In this document: piece by piece, positions 1 through 64,000 of the stretch
Layout: every line of letters begins with the position of its first letter
Position numbering within the stretch: the first letter of the stretch is position 1
NCBI GenBank assembly: GCA_904066235.2
Contig: CAJFCV020000003.1
Location: forward strand, 3,658,001 to 3,722,000
DNA length: 64,000 nt
From: Bursaphelenchus xylophilus
Taxonomy: Eukaryota; Nematoda; Chromadorea; Rhabditida; Aphelenchoididae
Direction of reading: 5' to 3'
Notes under the pieces: generated by a model
The model's database searches: none
What the model saw: the letters and a program-made list of their open reading frames with translations, nothing else
What the model was told of the DNA's origin: nothing
Position numbers and translations under genes: made by a program

Positions 1-667
1 CCGTTTTGGGAGGGGTTCTCCGTCGAGAGTCGACTCATCTGACGGAGACTTGGGCATTTTCTCAAGTTTGTTGTAAATACCACGACCAATGGTTTGCCCT
101 CCTTCACATTAGGTCTGAAATTTAGGTAAATTAATTATTCCAACAAGTCTCGCCAATTAAACGCGAGAAATTCGCTCAAAATCCCATCAATAGATTGGTG
201 GGAAGTGCCAAGGATAATATGAGACTAATGTTTGATCAATTTTCAACCTAGAACACAGGGATAACCCGTCAATTGGATGGGGCAGACCGCACCACTAACC
301 ACAACTTATTTTGCAGCGGAAAAAATCCAAACGTACGAACACGACGAAGTGTCAGCAGACGGGTTATCGATTTTTGACACTTCGTCAGCTCCGTAAATGG
401 GACAGTTTTTCGTCGGCATTGGTAAAATACGTTTGAAAAAAACGCGTTTGTTATCAATCTTCGTTTATTTTTAGACCGTTTCGTTACAAACTTTAGGGAA
501 AAATTTGGTTTATCAGGCATCTTATAAAAAAGATGTTTGTTTTATACTATAAAATGTCAGTCAAACTGTAAATCGCTTTACTGTAACGTAAAACAGTGCG
601 AATGATGGCATGCCATGTAAGAAGTCTACGTAATCTTTGTTTATTTTGTGTAATTGTTATTCTTCAG
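1..667. other. No supportable gene; AT-rich flank
   Basis: One 83-codon open frame lies on the minus strand (269-520), but it has no recognisable domain, no signal peptide and no splice partner. The stretch is best read as intergenic DNA downstream of the secreted-protein gene that ends at 668. Confidence 0.5.
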
Positions 668-1762
668 TTATAATTGGTCTCCAGGGCACTCGGATGCCGA
701 TGTAGTTCTTGTTTGAAGGCTGAAAGTGAGGTGAATTACAGAGTCCAACTCAAAGATCTTTTGTACCTTATTTTCGCTGGGATCGGTTCGTTTTCCAAGG
801 TTTGTGTGTAGTTTGTGTTGATGGAGATTTGGGTTATCGAATCTTTGCGTAGCTGAAAATTGAGGTCATTTTAGGCGTTTTAATTAAAAAATTTTGAAGG
901 AATACACACTTGATTGCTCCTGATATTCAGAGTGAGTTCGATTGGGGCTGATTTGAGTCTGAATTCGTTGAGGGACTTGGCAATGGCATGTACAATATGA
1001 GTGGAGAGTGTTGTGTACTCGTCGGTGTTTGGAATTTCATTTATTATACTCTAAATAGTATAGCCTAACCTTAACAAACTTTGCAGAGCTAATAATTGAC
1101 AAGTCTATCAATTTTCAAAATCTAAAAAATTAACCTTACTATGTCACAATTGGTGAATTCCAATGAAAATGGTCGAATTATCAGCTTCTCTAACACGGGA
1201 TTCGATCCTTTTAAATTCTTGATGCATTCTCTGTAGAAATCTCCGATTGAAGTTAGGTTCAGACTTCTAGCGACATCAGTGTTAATCGAGACAGATAGCG
1301 TTGTATTGACCAAGCCGGATTCGTCTTTTGTTATCGGAACTGTAAGGTTTCCTTTGTCGCTGTAGAAGTCTTCGAGGTAGTAGGTTTGTTGTACAGCCAC
1401 AGGAGTCGGTTGTTCTGTGGTTAGAGTAGGTAATGGGGTGTTGAAATCAGGTGTTTCCGAGGTGTGATGCTGAGTGGATGTTTCTAAATATTACGACGTA
1501 TTTCAGAATAGCTGAAAACTTAAATCTGCATTGAAATCGCAAAAAATGCGCTTGAAATTATATTTACAATGGTAAATAGGAATCACAAGGTAAAAACATG
1601 GGCCATACCTTCCGCAATTTTGGTTTCCTCAATATAATCTCCTTCTCCATGGTCGACTAGTGTTGTAGTTCCATTTTCTTGCACTTCATTTTCAGCCAGG
1701 CCCAAAATTCCATGCGCAAAAAGTGTTATCCATAAGCAACACGTGAGATATCCCGCCATCAT
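668..1762 (-). CDS. Unrecognised secreted protein, 5 exons, 258 aa
   Basis: I do not recognise this family. The model joins exons 1762-1609, 1483-1140, 1050-910, 852-767 and 719-668, all with GT donors and TTTAG or TTTCAG acceptors, and it keeps phase throughout (777 nt including TAA). The start is the first of two adjacent ATGs at 1762; the open frame extends upstream only through a TTG. The protein begins with a hydrophobic signal peptide (MMAGYLTCCLWITLFAHG), followed by an acidic stretch, a Ser/Thr/Pro-rich stretch (about residues 52-80) and a possibly repeated beta-type segment (LSVSINTDVARSL, later LTLNIRSN and ITQISINTN). Several N-x-S/T sites fit secretion. A TATAAA-like box lies about 30 nt before the ATG at 1789-1796. 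It lies 262 bp downstream of the glutamate transporter on the same strand, but its own TATA box argues against simple operon expression. Splice sites give good confidence that it is a gene; function is unknown. Confidence 0.75.
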
Positions 1763-1788
1763 GATTAGAATTGAGAACAAGCGGGTCC

Positions 1789-1796
1789 CTTATAAA
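1789..1796 (-). promoter_or_regulatory. TATA-like box of the secreted gene
   Basis: TTTATAAG on the minus strand lies 27-34 nt before the ATG at 1762. The short distance implies a very short 5' UTR. This is inferred from position only. Confidence 0.4.
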
Positions 1797-2024
1797 CAAA
1801 ACTAATCCAAACTTTTTATGTGTTTATTTCATTCCTTGGGACATATTTATGGCCACAATAAAATAAGAAAAAAATTATTAAAGGTTGTTATTTGTGTTGA
1901 AAAGTGATTACAAAAAACGTTTTTAAAAAAGTATCAAATGATTTGAAAATCCGTTAAATAATTATGTACTATTAATCGGGGAGAAATCATCGGTAGATAG
2001 GTTGAGTGGAGTCTATAAATAGCA

Positions 2025-4152
2025 TCAGATCATTGTGGGGGCGGCGTCACCGTTCGAGTATTTCTCTTTTTCCGTTTGTTCGTAGGTTAATAGAGCGCCT
2101 GAAAGTAGTTGTTATTGAAAAGCAAACTAGTTTGGGTTAAAATGGCCTATGTTAGAGAAGCCACTTACTATCAGGTTCGAAAGAATTACTTGGTTTGCTT
2201 GGTCCGGCCTTCTTTTTCTTCGAATCAGTTCGTTCTAGTCGGTCCTTGACGTAATGGTGAACAATACCAGCGCCAAAGGCGTCTCCAACAACATTGATTG
2301 AGGTCCGAATTCGATCTAATAGCCAGTCGACGGCTACGATCAGTGAGACATCTTCTAATGGGAGACCAACGGCTCCGAGGACCAAAAGCATGGTCACAAG
2401 ACCCGCTGATGGCACTGAGGCGGCTCCGATTGAAGCCAACGTGGCTGTTAGACTAAAGGTACAAGGGTAATTGACTTGTTTCTTTATTTTAAAGAGTATT
2501 AAGCGAGTGACTTACCACACAGTAATTACTTGGCCCAAACTCAGCTCAATTCCATTGACTTGCGCGATAAAAATAGCGGCCACTGCTTCATAAAGCGCTG
2601 TGCCATCCTAAAGCAACTTATACACCACTCATATTTATCCTACCATGTTGATAGTTGCTCCCACAGGCAGTACGAATCTTGTTACTCTCTTATCTACGCC
2701 ATTATTCTCCTCCAAGCACTTGAAAGTCATCGGTAATGTTGCTGAACTCGAGCCAGTTCCTAACGCTGTAACCCAGGCTTGAACCAACCCTCTCATATAG
2801 ACAAATGGATTCTTTTTGGTGAGAAGTGTGTACAGAACTGGTAAAGTAATTAGCCCATGAATGGCGAGACCAATAAGAACGGTGACCATGTAAAGAGCAA
2901 GCATTTTTCCGGTTTCGGCGAGATCTGCGATAGCGAGGATTTTGGCCACAACCAAGGACATAATCCCAATCGGCGAGTAGCTAAAAATATAGATAGGATA
3001 GTATTCTGTGCTCTGTTGTAAAAATCGATCAAGTATGAGCAAAACTTACAGCATGAGGTAGTTCACCAAGGTCATAATGACTTTATCCATTCCTTTGAAG
3101 AAGTTGATAACTGGTCGCGCTTCGTCTCTGAGGATACTAAGGACAATTCCGAAGCCCATCGACATCACAATTACTCCTGTAATTTGTAAATTTAGTGTTT
3201 GCCAAAGCCGCAAATTTGTCATAGTAATGTTAGGCTTTCCCAATTTGCTTGGAAATAGCAAGTTTTGGCTCATAAAGGCTGAGATTCGATTGCTTACCAA
3301 GACAATTCATACCGCTGGTGCTCTCTAACGTCGGTTTATTGTAATCGAAGTCTCCGTTCCTCCATTTTCTCATACTTAGCGAGTCATTTTGCGGAGGAAA
3401 TTTGGGTCGCACCTTGACATACTTGGTCTGGGTTTGTTCGAAAGCGGCTTTGATCATGTTGTCTGGGAACATGTTTCTGAAGTATCAAGGTTGTAAGAGT
3501 GGGATTATACTCAATCTTACCTGATGATATCAAGGAAAGTGTCCAAGGTGTTGACTTCGCGCCGGGTAGGTGAACTTGTGTTGACATCCTTGCGAATTTT
3601 CGGATCTCCAGGATGAATCAGTAAGACAAGGATGATTCCGAGCTAAAAATGGGATTAATTCTTGTGATTAGCCTATATTTTTGTAGCTTACAAGTAACAT
3701 ACTAGATTATAAATTAATAAAAATATGGCTTTTTACAACTTACAACGACCGCCATTAAAGTTGTGGCCAAGTAGTAAGCGAGAGATAAAAAGCACATCCT
3801 CCTTGATTGTTTCGCATCCAATTGGGCCATACCTGAATGTTCGATATCCCATTTTAGACCTTCGGAACTCACCAGAAATTAGCGAACAAACAATTAGCGG
3901 TAGAATAGTCAGTTTTAGCATATTCATCAAAATTTCGCCGGGGAATCCAAGAAGAACTATCGTATTTGGATGGGGATCGAATTTTCGGATGATAAATCCG
4001 ACAATTACTCCAACAAAAACTGCGCCAATTGTAAATACCAGAAGGAGATTGTCCTTGAAGACCTTTTTCTAAACAAAAAATTTTTAAAAGTGTAAAATAA
4101 GCTAGATAGTTTAGAATATTATGCATAAATAGTAGCGGCTTACCTTCCCCAT
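2025..4152 (-). CDS. Glutamate/aspartate:Na+ symporter (EAAT family), copy 1, 502 aa
   Basis: This is an excitatory amino acid transporter (SLC1/DAACS family; nematode GLT proteins), which moves glutamate across the plasma membrane with sodium. Ten exons (4152-4144, 4068-3873, 3832-3744, 3642-3521, 3476-3298, 3176-3050, 2980-2644, 2607-2516, 2452-2169, 2098-2025) give 1509 nt in one frame. The first exon codes only for MGK. Visible family motifs are [18 protein letters not shown] in an early transmembrane helix, SSSATLP of hairpin loop 1 (about residues 318-324), NMDGT (about 352-356, split across the exon 7/8 junction) and [17 protein letters not shown]. The Arg in that last motif (about residue 433) is the one that confers acidic amino acid specificity in the family. 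A hydrophilic Lys/Ser-rich tail ends the protein. A full paralogue lies at 14706-18195 with the same exon phases. Family assignment is secure; which GLT orthologue it is cannot be told from this window. Confidence 0.95.
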
Positions 4153-6443
4153 CTTGAACGTTGTTCAAAACAACGGTTGAACAGTCAATGAGCTCGGCTT
4201 AAGTCACAATTTTTTTTGCAAAAGTTGTTTACTATCTGGAAACACAGTAAAATTTTTGCAAAATTGAAAACGATGCTTGAGAGTAAATCCCCGGAAATTT
4301 AAAAATGCGTTTTTATAAAGAATGCGTATTAATTTCCAAAGTGATGTAGGGTCTCGGAAAATAATTTGTTGAGTAAACAAAACGGGTATAATGTTTGAGA
4401 ATGCGAAACATGCGGTCTCGTGTGTGGCGAAAGCATATTTTGAAAAAAAAAATTAAAATTGTGTCTGGAGAAATGAGGCGAAATGTCAGCACGAACGTTC
4501 GGATAATACTGTATGAACTTCGAAAAGAAGTAAGGTACAAGCTATGGTCATCAAAAGGTTGTTAGCTTCAATAATAAATAAAAAACTTTGATTTTCCGAA
4601 CTTAAAATGCACTAAGCGATGCTCGTTGTGTACCACAACAAGTGGAAGTCCAAGAAGTTCGTGTTTGGACCAAAGTTTCTAAAAATCATCCAGCCGTTTT
4701 TCGTTTCAAGCAATTACAAATCATAAGTGCGGAAAAAAAGAAAAATTTTCGAGAAATTCTTTTTATAAAAAATGCCCAGAGGGCCGGGCACACAAAGTGA
4801 CCCTGCCTGATTATTAAAGATCAGCTCGGATTCCCGCCGTCCCGGGAACGCCCTATCTGCAGCTGACACGCGAAAGTCCTTTTCCCCCCACCTTTTTTCA
4901 AGCATTTAGCCCCGCTGAGAGTTTGAGCCGGGCCTAATCAAAAATCGACTTGAGCTCTCATTTCCTTCACCCCCACGGGGAAAAAGTCGGCAAAAGGAAT
5001 AGCCCGAGGGCAAAAATACCTGCCAAAATACGATTAACTCCGCCGTTCAAGTGCCATCTTGAATGAAGGTCGAGAGCGAAAAAAACGAAAAAAAAAAATA
5101 ATTGAGTCTCGGCTTCCTTTCCCGCCACCGGCGGCGAGGGTGGATATCTGGCCAATTGGAAAATAGAGAGCGCTGCGGAGATTTTGGAACATTTTCACGG
5201 TGTTTAGGCACCTTGAATGGAACCGTTGATTAGGTTGGTTCGAGCAGTCTGGGCCGGTTTTGCGAAACAATTAAAATTCGGGTAAATATTGTGTGGAGGG
5301 TTGCAAAGAAATGATATGGGGTTCAGGTGGATTCTGAATGGGAGCTCGTGGTGTTTGTGGGTCTAGATGGGGACAATGAATTGTTGTGGAATGAAAAAAA
5401 GTTGTCTGTGAAAAAAATTTTACTATTAAAAAAGGGAAAGTCTCTCAAAAAGGAGCCAGTGGCAAAGTGTTTGGCCTTTGAAAAAATTCCTGTAACTTGT
5501 TCCAGGAATTGGCGGGAGAAAATGTCACGGTAGTTTAGGGGTACGTGAAGGGCAATTAAGTATACTAAAACAACATGTAACTTCAAGAACAAGCAAAAAA
5601 TGTTTTAATTGAATTTTCGAGAGGTTTCTGGACTTTTTGGCTCTTCAAAAACGTCTTGCAGGCCGTGATAGGGGCAATCACTCAATTGCAGATTGATTTA
5701 TGGCATTTCCAACAAATTTGTAATAACGATAGATCTCCTTGATTTTGGCAAATGGAGGAACCCCCACTTGCCATTGGTCGGAATCTATATCTGAAGAAAT
5801 ATGTGATGATTAAAACCAAGTAACGGCTGCAGGTGTACGCTAGCTAAATTTAGATGACAAATAAAGCAATATTCAAAAAAATTTGACCCCAAATTGACCG
5901 TTTTCCTTCGTTTTCAAAAGTTTATAATGATTGTCAGCAGGTTTGTTTGCCCAGCCGTTTTTATGCAAAATACTTCCAAGAGATTGTTGAGAGGCGTTTG
6001 CTCGGATCTTTTATAAAATTTTCCTCCTTTTTGAAAACCGATATTCAAACGCTTTTCTTCAAATTTCAAAAACGTTTTGAACTTTTAAAGAGCATAAACA
6101 AAATGAAATAAAAAGTTGGCCTTTTCGACCATCGTATTTACGTAAATGTGAATAAGGAGCTGATTTTGACAGTTTCACAAAAAGAAAAAAGTGATGAGTT
6201 TCACACATGTTTGTTTACGTAAAAACGGATGTTTTGTGACGTATGGGACATTTATAGAATTGAGATTGGAAAAGGCGATAGATTATGCGGAATTTAATGT
6301 TGTAGAGCAACATTTGAGAGTGAAAGGTCGGGGATAAAAATTGGCACGTGTGAAAAAATGACAAAAATTACATTGAACCCAAAAATTGACTAGTGGGCCC
6401 CCTGAAATATTGGCTATAAATAGGCTACGTTGTAGAGGAGTTA
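4153..6443. other. Intergenic, no supportable gene
   Basis: Short frames on both strands (such as 4313-4540, 5034-5270 and 5327-5533) show no domain, signal peptide or splice continuity. The segment lies upstream of glutamate transporter copy 1 and probably includes its promoter. A GGGCC...TTGAGCTCTCAT motif at 4930-4968 has a partial match upstream of copy 2 (19160-19200). Confidence 0.5.
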
Positions 6444-8003
6444 CAGTAGTTGACAGCGAATTGTCAATTTTTTTATTTCGTGTGTAACTTCACTCAGACT
6501 CAACAGAATTTGATGAGACCAAGAGCGTTTAAGAGGCTGGGAGACACGCTTCAACCTTATGAAATTGTTTTATTTCATATCGGCCACAGGCATGGTAAAA
6601 ATTTCAAAACAATTTTTTTTGGGGGACAACGAATTGTCAATTTTTACATTTTGAGGCATAAGATCTGAATAAACCAGCATATAAAGACTAGAATGGAGAG
6701 TAATCAGTTGCCAGCAATCATAGAACAGCATACAACGGATTTCAGCCATTAGTATAATCTCCTTCGCTTTCTATAGGTCGGGCACTTGGGGGTGGACCAT
6801 GTACAATATAATGTCAGCCTGGGGGCTTCCTAGGCCGAAATTATCTTATATTCCGGTTTTTTATGGGCGGTTACATCTTACTACGCTAGGGAAAGTCAAA
6901 AAATTACACCTAACGGGTTACACTTGCGCCTTGTTACCTCGAATATATTAATCATGGCCTTTCATACTGTTGGTCAGAGTATCAAAAATCAAAAAATGTC
7001 GCGCATGAAGATCGTTGGAGAAACCTTCTATATTTGAAAACAAACTACACTAAAAGACAAATATTCAGTGCCTTTAACATGTCAGTACCAGCACTCATGG
7101 AAGAGGTATGCAGAGGGAAATATTTGGATTTACATGAATTTTCACGTCGGGTTTGCAACACCCAGAAAAATTCTTATTTCTTCAAGCCTGCAACTTCCAA
7201 GACATTTTATTAGCATATTAGAGATTTTTACAAGCATTAAAAATATTAGTTTTAACGTTTAAAAACGCAGAAGACGCGCAATAAAATGATTAATATACTC
7301 ACCACCCTAGTGTGGCACAAGAATTAATTGGACCGTCAGAATCTCACCAGGAAATTTCAGGGCGTCGAGACAGGTAATGAAATAATTTGTAGAATGTCGT
7401 TAGTTTGGCCGTAAAGGAGGATTAAATGAACCTATGCCCCCTGTCGGCAAAAAAATTATCGATTTTTGGGCGAAACACAGAGTTTAAATGACCAAAAATA
7501 ATATTATCTGACAAATTTTTGACCCGTAGCCCCTCCAAGTTGTAATCCGGTGCAAGTGTGTTAAATATATGCAATAATCTTCCATAAAAAACCGGAATAT
7601 AAGATAATTTCGCCCTAGGAAGGCCCCAGGCTGACATTATATTGTACATGGTCCACCCCCAAGTGCCCGACCTATAGAAAGCGAAGGAGATTATACTAAT
7701 GGCTGAAACCCGTTGTATGCTGTTCTATGATTGCTGGCAACTGATTACTCTCCATTCTAGTCTTTATATGCTGGTTTATTGAGATCTTATGCCTCAAAAT
7801 GTAAAAATTGACAATTCGTTGTCCCCCAAAAAATTTGTTTTGAAATTTTTACCACGCCTGTGGCCGATATGAAATAAAACAATTTCATAAGGTTGAAGCG
7901 TGTCTCCCAGCCTCTTAAACGCTCTTGGTCTCATCAAATTCTGTTGAGTCTGAGTGAAGTTACACACGAAATAAAAAAATTGACAATTCGCTGTCAACTA
8001 CTG
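6444..8003. mobile_element. Long-TIR foldback DNA element, non-coding
   Basis: A 423 bp left arm (6444-6866) is the near-perfect reverse complement of the right arm (7582-8003). Both ends read CAGTAGTTGACAGCGAATTG inward and are flanked by TA (6442-6443 and 8004-8005), the target duplication of Tc1/mariner-type elements. The 715 bp interior has only short frames and no transposase, so the element is non-autonomous. Each arm contains a second, inner copy of GAATTGTCAATTTTT, so repeats are nested within the arm. Confidence 0.85.
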
Positions 8004-8005
8004 TA

Positions 8006-8854
8006 CATTTACACAGATTACAACGAACTAGTGTATAAAAAATAAGTTTTGGAAAATGTGTTTTTGCACAGGGCTGCAGTGTTATGCTCATATTTTTTTG
8101 AAATTTGGCATGCTTGTTCTAAACACAAAATGTATTAGTTCTTGGAAATTAGCCTACGAAAAAGCAAATATCGCAAAAACAACAACTGTGGGAGGAAGAA
8201 ACAACTGATGAAATTGCTGCTTTCTTGCACAACTATCAAGATTGCTCCCTAAAACACTATTAAAACACATAGAAATTTGCCTAAAACGCGGTGATACACT
8301 ATATATGTCTGACATCCAGTTGTAACCCCACGTCCACTCTCACCTTTTCTCCCCAGACCAATAAACTCTAATGACGGAATTTACGGCATTTTTCGCATAT
8401 TTCAAATTCCTTGTGACAATTTCTCACACTCCTGACCGAAATTGTAAATATTACGGCATGTAAATATTAACCTGAAAACATTTGGTTTTTAACAGAAAAC
8501 GTGAGCGACTGACGTCCCCGGAGGGCCTTTTAGCGAGAAGTAAAGGTTTCGTTGTAGTGTTGTGTAATAACTGGTTGTAAATTAGTGCATAAAAAGTTGA
8601 AATATTTTGAGATATTAGTTCAGGTGGTCAGAGTATCAAAATGAAAATAAAAAAAAAGTGATGCATGAAAAAACTATATTTTTTTGAATTTTCGGGTAAT
8701 TTATCTTACTCTAGGTGAATTGCAATGAAAGATGATTCTAGAAAAGTTAGTTGTGATTTAATTTTTAGTGTAAATTATTCCTGGAAGGCCATTTATCATA
8801 AGAACTAAAATATTGGTGATTTATCGTGAAGATAGGAGCAAATCTGTATACTTA
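8006..8854. other. Intergenic, nothing recognised
   Basis: This is AT-rich DNA between two inverted-repeat elements. I see no open frame of useful length, no tRNA fold and no clear repeat here. Confidence 0.4.
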
Positions 8855-9485
8855 CAAGGGAAGTCACTTAAATCACGGATCGATTTTGCGAAACGGCTGA
8901 CACAGCGATGGAAAGAGTGAGACAGTGATATTAAATCTGAAAACCGCTACCTCCACCGGCCTCTGGGAGCCGAGATAATCGATCAACAAGTTTGGCCAAA
9001 TTCCCTCCGAAAAGGTCTCCCTTCCGTAAGCAAAGGGAGGGCGACCCGAATGGTCCGGTGGTCTGGAAGCGCGCTTCCAGGCCTTCACCTTTTGAGGTTC
9101 GAGTCCGCATGGGTCCGGACTTGTGAAATTTCATCGCAAAATATGCAAAAATAGAAAATTTTATTTTACCAGTAAATTTGCTGGATTACAGAGAGTTTGA
9201 TAAATTATCTACAAGTTCGAACCCATGCGGAGTCGAACCTGAAAAGGCAAAGGCCCGGAAGCGCGCTTCCAGACCACCGGACCATTCGGTTCGTTGCCTT
9301 CTTTTTTTCGAAAAGGAGAGCTTTTCGGGGCAACTTTTTTTTGGTCAAACTTGTTGGTTGATTATCTCGGCTCCCAGAGGCCGGTGGAGGTAGCGGTTTT
9401 CAGATTCGATATCCCCATTCCACCCTCCATATTACCGTAACAGTCGTTTTTAAAAATCGATCCGTGACTTAAGTGACTTCCCTTG
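8855..9485. mobile_element. Palindromic MITE with tRNA-like modules in both arms
   Basis: The ends read CAAGGGAAGTCACTTAA inward on both sides and are flanked by TTA, a 3 bp duplication typical of PIF/Harbinger elements. The two arms, about 8855-9130 and 9205-9485, are imperfect reverse complements. Each arm holds a segment with a Pol III A-box-like run (TGGTCCGGTGG) and a B-box-like run (GGTTCGAGTCC), for example at 9041-9117. A 16 bp perfect palindrome (TGGAAGCGCGCTTCCA) lies between them. No protein is encoded. Confidence 0.75.
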
Positions 9486-9955
9486 TTAGCGATACCTAAA
9501 GACAGTGTTGATTTACCCTTATTTGATATCAAAAATCTGTTAGCAATTGCTAATTTGCGCTTTACAATATCTTAAACCGATGCGACTAATTCTAAAATCC
9601 GCTAGAAGGAAAGTTAAACGTTTTGATTCCAAAAGTCAAGGCTCTTGGGGACACTTAAAAAGATTGGAAAACGACAAGATCCTCCCAAAGTACAACGAGA
9701 TTGTAGGGTTTGTTTTTAGAGATTGTAAATACAATTGCATCTTTGGTTTGGAAACACAAGTCTTTTTGAAATCGAGAGCAAAAATACAACTAATAGCAGT
9801 AAAAAGGGCACACCCTAGATGATGCCGAAAACAACGTTCAGTAGCAGGGTTGCACGAACAAAACACCGCCGGCTTTTTTTCATATGTTGGTCAAAAGCGC
9901 GGATTACAACGGTTTTATTCACGGCTTAGAACGGGTTTCCTATGTCATGACTACA

Positions 9956-10234
9956 TATAGGGCTCGTGCTTTATAAGTTTTGTCGGCTTTGCAAAAAAAT
10001 GTTGCAAAAAGGCGTTCAGAATTCGCTCTGAACGCCTTTTTGCAACATCAGTTCAAATCGTGAAAAATCGTGAACTGATTATTGCAAAATCAGTTCACGG
10101 GGTGAACTGATGTTGCAAAAAGGCGTTCACGATTTGAACTGATGTTGCAAAATGGCGTTCAGAGCGAATTCTGAACGCCTTTTTGCAACACTTTTTTGCA
10201 AAGCCGACGAAACTTATAAAGCACGAGCCCTATA
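9956..10234. mobile_element. Compound palindromic MITE
   Basis: The outer ends share ATATAGGGCTCGTGC and run inward as inverted repeats through GTCGGCTTTGC. Inside them lie smaller palindromes built from TTGCAAAAAGGCGTTCAG and TCAGTTCA units, each of which folds back on itself. It has no coding capacity. The terminal TA-rich sequence suggests a TA target site, but the exact duplication cannot be fixed. Confidence 0.75.
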
Positions 10235-10464
10235 TAAGGTCCCAATTTTGAATTTGAAAAGTGTTTTTCCATCTAATCCCCAGAGATAATCATATTGGGA
10301 ACGAAATCCTTTTGTTATCCTTTATTTTTCGTTTCTTTGTGTTTATCAGAATCTCGTTGCAGTGTTCTCAAAAATGGTTGAAGAGACGAACAAAATCGTT
10401 CGTCTGTTCGTGTAACCTCGTTCAGTAGGATCCAGAGCTCTGATTCCACGGTTTATTTCATATA

Positions 10465-10704
10465 CAGAGGCGGACCTGATACAGTGGCAAAAAAAGTACC
10501 ATTTTACATCCAGGAAGTATCAAAAAATGTGGAAAAATACCTCCTTCTCCAAGTGAAAAAACTCCGATTTCAAAAGCGCGTCCGCTCTTTTTGCGAGGGA
10601 AAACGGAGTTTTTTCGTTGGAGAGGGAGGTATTTTGCTACATTTTTTGATACTTTCCAGATACAAAATAGTGCGTTTTTTGCCACTGGATCGACTCCGTC
10701 ACTG
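10465..10704. mobile_element. CAGTGRCGG MITE family, copy 1
   Basis: This is a 240 bp element flanked by TA. Its ends have the form CAGTG-CGGA-TGATCCAG followed by TGGCAAAAAA, and the interior is nearly palindromic (GAAGTATCAAAAAATGT against its reverse complement). It is one of five copies in this window (others at 12766, 17645, 59936 and 60878). Confidence 0.85.
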
Positions 10705-10706
10705 TA

Positions 10707-12765
10707 GCCGCTGACACCTTCTCTTGTACCCTTTCTCAGTAGGATATCCCCATCTCCTGCCTGCCCGTCAAAATAAACGGATAAACTCTGCAAAGAACAC
10801 ATCCGCATTGACACTGCTTAGGCGATTATCACAAACTGGAGAGAAATTGGGAAAGCCAGACATCAATGGGAACATACGAACCTGTTGTTTGCTACGAGCA
10901 CTCACATTAAATTGAGACATTTTTTGACCAGGACGTCAGGAGCGCATAATAAACGACTCAGAGCACAAACTAGGTGGAATATAAGGGGGAAATAATCATT
11001 ATGGAATGGGAGTCTGATATCAGAAGTTAATGGGGCAGGTATGGTGGAAAGTGGTAAAAAGTGACGTTTTTCTAGGTATTTTGAAACGTAATGTTGATGA
11101 TATTTATGTGGTACTCGTTTATGCAAGAGAATGAAATGTAGGGACCTTTCAAGGGATTCATCTGCAAAATTTTATCCATAGAGCGCCTTGAACTAGTCGA
11201 ATTTTGGGTATATACGAAATATGGGAACTCCTATGGTGTGACGCGAAGTTCAGTGGTAAAAGCGCTTCAAATTGCATCAAGGAAGGATTGCGAACACTGC
11301 AAAATACTTTAGTTCTTCTCTGGCCACAAAAATTTTGTTATTCTGGCAATGAGGGGAGAGTCGAAAGTCGCTCTTTTGTGGACGGAATGCTGAACCGAAA
11401 TTGCAGTTTAAATTTGGCTGTATTTGGAATGCACAGTCAGCGGTGCTTTTGACCACTGTCTGTTGTCCCACGCATTAGGATGTGGTATTTTTGAAGCCAG
11501 TAAATTTTAGAACCTTTCGTACTTATAAGGCAAATGTTTTTCCATGGGGAAAACGAGTGCCAAGCCGAATATTTTATTAAAGATGAAAGATTTTTTAGGT
11601 CCGATCGACTTCCCTTGATCCGACGGGAGCAATCAATGTAAGATAAACCAAAAAAAGTTTATCTGACAAGAGAAAAAATTTAAATTCAATCCGCAAAAGC
11701 CAAGCCACAAGAACGGCCTCCGCCGGTGAAGAAATCTCCGCCGAGCCTTCGCCAATGCGCGAAACGTTCGCCAAACCACTGAGACTAACAGTTTACAAAA
11801 CTGAAATCCTGTAGTACGTAAAATCACAGAGCACATTCAGAAACACCCACTTGATCTCCTGAGAAAATTCCTAATTTCTCGAGTACATTTTCCAAAAATA
11901 CTCTTTTTACCCAGAAAAACCTGCCAAAACGAACGAATGTGGAGGAATGTGAGAAAACGGTGGTTATAACTGGGTCCGGAGTAACGGTTGTTAGGGTTTG
12001 GCGTCTTCGAACCTCAAAAAAGCAGAGACAAAAATTTTGGAGGTGAATCAATTAGTCGGTTATTAGCAGTTTGGAAATTTTTGAGACGGTTTTTATTGGG
12101 AAATGGGATTTTTTTTGATTAAAAAAATTATAATTACGAAATTTTTTTTAAAAAATAAAGTTTTTATTTGTGAAAAACGAATTTTCAAACTGGAAATTAA
12201 GACTGAATTTGTGGTTTTTTTTTAAATTACAGTATGCAAATAAAACGAATTTAATTAATTTACAACTTACAAAAAAATTTCCTCCAAAAAATCATACAAA
12301 ATTAACAAAACCCCGGCGACGAACGTCAGAACCCCTCCGGCATTGTGCGGCGAGCATTGCGGGGGATGCCAAAGGATGAGAAAACACAAAAGAAAAGGGA
12401 AAATGAATGAGGTGGACATGGATAATGAGATGAACGAAACTTTTTTGCTGCATAAATTGGAGATAATCAAATTGGGAAATAAAAATTCGAATTGGATAAT
12501 TCACAAATGAGAGGGGACAAAAAATGGAAATTAACGCCAAAAATGGATGAGGAACATGATATTTTTAAAAATAGATGATTTTTAACTTCATCTGAGGGTA
12601 AAAATAACTGTAATTGGTAGTAATGGCATGAAATTAGTGCAGGAAGATAAAAGTAAGCGGTTTGTGTTTTTCAGTACAGACAGGATCATCGGGCAGAAAA
12701 CACATACAAATGAATGCTGGATGCAGTAAATGCATGCCTTTGCATACGTTGTCTGACTGAAGATA
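10707..12765. other. Intergenic, no supportable gene
   Basis: Frames such as 10902-11126, 11204-11452 and 12292-12540 lack recognisable domains or splice partners. At 11700-11800 lies one copy of a GC-richer repeat (CGGCCTCCGCCGGT...CTCCGCCGAGCCTTCGCCAATG) that recurs at 49138-49215. A GC island at 12305-12372 is not explained. Confidence 0.45.
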
Positions 12766-13095
12766 CAGTGACGGACCTGATCCAGTGGCAAAAAAAGATA
12801 CCATTTCAGAAATCTATGCATAATAGCTGGGCCATCAAAGCGTAGTAGAAAATTGGGACCCCCGAAATTGTTCGTTATATACCGGGAAGTGTCAAAAAAT
12901 GTAGCAAAATACCTCCTTCTCTAACTAAAAAAAAGACTCCGTTTTGAAGGGCGCCCCCTTTCTCTTGTAAAAAGAGCGGGCGTGCTTTTGAAATCATAGT
13001 TTTTTCACTTGGAGAAGGGGTATTTTGCTACATTTTTTGATACTTCCCGGATGCAAAATTGTATGATTTTTGCCACTGGATCAGGTTCGCCACTG
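12766..13095. mobile_element. CAGTGRCGG MITE family, copy 2
   Basis: This 330 bp copy is flanked by TA and has both terminal repeats (CAGTGACGGACCTGATCCAG at the left end). It is longer than the other copies because about 80 bp of unrelated sequence sits near the left end (12808-12888). A lone, decayed right-end-like sequence follows at 13170-13200. Confidence 0.85.
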
Positions 13096-13097
13096 TA

Positions 13098-14705
13098 GTA
13101 TTTCCCTTGGAAGAGATCCTTCATCAGAAAAGCGATGGAGAAGGATACAGTTTATTGCATTTTTATCCGTTTTTGCCACGTGATCCTGTCCGATAGTGTA
13201 GCTAAAAAAATACTCAAAAATAATTTTGTTGAAAATCTTTATGGCAGATTTTAACGAAAAGAAATCTTTCCCTCCTCAGCAGCCTTTTTATCAAAATTTC
13301 TGACTAAAAAATTCTCCTCCGCAATCAAACTTTCACATAAACATAATAAACAACACTACCACTCAAATGACACTGATTACATTTTCACTGCCCTAAACCG
13401 CAATATCCGTCCAAAACAGCCACCCCCGTTCCCCACGTCTAATCTTTTGAGCGCTGTTATCCCCGGATAAACGGGCCCACCTGGCCCGAACGTGGAACGC
13501 CGTAGGCAATCTTAATCTCGGACGAAAATACCGAAAGCCGAACAATTATCATAAATAATAAATCCAAAACTTTAATTGGATAAGGAGGGCTGGAGGGGAT
13601 TTCCGAAACGGCTTGAGCAAAGCGGCAAAAGGCGGAATCTATGGGTGAGAATTAAAGATTACAATTAGGGAAAACGGAGCAAGGATTATGTAAAAAGGAA
13701 CTGATTGTAAGACTTGTGATAAAGCAGTTACAGGAAAAACGAGATTTTTTGGAATTTTTCGGTAGTTGATTTGGAGGTGGTACCCACAGTAATGACAAGT
13801 GTGATTTCAAAGGGACTAGTGAGGTTTTAGGAGAGGGTTTTTAGACTTGTCAGTAATCGTTATTAGCTTGCGATTTGCGGCAACCGTCAAGATTTTTACG
13901 TCAGAAGTTGGCAAAAAATGCAAAATCTTTTTTGTCGATGTCTTGAAATTCTTGGCTTCTTTAGAACTGAAAATCGTAGAGGTTTTTTTCTAGAAACCGA
14001 TTTCTTTCTGATTACAGCTTGAAAAGTTTTAGCCAAGAAACTTTTTTCGCCTAGCCAACTCTCTTAAAAAGTCCTCCGCATTGCGTACTTACTCTCTCGC
14101 AGACAGACAGTTGAATATTTCGGCTGACAACTGCTGAGCCCAAGCTAAAATTTTTAGGCATTAAAATGAGGCCTAACTAGAGTAATGGCACCAAGTTTGA
14201 AGACAAGTCAAAGCGCTTTGCCTAGGTATCTTGTTTTTGATGAATACAGAATACTCGACAGAAATTGAACTTATCAGACCATACCGTTAAAAAAAGACAT
14301 ACATCAAAAAGCTTCTATTATTTCTAGAGCTAATTTCACCGGAAATTTCTGCATAACGCGAAATACTTTTTTACTAATTTTTCAAAAATTAAAAATTCCA
14401 AAATTCGAAAATCTTAATTTCTATGAAGTTTCCACCCTGAATCTTTGCCCTGACAACAATTCGCGATGCACAGAATGTTATATCCCCCGGTTAGCTGCTG
14501 CTTTTTGTCTACTATCGGTTTTTTGCCTCTTCCAAACATCCTTTTTTTAATTTGCCAATTTTACCGTTCGCCGAATCCGTGAATAAAAGGCCAATTGAGG
14601 GAGGAGGAACTTGTTTATTGTCCTCCAAAAAATTGAAAAAAAGAACAGTTATATTATACATGTATATTGTAAGAAGTAGTGATCATTATTTATAGAAACT
14701 TCGAA
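13098..14705. other. Intergenic downstream of glutamate transporter copy 2
   Basis: No gene is supportable. The segment 13866-14115 resembles part of an inverted repeat pair at 52.3-53.7 kb, sharing GCTTGCG, AGTTGGCAAAAA and CGTACT-ACTCTCTC blocks. The rest is AT-rich and shows nothing I can name. Confidence 0.45.
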
Positions 14706-17700
14706 TTAAATTATCGTAGGGACATCTCCGTTCAGGGTCTTTTCCTTATCCACTTTTTCATAGGTTAACAATGCACCTGAAAATCAAATTTTAGTTCAAA
14801 TAAAAACAAAATAAATGTCGTATTTTACTCACGACTCACTTTCCGGCTCGAAAGAGTTGTTCGGTTTGCTGGGGCTTTCTCTTTTTTTCTTTGAATCATT
14901 TCTCTCCAACTGATCTTTGACGTAATGATGAACAATCCCAGCGCCAAATGCGTCGCCAAGTACGTTGATGGAAGTCCGAAGCCGATCTAGAAGCCAGTCA
15001 ACGGCTACGATCAATGAGACGTCGTCCAATGGAAGCCCAACCGCTCCGAGGACCAACAGCATGGTGACAAGGCCGGCGGAGGGAACTGCGGCGGCTCCAA
15101 TTGAGGCCAGTGTAGCGGTTAGACTAAAGATATAGGAGTAACTGGCTTTGGACTTTGGTTAAAGTAAATTTTGAACATGTTAAGGCCACCTAACTTTATA
15201 AACCTACGCGGGTTTGCCTGTAAGACACTTCTGTCACTCTTCTGAGAATCAAAACAATTAGCCAATTTGTCTCTAGAGAAAACCCTGCAAAGCCTCGGTT
15301 ATAACCATTCAACGAACTCTCAACGGACTCTTAATGGAGCCTTGACTTTGCTTTAGCGGAGAGTTGGTCAAAATTTGACACTACTCTTACGGATCTTCGA
15401 CACGGCAACGCCGGGGATCCAAGGAGTAAACAGAGTAATTTTTAGTGTGTTTTTAGGGTTACCGTGTACGGTGGCTTCGTCGGCTCGATAAAACGAAGCC
15501 GTTAACAACGTGAATATGCTTTCAGTGAAAAAAATCCAGAAAAGCTTGTAAATTGTAGGGAAAAACTTTGTATACAGGGTCATAGGCACTTTAAAATCTT
15601 GTGATTTCATGGGCAAAAATTAATGTCGCTAAAAATTACATATTCCAAAAACGAAGTCTCAGCGCCGCTTCCGCCAAAAGTTATGGCCTCCAACTTTCCT
15701 TCACGTTTATTGAAAGACCCTGTAAATTGCTAGCCCCAAACTTCACCTCTTGGCCCTTCACTTACCACACAGTGATCACTTGTCCCAATCCCAATTCGAT
15801 TCCATTAACTTGCGCAATAAAAATTGCAGCGACCGCTTCGTAAAGCGCTGTGCCATCCTAAAACGAGCAACTTGGATTCAAAATTCTCTCAAACTCCCTT
15901 ACCATGTTAATAGTAGCTCCAACTGGCAGCACAAATCTTGTAACTCTCTTATCTACGCCATTATTCTCTTCCAAGCACTTGAAAGTCATGGGTAATGTTG
16001 CTGAACTCGAGCCGGTTCCCAGCGCCGTTGCCCAGGCTTGGATTAGGCCTCGCATAAACGTAAATGGATTCTTTTTGACCAACACAGCGTAGATCGTGGG
16101 TAAAGTAAAAACTCCATGAATTATAAGGCCGACAATGACAGTAACCATGTACATGGCTAACATTTTCCCGGTCTCCGAGAGGTCTTCAATATCCAAGATT
16201 TTTGCGACAACCAGTGACATGATTCCAATGGGAGAGTAGCTAAAGCAATGAGACATTTTGTGGGGGGAAATTAAGATTCTTACAGCATGACGTAGTTGAC
16301 CAACGCCATCATAACTTTGTCCATGCCTTTGAAAAACTCCACGACTGGCTTCGTTTCGGAACGCGGGATACTGAGGACGATGCCAAAGCCCATCGACATC
16401 ACAATCACTCCTGAAAGAAGAGGCTGTTTTTATACTGAAAAATGTATGATAACACAACGCAAAAAAGTTATCACCGTATTTTAAAAAATCGCTTTTCATA
16501 GGGGAATGCCTATGTACATAAGGTATTTTGTTATATCAATCTATCGGGAAAATAATGGGCACGCTGACAGAAATAAACTTGTCGCGGGTACATCAAATTT
16601 TAAGAATTTTTCACTTCAGCGAAGCGATTGGCTCAACGGTATTCCACTCATTATTTTCTCCACGCTGATAAGTTACTACAATATTTTTTGAAGTAAGGAG
16701 AAAGGCTCATAGAAAAAATGATTTTGTCGGTGCGACAGAATGCTCGTTATTTTCCCGACATACTGATACGTGGAGGTTGATGAAAGAGGGTCATAGGAAA
16801 AATGTTTTTGTCATACCATATAAACCTACCATGCATATCAGTGTCAAAAAATAATTGTAAAAATACTGTACTACATGAAAAAACAGAGTGTTCATCTTCT
16901 GCCTCTCAACTTGCTTAAATCAGACGCCAAAATCTTCGTGTTTTTCGCGAAGCCTTTAAAAAGCCATATTCCAAATTGCAGCTTTCGCTATTTGTAATCA
17001 AATATTTTATGTTTTGCAAATGCAAAATGACCTACAACGTATTTTAAAAACGCCTCCTTACCCAGACAATTCATCCCACTGGTGTTCTCCAGCTCTGGCC
17101 TCATATAATCGAACTCTCCATTCTTCCATTTTCGTATGTTCAGCGAATCATTTTGTTTGATACTTTTGGGTCGCACCTTGACATACTTGGTTTGGGTCTG
17201 CTCGAAAGCGGCTTTGATCATGTTTTCTGGGAACATGTTTCTAAAACAGCGAGATCATACAAGGTGTATGAATGCAGTGCTACCTGATGATATCGAGAAA
17301 TGTGTCAACAGTGTTGATAGCCCTGGTGGTTGATCCGGTAACGGCGTTTCTTCGAATAGTCGGGTCACCCGGATGAATTGTGAGAACAAGGATGATTCCG
17401 AGCTGAAAAATTGTAGAAGGTATCTATTGTTATGTCATCATTTTGCTAACTATAAGGTAGTATTGGATTCAATGCTTCCAAACAATTCAAAAAATACTGA
17501 TTGAACCTACAATGACAGCCATAAACGTCGTTGTCAGAAAGTACGTCATTGACAAGAAGACCATCCTCCGTGACTGCTTGGGGTCCAGTTGAGCCATACC
17601 TGAATATCAAAAATTTTCATTATTGTTTCCCAATTTTTAAATTTACAGCGACGGAAATGATCCAGTGGCAAAAAACGTATAATTTTTGCATCCGGGAAGT

Positions 17701-18195
17701 ATCAAAAAATGTGGCAAAATGTGGCACTCTCCAACAAAAAAAACTCCGTCTTGAAGGCGCGCGCCCTTTCCCTCACAAAAAGAGTCTTTTGAAATCGGAG
17801 TTTTTTCACTTGGAGGGGAGGAATTTTGCCACATTTTGTGGTATTTCCCGGATGTAAAATTGTAAATTTTTTGCCACTGGATCAGGTCCATCAGGTCTCT
17901 ACAAACGCACCAGCAATCAGCGAACAAACAATCAGCGGCAGGATTGTCAGTTTCAGCAGATTCATCAGAATTTCTCCCGGAAATCCAAGAAGAACCACCG
18001 TATTTGGATGGGGTTGGAATTGTCTGATAATGAAGCCAACAATCACACCAACAAATACCGCACCCACTGTGCAGAGTAATAGCGGGCTGTTTTTGAAGAC
18101 AAATTTCTAAAAAAAGTTGGTTCGAAGGTTCACGGTCATCAGAACCACATATTTTGGTCCAATTTATATTATCAACTTGCCTTTCCCGTCTTCAT
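14706..18195 (-). CDS. Glutamate/aspartate:Na+ symporter (EAAT family), copy 2, 502 aa
   Basis: This is a full paralogue of the transporter at 2025-4152. Its exons are 18195-18181, 18106-17911, 17599-17511, 17402-17284, 17240-17062, 16410-16284, 16239-15903, 15857-15766, 15123-14840 and 14776-14706. Seven of the ten exons equal copy 1 in length (exon 9 is 284 nt in both); exons 1, 4 and 10 differ by 6, 3 and 3 nt, which cancel out, so both proteins are 502 aa. It keeps SSSATLP, the NMDGT motif split across exons 7/8, and [17 protein letters not shown] with its substrate-selecting Arg. The first intron starts with GC rather than GT (AAG|GCAAGT). Introns are much longer than in copy 1: intron 2 contains a MITE (17645-17900) and intron 5 a repeat with TCGGGAAAATAA ends. 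Both copies look functional. Tandem duplication is the simplest origin. Confidence 0.95.
16536..16782. repeat. Inverted-repeat element with TCGGGAAAATAA ends in a transporter intron
   Basis: CTATCGGGAAAATAATGGGC near 16541 is mirrored by GCTCGTTATTTTCCCGACAT near 16743. A third occurrence, GTCTGTCGGGAAAATAACAT, lies at 18512. The pattern suggests a small DNA element in intron 5 of transporter copy 2. Its exact ends are uncertain. Confidence 0.5.
17645..17900. mobile_element. CAGTGRCGG MITE family, copy 3 (in an intron)
   Basis: The left end reads CAGCGACGGAAATGATCCAG and is preceded by TA. The internal GGGAAGTATCAAAAAATGTG palindrome matches the other copies. The right terminus has decayed after TGGATCAGGTCC. 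It lies wholly within intron 2 of glutamate transporter copy 2 and does not touch an exon. Confidence 0.8.
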
Positions 18196-18744
18196 TTTGT
18201 TTTTTTAGATTCTGATAACTGTCTGGCAAGTTGCCCTGGTGCAATTTGAAAAATTATAAATTTGAACTCCTTTAGTTGGCAGATACAGGAATGTTATACA
18301 GCAGTTATTTATATCTGTAAAATATGCGATCATAGTCAAAACTCTGTACAGTGAACTACCGCGCAATAAAAAAATCCTTGCTCTATAACGAATATTCTTT
18401 TGGTTCCTAGGGATTTGTTGTGCAGAGATTTGACTGTATTGTATGTGATCGAAGTATTACTGTATTACAGCCTAATCAAAATGATAACAAAAACATATGG
18501 GACACGTATCAGTCTGTCGGGAAAATAACATTGATTCGCCGGGTTTTGAAATCCCCCATCATCGCTTTGCGACGGCTAGCAGAAACTGTAGATTGAGCGC
18601 GCGGCTGAGACTAGGCGACACATTTTGGTGCGACAAATCCACACTATTTTCGCGACAGACTCAAAGAATAGGACCCGACAGTCATCACACACTGTATGAA
18701 ATGGTCACGAGTGGTACCATCTGAAGTGATTCGTTTCTTCTATC

Positions 18745-18905
18745 GCGCTGGGAACCGGCTCGAGTTCAGCAACATTCCCCATGACTTTCAAGTGTTTGGA
18801 GGAGAATAATAGAGTTGATAAGACGGTTACAAGATCTGTACTGCCAGTCGGGGCTACTATTAACATGGTGCGGGAGTTTGGGGGAATTTTGAATGACAAG
18901 TTGCT
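18745..18905 (+). pseudogene. Inverted fragment of a glutamate transporter (end of exon 7 plus intron)
   Basis: The plus-strand reading [20 protein letters not shown] and onward to GATINM matches the last third of exon 7 of the transporters, with substitutions (ATLP to ATFP, KRVTRF to KTVTRS). The homology runs on past the splice site into intron 7 (GGGAGTTTG-G-GAATTTTGAAT), where it matches copy 2. The piece therefore came from genomic DNA and not from mRNA. No other exons are present, so it cannot make a transporter. Confidence 0.85.
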
Positions 18906-21260
18906 CAAAAAACCTCAATTTCTTTGCTGTAAATACGAAGATACCCTTTTGGCTCTGTCATCAAAATATTTACAGTATAAAATACTAAATTTAGAAAGTA
19001 AAATACGCAGTTTCTTCTCGACAAACTTGCATGTTCATCTAAACCATCTTAGCGGTACTTGGAGCCCTTGAAATTTCCCTCCTTTAGCGAAATATTATGA
19101 AAAAAATCCCTGGACCCAAAAGTATGCGATCCCGTCTCTCCGCCGGGGAGATTGAACCGGGCTATATAAATATGATCTGAATTAGATTTGAGCTCTCATC
19201 TCTCACAGCTTTCTGTAGTAGGCTTAAGAAATTATCACGCAACTAATAAGGCTTCTCACAAATGGCTTATATTCCTCAATTTTGTGGGAGAAGTGGTCAG
19301 AATCAAGATTAAAAAAGTGGAAAAATCTCAAAAATCAGCCTAATTACGGTGGCCAAGGCCCTCCCTTCGGGGCCCTCGTTTACCCTCATTCCGACGTCTT
19401 TATATATTCTTGTAAAAAACTTGTTGAACGCAAAGAGAGCCGAGGATTAAACGAATGACCAAAGGCTCAAAAAGTGAGGTAGGAATAAGAGCTCATTTTC
19501 AAAAACGAAAATGAAGAATGGGGTTAATCGGCTGGAAAATATTACAGTAAGCGCCGGCTGGTATCATCCCGGACATCAATCTGGTTGATTTTTAAAATCT
19601 TTTTATTACTTTCCAACACGATGGGCTGCAGAAAACCACTGTTTTCTTCGCTCGTATCAAAGACAAGTTATCCGCGAGCCGTGGTCAAAGATACGGTAGG
19701 TGAAGAAGAGGCTCTTTAGGATTTAAATTTCGGATATTTAGCGGAAGGCCTTGGACATTTTTGTGACACTAATTTTAATTTTACTTGAGACTTTTATTTG
19801 ATACATGATTCTTCGAGTTGGCCTTCGAAGAAAAAATTTGGATTACAGAAGTTTACCGTATAAAAGTAGGTCACTGTTTGAGCGCCAATTTTAAAATATG
19901 AAATAGGCTAAAAGCTTGTTTTTGATTGCTTGAAATTGTAGTCTAGTTTTCAAATATAAGGCCGTAGATTCAAATTTCTTTTGACCGTGTGGCTCAACCA
20001 CCAATATCAAATTTTTTGTTCTGCAACACGCAGAGCCCAAAAAAGAATTAAACTTGTTTTAAACTTTAGGGCGACAAGAATTATTCGTATCTTGCCAAAT
20101 TTTAGCGTATTGTGAGCCTTGTACAGTGTAAAAATTCTTGTTGAATCTCTCTCTCTGGAACCCATCTTAGATTATCCCATATGTTGCGGACACAGCTTTG
20201 TGGCAAAAAATCCATCCCAATGCGTCCTGGAGGCAATAAAATGCATCCCTTTTTATCCTCTCTCTGACCAAAAGGAGCTGTTTCTTTTGAAGACATTTGT
20301 TCTTTCGGAAAAAAAGCCTACTAAAAGGGCATTTCTCTTTATTCAAAACGTGAGCTAAACTCCTCGTATGCCTTCAAAATTTTTATCGAATTGTAAATTT
20401 CTCCCTAACTCTGTTAAAATCTTCCTTAAAAGTATTCGGCAAATCTTTTTCCAAGTATCGCTTTTTGTGGCGGCTCAGATAGATCCTCAAATTAAAATTT
20501 GTTTTGGCAATTTTCAGGATTAAAACCATGCATGTAACAACACTTTTCCAAGTTCAATTGCACTTTAAAAGTGATGAGCAGCAATTTTTAAAATCCTCAC
20601 TTCATAACTCTCCCGCTCATGTTCAAGGTTCACCTTTTAACCGATATTTTACGGCTCATTGAGTTCAAACATCAACGCAGAGTTCCGCTTTCAAAAAAAA
20701 TGGAATATCTTGTAATAAATGAATAATGTATTACTATCAACATACAAAAACCAGGCAAGATATACATTAAAAAATACTTGTCAATGTGTTTATACAGGTT
20801 AACAAGTTGATATCACTTGTTATACAAGAAAAAGTTAACAAAAAATTATTTTTCACATATCACAGGTGGGTTAGTAAAACAAGTCTAAAAAAGATTTTCT
20901 AAAATAGGTTAGATACAAAAAGTGATGCTACAAAAATGCAATGGAATGTTTGTAATGGCACATGAAAGTACTTGATAGTATAAAAAACCTAAAAAAAATG
21001 CAAAAAATTTAAAAAAACAGTGCTAAAATACGGATGTGTTATGAGCGATAAATAGACATAAATTTTGGAAAATTTCGGACCAAAAAATAAAAACAGATTA
21101 GTTCAGAAAGTACCGGGCTACTACTTGGAACATATCGGATACATCGACTCAAAAATCAATGCTTCCAAAATCACCATTATATTATCCTTGACCTTGTACT
21201 TGACTTGATTTTTACACCTCTCATTCGAACTTCAGCTACTCCAAAGCCTTCCAAAATCAT
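18906..21260. other. Intergenic, no supportable gene
   Basis: Two minor candidates were considered: a short frame starting MGCRKPLFSS at 19621 with a possible donor, and a 79-codon frame at 20119-20358. Neither has a domain or a convincing partner exon. The AT-rich stretch at 20700-21200 probably includes the 3' end of the arrestin gene. Confidence 0.45.
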
Positions 21261-24200
21261 TTACGGATCTTTAGAAGGGCTCTTCTTCTCCATCAAGTCC
21301 TCTTGTTTCAAATCTTCACCTTCGTTTATATTATCCATGACATCAATCATTTCGAGATCTTCGTCCTTTCCAATTTCTTCCACTTTCTTCCCATCACCTT
21401 CTTCCTTCTCCAAAAGCCTTTCTTTTTCCATTTCCTCTTCAATTTTCTCTTCTTCCACTTCTTTTTCATCATCCTTTTTCTCCGTCATCTCCATTTCTTC
21501 CAAGGCTTTTTTCACTCTTCTCATTGCATCAGACTCTTCGAATCCGCTTCCAATTTTCATCTTATTCCCTTGTTCACCAAATGCTCCAACCATATTTCCA
21601 TTATCCATTGGCTTCTGTAGAAAAAAGACAATATTTTAGACCAAGTGTAATATAAAAACTGTGCTCAAACCCAAAAAATCTCGAACCAATCAAAGACTTT
21701 CGCATCTCAGCACCTCAAAAAAAGAATAGCAGACCAACAACTCGCAATTTTAGACTAGACCGCACTCAACTAAAAACAAAAGATTCAAAATTTCAGACCA
21801 AGACCATCAAAAAATGCTAAAACACATCCAAAAACATTCAAAAAATCGACAAAATTTTGTGTAAACCATCAAAACCAACAACGCCGTGCACGGTGCTCGC
21901 TTAGAGTACCTCTTTGAAACCAATTTCAGCGCCTTCACCGATTGGTGCACTTGGATTTGGAGTCGAATTATCCGGGACAGCTGGTGGATAAAAGAAGTAC
22001 TGAGGCTTGTAATCTGGGGCCTTCTCCTCATTGGTTGGGTCATCGGTGACAAAGGTAGAGGTGACTTGGGCTGGCATGAGCTGGAAATGAAACATTATGG
22101 CCAAAAATTTACAAATTTATTTGACAATTGAGAAAAAAAATATCCAGGGTAAGACTTGACCCAAAAATGTGAGAAATCGTAGCTTTATGAAATTTTATAT
22201 AACTCCATCATTGTATGTACAAAATTTTCTGCCTTATCACGTCATAATAATGTCTTATGACACGAAAAATACCTTTATATTCAACTGTTGTCAACTCGAG
22301 GAACACTTGACCCAAAATTCGGCAGACTTGTCTCATTCATAGAAAAATTATGTAATCTGGTCTCCATGACAATACAGCTTCATATTTCCAAAACAAAAAC
22401 AGAATAGAACATTCCAATCCATCCGTTTTTAAGTCAACTCTTCCCAGAATGAGTCAAGTCTTCCCCTCTTCCCCAAACTCTTCGCAAATCTTTAAAAAAA
22501 TTCCTCAAAAGACCCAAAAAAACCTACCTGTGGAACATAATCCGGTGGTGGAGCTGACGGTTGAGGTGGTACCAGCGTATCTCCGGTTCGAATCCCCTCC
22601 GCAGGCATTGCAATCATATTTCTAACCGGAATCGAGCCCACCAGCATTGGGACATCAGCCGCGACAGTCGAATAAAACGTGCTCGTTGTGACCACACTGA
22701 CCTTGATGATGTAATCGACTTGGATGATCTGACAAATATTGAAACTCGGGACGACGGGCGTCAACTGGAGGACATCTTCGAAGGTCCAATTGCCGACTCG
22801 AGGCTCGTTGAAGGTTTTTTGAGTGGTTGCAACAACTTGACGGTGTTCCTTTTGCAGCATATTCGCGTGCTGTTGGATGTGGGGAACGTAGACGACACGA
22901 TTGGAGCAGCGTTCGGCGGTGAAATGTTGGATTTGGTAGACCTAGAAGTAAAATAAGGTTGAATAAAGTGAGGAAAGACAATTTTTTCAAACCAAAAAGA
23001 CCCAAAAATTCATCAAAAACCCATTACAACTTCATTTCCCCCATTAATCGCCACCAAAATCAGCAGAGAGAAACACTTGACCCAATTTCCAAAGTTCGGG
23101 TCAAGTGTCCCCCTTGGCCAAAATTCCTTCTAAACCAATAACCAATTTTTTCCACACCTCCCAACTCTCATAAATCTTCCCAACTCACCTCGGTAAGGAT
23201 CTTCTTAACCCCTTTGCTGGCATGATTCTGGATTTCCACTCGAACCGGGATCAATTCTCCTGGAACAAATCCACTCTTTTGGACAATCAATCGGATCATA
23301 AGACGACCATGTTTGAAGCAGCAACATCCAATTTCTTGATGACTATCTCGGAGCAATGGATATCCCGAATAAGGCAGAGAGTTGAGATCAAAATGGGGAA
23401 GAACGGTGAATCCGACTTGGTGACGGTTGTCGATCCTCCACGGGCGGTCGATTTTGGCTTTGATGAAGTAGCGGATGAATCCAAAGGAACCTGAAAAAAT
23501 CATGTTATTTTTACAATTCGACTAATCGAAAACAAAATATATTTTTTTTTTATCGAAAGAACAGTAACAAGGTCGTATTTTACTCTCCCAAAACTTCTAA
23601 ATCACAATCCAGCTCCATTTTCCTGGTTATTCAACCAAGGGCAACACTTGACCCAAAGAGTCAACTGTTTCTCTTGGACCCAAAACTACTCAAACCTTCA
23701 AAATTAGCCATCCGCAGTCTCCAAACTTCCAAACTCACCTTCAAAAGTCGGTGGAGCATTGGGAGGGATGTGAAATTGGAAGGGAAATCTCATTTCGCCC
23801 ACTGGCAAGTGTTTTTGTCCTGGCGGCGGAGCCCAAACGCATTTGCTTTCCTTGACGTACATGATTTCCGATGAGTACAGGACGTTCTCCGTGTGCAATT
23901 TTCCTTCACTGAAATTATTTCTTATTATTTCAACATCATTTACAATAATGGGAAGACTTGACACATTTTGGGTCAAGTGTTTCTCTCAGATCAAAAGTGG
24001 CAAAAACCAGGGGTGGTCAGCGGGCCGGGCTGGCCCGGCCCGGCCCAAACGGGCCGGCCGGCCTCAAAAATGGAAATTGACAAACGGGCCGGGCCCGTCA
24101 CGGGCCGGGCCCGTCACGGGCCGGGCCGGGCCGGGCCGCGGGCCTGGGGTTTTTTCCGGCCCGGCCCGGCCCGTCTAAAATACAATGCCAAACCGTTGGC

Positions 24201-26796
24201 ATTCATTGTTTTCGCGCCGGGAAAATTAATTGATGTTGTTATAGTTGCTGTTTCTCAAGTTCTAAAACGTTTACAAGTCTATAGTTCAATTATAGAACCA
24301 CAAAGCTATCACATTGATCCTTTACTAGCTAGATCAACGCCTTTTTTGCCTCAGTTTAGATCCCGAGCCTGGGCGCAGTTCGCAGAACCCTCTATAGACG
24401 GGCCTGCACGGGCCGGGCCGGGCCGGGCCAGGCCCGTCACGGGCCGGGCCGGGCCGGGCCTGGAAAAAGACTAGACGGGCCGGGCCGGTCAATTAGACGG
24501 GCCGGGCCGCGGGCCGAAAATCGGAAAAATAGGGTCCGCTGACCACCCCTGGCAAAAACGGGCGTGAAAGATAAAATAAAAAGTAAAGAAACTTACTGTC
24601 GATAACTTTCGCTGACATACCACGAGGTTTTGGCTTTACCTTGGAAGATGACTTCCACGGCGCGGGCTTTGACCGGCTCGGAAGTTCGAAGGATTACGGT
24701 GCCCGAGACAAAGTTGCCGGGATAAAACCAGCCATTCGGGTTGTCGAGGATGATTTGGAGGACGTCCATGCCGCTGAAATACCAAAAAATTTTTACATTT
24801 GATCTAAAATAACATCAAAAATCGTAAAATATGCAAAAATTTTTAGTCAATGCAACATATTCGTTATCGTAACGAAATATTCCGGCCAAAACATCGTATT
24901 CACCGTTGAAAACTCGATTCTCTGGTCGTAAAACGAAAGAGGAAACATCAAAAAGTCATGAAGAATATCATGTTTGTGATATTAAACACAAAAAAACGCT
25001 CGCTGATTCATGTGATTGTGAATGAACAGCCCGGAAATATCGTCTAAAGTGCTGTCCACAGGGTGCGGCCCCATCAATGGAGCAGAGAAGCTCAACTTAT
25101 GAAATTTTAGACAAAGCAATCGGGGTTTAAATAGTCGAAAAGGGCTGATAAACTTTTGCTATAGCGATAAACGAACGAAAAAGTTGGCGGCCGGCGCGTT
25201 ACTCAGCAACATCACACCGAATTCGGGGTGTAATTCGCGGAAAATTGACAACAACACCGATGAGTAATGTCTCATTCCGTAAAAGAGCGGGGATTTTTTG
25301 TCCCAGCCCTGTTTCCACCCGTCATTTGGAGAGTTTCTCTTTTTGCAAGAGCTGAGTAAGCCTACAAATCGGGAAACAGTCGGTTCTGGGAATTAAACAG
25401 AGAGAAAATAGGCGTTCTCAGGTGTTTTTAACAGAGTTTTAACATTTTATTGTAGTATACTGATGTTTTCGATATTATTTATAGGTTTGGAAGCTTTTAT
25501 ATTTATAATTCTGTTAAAAGTTTCGAGGAAACGTAATTATTTACTATTTTACAACGTTTTCGCAACAAAAACGCAAACTTTTTATCGTTTTACTCCACGC
25601 GGATTCGACCCCGGGACCTTTGGATTGACAAGAAGCCTCCAAACCACTACACTATAGGAGCACGGCTACTATAACATCGCCAAACACTTGGGGCGCTCTA
25701 GTTACCAGCCTGGTTGATATTACATAACACTATTGTGCAATATTACCACTGAATACGCAAGACATACTCTGTATTCTTGACCTATATTGCATTAGACATC
25801 AAAATTTTTGGGAACTAAAACTCAAGAGAATTCCAATCAAATTCAAAATCCCCACCTCAGATCAGGAAGAGCGTATATGGCCCGTCGCACCAATGGCACC
25901 ACAATGGGCTTTCCTGGGTTCTTTCCGAGCTTTTTGTCCAGTTTACAGCACTTGTGCTTCTTCCCATCGCTGTGAATGTTTGTCCGACAACAACGACAGC
26001 ACAGGCAGCTGCATATCAACGACCCACAACACATCCTGAAATGCAACAACATTAGAGTTTTAGGTAGTTCAACGAAAAATTATGTTACTCTTGGCATTTG
26101 ATCAAAAAACGGAAAAAATAGGTAAAATAGGCGCAAATAAGCATGAAAATGGCTAGAATAGTAAGTACAAGCCACAGACGTTCTAATAAAACAAAAAAAT
26201 CTTCAGATAATAAAAAAGCAGAAACATAGCACATTACACTTGACATCAGACATTAAAGATGCCAAAAAGAAAACAAAACACAACAAATTTTAATTGAACG
26301 GCAACCAAATAGCTGCTAAAACATTCTACCAAGCTTTCAAAAAAAGGACATGCCTGCAAAAACGCGGAAAGAAACATAAATTACATTATACTTGATCAAA
26401 GTTTGGATCAGAAAAAATCGGCAAAACCCTGAAAACTATAGTCCACGATAAACCCAAACAGTAATCAAGCTCACTATCCGGCATTATAAAACCCATCGCC
26501 ATCTAAAATTTCCATTATTCGGCAATTTTTAGATCAAATTATATTACACTAGGGAGCAGCTCCAATTTGACCATTGAAATCGTATTAAACCGAAAACCAT
26601 TCCAGCGGAACGGTTCCTTGGACCAAAACATAGCTATTTCACACAAAAGGCCGCAATTTTCAAGCACTCAGCGAACAAAAGAAGTCAGATTCACCTTATT
26701 TTAGGTCAAGATCCAAAGCATTTGAAAAAATCAGCTCAAAGCCAACAAAGTAGGATAAAAACCTAAACTTTACCTGGCTGGAGGTGGTCGCGGCAT
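21261..26796 (-). CDS. Arrestin-domain-containing protein (alpha-arrestin type), 596 aa
   Basis: Alpha-arrestins are adaptors that link membrane cargo to ubiquitin ligases and endocytosis. Eight exons keep phase: 26796-26774, 26035-25856, 24773-24597, 23908-23739, 23490-23189, 22941-22528, 22080-21910 and 21614-21261. The N-terminal arrestin fold runs from about residue 68 (MDVLQIILDNPNGWFYPGNF, then V-GTV-L), with the usual FPFQFHIPPNAPPTFEG stretch near residues 170-186. The C-terminal fold follows (SGFVPGELIPVRVEIQNHAS). A PPDY motif (about 416-419) fits NEDD4-type WW-domain binding. Two parts are unusual: a cysteine-packed N-terminus (CCGSLICSCLCCRCC), possibly palmitoylated, and a highly acidic, Glu/Lys-rich tail of about 117 residues. 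An alternative start is the ATG at 26034, which would drop the MPRPPPAR leader. Intron 3 holds a hAT-like MITE. Confidence 0.92.
22152..23980. repeat. ACTTGACCC motif cluster in arrestin introns
   Basis: The block ACTTGACC(C), or its complement GGGTCAAGT, recurs in successive introns: at 22154, 22305, 23075, 23099, 23646 and 23971, with near matches TCAAGTC at 22454 and GACTTGAC at 23955. All lie in introns and none in the intervening exons. The core CACTTGA/TCAAGTG equals the known NK-2-class homeodomain consensus, but any regulatory role is inference. Confidence 0.6.
24008..24551. mobile_element. hAT-like MITE, extremely GC-rich, in arrestin intron
   Basis: Terminal inverted repeats start CAGGGGTGGTCAGCGG and end CCGCTGACCACCCCTG. 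The element is flanked by an exact 8 bp duplication, GCAAAAAC, at 24000-24007 and 24552-24559. Target duplication length and CAGGG ends fit the hAT superfamily. The two sub-terminal blocks are built of GGGCCGGGCC and CACGGGCCGG repeats, while the middle (about 24180-24390) is ordinary AT-rich sequence. There is no transposase; the open frames through the repeats are artefacts of base composition. Confidence 0.9.
25591..25661 (-). ncRNA. tRNA-like sequence (probable tRNA relic or SINE head)
   Basis: On the minus strand it contains TAGTGTAGTGG, matching a Pol III A box, and GGGTCGAATCC, one base off a B box, at tRNA-like spacing. CTCC and GGAG at the two ends pair as part of an acceptor stem. 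The D and T stems do not pair properly, so I do not call a functional tRNA. It shares GGT-TGGA-GC and TCGA-TCCGC-TGG blocks with the tRNA-like modules at 9041-9117. Confidence 0.45.
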
Positions 26797-27432
26797 ATTC
26801 CAACACTATAATAGCTTAGTCGTCTCAATTTGGATACGAAAAAAGTCGAATCAGCGAAAGTCCAAAAGAAAAACAAAAAATTCCCAGAAATTATTCATAC
26901 ATGCGACTAAAGCGAAACAAGGCGGACAATAGGATGCATCAATGATGCGGCGGAAATGGCGAGTGATCATTGCAAATTGGTCTGAAGAATCTTTGAGTTG
27001 CAGCGATTTTTCTTGGGAAGGAGAAGAGTTGACCCGGCATAGTGGTAAATGTGACAAGTGTTGCTCTTGATGAGAGAATGATTACAAAAGTTGTAAAAAC
27101 TAAGAAATTAGGGTTGGACACAGTGTTATTGTATGTCTTCTGCGGTTTAATTCAAATTTTTTGAATGTTTCTCATATAGATTATATTGCACTTGAACATC
27201 TGATGGATCAAGGGCCTTCTAAACCAATTTTTCTTGCCAATTAGGCCGGCCAATGTATACAGAATGACGAATCAGATAATTAGACGGCCCATTAGCTATT
27301 CACCCCTCTAAATTGTAAATTTTTTTGATCAAAAACTTCAAGGAAACATGCTAGAACATATTATATTTATTAAATCTCTGTCATGATATGCCCAATACAT
27401 TTGTTTGTACATACAAGTAAAGTTCGAATCCG

Positions 27433-28548
27433 TTACTTTGTCTGCTCCAGCATTTTCTGTAGAATCTCTTCGTATGGCACTTTCTCGACCCACATTAAAA
27501 GTGATTTTGTAAGGGCTTGGTAGTCAGTTAATTGGACATCCTTCGAAAACGATTTGAAACATTCGTCGAGGAAGGCTTTTAACTGAAAGTAAATATTATT
27601 TAGGGTATATTGAAAGTATTGAGACCAAATATAAGGCTTGATTTGATATCAAAACAAAGGTTTTTATATTATACTAGGTGATGTCTAAGACAATAAAAAA
27701 AAGTAATTTATAATGTTTCTACTATACAGATGGGGTATCTAGCCTCAAGATGATAACATGTAGAGACTATCCATCTAAAAAAATTACTGTTTTAGAAGAT
27801 CTTCGATAACAAATATTCAATTTTATCCAAAAGTCATCATAAAAATCGAGTTGCTTATTTTTTATAGTCATATCTTGTCCCCAAACAATTTTTTAGCCCC
27901 AATTTTGACAATTTCAACACCGCTGCTATCGACTTACCACTTGCATCTGCATTGGCTGAGGTTTGTCCGCTCCCATATTTTCATACTGCTGTATTATCAT
28001 GCACATGGCCGCTTGTTGAGAGGTGTATCCGTTGATCTGTTTTTCCTTTTCAGCGATGGCCTCGTCCAGTGATTTGACATAATCAGCGGCTCTGAATAAT
28101 ATCGAAGCGTTTGTTGTTTTGCAGCCGGCAAAAGAGGTCGATTGGGGGAGAAGCTCTTTCAGGTCGCTGTAACCGGTCTGAAAAAGATGATTATCCTGTT
28201 AAAAATACTCTTTTTCTATAATCAGCATACTCTAGAGGGCCGTAGTTAATTGAAAAATTATAGAAAATAGCAAAGAAAGTTGTAGGATTACAATTTTTTG
28301 TGATTTTTATTAAGAAATATGTAAAATAGTGGTAAATTCAACCTTAAAATCTTTGGAAATACAATTTTAATTAATCTACTATCATTTGCAACTACTCAAA
28401 ATAGTATTTCCAATCTTTACCACACTTTATTTCGCACTTGAACTCCTAAAATCCTCAAAAAATAATCAAAAAATCTCACATTTATCGCCTCTCTCCGTTG
28501 CCGCTCGCATCTCAGGTGTGTCGCCTTTTTCCTCTCACTTGAATCCAT
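27433..28548 (-). CDS. bHLH-zip transcription factor, Mlx / MXL-2-like, 152 aa
   Basis: Exons 28548-28480, 28177-27938 and 27582-27433 join in phase to 459 nt. The basic region (RKKATHLRCERQRREAIN) has the His, Glu and Arg that contact the E-box CACGTG in class B bHLH proteins. Helix 1 (GYSDLKELLPQ), the loop, and helix 2 (KTTNASILFRAADYVKSLDE) follow at about residues 24-62, and then a heptad-bearing stretch (IAEKEKQINGYTSQQAAMCM). The C-terminal exon is a helical segment of 49 residues. Length and the GCKTTNA loop fit Mlx, the obligate dimer partner of Mondo; in C. elegans this is MXL-2, partner of MML-1 in metabolic and lifespan control. The orthology is inference from residue pattern, and other Max-like factors are possible. 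It lies 637 bp upstream of the arrestin gene on the same strand. Confidence 0.85.
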
Positions 28549-29801
28549 AGTAATCTGTTAGTTTATTTTACAATAATTAGTTTTTTTACAATTTAGAAGC
28601 AATAGAAATCTTTAATTTACTAAAAATTGGGAAAGACCGAGAGAAAAATATTATTTTCCCGCTTTCTCCAGACCCTCACGTGGTTTTGGAGAGGGGAGGG
28701 GGGAGCCGCGGCTGTCTCTGTAAAAAAAAGAGACCACGCTATCACTAAACACAAGAGAATGTGTTTTTGGACGGGAAAGAAAGGGAAGAAAGGGTTCAGA
28801 AAAAGGTGAAGAAAGAATAGGAGTTTATAGAGAGAGAGGAGAGAAAAACAGAAAAGCAATTGACAGAAAAAAAGAGTTGAGTGATTACTGTAGGGCAATC
28901 TGGGTTTACGATCACGCCACAAAACAGATTTCACAATTGGAAAAATATAAAAATGGATTCTATTGTCTGTACAACAAAATTCAAGGTACCTAAAAATTCA
29001 TCGACAGCAGATTTTTTCTGCTTCTGCTGAGCGGTCGGTTTCTGCTTTTTCATCTCCGAAAATGTCGAACAACTCTCTGATCCAACCCCCTAACTCTACC
29101 AATGACACTCATCATGGAAAAATGAGTGGAAACTCATCATGGAAAAACAAAGGACTATCTCAGGTATGGAACAAACCATTGCCAAACTTTTGGCCAAAGT
29201 CGAAACCTTGGAAGCGCAAGCCATGGCAAAGCCTCAAGCAACCACCAACATCCCATTATCTCGGCGTTGAACAGTCGTTCCATTGTGTTATAAATATATC
29301 GATATTTTTGACAGGTAAATTTGCTATAGTATTACAACCAAATCTTTGCACAAAAAACTTCCGCTTCTCTCTAAAACGCACAATTTCCGGGGTCTCAATT
29401 TCCCACTACGCTTTGAAGATCCATCTATTATACAGAGATTCAGATCGTGAATGTTGCTGCGGGCTGTGCACGTCAAAACACGGCCAAAGGTTTTCTCCGA
29501 AAAACTGGTTGTGACGAAACGCCACATTGACTATATCTTGGGCAAAAGTAACTTTCAACTACGCTGGATTGACGTGCTGTGGAGCTTCTTTTTCTTGGGT
29601 TGGTTAATTAGTAAAAAAAAATAAAATTGCATTGGTCTTTGTATGTATTATTCATTCAAATAACTGGGTTTTCCTCGGGCCACGATTAACGACAGTAGCA
29701 GCAGGATGACAATCAAATCTACTGTAGTTTTGACTGCAGAATTTCGGCTAATTTTTCTTGACATTTATTGCCCTTTAATTTGCATAGATTTCATAACCAA
29801 A
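28549..29801. other. Intergenic; a degenerate 183-codon frame without support
   Basis: The longest frame, 28963-29514 on the plus strand, has no recognisable domain. A different frame of the same DNA reads MEKQRTISGMEQTIAKLLAK and looks like a coiled coil, which hints at a decayed coding sequence, perhaps a retroelement gag. A short direct repeat (CATCATGGAAAAA) occurs at 29111 and 29139. I do not call a gene. Confidence 0.4.
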
Positions 29802-31284
29802 TTAACCAAAGAAACCGCCGAAGAAGAATCCAAATGGCGAGCAAGGGTTGCACGGAGGTTTAGTCTTCAGGGAGATGGTAAATGGGGTTTGAGGCTTCGT
29901 AGAGCTGGTAGATGGGGCGAGCGTGGTAAAATTCTTGCGTCTACGATTGAACTTGTCGTTCTTGTCGATGGCGGGAATCAGGAAGACGGGTTTCTTTTCC
30001 GAGTCCGTAGTCCACGCCATTTGATCGTCAATGTAGTAGTCGACTCTGTAAAACGACGATTTTTGCTTTTATTTCACGACTGTTGGAGTTGAATTCTAAA
30101 GTCTTACCCGGAGGCATGATCGTAGATGAAATAGGAGCAGCGGGGATTTAATTCTGGCTTGTCGCAATTTTGATTCGCATCGCAACAGAAGGCATAAATA
30201 GTGGCGTCTTTTGTGTGATAAATTGGGTTTCTTCTTTTGACCAAAATTGTTTTGTCGGCATCCAGATCATCGACACAGTATTGGTCATCTTTTTCGAGGT
30301 CCTGAAAAATGTAATTGGTAGTCGTGTAAGGTCCGAAAATTGATCACTTTCTGTTTAAATTACAAAAGTGCTTACCCAGCAAACCTTCTTCATATCTCCA
30401 ATATCTTTGCTGATTTCGTTGGGTGGAATGTCATCAAACCTTATGATTGGCGCATCTTGATCGCCGCAGTGAAGATTGTCAAGTCTGACCACGTCCTCAG
30501 GGCCGATACTCATGTACTTCCCCATTACGTACACATGAGGCCGGTATGTCATGTTCTCCCAGTTCAGCTTGTACGCACAAACTTCGCCGCTACAAATGGA
30601 GCCTGTCATCAATGCTAGGGCACGTCAATCCAAAATAGAAGAAAAAATTCCCGCCCCTTTTTGGTGATTCGTTCAAGAAATGTCATGAAAACGATACGAA
30701 GTTTCGAAACGGTTCAGGAAATGGGCTGGATTGACGTGTAGGGTGTTGCACTTACGTTGCCGTGTTGTATGTCTTCAGCTCTTTGGAGTCGGCAATCTCG
30801 TACAGAATGTCGCCAAACTTTTCATTAGACTCTTTTGAGGGGAAGAATACCAATGCGTTCGGCTGTGCTTCGATCTAAAAAGTACAAAAATCGTAATTGT
30901 GATCGGTAAATGTCGGCTGCATGTTGCCCTCAAAAGTCGCGACGCCCTGCTGTAGACTTACATAAGGATATTTCGTCTGTTTGGCAACTTCTTGGAAGCT
31001 CTCGTTCCTTCTGACTGGAATTACAAGTGCTCAGACAAAGCAAATATTATAAAACAATATTTTCTAGGCCCCAATTACAACTTACGCATTGCAATATGGT
31101 AGAAGCCGGTTCCATTTCCCGGAGCGATTGCTATGTACTTCTCAAAGTCGTCGGCATTTAGCGGGACATAGTTACGATTGGGATAGACCTTTTTGATGTT
31201 CTCCAAGACATTTTGGGATGAGCGATAACCACTGACAGAACACAGTGCAGCTACAAGAAGGCAGAGGAGCAGTTGACACCGCAT
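29802..31284 (-). CDS. Array family copy A: secreted Cys/Thr-tail protein, 340 aa
   Basis: I do not recognise the family; the function is unknown. Six exons keep phase: 31284-31086, 31014-30962, 30874-30756, 30589-30376, 30301-30108 and 30045-29802. A signal peptide (MRCQLLLCLLVAALCSVSGY) is followed by the family start SSQNVLENIKKVYPNRNY and DDFEKYIAI. Next come LVFFPSK and FGDILYEIAD, then CAYKLNWENMTYRPHVYVMG, GPEDVVRLDNLHC and KVCW. After these come YCVDDLDADKT, NPIYHT, FCCDAN and RCSYFIYDHASG. A Thr/Ser/Pro linker leads to a tail of paired Cys and Phe/Gly (PCNPCSPFGFFFGGFFG). It is the only copy on the minus strand and shares a 136 bp upstream region with copy B. It retains the intron after YDHASG, which copies E, G, H and I have lost. 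It is probably a secreted, O-glycosylated product. Confidence 0.9.
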
Positions 31285-31317
31285 GATTGCTTAATAGTGG
31301 AGGTCGGAAGTCTGGGG

Positions 31318-31323
31318 TTTATA
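31318..31323 (-). promoter_or_regulatory. TATA box of array copy A
   Basis: TATAAA on the minus strand lies 34-39 nt before the ATG at 31284, implying a very short leader. It faces away from the TATA box of copy B about 70 bp away. Confidence 0.6.
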
Positions 31324-31391
31324 TTTTGATTAAATTTGCTAAATTTGCATTATTTTCTAATCAACCGGTACATTTAATTAAGCTTCTGAAT

Positions 31392-31399
31392 TATAAATA
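31392..31399 (+). promoter_or_regulatory. TATA box of array copy B
   Basis: TATAAATA lies 29 nt before the first ATG (31421) of copy B and 38 nt before the second in-frame ATG at 31430. Together with the copy A box it forms a compact divergent promoter. Confidence 0.6.
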
Positions 31400-33424
31400 A
31401 CACAATGCATAGATTGTTTCATGTCATTTATGCGTTTGAAGATGTATACTGCGGCTATCTTCCTGTTGTTAGCGCGCTTTGGATTAGGCTCACTAACATC
31501 GGATGATCTGTTGCGGAACATAAAGAAACAGTATCCGAAAAGGAACTTTGAGAGGCTCGAGGCTGACAATTTTGAACGTTATATTGCTGTAGCTCGGGTC
31601 AAGGGCGAAGACTGGTCACGAATCGGAATTTGTATGCTTTTTTATGAGGAGCTACTGAATTATAATACTGTAATATATAAATGTTCGGTACGTAACGTAT
31701 CTTAAAATTGCTCTTCAGTCAATCGCCGCGACAGCTTGGCCGCAGTTTCGTATACCATCGATTGCCTAGCAAATGTAGGTGCAATTTGGTTTAGAAAGCT
31801 TTTTAGTATACATGGCCATTGATGTTTTTCCCGCAAAAAGCGGCAAACGAGAGATACGGCGATGTCCTCTATGAAGTCGCGCAATATGGAGCAGTAAAAA
31901 TTTGGCCATTAAAGGGGTAAAATATCTTCTTTATTGTTTAAAAGAGAGTTTTTTACAAATCTAAGGATGGCCCGGACATTTCGAAAAAACGACCGACTCA
32001 GAATCTTTTGATATTTTGCATAGTTGATGTACTATGATAGCTGAACGTCAGCACAAATTTTTAGGTTCGGAAATTACCGTATACGGGGGTTACGGTAGGT
32101 ACAATTTTTAGAAAGATTGGGTTCGTATGTAAAAACCTTAAGGAGTAAAGGCACAAAACCTCGCCGTTTTACGTTTTTGACCATGGGGAACATTTTCATA
32201 ATTGACAACTTTGCCGTAGGATGTTGCCTTCGACTACTTTGAAAAATACCAAGGTACCATATTGAATGTAACTTTTTTGCAGAGAACTTGTCTCAACTTT
32301 TGAAACCTCTCAAAAATACGTTGACATGTATGGAACAACATATCAAAAATTTAGAAAAATAAAAGGGGGGGGGTTTTGGAGTTACGGTACTTTGAATGTT
32401 GCCGGTACGGTATATCAAAAAATCATTTTTTTCGAAATGGGTGTAGAAGACCCGCAAACATTGCTAAAATACGTTTTCGACCATGGCAAACATTTTTGTA
32501 ATTGACAGTTTTGTTCTAGGATGCAGCCTTCGACCGGTTTGAGAAATGTCAAGATACCATGTTCAATATAACTTTCCGGCATTCAACTTGTCTCAACTTT
32601 TGAAACCTTTCAAAAACACCTTGACATATGTGCAACAACATATCAAAAATTTAGGAAAATAAAAGGGGGGGGGGGTTTTGGAGTTATAGCACTTTGAATG
32701 TTGGACATACAGTACACCTCGATTTATTCTCGGCTTAACTTTACGTAGATTATTTTAAAAACAAAATGTAATGTTTTATCTATGTTGTACGACCCTCACA
32801 AACTATTTTCACAAAAAAAATCAAAAAAACTAGACCTAAGCATACTGTAACATATCGTGCACAGATGACTGGTTACTGTAACAGCAAGATCAGTGATTTC
32901 TCAATTTTTTTGTAACAACTGACACGGTTTAGAGACGTGTGTGCCATACGACGGTGGAATCTATCAATATCGGATGTCAGCATCACAGAAAAAGTTTGGT
33001 GTACTGTATGTCCAACATTCAAAGTGCTATAACTCCAAAACCCCCCCCCTTTTATTTTCCTAAATTTTTGATATGTTGTTACACATATGTCAAGGCGTTT
33101 TTGAAAGGTTTCAAAAGTTGAGACAAGTTGAATGCCGGAAAGTTATACAGTGCGCGACAAAATTATAACCGCACTTTAGAAATTACTGTAACTTTGTTGG
33201 TTGCCAATAGAAATATGTCATATTTGGCACCAGTATGCACTAGTATGCTACAAATCATGTGCCAAAATATCATTTTGGTAAATTTTCCCAATTTGGAAAA
33301 AAGTTGAAAAAACCAAAATTTTGGTGATTTTCTTTGCGACAAAATTATAACCGCACTTACGGATTTGGCTAATTGCCCTAATTAAACCACTGAATTACAA
33401 GAACTAATGTTTAGCTACGTTTCC

Positions 33425-33535
33425 TGAGGTTTCAATAACGTCATTTAAATAGCCGGGAATACTCTGGGCTAGCGTTTTAACCTCTTGTGGCTAATATTGT
33501 GCCAGAATCGGAAAACGAGGGATTTCGGCTCAGGT
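33425..33535 (-). pseudogene. Second, inverted copy of the transposase 3' end
   Basis: On the minus strand the DNA reads VFRFWHNISHKRLKR, a stop, then QSIPGYLNDVIETSGNVAKH, which corresponds to the C-terminus of the plus-strand transposase. It therefore extends the inverted repeats of the Tc1-like element into coding sequence, as if two head-to-head copies had collapsed. Confidence 0.75.
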
Positions 33536-33894
33536 ACGCCGTTCGGGCAGAGTTTACCAGTAGCTAACTGACTAACGCAGAAGCCTATGACACATCTAAA
33601 CGTTCTGGTAGAAAAGGTGTGCCGCTGCAGCAGAGCAAAGGCAGGTATATCCGCCGAGCTTCCAACTCCACCATCCTTTGGTCTCATATAAAATAAGAAA
33701 TAGGCCTCAACTGTAGCAGGAAAGCTATGCTAAGGGTTGTAAGACACAGTGATGTCATCAGGGCGTCACATGAAGTTGTGATCCCAGCTGGCCCGGGTTC
33801 ACTGCAGTGCGCGGCCGAGATTTGCCAAGGTGACCTTGACAGAATTGTTTGATTAGTCAAAGGTCAGAATCACGCCGTTACAGAAACGAATTCC

Positions 33895-34425
33895 TTGGAG
33901 ATTCTACAGCCAACCGATACCCCTGACGGTTTCACACATTACACATATAACTGGCATAAAATCAGAAGAGAACAGCGCTACCTCTCGCACCTTAATGCTG
34001 GAGGTGGTTCGTTGATGACTTGGGGTGACTTCGAAGAAACCGGAGTGCTTCCGTTGGCATCCGCATCAATTCAAATGAATAGACAGGAGTATCAGGAGGT
34101 CTTTGGCAAGCATCTGGTGCCGTATTGGGAACCAGGCTACACGTTAATGCAGGACAATGACCGCATCCACCTTAGCTGGTCGACAAAGCAGTTCCTTGAA
34201 AAGCAAAGAATTGCTACCCTGGACTTGGCTGCATGCTCCTTTGACTTAAATCTGATGGATAACGTGTGGGGCATTCTGGTTCGTGAATTACACTGCAAGA
34301 ACAGGCAGTATTTTACCGTAGCCGAGCTCAAAGAGGCTCTTTTCCAATTCTGGCGCAATATTAGCCAGAAGAGGTTAAAAAAGCTTGCCCAGAGTATTCC
34401 CAGCTATTTAATCGACGTTATTTAA
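33895..34425 (+). pseudogene. Tc1-like DDE transposase, C-terminal part
   Basis: The frame contains GGGSLMTWGDF, EYQEVFGKHLVPYW, MQDNDRIH (with the second catalytic Asp), FLEKQ, ATLDLAACSFDLNLMDNVWG (the site of the third acidic residue, here Asp where family members usually have Glu) and FQFWRNISQKRLKKL. The N-terminal DNA-binding domains and the first catalytic Asp are absent or unreadable upstream, and several conserved positions have changed (ACSFDLN for ACSPDLN). It is most likely inactive. Confidence 0.85.
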
Positions 34426-36601
34426 GCCTAAGGCAACGTAACTAAACATTAGTTATTGTTATTCAGTGATTTAGTTAGGCTAATTGACCAAATTCGTAAG
34501 TGCGGTTATAATTTTGTCGCAAAGAAAACAATCAAAATTTTTGTTTTTTCAATTTTTTCCAAATTTGGGAAATTTCCCGAAATAATTTTTTAGCACATGG
34601 TTCGTAAGACACTAGTGCATATTGAAGCCAAATATGACACATTTCTATTGACAACCAAAAAAGTTACAGCAATTTCTAAAGTGCGGTTATAATTTTGTCG
34701 CGCACTGTATTGAACATGGTATCTTGACATTTCTCAAACCGGTCGAAGGCTGCATCCTAGAACAAAACTGTCAATTAGAAAAATGTTTGCCATGGTCGAA
34801 AACGTATTTTAGCAATGTTTGCGGGTCTTCTACACCCATTTCGAAAAAAATGATTTTTTGATATACCGTACCTGCAACATTCAAAGTACCGTAACTCCAA
34901 CCCCCCCCCTTTTATTTTTCTAAATTTTTGATATGTTGTTCCGTACATGTCAACGTATTTTTCTGAGTTTTCAAAAGTTGAGACAAGTAGAATGCCGAAA
35001 AGTTACATTACACATGGTATCTGGGTCATTTTCGAAGTAGGCGAAGACTACATCCTACAAAAAAAGTGTCAATTACAAAAATGTTCGCCATGGTCGAAAA
35101 CGTGTTTTGGCAATTTTTGCGGGTCTTCTACACCGATTTTGAAAAAAATAATTTTTTGATATACCGTACCGGCAACATTCAAAGTACCGTAACTCCAAAA
35201 CCCCCCCCTTTTATTTTTCTAAATTTTTGATATGTTGTTCCATACATGTCAACGTATTTTTGAGAGGTTTCAAAAGTTGAGACAAGTTCTCTGCAAAAAA
35301 GTTACATTCAATATGGTACCTTGGTATTTTTCAAAGTAGTCGAAGGCAACATCCTACGGCAAAGTTGTCAATTATGAAAATGTTCCCCATGGTCAAAAAC
35401 GTATAACGGCGAGGTTTTGTGCCTTTACTCCTTAAGGTTTTTACATACGAACCCAATCTTTCTAAAAATTGTACCTACCGTAACGGCCGTATACGGTAAT
35501 TTCCGAAACTAAAAATTCGTGTTGACGTTCAGCTATCATAGTACATCAACTATGCAAAATATCAAAAGATTCTGAGTCGGTCGTTTTTTCGAAATGTCCG
35601 GCCCTTGTTATGAGAAGCTTCAATTTGTAAAAAACTCTCTTTTAAACACCACGTTGTCGATTGCAAAAGATTTGTAAATGTTTTAGCGGCAAGATGTGCG
35701 TCTACGATATCCCCAATTACAAAGCGGACTATCGAGCGCACATGTACATTACTGGGCATTACTTGAGCGTCAGTCCGACCGAGGCGGTGAAGCTTACGGA
35801 CTTGCAATGCCCACCTCAAGGTGGACGGATGGGAATGTTGCCGGTGGTTCAGTTTAGCAGCATCCCAACGTCGGAGATTGCCAGTGAAATCAGCGACATG
35901 CAGAAGGTTTGCTGGGTATGTTCATAAACAGAAATTTGCGCTAAAAATAATGCACTTTTGGCAATTTTACCGCTCTGTTAGTATCACCCATACATGCCGC
36001 CGTTTGTTTTCAGGACCTCAATAACGATGACAAGTATTGCGTTGACGATCTGGACCATGAGAAAACCATCGTCGTTTATCGCAAGAACCCGATTTCCATG
36101 CGCAAAATGCAACCGTTTACTTGTATTGCTGCGGGTGGAATAACGATTGTGACGCGGCTGGCACTCGCTGTTCGTCCTTTATCTATGATCATGTCTCTGG
36201 GTAAGAACTCTTTCAATCTGACACGTCATTCTAGAGTTGACTACTACATCGACGATCAAAGCGCTTGGAATGCGGACAGCTATAAAGACCCGACGTTTTT
36301 GGTCCCGGCCATTGATAAAAACGACAAATTCAACAGGATTCGCGAGCAGTACAGCACCGTGCCCCCAACTACAACTCCAACCACAACAACTCCGACCACA
36401 GCAACGACTACTACCACTACTACTACTACCACCACCACCACCACCACTAAACCAACAACTCCGCTTACCACAAAAGGAACAGATAAAACGACTTCCCCTC
36501 CGGTTACCAGCACAACTGCCGCAAATGAAACGAAGAACCCATGTTGTCCCTGTCCGTCATGCCAAAACTTTGCATTATTTTTTGGCGGCTTCTTTGGCTA
36601 G

Positions 36602-37170
36602 CAACAAGCTGATGTGGAATTGAAAAAAACATGATTTATCACTGATTATGCTTGCTCCTTTTTGTCTCTGAGTAAACGCCACAAAATTGGATTATTAAAT
36701 ATTATTGACGCAAAAAAAATTCAAAGGTTTCCTTCGGATACGGCAAAAACTGGCAATTTTATCACGCTTTCCAACCGCATCTGAGATATTCAACGATTTT
36801 TTGAGTTCAAAGGGGTGTTGCGGCGCGTAATCAATCGCAACCCCGTGCGGCAGGATAAAGTGAGATTCGCGCTTCGATTTCCACCAGTTAGCTTGTATAT
36901 TGTAGGCTTCACATACAGATGCGTGTTCTCCTGAATAAAGTATTGAATGCACCCACCTCTGGATTCTACATAAATACAAGGTTTGAAGCGACTGAGAGCT
37001 CAGGGTCCTAGGGTTATGGTTTCATACGGTATATGTATCCTATAATAATCTCTCTCGCAGCTACGTGTATACTGTAGCTTACGCATGTAGATCACCGCCT
37101 ACGTTTGTATTAATCGAAATGATCCTGACAATCTTAATATGCAATTCCAGCACATTCATCCACAAATTTG
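36602..37170. repeat. 3' flank of copy B, duplicated downstream of copy D
   Basis: Blocks such as TTTTTGTCTCTGAGTAAAC, GATTTCCACCAGTT, TTGTAGGCTTCACATA, ATAATCTCTCTCGCAGCTAC and GCAATTCCAGCACATTCATC recur in the same order at 39850-40430 after copy D. This shows that a segment containing gene plus flank was duplicated, with later deletions. No gene is seen inside it. Confidence 0.75.
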
Positions 37171-37189
37171 ACAAAGCAATTAAAACGGC

Positions 37190-37405
37190 AGTTTACGACT
37201 GGATTCGCGCACAGCACGGCACTGTGTCCCCAACTACAACCAGTTCTTCAACGTTATCTCTAACTGCGTCTCCAAGAACGCCAGCGTCAACAGCTCTGAG
37301 TTTTCTGCCGAGAGCTACAGCGGTTACTAAACCCCAATTCCATTAGCTGCCTGAAATTGCTGCGGACCGTTTGCATTTTTATTTGGAGCCTGCTTTGGCG
37401 GATAA
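37190..37405 (+). pseudogene. Array family remnant C: 3' exon only
   Basis: A Thr/Ser-rich frame (VSPTTTSSSTLSLTASPRTP) is followed, after a frame change, by NCCGPFAFLFGACFGG and a stop at 37403-37405, which is the family's tail. The upstream exons are missing; the sequence before it matches the region just upstream of copy E. It is a relic of a deleted family member. Confidence 0.7.
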
Positions 37406-37705
37406 ACTATGTAAATCAAACTCCATTTTGATTAATCTAATTAAATTTGCATTATTTTCAAATTAGAATCGTTGTATATTGAAGGCCTAATTGCAAACGT
37501 ATAAGGTTTCACACACAATTTTTGCATATAAACCAAATTTTCAATCGAACAGATTCTGATCGTATGACCCTGCATCATCCTGTGGCTACATGAATGTAAT
37601 ATAACCATTTACATTCATGTTTAAAGCGTTTTTTTTTTGAAAAAACTCACAAGAGCAATTAGCCTCCTTAATGTTACAAATTAATTTGTCGATTGGAAAA
37701 ATATG

Positions 37706-37717
37706 TATATATAAATA
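37706..37717 (+). promoter_or_regulatory. TATA box of array copy D
   Basis: TATATATAAATA lies about 50 nt before the ATG at 37763. A TTACAG sequence at 37741-37746 could be a splice acceptor, but the TATA box suggests a directly initiated short leader. Confidence 0.5.
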
Positions 37718-37762
37718 ACAACTGTCAGTTTCCCAATCTATTACAGTCGCTTCTGAAAAATA

Positions 37763-39798
37763 ATGGCGCTGCTCTTAATCTTGCTTTCTTGTATTGTTTC
37801 CGTGGCCCAGGGATATAGGGGTTCGGATAGTGTCATCGAGAACCTGAAGCGTGCCCACCCCGAGCGTAGATACGAGGAGATTCAAGCTGGCGACTTTTCG
37901 ACTTATCTTGTGATCAAACAGGTACCGAATGACCCACACAAAATGCATATATTAAGAGGTAGGCGTGCGCTTAGTTTGTAAATGTTTCAGTACATAAATC
38001 TCAAAGCTTTGACGCCATGTCGACACCTCTGGACATCTATCACCCGCCCGTAAGTACCACCCGCGTGCCTGCCGAAAACTAACTTCAGGGAGGACAGGCG
38101 TTGATGTTTTATCCGATGATGAGAGAGATGAAATATTCGGACTACATTTTTGAGATTGCCGCGGAAAAGCGTCTAAAGTTATATGTAATTTCGACGTAAG
38201 TCAGTTTAGGTGTCATCTGCAAGAGGAGGGGTTTCCGTAGGGAAACCCCTCCTCTTGCAGAATTACAACCGCACTTTAGAAAATGATTCTTACTTTTGTG
38301 GGTGCCAATATAAGATGTGTGATATTGAGAAATGATGTGCCAAGGGTTTTGTTTTAAAGTTTTCCGTGTTTTGGAAGACAGATGCAGAAAAACCAAATTT
38401 TCGTACTTTTCTTTGTCTAGCCTAGTCAAAACACAGAATAGCAATAACTAATGTTTATTCACGTTTCCTGAGGCTTCAATCAAACGGCCGGGAACCCTCC
38501 GGGCAAGCTTTTCAAACGTAACCTGGCCTGTCTTGTCCCTGAATTGGAAAACGGCAGATTTCCGCTCAGGTAGACCGTTGGGCCCAAGTTGTGAGGAACT
38601 TTCTGGTCGACTCGGAAGTTTGGTTTTTTCAACTTTTTCCAAATTGTGCAAATTTCTTGAAATACATTTTCGGCACATCATTTCGACTACATACACTGAT
38701 GCGTTTACCGCCAAATATAACACATTTCTATTGAAAACCATGAAAGTTACAATGACTCACACAGCTTGGGTATAACAAGGTTACAAATTTGTTATTCGTC
38801 TATGTATATATATATATAATTTTTGCACTGTGCACACTTTCAAATATCTTTACATTTTGGCTATATATTTCCCTAGTTGAACCTTTGCCTTTGCAGTGGA
38901 CAAATCTGTACATGGGCTTATATCCCAGGTTGGAAAAATGACCGTAACAGAGCGCACTCCTTCATAATGGGCGACTACGTGAGCCTGGGCTTTGATACGT
39001 TCGTCCGGATCTCGGATCTTATTAACCATTGTGATGCAAGTGTTCCGCCTTTGCCCGTTGTTAATTTCGCCCGAATACCGGAAGAAGGCCGCGTCCGCCT
39101 ACCCGGCGTATCCGACATACAAAATCAGTGCTGGGTAAGTTACCTCGTGCTCAGAAAATTTTGTAGAAAAACTCAAACACGTCACTCTATTGCACGAACC
39201 AGGTCGACAGCGGAGAAATCGGTAAATTGACCTTAGTGCCAAGGGAAAGACCTGTGTATAAAATGGGTGATCTGACTGTATACGCATTTTGTTGCGAAGC
39301 CTACGACTGTTATGATGCAGGAGATCACCGCTGTGTATACGTCGTTTACGATTCCTTGACCGGGTAATTGTGCGATCTTAAGCTCTGACTTTGTTTAGAA
39401 TTGACTTTGTTATCAGAGACGGGATTGAATGGACCACAGACACCACACGAAATCCAGTATTTCTTATGCCACTTATTGTCGGGAACGATCCTTTCATAGA
39501 ACGGAGAAAGTCGTTTACAACAACAACAACGACAACTACCACTACTACTACCACGACTACGACCACAACAACGACAACTACCACTACTACTACCACTGCT
39601 ACCACTATTACTACCACCACCACCAGACCAACTACTCTTACCACTAAACCAACAACTCCGCTTACCACAAAAGGAACAGACAAAACGGCTTCTCCTACGG
39701 TTACCAACGCAACTGCCGACAATGAAACGAAGAGCCCATGTTGCCCCTGTCCGTCATGCCAAAACTTTGCATTAATTTTTGGCGGTTTCTTTGGCTAA
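37763..39798 (+). CDS. Array family copy D: divergent secreted member with long poly-Thr linker, 386 aa
   Basis: Six exons keep phase: 37763-37958, 37991-38049, 38089-38195, 38897-39134, 39203-39363 and 39399-39798. A signal peptide (MALLLILLSCIVSVAQGY) is followed by SDSVIENLKRAHPERRYEEI and DFSTYLVI. Exon 4 keeps CTWAYIPGWKNDRNRAHSFI and QCW; exon 5 keeps LTVYAFCCEA, RCVYVVYD but lacks the YCVDDLD block found in the other copies. Exon 6 holds an almost uninterrupted run of about 38 Thr from ACN triplets and then a tail (CCPCPSC, FALIFGGFFG) nearly identical at DNA level to that of copy B. The body is the most diverged of the array. Intron 3 contains a perfect hairpin and a Tc1-like relic. 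Function unknown; a heavily O-glycosylated secreted protein is likely. Confidence 0.85.
38217..38260. repeat. Perfect 20 bp hairpin with 4 nt loop
   Basis: CTGCAAGAGGAGGGGTTTCC, then GTAG, then the exact reverse complement of the first 20 bases. It lies in intron 3 of copy D, directly against a Tc1-like relic. A transposon terminus or rearrangement footprint is likely; a small-RNA hairpin cannot be excluded but the stem is short. Confidence 0.85.
38261..38777. mobile_element. Degenerate Tc1-like relic in intron 3 of copy D
   Basis: ACAACCGCACTTTAGAAA, TGGGTGCCAATA, ATGTTTATTCACGTTTCCTGAGG and GCTCAGGTA-ACCGTT match the left part of the Tc1-like element at 33148 in order. The minus strand again codes for a decayed transposase end (LARRVPGRLIEASGNVNKH). 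The right portion matches the right terminal repeat (CAAATATAACACATTTCTATTG). The centre is deleted. Confidence 0.75.
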
Positions 39799-40483
39799 CA
39801 ATAAGCTGATGTGGAATTAAAAAAAACATGATTTATCTTTAATTGTGTTTGTTCCTTTTTGTCTCTGAGTAAACCCCAGAAAATGCATGGATTATTAATT
39901 TGCGCCTCGATTTCCACCAGTTGCCTCGTATTGTAGGCTTCACATATGTTTTGTCCTGACTGGTGGTGGTGAAGATACGAGGTCAGCCAGATGTAGAAAG
40001 ATAATAAATATAAATTTATTATCAGATAAAAGCAACAATACGTAGCGTAACGCCAAATATTTACTGAATGAAAATAACAACTGAAACCCTATTTCTCTTC
40101 CAAGCTTCGAGAAGCTTCGAAATAAACGGAATGCCAATACAGTAATCGTAGTTCCTGCTTCGGGACACAACAACATACAGACGCGTGTTCTTCTGAATAA
40201 AGTTTTCAATGCACCAAACCGCTGGATTCTACAGTACCTGCCCAAAACAGAGGAAAGCATAAAAAGGGAGAAGGTTTCATACGGTCTATGTATCCAATAA
40301 TAATCTCTCTCGCAGCTACGTGTAAACGGTAGGTTATGTGGATAACCGCCTACGTTTGTGTTAATTGAAATGATCCTGTCGATCACAAGATGCAATTCCA
40401 GCACATTCATCCACAAATTTAATTACTGACGAAGCAATTAAAACGGCCATGTTTGCATACTAACAACACCGAAATCAAATTTG
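39799..40483. repeat. 3' flank of copy D, homologous to the flank of copy B
   Basis: This spacer has the same ordered blocks as 36602-37170. It also contains about 190 bp (39960-40150) that the copy B flank lacks, including GAAGCTTCGAGAAGCTTCGA. No gene is supported; the 158-codon minus-strand frame here has no domain. Confidence 0.65.
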
Positions 40484-40490
40484 TATATAA
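40484..40490 (+). promoter_or_regulatory. TATA box of array copy E
   Basis: TATATAA begins 44 nt before the ATG at 40528, matching the short TATA-to-ATG distance of the other copies. Confidence 0.55.
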
Positions 40491-40527
40491 TCGTGGTATC
40501 AGTTAGTTGAATCACATTTTCGAAAGA

Positions 40528-41741
40528 ATGAGACTCCTCCGTCTAATCTGTTCAATCTCCCTGTTGTACTGTACATTGGCCGACCGGAAATCGAGCAGTG
40601 TGCTGGAAAATATCAAGAAGAGGTATCCGAACAGAGTGTTCAATGTTTTGACACCCGGCGATTTCCACGAATACATTGCGGTGGGGAAAATCGACGGTGA
40701 TCCGAACTACACAATCGCCAGATGTAAGGCTGACTAATCGCTTCTTATAGGTGTTTCAGTGAATGTCAACGAAAGCTACAATGCGAAAAAGAAGGATGTC
40801 GGAGTCCCGAATGTAAGTGGAGCATAAACAACGCTTTACATTGCGGGGAAGTTCTATAAAATCAATTTTGTAGAACATGCCCTACCCGTTGGTCTACTTC
40901 CCCGCCAAAGCTGGGGACGCGGAATACGGCAACATTCTCTATGAAGTCGCGAATAGCAAAAAGATCAAGATCTTCAATTCGGCGACGTAAGTGGCCTTGA
41001 ACATGTGCTTATATACGATTGCAGCGGCCGAGTTTGTGGTTGGGACATCCCCACCTGGCCAGACATCAGAAATAGACCCCATGTCTATCTGATGGGAAAG
41101 AACTACTTGAGTTTGGGACCAGAGGATGCGGTCAGATTGGACACGCTGAACTGTAGTCACTCGGGACAGAGCCTCCCGGTCGTCAAGGTTAGGGACATCC
41201 CTGATTCAGAGCTTTCGAAAAAAATCAAAGACATGGTTCCTAAATGCTGGGTAGGTCATGAACAAGCCTGCGCCGTAAATTCTTTGCAAATCTTGTAGCC
41301 TTCAAATCCTCAAATTTTTAGAGCAACCGCACCGACGATGTTTACTGTGTGAACGACATCGACATCGATCAAACCATTCAAGTCCCCCGCGCCAACCCCA
41401 TTTACCACACCGACAACCTGACTGTGTACGGGTTCTGCTGCGATGCCAACAACAAGTGCGATGGCGATGGTGGAGACAGATGCTCGTATTTCATCTACGA
41501 TCACTATAATGGCGCTGATTGGTACATTGACGACGATTCGGACTGGACAACCGACTCCGTGAAGAAGCCCTACTTTTTGATTCCGTACATTTACAAGAAC
41601 GACAAGTTCCAGAACGTCACCAGAAGACATGCGAGCACACCGACTCCAACTGTGGTCACAACGCCCGCCCCAGGTTGCGGATATTGTTGCAACTTCTTCT
41701 TTTTCTTCGCTGGCTTCTTTGGTGGAAATTCCGGAAATTAA
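40528..41741 (+). CDS. Array family copy E: secreted protein, 335 aa
   Basis: Five exons keep phase: 40528-40723, 40760-40812, 40874-40986, 41025-41250 and 41322-41741. The in-frame ATG at 40528 is chosen because it gives a signal peptide (MRLLRLICSISLLYCTLA) and a conserved distance to the TATA box. The mature protein starts SSSVLENIKKRYPNRVFN. It continues with YPLVYFPAKAGDAEYGNILYEVAN, CGWDIPTWPDIRNRPHVYLM, GPEDAVRLDTLNC, LPVVKV and KCW, then YCVNDIDID, NPIYHTDNLTVYGFCCDAN and RCSYFIYDHYNGADWYIDD. The linker is short (TPTPTVVTTPAPGC) and the tail is CNFFFFFAGFFGG. The intron after YDH seen in A, B and D is absent. AATAAA at 41747 follows the stop closely. It is sister to the G/H/I group. 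Function unknown. Confidence 0.92.
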
Positions 41742-42228
41742 CTGAGAATAAAATTTAATAAATTGTTTATTTTAATGAGGAATGTTTGCAGCGCGAAAAA
41801 CTAATCAATGTTTTGTTAGTGCAAAATTTTAGGCCAAGCAGAACTTCAACTGCTTATAACTTTTTTTTTTCAACTTTCAACTTTATTGCGCTAGACAAAT
41901 TGCCTGTGCGCCATGATCGTCCGGTTCGGTGGGGAATCGGTTAGGATTGGTTAGACACAGTACTGGCACGAAATTTAAATGTTTTTTGTCCTATATTGGT
42001 TTTACAGAAAGGTGTTTCAAACCTCTGTCGCCTCAGGCGATAGCGGTCCTGTTTTATAACGAATACGCTTATTCGTAATTTGTGATTGGATGCACAGATC
42101 TCCACTACGTTACAGGAGATCATTTTGGGCAAGCTTTAAATATTCAGAGATAAGCCCATTGCGGATTATCATGGACAACTGATGCGTTCAAAAAACCAAT
42201 CTTCATGGCTCTGGCGCTAAGAGATCTG

Positions 42229-42330
42229 GCTTCAACGCCGGCTCCACCTGTCATCGATCCGACCGCAACATCGGCGCCAGGCTTTGGTCCCGCCTGTAAC
42301 TGTTTTTATGTTGCTTTTGCAATTCCCCGT
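42229..42330 (+). pseudogene. Array family remnant F: linker and tail only
   Basis: The frame reads STPAPPVIDPTATSAPGFGP then ACNCFYVAFA, matching the Pro/Ser linker and Cys/aromatic tail of the G/H/I group. The rest of the gene is missing and the frame runs on without a stop at the expected place. It is a 3' relic between copies E and G. Confidence 0.65.
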
Positions 42331-42514
42331 TGCGTCCACCACAATGAAATTTCTGTAAGCCTGAATTTGCAAAGCAAGCTGTGCAGGGCTACGTACCCTA
42401 AACAATTATTCATTCTCATGACATTCATTAAAAATTCAGTTTGCTAACATCTTCGAAAGCTGGAATTACTTGACAATTTGGATTGTATAATGTAAATGCT
42501 GACTTGAAATTTGC

Positions 42515-42522
42515 AATAAAAG
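42515..42522 (+). promoter_or_regulatory. TATA-like AATAAAAG of copies G, H and I
   Basis: AATAAAAG lies 42 nt before the ATG of copy G. It recurs at exactly the same distance before copies H (44912-44919) and I (47594-47601), within a conserved block (CAATAAAAGCAAATGTAT). A core-promoter role is inferred from position. Confidence 0.5.
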
Positions 42523-42556
42523 CAAATGTATCGTTAATTAAATTATATCGACAAAG

Positions 42557-43965
42557 ATGAGGACCCTACCGGTAATCGTGTCTTTTTCGTTTCTGTTCTA
42601 CTGTACTCTTGGATATCGTCCATCTAGCAATGTGTTGGAGAATATCAAGAAGGTTCATCCGGATAGAATCTACAACAAGTTGAGACCCGATGATTTTGAT
42701 AATTTTATTGTCATGTCGGAAGTTCCTGGAAGGACATACTTTAAAATCGGGGCCTGTAAGCTCAGATTTACATTGAATTGATTTGACGGTATCTATGAGT
42801 GTCCTAAACTTGTCTAATTTCAGTAAGCCGTAACGAGAGTTTTGCATCGATTTCAAAGGAGACTCAGGTTTCATCCGTAAGTCTGAGGATAGAAAAACGA
42901 GAGATATCAATTGTTTGTTTTGCAGTCGCCCTACCCATTGGTATTCTTCCCATCCAAAGCGGGTGACGGAGTCTACGGCGACATCCTTTACGAAGTAGCC
43001 GACACCAAGCAAATCAAAGTCTTCTCTCTAAAAAAGTAAGTATGTATGTTTCTTACTGTATTATGTATTCACCAGTATATGATTCTAATGTCTTCAGCGG
43101 CTCACACTGCGCGTATGCCATTCCGGGCTGGTCGGATATCAGAAACCGGCCTCACGTATATGTGATGGGAAACTACTTGAGTCTTGGACCCGAGGATGCC
43201 GTTCGATTGGACACTCTCGTCTGTGGTCAACGCTCGTTGCCAGTTGTCAAAGTGGCGGACCTCACCGATGCAGAGCTTCCAAAAGCCGTAAGGGACATGG
43301 TGCCGGCTTGCTGGAAGGATGTAAGTGTAAAGAAGAGTGCTATCGAAGCGTGACGCTTTGAAATTGAGAAACACTGGCGATTTTTGCCAAGTTTAATCTA
43401 TGCATATTTAAATCTTCAACTTTTCTGCCCTCTGTGAAGCCTCTCAACTTTCCAGAGTCAAAATAAAAGTCAAGAGAAATACTGTGTGGACGATCTTGAC
43501 AACGACAACACATTTGTGGTTCCCCGCGCCAACCCGATTTACCATACCAACAATTTGACTGTGTATGGCTTCTGCTGCGACAGCAACTTCCAATGCGAAG
43601 GCGACGGCGGAGATCGATGCTCTTACTTCATCTACGATCACATTTCGAACGCCGACTTCTATATTGACGATGAATCGCCATGGACTACGGACGAGTACCG
43701 TAAGCCGATGTTCTTGATTCCGGCGATCGCCAAGACGGACCTGTTCCACAGTCACACCAGAGTAAACGCTTCGACTCCGGCTCCGCCAAGCACCACTCCG
43801 GCTCCACCAAGCTCCACTCCGGCTCCACCAAGCACCACTCCGGCTCCACCAAGCACCAGTCCGGCTCCACCAAGCACCAGTCCAGTTCCGGGTCCAGCTC
43901 CACGGCCTGGCCCATGCAGGTTCTGCAATTTGTCCTTCTTCTTCGGATTTTTCGGCGGAAAGTAA
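42557..43965 (+). CDS. Array family copy G: secreted protein with five APPS units, 364 aa
   Basis: Exons 42557-42755, 42824-42876, 42926-43035, 43098-43320 and 43456-43965 join in phase. The signal peptide is MRTLPVIVSFSFLFYCTLGY. The mature body has SSNVLENIKKVHPDRIYNKL and DDFDNFIVM. Next are YPLVFFPSKAGDGVYGDILY, CAYAIPGWSDIRNRPHVYVM, GPEDAVRLDTLVC, LPVVKVADL and ACWKD, then YCVDDLDNDNT, NPIYHTNNLTVYGFCCDSN and RCSYFIYDH. The linker is a 21 bp minisatellite coding for TPAPPS-type heptads with five APPS units. The tail is CRFCNLSFFFGFFGGK. Copies H and I are near-identical. The poly(A) signal AATAAA lies at 43988. Function unknown; abundance and short-leader promoter suggest a strongly expressed secreted product. 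Confidence 0.93.
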
Positions 43966-44040
43966 CTTTTGTTGCTTACCAGATAATAATAAATACATGT
44001 TGCAAAGTAACTTTCGTTCATATACGTATTGTAACCGCCT

Positions 44041-44480
44041 AAAATTGTATACTGCAAACTATTTTCATGGTATAATTAACCTAGTGGCCAGTCCTAAACC
44101 TATATCTGTCCATTTTTCGGCAAGTTTGCACAAAAAAATAAGAAATAAAACTAATATTAACCATGGTACAACAAACATCACAACATTCCAAAATTTGGTG
44201 CTTTATCCGAGCAGAAAACGGGAAATCTAGACATCAAATCGAACGGGGCAGCCTGCTCTTGGTTCCCTTTTTGGACAAATTCTATCTGGTCTTCATTCAG
44301 AAAATATATCTTGAACATTGGCGAAAAACAAAAAAAAATCTTGCAGAAAATCCTGGGTCAACCGTTCCCCCGAAACCCTGCACCGAATTCCGAAACTCGG
44401 TGCCGACTTAGGGCTTCGGTGCAGACTTAAGACTTTGAGCACCGATTTCGAAAAACGGGCGTTGGGTTAAACTCTTATGT
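44041..44480. repeat. Intergenic repeat between G and H, repeated between H and I
   Basis: The segment beginning CTAAA-TTGTAT-CTGCAAAC and running through CCTAGTGGCCAGTCCTAAAC, GAGCAGAAAACGGGAAATCTAG and CGAAACCCTG-CCGAATTCCG recurs at 46859-47290. It marks the spacer of the tandem duplication unit. Confidence 0.85.
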
Positions 44481-44953
44481 GACCACCTTTATGTACAGTA
44501 ACCGCTCACGGCAACCCAGGGAGTCTCCCTCGTCGTTTCGGCACTTCGCACACCCAATATCGTTCAAATTCACACGAAATGTCACAACAGAATTTTTCGT
44601 GCTGTTTTTCGATGGAAAAATATTTTTCTTGAAATTATTTTATTGCTTTTGTCAGTTGTGACACTTCGTTTGGACGAAACTCAAAAGTGGGCGGGAGACA
44701 TTTTTGTTCTGTTTCGGTTTGCCGTGCGGCTGTACATTAAACTTTTGTAGACCGAAATTTGCAAAGCAAGCTGTGCAGGGCTACGTACCCTAAGCAATTA
44801 CTCATTCTCATGACATTCATTAACAATTCAATTTGCTAACATCTTCGGAAGCTGAGATTATTTGACAATTACAGCCCTCATTTGGACTGTATAATAAACC
44901 TGAAAATCTTCAATAAAAGCAAATGTATTGTCAATTAAATTATTTTGACAAAG

Positions 44954-46335
44954 ATGAGGACCCTACCGGTAATCGTGTCTTTTTCGTTTCTGTTCTACTG
45001 TACTCTTGGATATCGTCCATCAAGCAGTGTGTTGGAGAATATCAAGAAAGTTCATCCGGATAGAATCTACAACAAGTTGAGACCCGATGATTTTGATAAT
45101 TTTATTGTCATGTCGGAAGTTCCTGGAAGCGCATTCTATAAAATCGGTGCCTGTAAGCTTAGATTTACGCTTAACTGGTTTGACGGTATGTTGCCACTTG
45201 TTTAATTTCAGTAAGCCGTAACGAGAGCTTTGCATCGATTTCAAAAGAGACTCAGATTCCATCCGTAGGTCTGAGGATTGAAAAACAAGAGATTTCAATG
45301 ATTTGTTTAGGGCACGCCCCACCCATTGGTATTCTTCCCGTCCAAAGCGGGTGACGGAGTCTACGGCGACATCCTTTACGAAGTAACCGCCGACAAGTTG
45401 ATCAAACCCTTCTTTCTAAATAAGTAAGCATATGTATTCTTACTGTATTCTGTATTCATCAACGAGTATATGATTATAATGTTTTCAGCGGCTCACACTG
45501 CGCGTATGCCATTCCGGGCTGGTCGGATATCAGCAACCGGCCTCACGTGTATGTGATGGGAAACTACTTGAGTCTTGGACCCGAGGATGCCGTTAGATTA
45601 GACACTCTCATCTGTGGTCAAGGCTCGTTGCCAGTTGTCAAAGTGGCGGACCTCACCGATGCAGAGCTTCCAAGAGCCGTAAGGGACATGGTGCCGGCTT
45701 GCTGGAAGGATGTAAGTGTAAAGAAGAGTGCTATAGAAGCGTGACGCTTTGAAATCGAGAAACGCTGGCGATTTTTGCCAAACTTAATCTATAAATACTT
45801 AAATCTTCAACTTTTCTGCCCTCTGTGAAGCCTCTCAACTTTCCAGAGCCAAAATAAAAGTCAAGAGAAATACTGTGTGGACGATCTTGACAACGACAAC
45901 ACATTTGTGGTCCCCCGCGCCAACCCGATTTACCATACCAACAATTTGACTGTGTATGGCTTCTGCTGTGACAGCAACTTCCAATGCGAAGGCGACGGCG
46001 GAGATCGATGCTCTTACTTCATCTACGATCACATTTCGAACGCCGACTTCTACATTGACGACGAATCGCCATGGACTACGGACGAGTACCGTAAGCCAAT
46101 GTTCTTGATTCCGGCGATCGCCAAGACGGACCTGTTCCATAGTCACACCAGAGTAAACGCTTCGACTCCGGCTCCGCCAAGCACCACTCCGGCTCCACCA
46201 AGCTCCACTCCGGCTCCACCAAGCTCCACTCCGGCTCCACCAAGCACCAGTCCAGTTCCGGGTCCAGCTCCACGGTCTGGTCCATGCGGGTTCTGCAATT
46301 TGTCCTTCTTCTTCGGATTTGTTGGCGGAAAGTAA
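44954..46335 (+). CDS. Array family copy H: secreted protein with four APPS units, 358 aa
   Basis: Exons 44954-45152, 45212-45264, 45311-45423, 45489-45711 and 45847-46335 match copy G in number, phase and nearly in sequence. The ATG at 44954 is chosen over an upstream in-frame TTG because it aligns with G and I. Differences from G cluster in exon 3, where the start reads GTPHPLVFFPS and the end YEVTADKLIKPFFLN, while exons 1, 4 and 5 are almost unchanged. The last exon is 21 nt shorter than in G, exactly one heptad of the linker. The tail reads CGFCNLSFFFGFVGGK. A hAT-like MITE sits 70 bp past the stop (46406-46847), beyond the AATAAA at 46362. Function unknown, as for the family. Confidence 0.93.
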
Positions 46336-46405
46336 TTTTTGTTGCTTACCAGATATATAATAATAAATGCATGTTGCAAAGTAAATTTCGTTCATATATT
46401 GTAAC

Positions 46406-46847
46406 CAGAGATTGCCACGGCTCCGGAGCTGGCTCTTGGCTCCGGCTCTGAGCGGCTCCGGCTCCGAGCCGGGAGCCAGAGCTGGAGCCGGAAATTTTGG
46501 GGTCGGCTCCGGTTCCCGAGCCCAAAGTCGGAGCCAGGCTTCCCAGCGGTCAGAAAAGAAAAAATTTCGTGAGCTTGTTAAACCAAATTGCTTGAAAAAC
46601 ACTGCGGAGGATCTGACTTGACTGCAAAAACGTTGGCTGTATGATCTCTGGCACTAATAACGTTTATTTTCGGAAAAATATTCTTAAAAAAACGTTTTGC
46701 ATAGGAGCGGGGATTCGGAGCCGGAGGCCTTTTTAAATTTTTCACGGATCCAAGAGCCGGAGCCGGAGCTGCATATGTGGCCTCGGCTCCGGCTCTGGGA
46801 GCTAAGAGCCGGAGCCGGAGCCGAAATTTTGACCGTGGCAATCTCTG
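46406..46847. mobile_element. hAT-like MITE downstream of copy H
   Basis: The ends are CAGAGATTGCCACGG and CCGTGGCAATCTCTG, flanked by an exact 8 bp duplication, ATTGTAAC (46398-46405 and 46848-46855). The corresponding place after copy G (ATTGTAACCGCC at about 44029) has a single ATTGTAAC and no insert, so it preserves the empty site. Sub-terminal parts are built from GGCTCCGGCTC and CCGGAGCCGG repeats; the middle is AT-rich and non-coding. Confidence 0.93.
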
Positions 46848-46858
46848 ATTGTAACCGA

Positions 46859-47290
46859 CTAAACTTGTATGCTGCAAACTATTTTCATGGTATAATTAAC
46901 CTAGTGGCCAGTCCTAAACCTATATCTGTCCATTTTTCGGCGAGTTTGCACAAAAAAAATAAGAAATAAAACTAACATTAACCATGGTACAACAAATATA
47001 ACAAAATTCTAAAATTTGGTGCTTTATCCGAGCAGAAAACGGGAAATCTAGATATCAAATCAAACGGGGCAGCCTGCTCTTGGTCCCCTTTTTGGACGAA
47101 TTCTATCTTGTCTTCATTCAGAAAATATATCTTGAACACTGACAAAAAACAAAAAAAAATCAGGAAATCCTGGGTCAACTGTTCCCCCGAAACCCTGCCC
47201 CGAATTCCGAAATTCGGTGCCGACTTAGGGCTTCGGTACAGACTTAAGACTTTGAGCACCGATGTTGATAAACGGGCGTTGGGTTTAGAA
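46859..47290. repeat. Second copy of the G-H spacer repeat
   Basis: This spacer repeats 44041-44480 with about 95 percent similarity by eye. Downstream of it the spacer continues with sequence (47290-47480) that differs from the G-H spacer. Confidence 0.8.
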
Positions 47291-47635
47291 AAAATGCACA
47301 GGATTTCATAATCGGGTGCCGAGACAAAATTAAATTGACGCCAATTTTTTGATTTGGGCGTCGACTTTTTTATGCACCGAAAATCGCGGTTTGGAAAAAA
47401 AAATTTAAACGCTTATGTTATACCTTTATATGTAAATATGTATAGTAACCGCTGTACATTAAACTTTTGTAGACCGAAATTCTCACGACATTCATTAACA
47501 ATTTAATTTGCTAACATCTTCGGAAGCTGATATTATTTGACAATTACTGCCCTCATTTGGACTGTATAATGCAAATGATGACTTGAAATTTGCAATAAAA
47601 GCAAATGTATCGTTAATTAAATTATTTTGACAAAG

Positions 47636-49011
47636 ATGAGGACCCTACCGGTAATCGTGTCTTTTTCGTTGCTGTTCTACTGTACTCTTGGATATCGTCC
47701 ATCTAGCAATGTGTTGGAGAACATCAAGAAAGTTCATCCGGATAGAATCTACAACAAGTTGAGACCCGATGATTTTGATAATTTTATTGTCATGTCGAAA
47801 CTTCCTGGAGGCACATTCTATAAAATCGGGGCCTGTAGGTTTATATCTACATTGAACTGGTTTGACGGTATCTATGACTGCCCTAATCTTGTTTAATTTC
47901 AGTAAGCCGTAACGAGAGTTTTGCATCGATTTCAAAGGAGACTCTGATTCCATCCGTAAGTCTGAAGGATTAAAAGACGAGAGATATAATATCAATGATT
48001 TGTTTAGTACTTGCCGTACCCATTAGTATTCTTCCCGTCCAAAGCTGGTGACGGAGTCTACGGCGACATCCTTTACGAAGTGGCCGACACCAAGTATATC
48101 AAACTCTTCTCTCTAAAAAAGTGAGTATATTTATTCTTATTGTATTCTGTATTCAATAACGAGTATATGATTCGAATTTCTTCAGCGGCTCAAACTGCGC
48201 GTATGACATTCCGGGCTGGTCGGATATCAGCAACCGGCCTCACGTGTATGTGATGGGAAACTATATGAGTCTTGGACCCGAGGATGCCGTTAGATTAGAC
48301 ACTCTCATCTGTGGTCAAGGCTCGTTGCCAGTTGTCAAAGTGGCGGACCTCACCGATGCAGAGCTTCCAAGAGCCGTAAGGGACATGGTGCCGGCTTGCT
48401 GGAAGGATGTAAGTGTAAAGAAGAGTGCTATAGAAGCGTGACGCTTTGAAATCGAGAAACGCTGGCGATTTTTGCCAAACTTAATCTATAAATACTTAAA
48501 TCTTCAACTTTTCTGCCCTCTGTGAAGCCTCTCAACTTTCCAGAGCCAAAATAAAACTCAAGAGAAATACTGTGTGGACGATCTTGACAACGACAACACA
48601 TTTGTGGTCCCCCGCGCCAACCCGATTTACCATACCGACAATTTGACTGTGTATGGCTTCTGCTGTGATAGCAATTTCCAATGCGAAGGCGACGGCGGAG
48701 ATCGATGCTCTTACTTCATCTACGATCACATTTCGAACGCCGACTTCTACATTGACGACGAATCGCCATGGACTACGGACGAGTACCGTAAGCCGATGTT
48801 CTTGATTCCGGCGATCGCCAAGACGGACCTGTTCCATAGTCACACCAGAGTAAACGCTTCGACTCCGGCTCCGCCAAGCACCACTCCGGCTCCACCAAGC
48901 TCCACTCCGGCTCCACCAAGCACCAGTCCAGTTCCGGGTCCAGCTCCACGGCCTGGCCCATGCGGGTTCTGCAATTTGTCCTTCTTCTTCGGATTTGTTG
49001 GCGGAAAGTAA
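47636..49011 (+). CDS. Array family copy I: secreted protein with three APPS units, 351 aa
   Basis: Exons 47636-47834, 47903-47955, 48008-48120, 48186-48408 and 48544-49011 are in phase and match G and H. The signal peptide differs from G by one residue (SFSLLFYCTLGY). Exon 3 starts YLPYPLVFFPSKAGDG and the body keeps CAYDIPGWSDISNRPHVYVM, GPEDAVRLDTLIC and ACWKD. It also keeps YCVDDLDNDNT, FCCDSN and RCSYFIYDH. The last exon is a further 21 nt shorter than in H, giving three APPS units. AATAAA lies at 49034. Homology to the spacer after G ends near 49085, marking the right edge of the duplicated block. This is the last member of the array in the window. Function unknown. Confidence 0.93.
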
Positions 49012-50404
49012 TTTTTGTTGCTTACCAGATAATAATAAACCCATGTTGCAAAATAATTTTCATTCGTATACTGTAACCGCCTAAAGTAGTTTACTCTAAA
49101 TTAGCGTCTGTTTTAAGAAAAACTGTTGTTGTATATACGGCCTCCGCCGGTACAAGAGGCTCCGCCGAGCCTTCGCCAATGTGTGAAACGTCCGTCAAGC
49201 TACTGAGGCTAACACTTACATCTTGTCAGAAGCGACAACCCTAATTTTATCTGTAGTAAAGATGTCTGGGCTTTATAACGGGATGTAATTTGCAAAAGAG
49301 GCGTCAAATGTCTCCGCCGAAAAATGGCCTATCCGCCATGGCGAGAAAAAATTCTTCTGCATATCCTAAAAACTCATAACTTCAAATTTTAAAAACAGTT
49401 TAAGCTTTTTGGAAATCTCCAACTAGCGCAAAGATATTGACAAAGAATTTTTTTGATATTTGTTGATGCAGCCTGCATTTTTCGTACGATTGCAAAATTT
49501 ACAAGCGTCATGGTCTGCGGCACTGCCTCATAGATTTAGAACGTAGGAATCTAATATGCAAAGCTGCACTCTCCCCACCCCTATATTCTGATGACATTCT
49601 GTGATACTTGAGGAAATCCCCCAAGTTTCGAAAAGATTACAGATTGCGTCAACGCAGGTCTGTTTTCAATATTAATAGTAGCCGACGACATTGCAAATCC
49701 CTGAAATCTGCGTCATTTCCCTTTTATCTTCCAAACCCTGAGGGCATTTGGCTGCCAGAAAAACGTGGAATGTTCTACACGAACGTCCTTTCACAGGCTA
49801 ATTACACCCATAAAAGGGGAGGATTTCACATTCCAAAATAGGCATTCGACCATGCTGTACTCATGGTGTAATAGTACGAAAAAGAAAGTTTTTTGAAACA
49901 TTGATGCTAATTATTAATGATGGATATCCATTTCCGAATTAAAAAGATGAGAAAGACTAATTTAGTAATCATCCAAATTGGACAGAGAACAGGAAACAGG
50001 CATTTGGCAGTTTTTGCAAAGAATTGGAGGAGTTATTTGCGCCGAGGATACTGTATTTTTTGAGAGAAAAGGGAAGAAAACGGCAAAAAATGTATAATTT
50101 TAGCGGGGAAAGTTATTTTACGGCAGGTTAAGAGAATATTTTTTTTCTCAAATTTGTAAAAATTATGCATGCATAATATTTACTCATTTTTGTGTAATTT
50201 TTGCTATAAAATATGCGATTTTTTATTTAAAAAAAATTTACTCAAAAAAAATTTTGAAAGCTAAATTGGAAATTTTTTATTTTTTTTTTTTAATTCCAAT
50301 TTTTTGTGACAAAAAATCAAATCAAACTTCCATTTTTGTCTTGTAAACCGTCCTTTCCGTTTCCCCCCTTGAATCGCTCTCTCTTCTCTCGCTGTTTGAC
50401 CCGT
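49012..50404. other. Intergenic right of the array
   Basis: At 49138-49215 lies the second copy of the CCTCCGCCGGT/CTCCGCCGAGCCTTCGCCAATG repeat also seen at 11700-11800. The rest is AT-rich with homopolymer runs; no gene is supported. Confidence 0.5.
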
Positions 50405-50486
50405 GCAGCTTTGTCCGAGTGGTTAAGGAGTTGGACTTGAAATCCAATGGGCTTTGCCCGCGCAGGTTCGAACCCTGCAGGCTGCG
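50405..50486 (+). tRNA. tRNA-Ser(UGA)
   Basis: The 82 nt sequence folds as a type II tRNA. Its seven-pair acceptor stem is GCAGCTT with AGGCTGC (one G-U pair), followed by discriminator G as in tRNA-Ser. The anticodon arm is TTGGA-CTTGAAA-TCCAA, which places TGA at the anticodon. A long variable arm (GGGC-TTT-GCCC) and a perfect T arm (GCAGG-TTCGAAC-CCTGC) follow. No intron is present. The TCCGAGTGG run fits box A and GGTTCGAAC box B. A T6 run at 50491-50496 is the Pol III terminator. CCA is not encoded, as expected for a nuclear gene. Confidence 0.97.
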
Positions 50487-50490
50487 AGTT

Positions 50491-50496
50491 CCTTTT
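50491..50496 (+). terminator. Pol III terminator of tRNA-Ser
   Basis: A run of six T residues follows four bases after the discriminator base of the tRNA. Confidence 0.8.
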
Positions 50497-52312
50497 TTCT
50501 CCTTGTTGTCCAAAATAAACAAGTTTTTAGAGATTTTAATTTTTTTTAAATATGGCTATTTGCTTTTTGCAAGGTGGTAAACATTTTTCTTTGTGTTTTA
50601 CTAGATTTATTTTGGGGTGAAATTTGTCATTTTCCGAGTCTTTTTGCAGCTAATCTAAATGGTAAATCATCATTTCAGACCTGCCATATCTTACAAATGA
50701 AAGGAAATGGAGGCTGCGAGAAACAGAAATGCTATAGACCACCTAAATCTTCCATGAATTTTCAATTTTGAGTAAAGAGGGAGGGCGACTTGAGAGGTAA
50801 GAGATTTTTAGAAGGGTCAAAAGAAACCTAATTTTTTTTTATTTCAAATTTTTTTTGCCTAAAAATTTTAATTTTAGGCCTCAAAACTCGATCTCAAAGT
50901 CATAAAATTTCAAAATTTATCCATAAGTTTTTTTTTGAGAAATTCATTTATCTTGGTTTGATCAAAAGATCTGTCGACAGACCCAAAACAAGTACTTTGT
51001 TTACTTAGCCATGTAGGATATAAATCAGGAATGCCCTCTTCCTTGATTTACCGCTATTGTCCTGAGGGAATTCGTCCATCTGTTATCATATGGCCGAGAA
51101 TAAAAAAAAAAAAAAATTTGGGCCAAATGGCACGCTTGTTGTTATATAATTGATCCATAACGATTCTTGTCATTTTCAATCTGGTTTGATGGGCTTTCCG
51201 ATTTTTTGGCTTCAACAATATGCTAACCGTCAGAGAGAATAGTGACGTCATTTAAAAATTTTTGATTGAAAAATGTACGCATTTTTTTTATAAATACACC
51301 AAATATAAGCCCCAATATTTTTAGCGGGTGTTTTCGGCCTCCTAAATCAGGGCTAATCCTCTTTAAGTTCCAAACGTGGGAGGGTTTTCGAATATTGGTT
51401 TTCTGATATGACTTTTGGTTTTTTTGGGGCGAGGTCGTGATCTTTGCGAGGAATTTTTGTAAAGACATCAATGAAATAAAACCTCAGAAATTTGTTATTA
51501 GAGCAAAGATGACTTTAAAGAAAGCTACTATAAATTTGCGTCAAAAGTAGTTACGAAATACGATTGCATTTTTACGTATGTATGTCTAAAATGAGAGTCA
51601 TAGCTTTCAGGAATTAAAATATTTCCTATTTACATGCATATGGTGCGCTTACATAATTCTTTGATTTATCAAAAAAAATTTTACATTTTTTGCAAAAAAA
51701 AAATTTTCAGCCAAAAAAATCTTTCTACCACAGTAAATTTTTGTACAAATTTATGACATTTTTATCGACATACATTACCTTTTTTCCTCCCACATTTGTT
51801 AATTTTCGTATTTCCGGGCTCAATTCCAAGCGCTCCCCTCATATTTCAGGCTTCCTCCCAAATCCTTAAAACCCTCAAATTCCAAAAGCCCATGTCATTT
51901 GTAACGTCCGTTACATCTCGCACCCAAAACCGGACATGCCGAAACCATCAAAAAAGACAAGGAAACCCGTCAATCCATTTATTTTCCCCAACGAAAATAA
52001 TCAACTTGCAGTGAAATTGAATTTCTGAAACCTTTGAAAGAGGGCCTCCGGCGTTCGCGAGTTTTTATCCAATTAAAATGTCTTTTTGAACGCTTTGATG
52101 TCGGCACGCAAAAGTTCATGATACCTTTGCGTTTAAGGCAGTTTTTGAATACGCTTTGAAAGGGGTTTGGGTGTGGAGTAAAGTCGTCTGGTTGTAATAG
52201 CGGAGGAGTTGTTTTTTACAAGGCGGTTTTGTTTCAATTTTGTTGGAGTTGTATTTGGAAGTCCGTGATTTTCGTAGCTACGTTTTTGAGCAGACAGGGG
52301 AAGTACATACTC

Positions 52313-52632
52313 GTTGTGTGACGCTCAGATTTTGATGAAACTCGGCGAAAGTTTAGATTACTGTTTTGCAAGATATAGGTGACCTTCCTAGCTTGCGCCT
52401 TGCAGAAACGACCGAGATTTTTATGCCAAAAGAGTTGGAAAAAATTTGCATTTTTTTAACCAATTTTGACATGGAAAGTAGCATAGCTATTTCTACTGTA
52501 GAGGGTAATGTTTCCACAAAAAAAATAATTTTTTTTTGTGCCAAACTAGCGAAATTATGGCTAAAAAGTGTTTCCTTTTTCTCTGACCGCTCTCCGCATT
52601 TCTCGTACTCTCTCTCTCAAGCAAAAATCGTT
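52313..52632 (+). repeat. Dispersed repeat, left copy of inverted pair
   Basis: GACGCTCAGATTTTGATGAA, AGCTTGCGC, TTCTACTGTAGAGGGTAATG, TTTCCACAAAAAAA and GACCGCTCTCCGC occur in this order. They recur in reverse orientation at 53332-53748. Partial matches lie at 13866-14115. No coding capacity is evident. Confidence 0.7.
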
Positions 52633-53331
52633 CAATAAAAGGATTAATTTTATTGAACTTTGTAACCGTCGTATCCCCTAGAACCCCTTGATTCTTACTT
52701 TGTAGCCTAACATACATAGATAAGAATGGTATCAAAAATTGCTATCGCTTCGAAAAGACCGGCGTTATTCCAATTTCCTTTTTTTTGCAATGTAAAAAAT
52801 TTCTCTTTAGCTTCCAAACACACTGAATAAATGTTGAAAAGACTTGATGAAGCAGTTTCTCCCCTTGATTTGGACAAATAATTCTGGGGGATTAAAATAA
52901 GCCGGCTTTCGCAAGGGGCTTTTCGCCGCCGGCCCAACAAAATTTGCAGGTTTTTACTTTACTCAAACGCCCCAAATTTGTGTTCGTCACTTGTTATGTA
53001 TGTCTGGTTGGGTATTTGTAGGCCATCTTTCGGGGAAATACTATGCCCTGAAGTTGGCTGAATTCCGGGGGTTTATTCTTGTTCGTATTCTTATAGTATA
53101 TATTATGGAATGGGAGCTTAATTGGGAGGGCATTTATGGACAGCCAAACTTGTGTCTTAATTTTATCCTTCCTAGACGGAAAACAGAATCTTTTCCGCAA
53201 CGGAATTGGACTTTAAAAATAACAAGCTTTTCGGTTGGGATTACTGGAGCTTTTACTGTAATTTTGAGGGACCATTTGAGAGATAATTGGGGTCCTCGGC
53301 TCACGTAACTGGCCTGGATTAACAAAGGAAT

Positions 53332-53748
53332 TACCAGATGTGCGACGCTCAGATTTTCTTTAAATTTTGTGCACACTTCAAAAATAGGGCAATTATCAAT
53401 TCCTGAAAGTTTTAGCTTGCGCTTTCCTGCGGCCGCCGAGATATTCCACGATCTTTTCGGCCGAGAGAGTACGCAAAACGCCGAGAGCGGTCACAGAAAA
53501 AACACATTTTTTGGCCATATCTTTGCCAACTTCATACGGAAAATTTTTTTGTGGAAACATCACCCTCTACAGTAGAATAGGTATGAAAATTGTAGTGTTA
53601 AAATTCGAAAAAATGACGGATTTTTGCCAACTTTCGACCTAAAACCTCGGGCGTCTCTACAAAGCGCAAGCTAAGAGTCTCGCATATGCCTTAGGAAAAG
53701 TTATTCAAAATTTGTGCCAAGTTTCATCAAAATCTGAGCATCGCTCTT
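53332..53748 (-). repeat. Dispersed repeat, right copy of inverted pair
   Basis: Read on the minus strand, this segment carries the same ordered blocks as 52313-52632 (GATGCTCAGATTTTGATGAA, AGCTTGCGCTTT, ATTCTACTGTAGAGGGTGAT, GACCGCTCTCGGC) and continues about 100 bp further, ending with a second GCGCAAGCTAAAA and CTGAGCGTCGCAC. Confidence 0.7.
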
Positions 53749-56700
53749 GGGGTTCCTCTGTGAGCCGAGAGTGATCAATCAAAGATTTATCATTCAAAAA
53801 AAGTCTATTGATCTTTTGGTCGGCTGAAAACCCAGCAATGTTGGGAAGTGTGAGCTGGTTACCTCGGACATGTCTTGGAAAATAATTTTTAAATTTGAAT
53901 CGACTTTCAAAGACGGCCTCTGGCGTCAAAAACACTAACCGCGTCAAATACTCTCATTAATTTTTGCTTTTGAAGCCTCATTCTGAGGAAGCGAAAGACT
54001 TCATAACTTTCGCCATTTCTATCAATTCATTAAGACTATAAAAATTTCGATGGTCTTCAATATCAACTTCCGTCCCTACAAAAATTGTTTTTTCCCTATA
54101 AATCTCCATTTTCCTCTCTTTAAAAGTTCAAAAAATAAAAAAACAATCAGAATTTCCTCATTCTTCCCATGAATATAAGTAATTTGTTTTTTTCAATCTA
54201 TTATACTTCACATCTGTAAGTATAATCCCTACAATGAAGAAGAGGGCAATTAGTTCAGATTGAATAAAAATTTGATGTTTGAATCTCCGTGACTGTTTGG
54301 ATTCTTGATTCATCTTTATAATAACATTGGAATATTTTTGATCATCGGTCTGCTCTCCTACGTGCAGAGTGACAAAATTTCGACATGAAAATGTGGTTGA
54401 AATTATCTTTATAAATTTTTAGTTCAGTTTTTATAGCGGAAAATAAGAAACTTCACTTAAGATGTACAAAGGTTTAAGTACAATAGAAGCAGTGGTCTTT
54501 GTAGCATACTAAGTCGATGGTTTTACATCTTTTTGGGATTCTTTGACAACATTTTTCAGCATTATCTTTATATGCATCATTGTTACTGGCTTTGTAAATA
54601 ACGATTGCTTTTTGTATTCATTATGAATTTGCTTTGCATTAATTATGCCCTTACTTTTGTTTGTCAGAGTCTGCGAAGAGAACAGACTACATTTTGCTTA
54701 TTTTGCTTTCGGTAAAGTCCAGCTGAGGCTTGTAACGAATAAATCTTTGGTCAGCGTTCGAGAGGGAGCGTGCAGCATGTCTAGGGCTAAAATTTATGCT
54801 GTAATGTTGAGTATCAAGGGCCATAGCATTAATAAACTTTTTTCTACGCCTCCCTTTGTCAATTTCCATTGTCTCTAGCATGTAAAAATAGAGTTGAATC
54901 TCTCGAAAGCCACTGAGATAATACCAAAATGTTTGAAACTTCCGTCCAAGATTGTACGCGGCCGAAATATTCAAGAAAACAGAAATTTAATGCAAAATAC
55001 GGCGTTAAAAACACTATGCTTTTGGATTATCAGCACCACAAACTGCTGACTACATCCCCCTGCACACCACATCCCTTTACCGACCTTTAATTGAAACTCC
55101 CCGACGGTCATTTGTTTCAAAACTTCCGTAATCGATCCTCCCTCCTCCCTCTTGCAAGATTTACCTGCGATTTCGACAAATGGGTTAATCCGACCGCATT
55201 GAATGATGTTATGCGTGCGTCAACATCAGATTTGGGTCCATCCGACGGACGGAGCGCCGGTTGTCCGGGCAACCGCACAGATAACATGATATAATGATGA
55301 TGGGAGTGAGGGTGTTGTTCCTATGCGTAAAAAAACGGCCTCAGACGATTTGGCATTAGTGTGAAGACGGGACCTTTGGAGGGGGTGGTCGGAGTTGGGA
55401 GCGTTTGGATTGGACTCAAACTTGTTGACCTTTTCAGCATGATTGATCGGTGAGTGATTGAAAGTGGGGTCCGAAAAGTTTGCTAATGACATTAGGGTTA
55501 TTATTTTGTTTTGTTCGTCATAATTTTAACTACATTGTAAAAATCTTAAAGGTCTTTGCTTCGAGTTTTTAATTGTCGTATAAAATGTCTCCACTTGAGA
55601 CAAAAGAGGAGCCAAATGACTCGTAGTTGTTTACCTCGAAATTTGAGAGACTTCTGGCCATTTGACTACTTCCTTTTTCGTAATAGCAAAGAAAATACGA
55701 GATTTTTGGAGAACAGAGATCTCTGGACACACTTGCTCGTATAAAGTGTCCAAAATGAAACCTTGTGTCGGGTCCTCCATTTCGTAGGAGAGTTTCTAGT
55801 GTGATAACTTACTTTAAGGTTATCTTGGAGTGTCGAATTTTTCTGAGTAGTCAAAATTGACAATTTTAGGACCACACTATAGAATTACATTGTTTTACAA
55901 AATCCCCTAAAACCACCCTCTCTATCTACGTGATGTTCGGTTTTCTTACGTCTAATTACTGAGTAGACCAAGTTTTTAGCCCAAACGCACTTTTTTCGCC
56001 GGGTAAACAGTAGTGTAAAATTATCCGGGAATAGTACTGTTAATCTTCTTTTCTTCGGATTTCAAAGCCTTGAGAAACGAATTGGGATCAAATTTTATTT
56101 GCAATTGGGGGGAAATAACTGGCCGGAGGGAGAGAGAATTGGTCGTTCAAAATATTGGTTAGAAGTTTCTTGGAATTTCGTTCTTAAAATAATTTTTTTC
56201 ATTTTGAAAAAAGTCACGTTTTATAGGAAATTTGGAAGTTTTGCCTCTTTTATGTAATTTTTTTGCAGTAAAATCTCATCATTAAACTTTTTACTAGTAC
56301 AATTTCTGACATTATCGACGTTTGAAACAGAATGCCAATCTCAGCAGGAAATTAAAAGCACGTATATTTTGAATCTATGGTCTCTAGAGAGTATTTTACT
56401 ATCTTTCTAACTACATTTTTAACCCCTGAAACAGAATGCCAAATTTGGCGGGAACCCGAAAATTCAAAATTTTCCTCAAGTTTCTCACGTTTTCCGAACG
56501 GCCTATGCCCCAGTCGGTTATTTCTCTCCAAATACTCTTCAATTCACCCTGCAATTGAGCTCATTATAATGAAATTTGGGCCGAAATGTCAGTTGGCTCG
56601 AGCCCTCCTTCTTCCGGGCTTTTCGGAACGGTGGGAGTGTATCTTCGTCGTGTTTGGATCGTGTTTGTTATATCAAAACGAAAAAACAAGCAGGAGGGGA

Positions 56701-58887
56701 AAAAGAGGGCCGCCTCGGGGCATTTGCCAACCGATTTTTTCGCAAACTTTTTTGATATTTGATAAGGCTCAAATGATCTTTTTTGCATGGCGTGGTAGAG
56801 GGTAATTGGACGTGAAATTTGAATGTTTGAGAGCCTCAGGGCATTACGTATTTGGCTGAAAAGTCGGTTTGCAATTTTGATGGTGATGCAATGAATTTTG
56901 GAGGGAATAATCAAAAACTTTCGTCAACTTTCGCAAATTTGCACTACGGATGAAAAAATTTGAAAACTGATGAAAGCTTTTTCTATTTTCGATAAAATGT
57001 GAAATTATTTATATATGGTGTTACTGGCATAATGATAAACAAGATTGTGTCTCCGTATTTTACTATAATCTCCCATATCTGACATGCTTTCGATACAATT
57101 GTCATCATTTCCTTGTTTTTCGACAAAAAAAATTATTTCAAAGACTCACGTAGTCTAGAATGATATTGTTTGAAGTCACATGCCATGTGCGTCAGATTTG
57201 ACTCATTAACAAGTGTCTTTCTGGTCCTTTCCAACCCGGAAAACAAGTAACTTGCACTCTAATCCAAGGATTTTTCCTCTCCGAATGTCTTGGGTAATTT
57301 TTCTTAGAACAGTTTCTTTGGAGTACAAAGATTATCGTCAAGCTCTTAACTGTAGTAACCAGTTCTTAAAACCCCTAGTACAGTTGGATTTTAAGAGCCG
57401 TAAGAGGAAGTTTAAGAGGGTTACAAAAAAGGGATAAAATTTTGAAACCATTAAAAGGAGATTTGGCCGCACCCAAAACAAGATACAAGATAAGGGCCTC
57501 GTAATCCGATCCATTGTTATCCTACATTAGTTGTATTAGAGGAAAAATTTTTACTTTCAAAGAACAGCGAGTGCCCAGACGATCATTTGTTTTATGGGTT
57601 CCATTATGCATGTCGGTTTTGAATGGAACGTGATTGTTCCTTGATCTTCGAGAAGTTTGATTGGTGAGGTTGTTACCTTTTATACGGAAGATTTGTCTTC
57701 TGCTTCTGCCTGTCTACAAGCTTGTTGTTGGAAATTTCAATCTCTGAAAAAAGAAATTATCTGACGTGAAATGCTTTTTTCATTTGTAATAGGTCAAGTA
57801 TTATATCTTTACACCAAAGTAAGACGCTTATATTTCACTTTTATTCAACTTGTACAAATATATGTGACGCCTACAAATTTCCCAAAACTTTAGTCTACGA
57901 TTGACTCTTGGCACCTCTGAGATTGTTCGTTACAGAAATATCTACAAGGTTATTCTAAAAAAATTGACATTTTCTTTATTCGATTTCTCTTGGCTTTGAA
58001 CGTTTGTCGGAAAAAGGTACCCATGGCACGAAACTACTACTTTATGTGTACACATTGAAAGCAAAAATTGTTCACTAGCTGCAAAAGTTGCCCACGTATG
58101 GTTGCTTGAAGTTGCTGGGTCAGCTGTGTTTTGGAAAAGTCTTTTATTATTTCAATTTTTGCCAGAATCAACCACTTTCGCTCGAAATGTTTTGACGGAA
58201 CTTTCACTACAATACTTTTTACTTTATCATGGATATTCACATCCATGTGCAATTGACACTTCCCTCTCTTCGCTCGAACCTGTGGATTATTTTGTTGATA
58301 TTTTTCAATTTTTCTGATGATAACAAATTATGCATTTACTATTATATTTATTTATGTACTCAACTAATGTTTTCGTACCAAGAGTTCAAGCTAATCTTGG
58401 ACTAAGGTCTATTTCCATCGGACTGACGTTATCTAGGGAGCAATAACCGTTTTGGCCACAAATCCCTCCTCCCTCTGTCCTCCCTCCCCGCCCCAGCTTC
58501 CGGATTTGCCCTGCGGGCATGTTTAAACATTTTTGTCCACCCGCAAATCCCCTCTTTTGTAATATCCTATCTAATTTCTTTGTTCCATATCCGATTTCAG
58601 CATTTTTATTGAACATTTTTTTCGAACTTTCAATTTCCCGCCATTTTTGGCATTCTGTTCTTGCGCCTCGAAATTTGCCGGAAGCCGGTCGAAATACGAT
58701 ATGCATGTTGTTTACACCGTGATTTTATTTTCGCACCGAGACTGCAAAATCCACAAGATTTTCAGGCGAATAATCCAGGAAATGAAGGGATTATCGTTCG
58801 GGTGATCCGTTTTTTGTTTTGTCTGCTGGAAGATATCTGTCCTCGCGGAACGGCCAATTTTGGGACTAAAGTGTGACTAGCAGCACG

Positions 58888-58957
58888 GTAAGTCATTATT
58901 TATTGATATTATTTTACTTCAAAAAATTTAAATCCAAGTAAAAACCCAAAATTTTAG
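58888..58957 (+). other. Probable 5' UTR intron of the PPEF gene
   Basis: CACG|GTAAGT at 58887/58888 and AAATTTTAG ending at 58957 form a 70 bp intron, leaving CCCTACC before the start codon. The same acceptor could instead receive a spliced leader; the upstream donor favours cis splicing. Confidence 0.5.
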
Positions 58958-58964
58958 CCCTACC

Positions 58965-61900
58965 ATGGGTTGTGGTCAGAGCGCGGCCCAAAAGTCGGGC
59001 CGCTCGCTGGACATTGGGCCAAAGAAGAAGCCGGTCAACTCGCATCGTGTGGCGTCCAAGCCCAACTCTCCGGCCGATTCGCAGATGGGTAAGTCCTCGT
59101 CGTTGTCGACCTTCGCTTCGGCCGACGACGGGAATGGCTCGGTGTTGGGCCGGGCCTCGGCCCGTTCGCAGGGCCTTCGCTTGGACTCGCTAACCGTCGA
59201 CAACGACGCTAACAAAGCTAATGGGAGTGCGGAGAAGAATGATACGGGTTCCACTAACTCTGCGCGCTCGTCGGTCTCGATCCGGACCTTGCTTTGCGAG
59301 GACCACAGCGATATTGAGGACCAAGTGGAGAGGGAGAAGCCGAAAGCTCAGCGAAGTCGGTCGGTATCGCCTTCGAAGCTCAGTCGATTTGATATGATCC
59401 GAAGAAAGAAGCCCCCCACTCCACCGTCGGCTCGATTTTCGTCCACGTTGATGATGAATCGAAGCCAGAAACGGCCGAAAAGCCCACAAATGTGTAAGGA
59501 GCGCACTGTGCGACACTCGGTCAACTACAGCACACTGGATTTTGGGCCTTGGTTCATGGATTTCCTGGTGTTTTCCGTCGACGCTCTCGTTTTGTTGATG
59601 AATGTTATCGATGATTTTTATTTGATTCTTAGTTCCGCATTTTTTCGGGAGTGGGATTTTTTGAGTTTTCACACAACTTTTTGCACTAGTCTATTAAAAT
59701 TTCGTATTTACAGCAATCAAATCGGCGATTTTGATCCAAAAATGGTATCGACGATGTTTGGCGCGACTTGAAGCTCGTCGTCGAGCGACTTGGAATATCT
59801 TCACGGCCTTGGAATATGCTGGAGAGCAAGACCAATTAAAGGTAAATTTTTTTGGATCTTTCTTGATTTTTGATGAGTAAGACGAGATAGAATACTATTG
59901 TAAATCAAGTTGTTCTCAACTCTTCGATGTTAGTACAGTGGGGGCCCTGATCCAATGGCAAAAAACGTACTATTTTGCATCCGGGAAGTATCAAAAATGT
60001 GGAAAAATGCTTCCCTCTCCAAGTGAAAAAACACCGAATTCAAAAGCCGCTCTTTTTGTGTGGGAGAGGGCGCGCCCTTCAAAACGAAGTTTTTTTCACT
60101 TGGAGAGGGAAGCATTTTGCCACATTTTTGGATCTTCCCGGATGCAAAATAGTACGTTTTTTGCTACTGGATCATGCCCGTCACTGTATAGCGGTGAGTT
60201 TGGGAAATCTCTCAAGCTCTATCCCAACCAACCAAAATTAAATTTTTAGTGCTTGAAAACAAAAAGAAAAAAAGTCCAACACGTATTTTACCCTACGATT
60301 TTCAGCTCTACAATTTCTTCAGCGACATTATCACAGCGATGGTAACCAAGGACGGTGAAGAAATTGGAGCCAGCCGGCTACATCAAGGTTTGTATTATAA
60401 CCTTGTTTTCCGTTGGCTGTGCCCTTGTTTACACTACTTTTTTTAAATTTTGCAAAGTTTTTGCCATAAATTTGCACATCAAAAAAAATACGCAAATTTT
60501 TTTTTATAAAATTTGCATATTGATGTACATAATTTTGGTTACTGTGCCTTTATTTTGACTTGATGTTCTCCCCATTTACTAATTACGCTAAGAATTCTCC
60601 GACTATAACTTTCTGGCTTGGGTGAAGGTGCAAAACGGACCGGAGTAGCATGATTAGTAAGCGTATTTTAGCCCTGGCTCAATATTCTTCACCTCCAGAT
60701 GAAGAAGAGAAGGATCGCAAGCTGTGGGAAGCCACGAATCCCGAAAACTTCAAAGTGGATCGTTCCTACAAAGGCCCGTTCTTGTCGCTGCCCCTGAAAA
60801 AGGCTCATGTGGTGATGTTGATCGAGCATTTCAAAAGTAACAAGGTAAGAGAGGCCTTGAAATGGGCATTAAGCGTACAGTGGGGGACCTTATCCAGTGG
60901 CAAAAAATGTACCATTTTGCATCCGGTAAGTATCAAAAATGTGGCAAAATGCCTCCCTCTCCAACTAAAAAGCGAGTCATTTCCTTCACAAAAAGAGCAG
61001 GCGCGCTTTTGAAGTCGGAGATTTTTTTTCTTGAAGAGGGAAGCATTTTGCCACATTTTTGATACTTCCCGGATGCAAAATGGCACGTTTTTTGCCACTG
61101 GATCAGGTCCCCCACTGTAACAGGGACTATTTTTAATTAACACACCGTTTCATTAGATATCGTATTTCGAAACTCCATCTAATAACATCTTTTTTTCAGA
61201 TCCTCCATCCCAGATTTCTTTTGCTGATTCTGCATGAGGCCCGGAAATTACTGCGAACAATGTCTACTGTAACATACGTCTCTACCTCTCTTTCCAATCA
61301 GGTCACAATCTGCGGAGATCTGCATGGGAAATTCGATGATCTCTGCATTATATTGTACAAGGTAAAGGAGCTGTTAGCAACCCCATATTTTACATCGATT
61401 CCCATAAATTTTATGCCTAACATTTTTTCTGAAGTAGTTTACATCAAAAACAGCAATTCTCCGATTTTCATGTTTTCGTGGCGGGAACCAAAAATTGTTC
61501 CTTTTTTGTAAAATTTCGAATTTTCAGAATGGTTTCCCTTCCGCGGACAATCCCTACGTCTTCAACGGCGACTTTGTGGATCGAGGAGGGCAATCCATCG
61601 AAGTTTTGGTAGTTTTGTTAGCCTTAGTCCTACTAAATCCTTCGGCCGTCATTTTGAACCGAGGAAACCATGAAGATCACATTATGAATCTCCGATACGG
61701 GTTTACCAAGGAGCTCATGACCAAATACAAGGTAAGTACGCGCCATTTCAGACCGACATCATTGGTTTGAAAAGTCAGAATTAAGATTTTTCAAAATTAT
61801 AGGTCATATTTTATTGAATATTTCTGCAGAACGCAATCTAACATTTCCGGCAACGTTCCATAATTGGTTGAAATATATTTTCAGGACTCTGCCTCAGCGA

Positions 61901-63782
61901 TAGTCCGTCTACTCGAGGATGTGTACAGTTGGATGCCGATTTGTACCGTCATCGACAACCAGATCTTTGTTGCTCATGGTGGAATCAGCGACAAGACGGA
62001 TCTAGAGTCCCTAAAGGCTGTAAATAGAAGCAGGGTAAGGGCTGATTTCCTATCCGAACTTTTTTCGGCAATTTCGACTTAAAAAATTCAAAACTCAAGT
62101 TTTCGCGTCGGCACCCAAATTGAAAAAATACGCGCGGCATTCCGTATTTTAAAATTTCAGTACCTCTCCGTACTCCGCCCACCAATCACAGAGTCAAAAG
62201 AAACGGGTAAGAAGACAGTAAATGTGGACGAATGGCGGCAAATGCTGGACGTTTTATGGTCCGATCCAAAACAACAAAATGGATGTAGCCCAAATGTGTT
62301 CCGAGGCGGTGGTACCTACTTTGGGCCAGACATTACTAAGAAATTCCTGGAGAAGTGAGTTATGTTACTATATGCTACTATCAGACATATAAAAAGTAAA
62401 AACTCCAGTTTTGTAATTTACCAAAAACTTTCGGCTGTAAGCAAGATTTGCACTATCGACGAAAGTTTTTGGATAAATCTTCCTACGCGTCTACAGCAAT
62501 ATTCCTGACCTTCCAACTTTCAGAAACGGGTTCAAAATGATTGTTCGCTCGCATGAATGTAAATACGAGGGCTACGAGTTCACACATTCCGGTCAGTGTC
62601 TAACAATTTTCTCGGCTTCCAACTATTACGAGTCCGGCTCGAATCGCGGTGCTTACGTCAAATTCATCGGCGAAGAGAAGACCCCGCATTTCGTGCAATA
62701 CATGGCGAGCAAGGTGCATAAGAAAACGACAGTCCGACAACGACTCAGCATTGTGGAACAGAGTGCAATTCGCGATTTGAGGGAAAAATTGGGGGCTTTC
62801 AATTCGGAGCTGCAACGGGAGTTCAACAAAATCGATAATGCTGGAATTGGTAAGTCATATACTGATCTGATGACTAATTACATCCAAAAATAAGCCTTAT
62901 TATCCTATATCTTAACCCGTAGGCCACTAAAATCTGGTCTAAAAAATTATTCAATCTATTTTTAGGTACGATATCGGTCAACTCCTGGTGTGATATTGTC
63001 GAGCGAGTTACTGGCCTAAATGTCCCATGGCACGCTCTGGCACGGCGATTAGTCCCTATGACACAAGACGGACGGTTCGTTCATTACAAGAAAAAGATCA
63101 GCGTGCAATTGGGTGATCCGACGACTCCTGGAGTCTACAGTATGAAACAGCCTAACTTCCAACCACAGGTAAGGAAATATGGTCTAACTCAGAGTCAAAA
63201 TATAGTAGAACTTGCTATCAAACTTGAGTAAAACTTGCTGGGTATGACTTCAGATCAGGAAAAAATTGTTTCGGGTTCTATAACAATAGTATATTGTTAT
63301 AGAAAAGTGTTCAAACTCGAAAAAAAAATTTTTTGACCCCTGACAATCTTTTTCATTTGAAAACTGCCTTCGGAGACCTTGTAGATCCTTTATTCAGAAA
63401 GTTCATAATATTTCAGGCTGTTCTAAGCTCAATATTCCAAAAATTTCCATTAAACTCCTCCAAAAATTATGAACAGACAGTAACTTTTCTCACATTTTAC
63501 CGCCTAACCCCCCAATTTCAGGACAACGGAGTTGCCGAGACTCTCTATCGCCACAAAACGACCCTAGAGACCCTGTTTCGCTTCATGGACAAAGACAATT
63601 CTGGCCAAGTCTCAATGCACGAATTCATTGAGGCCTGCTCGGTCCTGGGCCAGTTCACAAAATCAAACATGAGTCGCGAATATGTGGAGCAAATCGCGGA
63701 GAGCATCGACTTCAACAAGGACGGCTTCATTGATCTGAACGAATTTTTGGAGGCCTTCCGATTAGTCGACCAAGGGGCATAA
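58965..63782 (+). CDS. pef-1: Ca2+-regulated Ser/Thr phosphatase with EF hands (PPEF/RdgC type), 803 aa
   Basis: PPEF phosphatases act on phosphoproteins such as GPCRs in sensory cells under calcium and calmodulin control. Eleven exons keep phase: 58965-59493, 59714-59841, 60306-60387, 60672-60844, 61200-61361, 61528-61731, 61885-62034, 62161-62354, 62524-62849, 62966-63168 and 63522-63782. MGCGQSA at the start fits N-myristoylation of Gly2 and palmitoylation of Cys3. A long Ser-rich region follows. An IQ motif ([20 protein letters not shown]) lies near residues 181-200. The catalytic core has GDLHG (343-347), GDFVDRG (372-378), GNHE (404-407), HGG (457-459) and RSHE (549-552). The C-terminus has a degenerate EF loop ([14 protein letters not shown]) and two canonical loops at 740-751 and 780-791. 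All metal ligands appear present. A donor at 58888 and acceptor ending 58957 suggest a 5' UTR intron. The symbol is by family; orthology is inferred. Confidence 0.95.
59936..60186. mobile_element. CAGTGRCGG MITE family, copy 4 (intron of PPEF gene)
   Basis: This 251 bp element is flanked by TA, with CAGTGGGGGCCCTGATCCAA at the left and the complementary CATGCCCGTCACTG at the right. The internal GGGAAGTATCAAAAATGTGG palindrome is conserved. It lies in intron 2. Confidence 0.88.
60878..61117. mobile_element. CAGTGRCGG MITE family, copy 5 (intron of PPEF gene)
   Basis: This 240 bp element is flanked by TA, with ends CAGTGGGGGACCTTATCCAG and CAGGTCCCCCACTG. Its GGGGGACC terminus is closer to copy 4 than to copies 1-3. 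It lies in intron 4, 34 bp past the donor site. Confidence 0.88.
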
Positions 63783-64000
63783 ACCACCAAAAAAATACTA
63801 TTTATACTACCCGGTAGCTCTTTCCGTTCGCTGAGAATGTCTTGGAAATTGTAAAATACGAAGAGTTTTCTTAAAACATAAATTTGAGCATTCAAAATTT
63901 CCGTATTTTAGCGCAATATTTTTGTAATTTTCAGCGATTTCTCAATAATACAGCGCAATATTCGTCTCTGAATAGAGTTTTATACAAAAAGCGGAGATTC

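What the first reader, a model, noticed from the sequence alone, without database searches (positions are those of the whole stretch)
29802..49011. Array of an unrecognised secreted protein family: six intact copies, one frameshifted, two relics
Seen: nine loci share a common order of signal peptide, VLENIKK block, YGDILYE block, PGW-D-RNRPHVYVMG block, GPEDAVRLD block, a CW site, YCVDD, FCCD and RCSYFIYDH, then a Thr or Pro/Ser linker and a Cys plus Phe/Gly tail. Exon phases are the same in all. Established: tandem, fast-evolving secreted families in nematodes often serve in host, microbe or surface interaction. Inference: this is a lineage-expanded family with a mucin-like linker and a hydrophobic tail that may anchor or aggregate. 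I do not recognise the domain from any named family.
Basis: partly seen in the sequence, partly recalled or inferred. Interest (0 to 1): 0.85.

Follow-up and report, generated by a model that had tools for sequence, protein, structure and literature searches.

The report
Pinewood nematode's orphan secreted protein array
A cluster of related genes in the pine wilt nematode encodes secreted-looking proteins, each with a compact head, a sugar-prone stalk and a greasy tail, that matched no named protein family here and are probably used at the worm's surface or in its secretions.

The parts
29802..31284 (-). Copy A, intact, 340 aa, six exons (31284-31086, 31014-30962, 30874-30756, 30589-30376, 30301-30108, 30045-29802), phases 1,0,2,0,2
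   Evidence: spliced; same sequence as deposited P0002
31430..36601 (+). Copy B, broken: six exon-like blocks (31430-31631, 31719-31774, 31807-31916, 35687-35915, 36014-36200, 36235-36601); the frame changes inside exon 5; a transposon fills intron 3; described only
   Evidence: separate-frame translations, block coordinates
31285..31429 (.). Divergent A/B intergenic stretch with one octamer ATTTGCAT at 31343-31350
37180..37410 (+). Relic: linker and tail remains only (limits approximate)
   Evidence: three-frame translation
37763..39798 (+). Copy C, intact, 386 aa, six exons (37763-37958, 37991-38049, 38089-38195, 38897-39134, 39203-39363, 39399-39798), long Thr run in the linker; lacks the YCVDD block
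40528..41741 (+). Copy E, intact, 335 aa, five exons (40528-40723, 40760-40812, 40874-40986, 41025-41250, 41322-41741)
   Evidence: same sequence as deposited P0003
42150..42330 (+). Relic: WTTD, linker and tail remains only (limits approximate)
   Evidence: three-frame translation
42557..43965 (+). Copy F, intact, 364 aa, five exons (42557-42755, 42824-42876, 42926-43035, 43098-43320, 43456-43965); longest linker of the F/G/H trio
44954..46335 (+). Copy G, intact, 358 aa, five exons (44954-45152, 45212-45264, 45311-45423, 45489-45711, 45847-46335); exon 3 the most changed of the trio
47636..49011 (+). Copy H, intact, 351 aa, five exons (47636-47834, 47903-47955, 48008-48120, 48186-48408, 48544-49011)
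   Evidence: same sequence as deposited P0001
43753..43910 (+). 21-bp tandem units coding the Pro/Ser/Thr linker of copy F; fewer in G (46144-46280) and H (48841-48956)
   Evidence: family D1

Best explanation
These genes encode a Bursaphelenchus-restricted family of extracellular proteins built as a signal-peptide-like start, a cysteine-rich all-beta head of about 270 residues, a Thr/Pro/Ser stalk of variable length that is likely O-glycosylated, and a short Cys plus Phe/Gly tail. Shown: the genes, their order, the shared introns, overall constraint within F/G/H, and the tail, present in each member seen and extended in K. Inferred: the head is the binding part, its middle (exons 3-4) varies between some copies and so may change what is bound, the stalk holds it away from a surface or matrix, and the hydrophobic, cysteine-bearing tail fixes it there by self-association or cross-linking. 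I place it on the worm surface coat or in its secretions, at the interface with fungus, tree or microbes, made in a secretory cell. A POU octamer at -66 to -87 in several promoters is the only hint for the cell type.
For: Hydrophobic start, head, stalk and tail in all nine intact members; no signal-peptide predictor was run. Stalk S/T/P fraction 0.43-0.73 in the eight intact members other than K (0.24), and 21-bp unit number differs among F, G, H. Head dN/dS: F/G 0.31, F/H 0.26, G/H 0.50; exon 5 0.12-0.21; exon 3 1.13 and 0.89 in the two pairs with G but 0.22 in F/H; J1/J2 exon 4 has 22 nonsynonymous and 5 synonymous differences, omega 1.06. Five cysteines are invariant in the 8 rows of A2 (195, 235, 236, 242, 250 of P0003). 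Octamer within 200 bp of the ATG in 6 of 10 genes, 4 of 6 lineages; in C. elegans it is a CEH-6 site that can drive excretory-cell expression (PMC2841177, passages), and a POU-like motif is enriched before secreted-protein genes of Trichinella (PMC11731790, passages). Two models from different query sequences, with largely shared alignment rows, agree on secondary structure.
Against: No expression, localisation, glycan or binding data. The tail is about ten hydrophobic residues and less hydrophobic than the protein starts (best 10-residue Kyte-Doolittle mean 1.5-2.1 outside K, against 2.2-3.4), so anchoring is unproven and the proteins may be soluble. The octamer was found post hoc: 184 of 2000 shuffled sets had some 8-mer in 4 or more of 6 lineages, though 0 of 2000 had this octamer in 4; that test took H, the one of F/G/H that has it, as their representative. 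It is absent within 200 bp of C, E, F, G, and 2 of the 4 octamers in 28,001-50,000 lie outside proximal promoters. In PMC2841177 octamers placed nearer than 448 bp to the ATG of vit-2 did not drive excretory-cell expression, although one gene needs a region at -135 to -105 that holds its octamer, and 25 of 64 assayable octamer promoters gave such expression. Omega values near 1 rest on few changes.
Confidence: 0.42

Rival explanations
1. Pharyngeal-gland effectors, secreted through the stylet and acting as soluble proteins in the tree.
For: Secreted-looking, tandem, lineage-restricted families are typical of pioneer effectors (established pattern); J1 and J2 on C5 carry an exact STATAWAARS gland motif at -47 (motif described in PMC6062891, passages).
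Against: 0 of 7 window genes carry the exact motif within 400 bp upstream (B taken 2 bases off). J1/J2 are one lineage of six, not clearly above the paper's rate of 597 of 17,735 genes. Stalk plus tail is unusual for a soluble injected protein (inference). A relative exists in B. okinawaensis, called fungal feeding in a title.
Confidence: 0.25
2. Structural matrix proteins of cuticle, egg shell or a reproductive secretion, in which cysteines and the Phe/Gly tail drive assembly; the head is a building block and not a receptor.
For: Cys plus Phe/Gly tail in each member; strong constraint on exon 5 of F/G/H, which holds five of the eight head cysteines, the stalk and the tail.
Against: In G and in J1/J2 the head's middle changes most, where a building block should be conserved; no Pfam matrix domain found in 8 members.
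Confidence: 0.2
3. A diverged secreted beta-propeller, such as an olfactomedin-like binding domain or a five-bladed hydrolase, whose sequence has changed beyond recognition. This concerns the fold and does not exclude the other readings.
Confidence: 0.15

Closest known systems
Olfactomedin (OLF) domains, e.g. myocilin, gliomedin, latrophilin
Pioneer effector families of Bursaphelenchus xylophilus (PMC6062891, passages)
   Same: secreted-looking, no known domain, lineage-restricted
   Different: exact gland promoter motif in 0 of 7 window genes; head-stalk-tail layout; whether any of these genes is one of the named BUX loci could not be tested here
Mucin-like surface-coat glycoproteins of nematodes (recalled)
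   Same: Ser/Thr/Pro-rich stalk after a secretion signal
   Different: a large cysteine-rich head dominates and the tail is Phe/Gly-rich; glycosylation not tested

Membership tests
Olfactomedin / beta-propeller proteins | propeller fold | tested here: inconclusive
Olfactomedin / beta-propeller proteins | profile match to a Pfam model of such a family | tested here: not met
   8 of 8 members of A2 scanned; the four families listed at E up to 1 are none of these
GPI-anchored surface proteins | C-terminal hydrophobic anchor signal | tested here: inconclusive
   short, weakly hydrophobic tail by hydropathy; no GPI predictor at hand
Mucin-like secreted proteins | Ser/Thr/Pro-rich stretch behind a secretion signal | tested here: met
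   S/T/P fraction 0.43-0.73 in 8 of 9 intact B. xylophilus members, K 0.24; hydrophobic starts by hydropathy only
Mucin-like secreted proteins | O-glycosylation | not testable with these tools
   needs protein chemistry
B. xylophilus pharyngeal-gland effectors | STATAWAARS within 300 bp upstream | tested here: not met
   0 of 7 window genes; exact only in J1 and J2 of 10 family genes
B. xylophilus pharyngeal-gland effectors | expression in gland cells | not testable with these tools
   no expression data linked to these loci

The most novel reading that the evidence does not exclude
A protein head with no known relative outside Bursaphelenchus, possibly a new or heavily modified beta fold, mounted on a length-variable mucin stalk with a self-associating Phe/Gly tail, made in the excretory cell under a POU octamer, and laid down as a diversifying coat on the worm: a surface or secretion system particular to this genus.
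Probability: 0.15. Interest if true: 0.65.

Novelty: new variant of a known kind. Interest (0 to 1): 0.42.

Why it matters
Lineage-restricted secreted families are where nematode-specific interactions are usually sought, but few come with a clear layout, a sound gene count and a promoter lead. If this one coats the worm or its secretions, it gives a defined target for asking how the pinewood nematode meets fungi, bacteria and tree tissue. If its head is a new fold, it adds to the fold catalogue.

Tried and rejected
Pfam on 4 and then 8 members: only matches below the curated cut-offs (best E 0.028), taken as chance. NCBIfam on 8 members: one match, E 0.27. PDB by sequence: best E 0.15, a hyaluronidase over about 40 residues, rejected as chance. 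Viral contigs with A2: 11 pattern stretches, 0 confirmed. Phe/Gly tail as a module shared with other proteins: the FGGFFG-plus-end pattern gave 5 hits against 2 of the reversed control: A, B, C, one on C4 in whose listed ORFs I saw no such tail, and one on C6 that ends in a sense codon. The longer pattern with one mismatch gave 6 hits against 2 control hits: A, B, E, one on C2 that lies on the strand opposite a gene resembling DnaJ (recall), and two (C1, C4) not inspected. So no shared tail was found, at these patterns only. Internal blade repeats: none. STATAWAARS as the family's promoter element: rejected for the window copies (there B's upstream stretch was taken 2 bases off, its start corrected). 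Neighbours: 6 of the 17 flanking ORFs of 130 aa or more plus the transposon ORF were scanned: symporter twice, arrestin-like, EF-hand, DDE, and two without a match; no functional link seen. Papers: in the rows listed by searches (20 of 404; 20 of 52; 8 of 8; 4 of 4; 1 of 1; 10 of 23; 15 of 53) I saw no title or abstract start describing this family; PMC3689755 and PMC6465311 were searched by term only. Supplements could not be read and most subscription papers are not held, so absence from print is not claimed.

Full report
What is there. The window is G000:C3:3,658,001-3,722,000 of a 78.25-Mb, 8-contig assembly, and proteins identical to window genes are deposited for Bursaphelenchus xylophilus. 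Between 29,802 and 49,011 I rebuilt six intact genes: A (minus strand), C, E, F, G, H. My spliced A, E and H have the same letters as P0002, P0003 and P0001, K the same as P0005, and J1 matches P0014 at 100% identity and coverage with equal length. The P0001 cluster holds 7 sequences and may include F and G; C was returned by none of the three protein searches.

Copy B (31,430-36,601) has all six exon blocks, but the frame changes within exon 5, and intron 3 holds an inserted element (inverted arms of 408 bp, 98% complementary, 31,969-32,376 and 35,197-35,604), which in turn holds a mariner-like element whose ORF matches DDE_3 (E 1.6e-5, 25.2 bits against a cut-off of 28.6). Whether B's frame change is real or an assembly error I cannot tell. 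The relics near 37,180 and 42,150 hold only C-terminal remains.

Family anatomy. Introns have phases 1,0,2,0 in A, C, E, F and H, in G by its exon lengths and in B by its block lengths; A and C have a fifth at phase 2 and B has a block boundary there; E-H lack it. J1 and J2 show 1,0,2,0,2, and K lacks the first intron. In alignment A2 the 7 other rows are 30-61% identical to E, and 25 columns are invariant, among them five cysteines. The stalk varies: 21-bp units fall from F to G to H, and C has a long Thr run. The tail is one or more Cys followed by Phe/Gly; in K it is extended.

Copies elsewhere. One search each with E, K (cut at its C-terminal end) and J1 found matches only at the array, at C3:1,183-1,188 kb (K) and at C5:812.9-818.8 kb (J1, J2, an exon-1 fragment and a tail fragment); 35, 28 and 33 matches, exon by exon, which the tool calls lower bounds. 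That makes ten genes with all exon blocks: nine intact and B.

Who else has it. Three protein searches returned 4, 5 and 1 proteins, seven distinct (P0001-P0006, P0014): all B. xylophilus except P0004, a 185-aa B. okinawaensis protein 53% identical to A over the shared part, whose place in the tree is unresolved (support 0.02-0.73). The searches need shared short words, so 'Bursaphelenchus only' holds at that sensitivity; only the 7995 candidates sharing most words were scored.

Selection. In the head, omega is 0.31 (F/G), 0.26 (F/H) and 0.50 (G/H); in exon 5 0.12, 0.12 and 0.21; in exon 3 1.13 and 0.89 for the pairs with G but 0.22 for F/H; in exon 1 0.45-0.72 and in exon 4 0.39-0.88. J1/J2 are 0.79 over the head, 1.06 in exon 4 (22 nonsynonymous, 5 synonymous), and identical in exon 6, which suggests recent exchange between them. 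Between older copies synonymous sites are saturated or nearly so. I read this as working genes with a constrained C-terminal part and a freer middle; positive selection is not shown.

Promoters. The octamer ATGCAAAT/ATTTGCAT occurs within 200 bp of the ATG in A and B (one shared site), H, J1, J2 and K, at -66 to -87, and not in C, E, F, G. In 28,001-50,000 there are four: the A/B site, the H site, one about 320 bp upstream of C (37,445) and one just 3' of A (29,778). As a named motif 0 of 2000 shuffled sets reach 4 of 6 lineages; over all 8-mers 184 of 2000 do (H and J1 stood for their groups). It was found post hoc, so it is a lead. In C. elegans this octamer, bound by CEH-6, can drive excretory-cell expression, but in one promoter it failed when nearer than 448 bp to the ATG, and 25 of 64 assayable octamer promoters gave that expression (PMC2841177, passages). 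In Trichinella spiralis a POU-like motif is enriched upstream of secreted-protein genes, while known C. elegans motifs were not (PMC11731790, passages). The B. xylophilus gland motif STATAWAARS (PMC6062891, passages) is exact only in J1 and J2.

Interpretation. A secreted head on a mucin-like stalk with a hydrophobic, cysteine-bearing end suggests presentation on a surface or in a cohesive secretion. The steps from layout to function are inference. The main rivals are stylet-delivered soluble effectors and structural matrix proteins. A relative in a fungus-feeding species makes a role confined to pine unlikely.

Verdict. A real, genus-restricted orphan family of a familiar kind, with an unusual layout and a possible but unproven new fold.

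Noticed in passing
window 31969-35604: Inverted-repeat element (arms 408 bp, 98% complementary) inside intron 3 of copy B, itself holding a mariner-like element (33,145-34,710) whose ORF matches DDE_3 weakly.
   Followed up: partly
window 46405-46850: Insert after copy G, absent after F, with complementary ends AGAGATTGCCACGG / CCGTGGCAATCTCT and repeated flanking TTGTAACC (read): looks like a small palindromic transposon.
   Followed up: no
window 2635-3045 and 15861-16535, minus strand: Two ORFs matching the sodium:dicarboxylate symporter family.
   Followed up: no
window 22495-22941, minus strand: ORF with an arrestin C-terminal domain.
   Followed up: no
window 62477-63779: EF-hand ORF next to an ORF without a Pfam match that, from recall only, resembles the end of a PPEF-type phosphatase.
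   Followed up: no
window 50404-50487: tRNA-Ser (TGA) by ARAGORN and an Rfam tRNA match.
   Followed up: no
L009 2387-6902: J1 and J2: coding last exons identical while exon 4 differs strongly, as if by recent gene conversion of the 3' end.
   Followed up: partly
window 31343 and 47569; upstream of J1, J2 (L009) and K (L010): POU octamer at similar distance from the ATG in several family promoters.
   Followed up: partly
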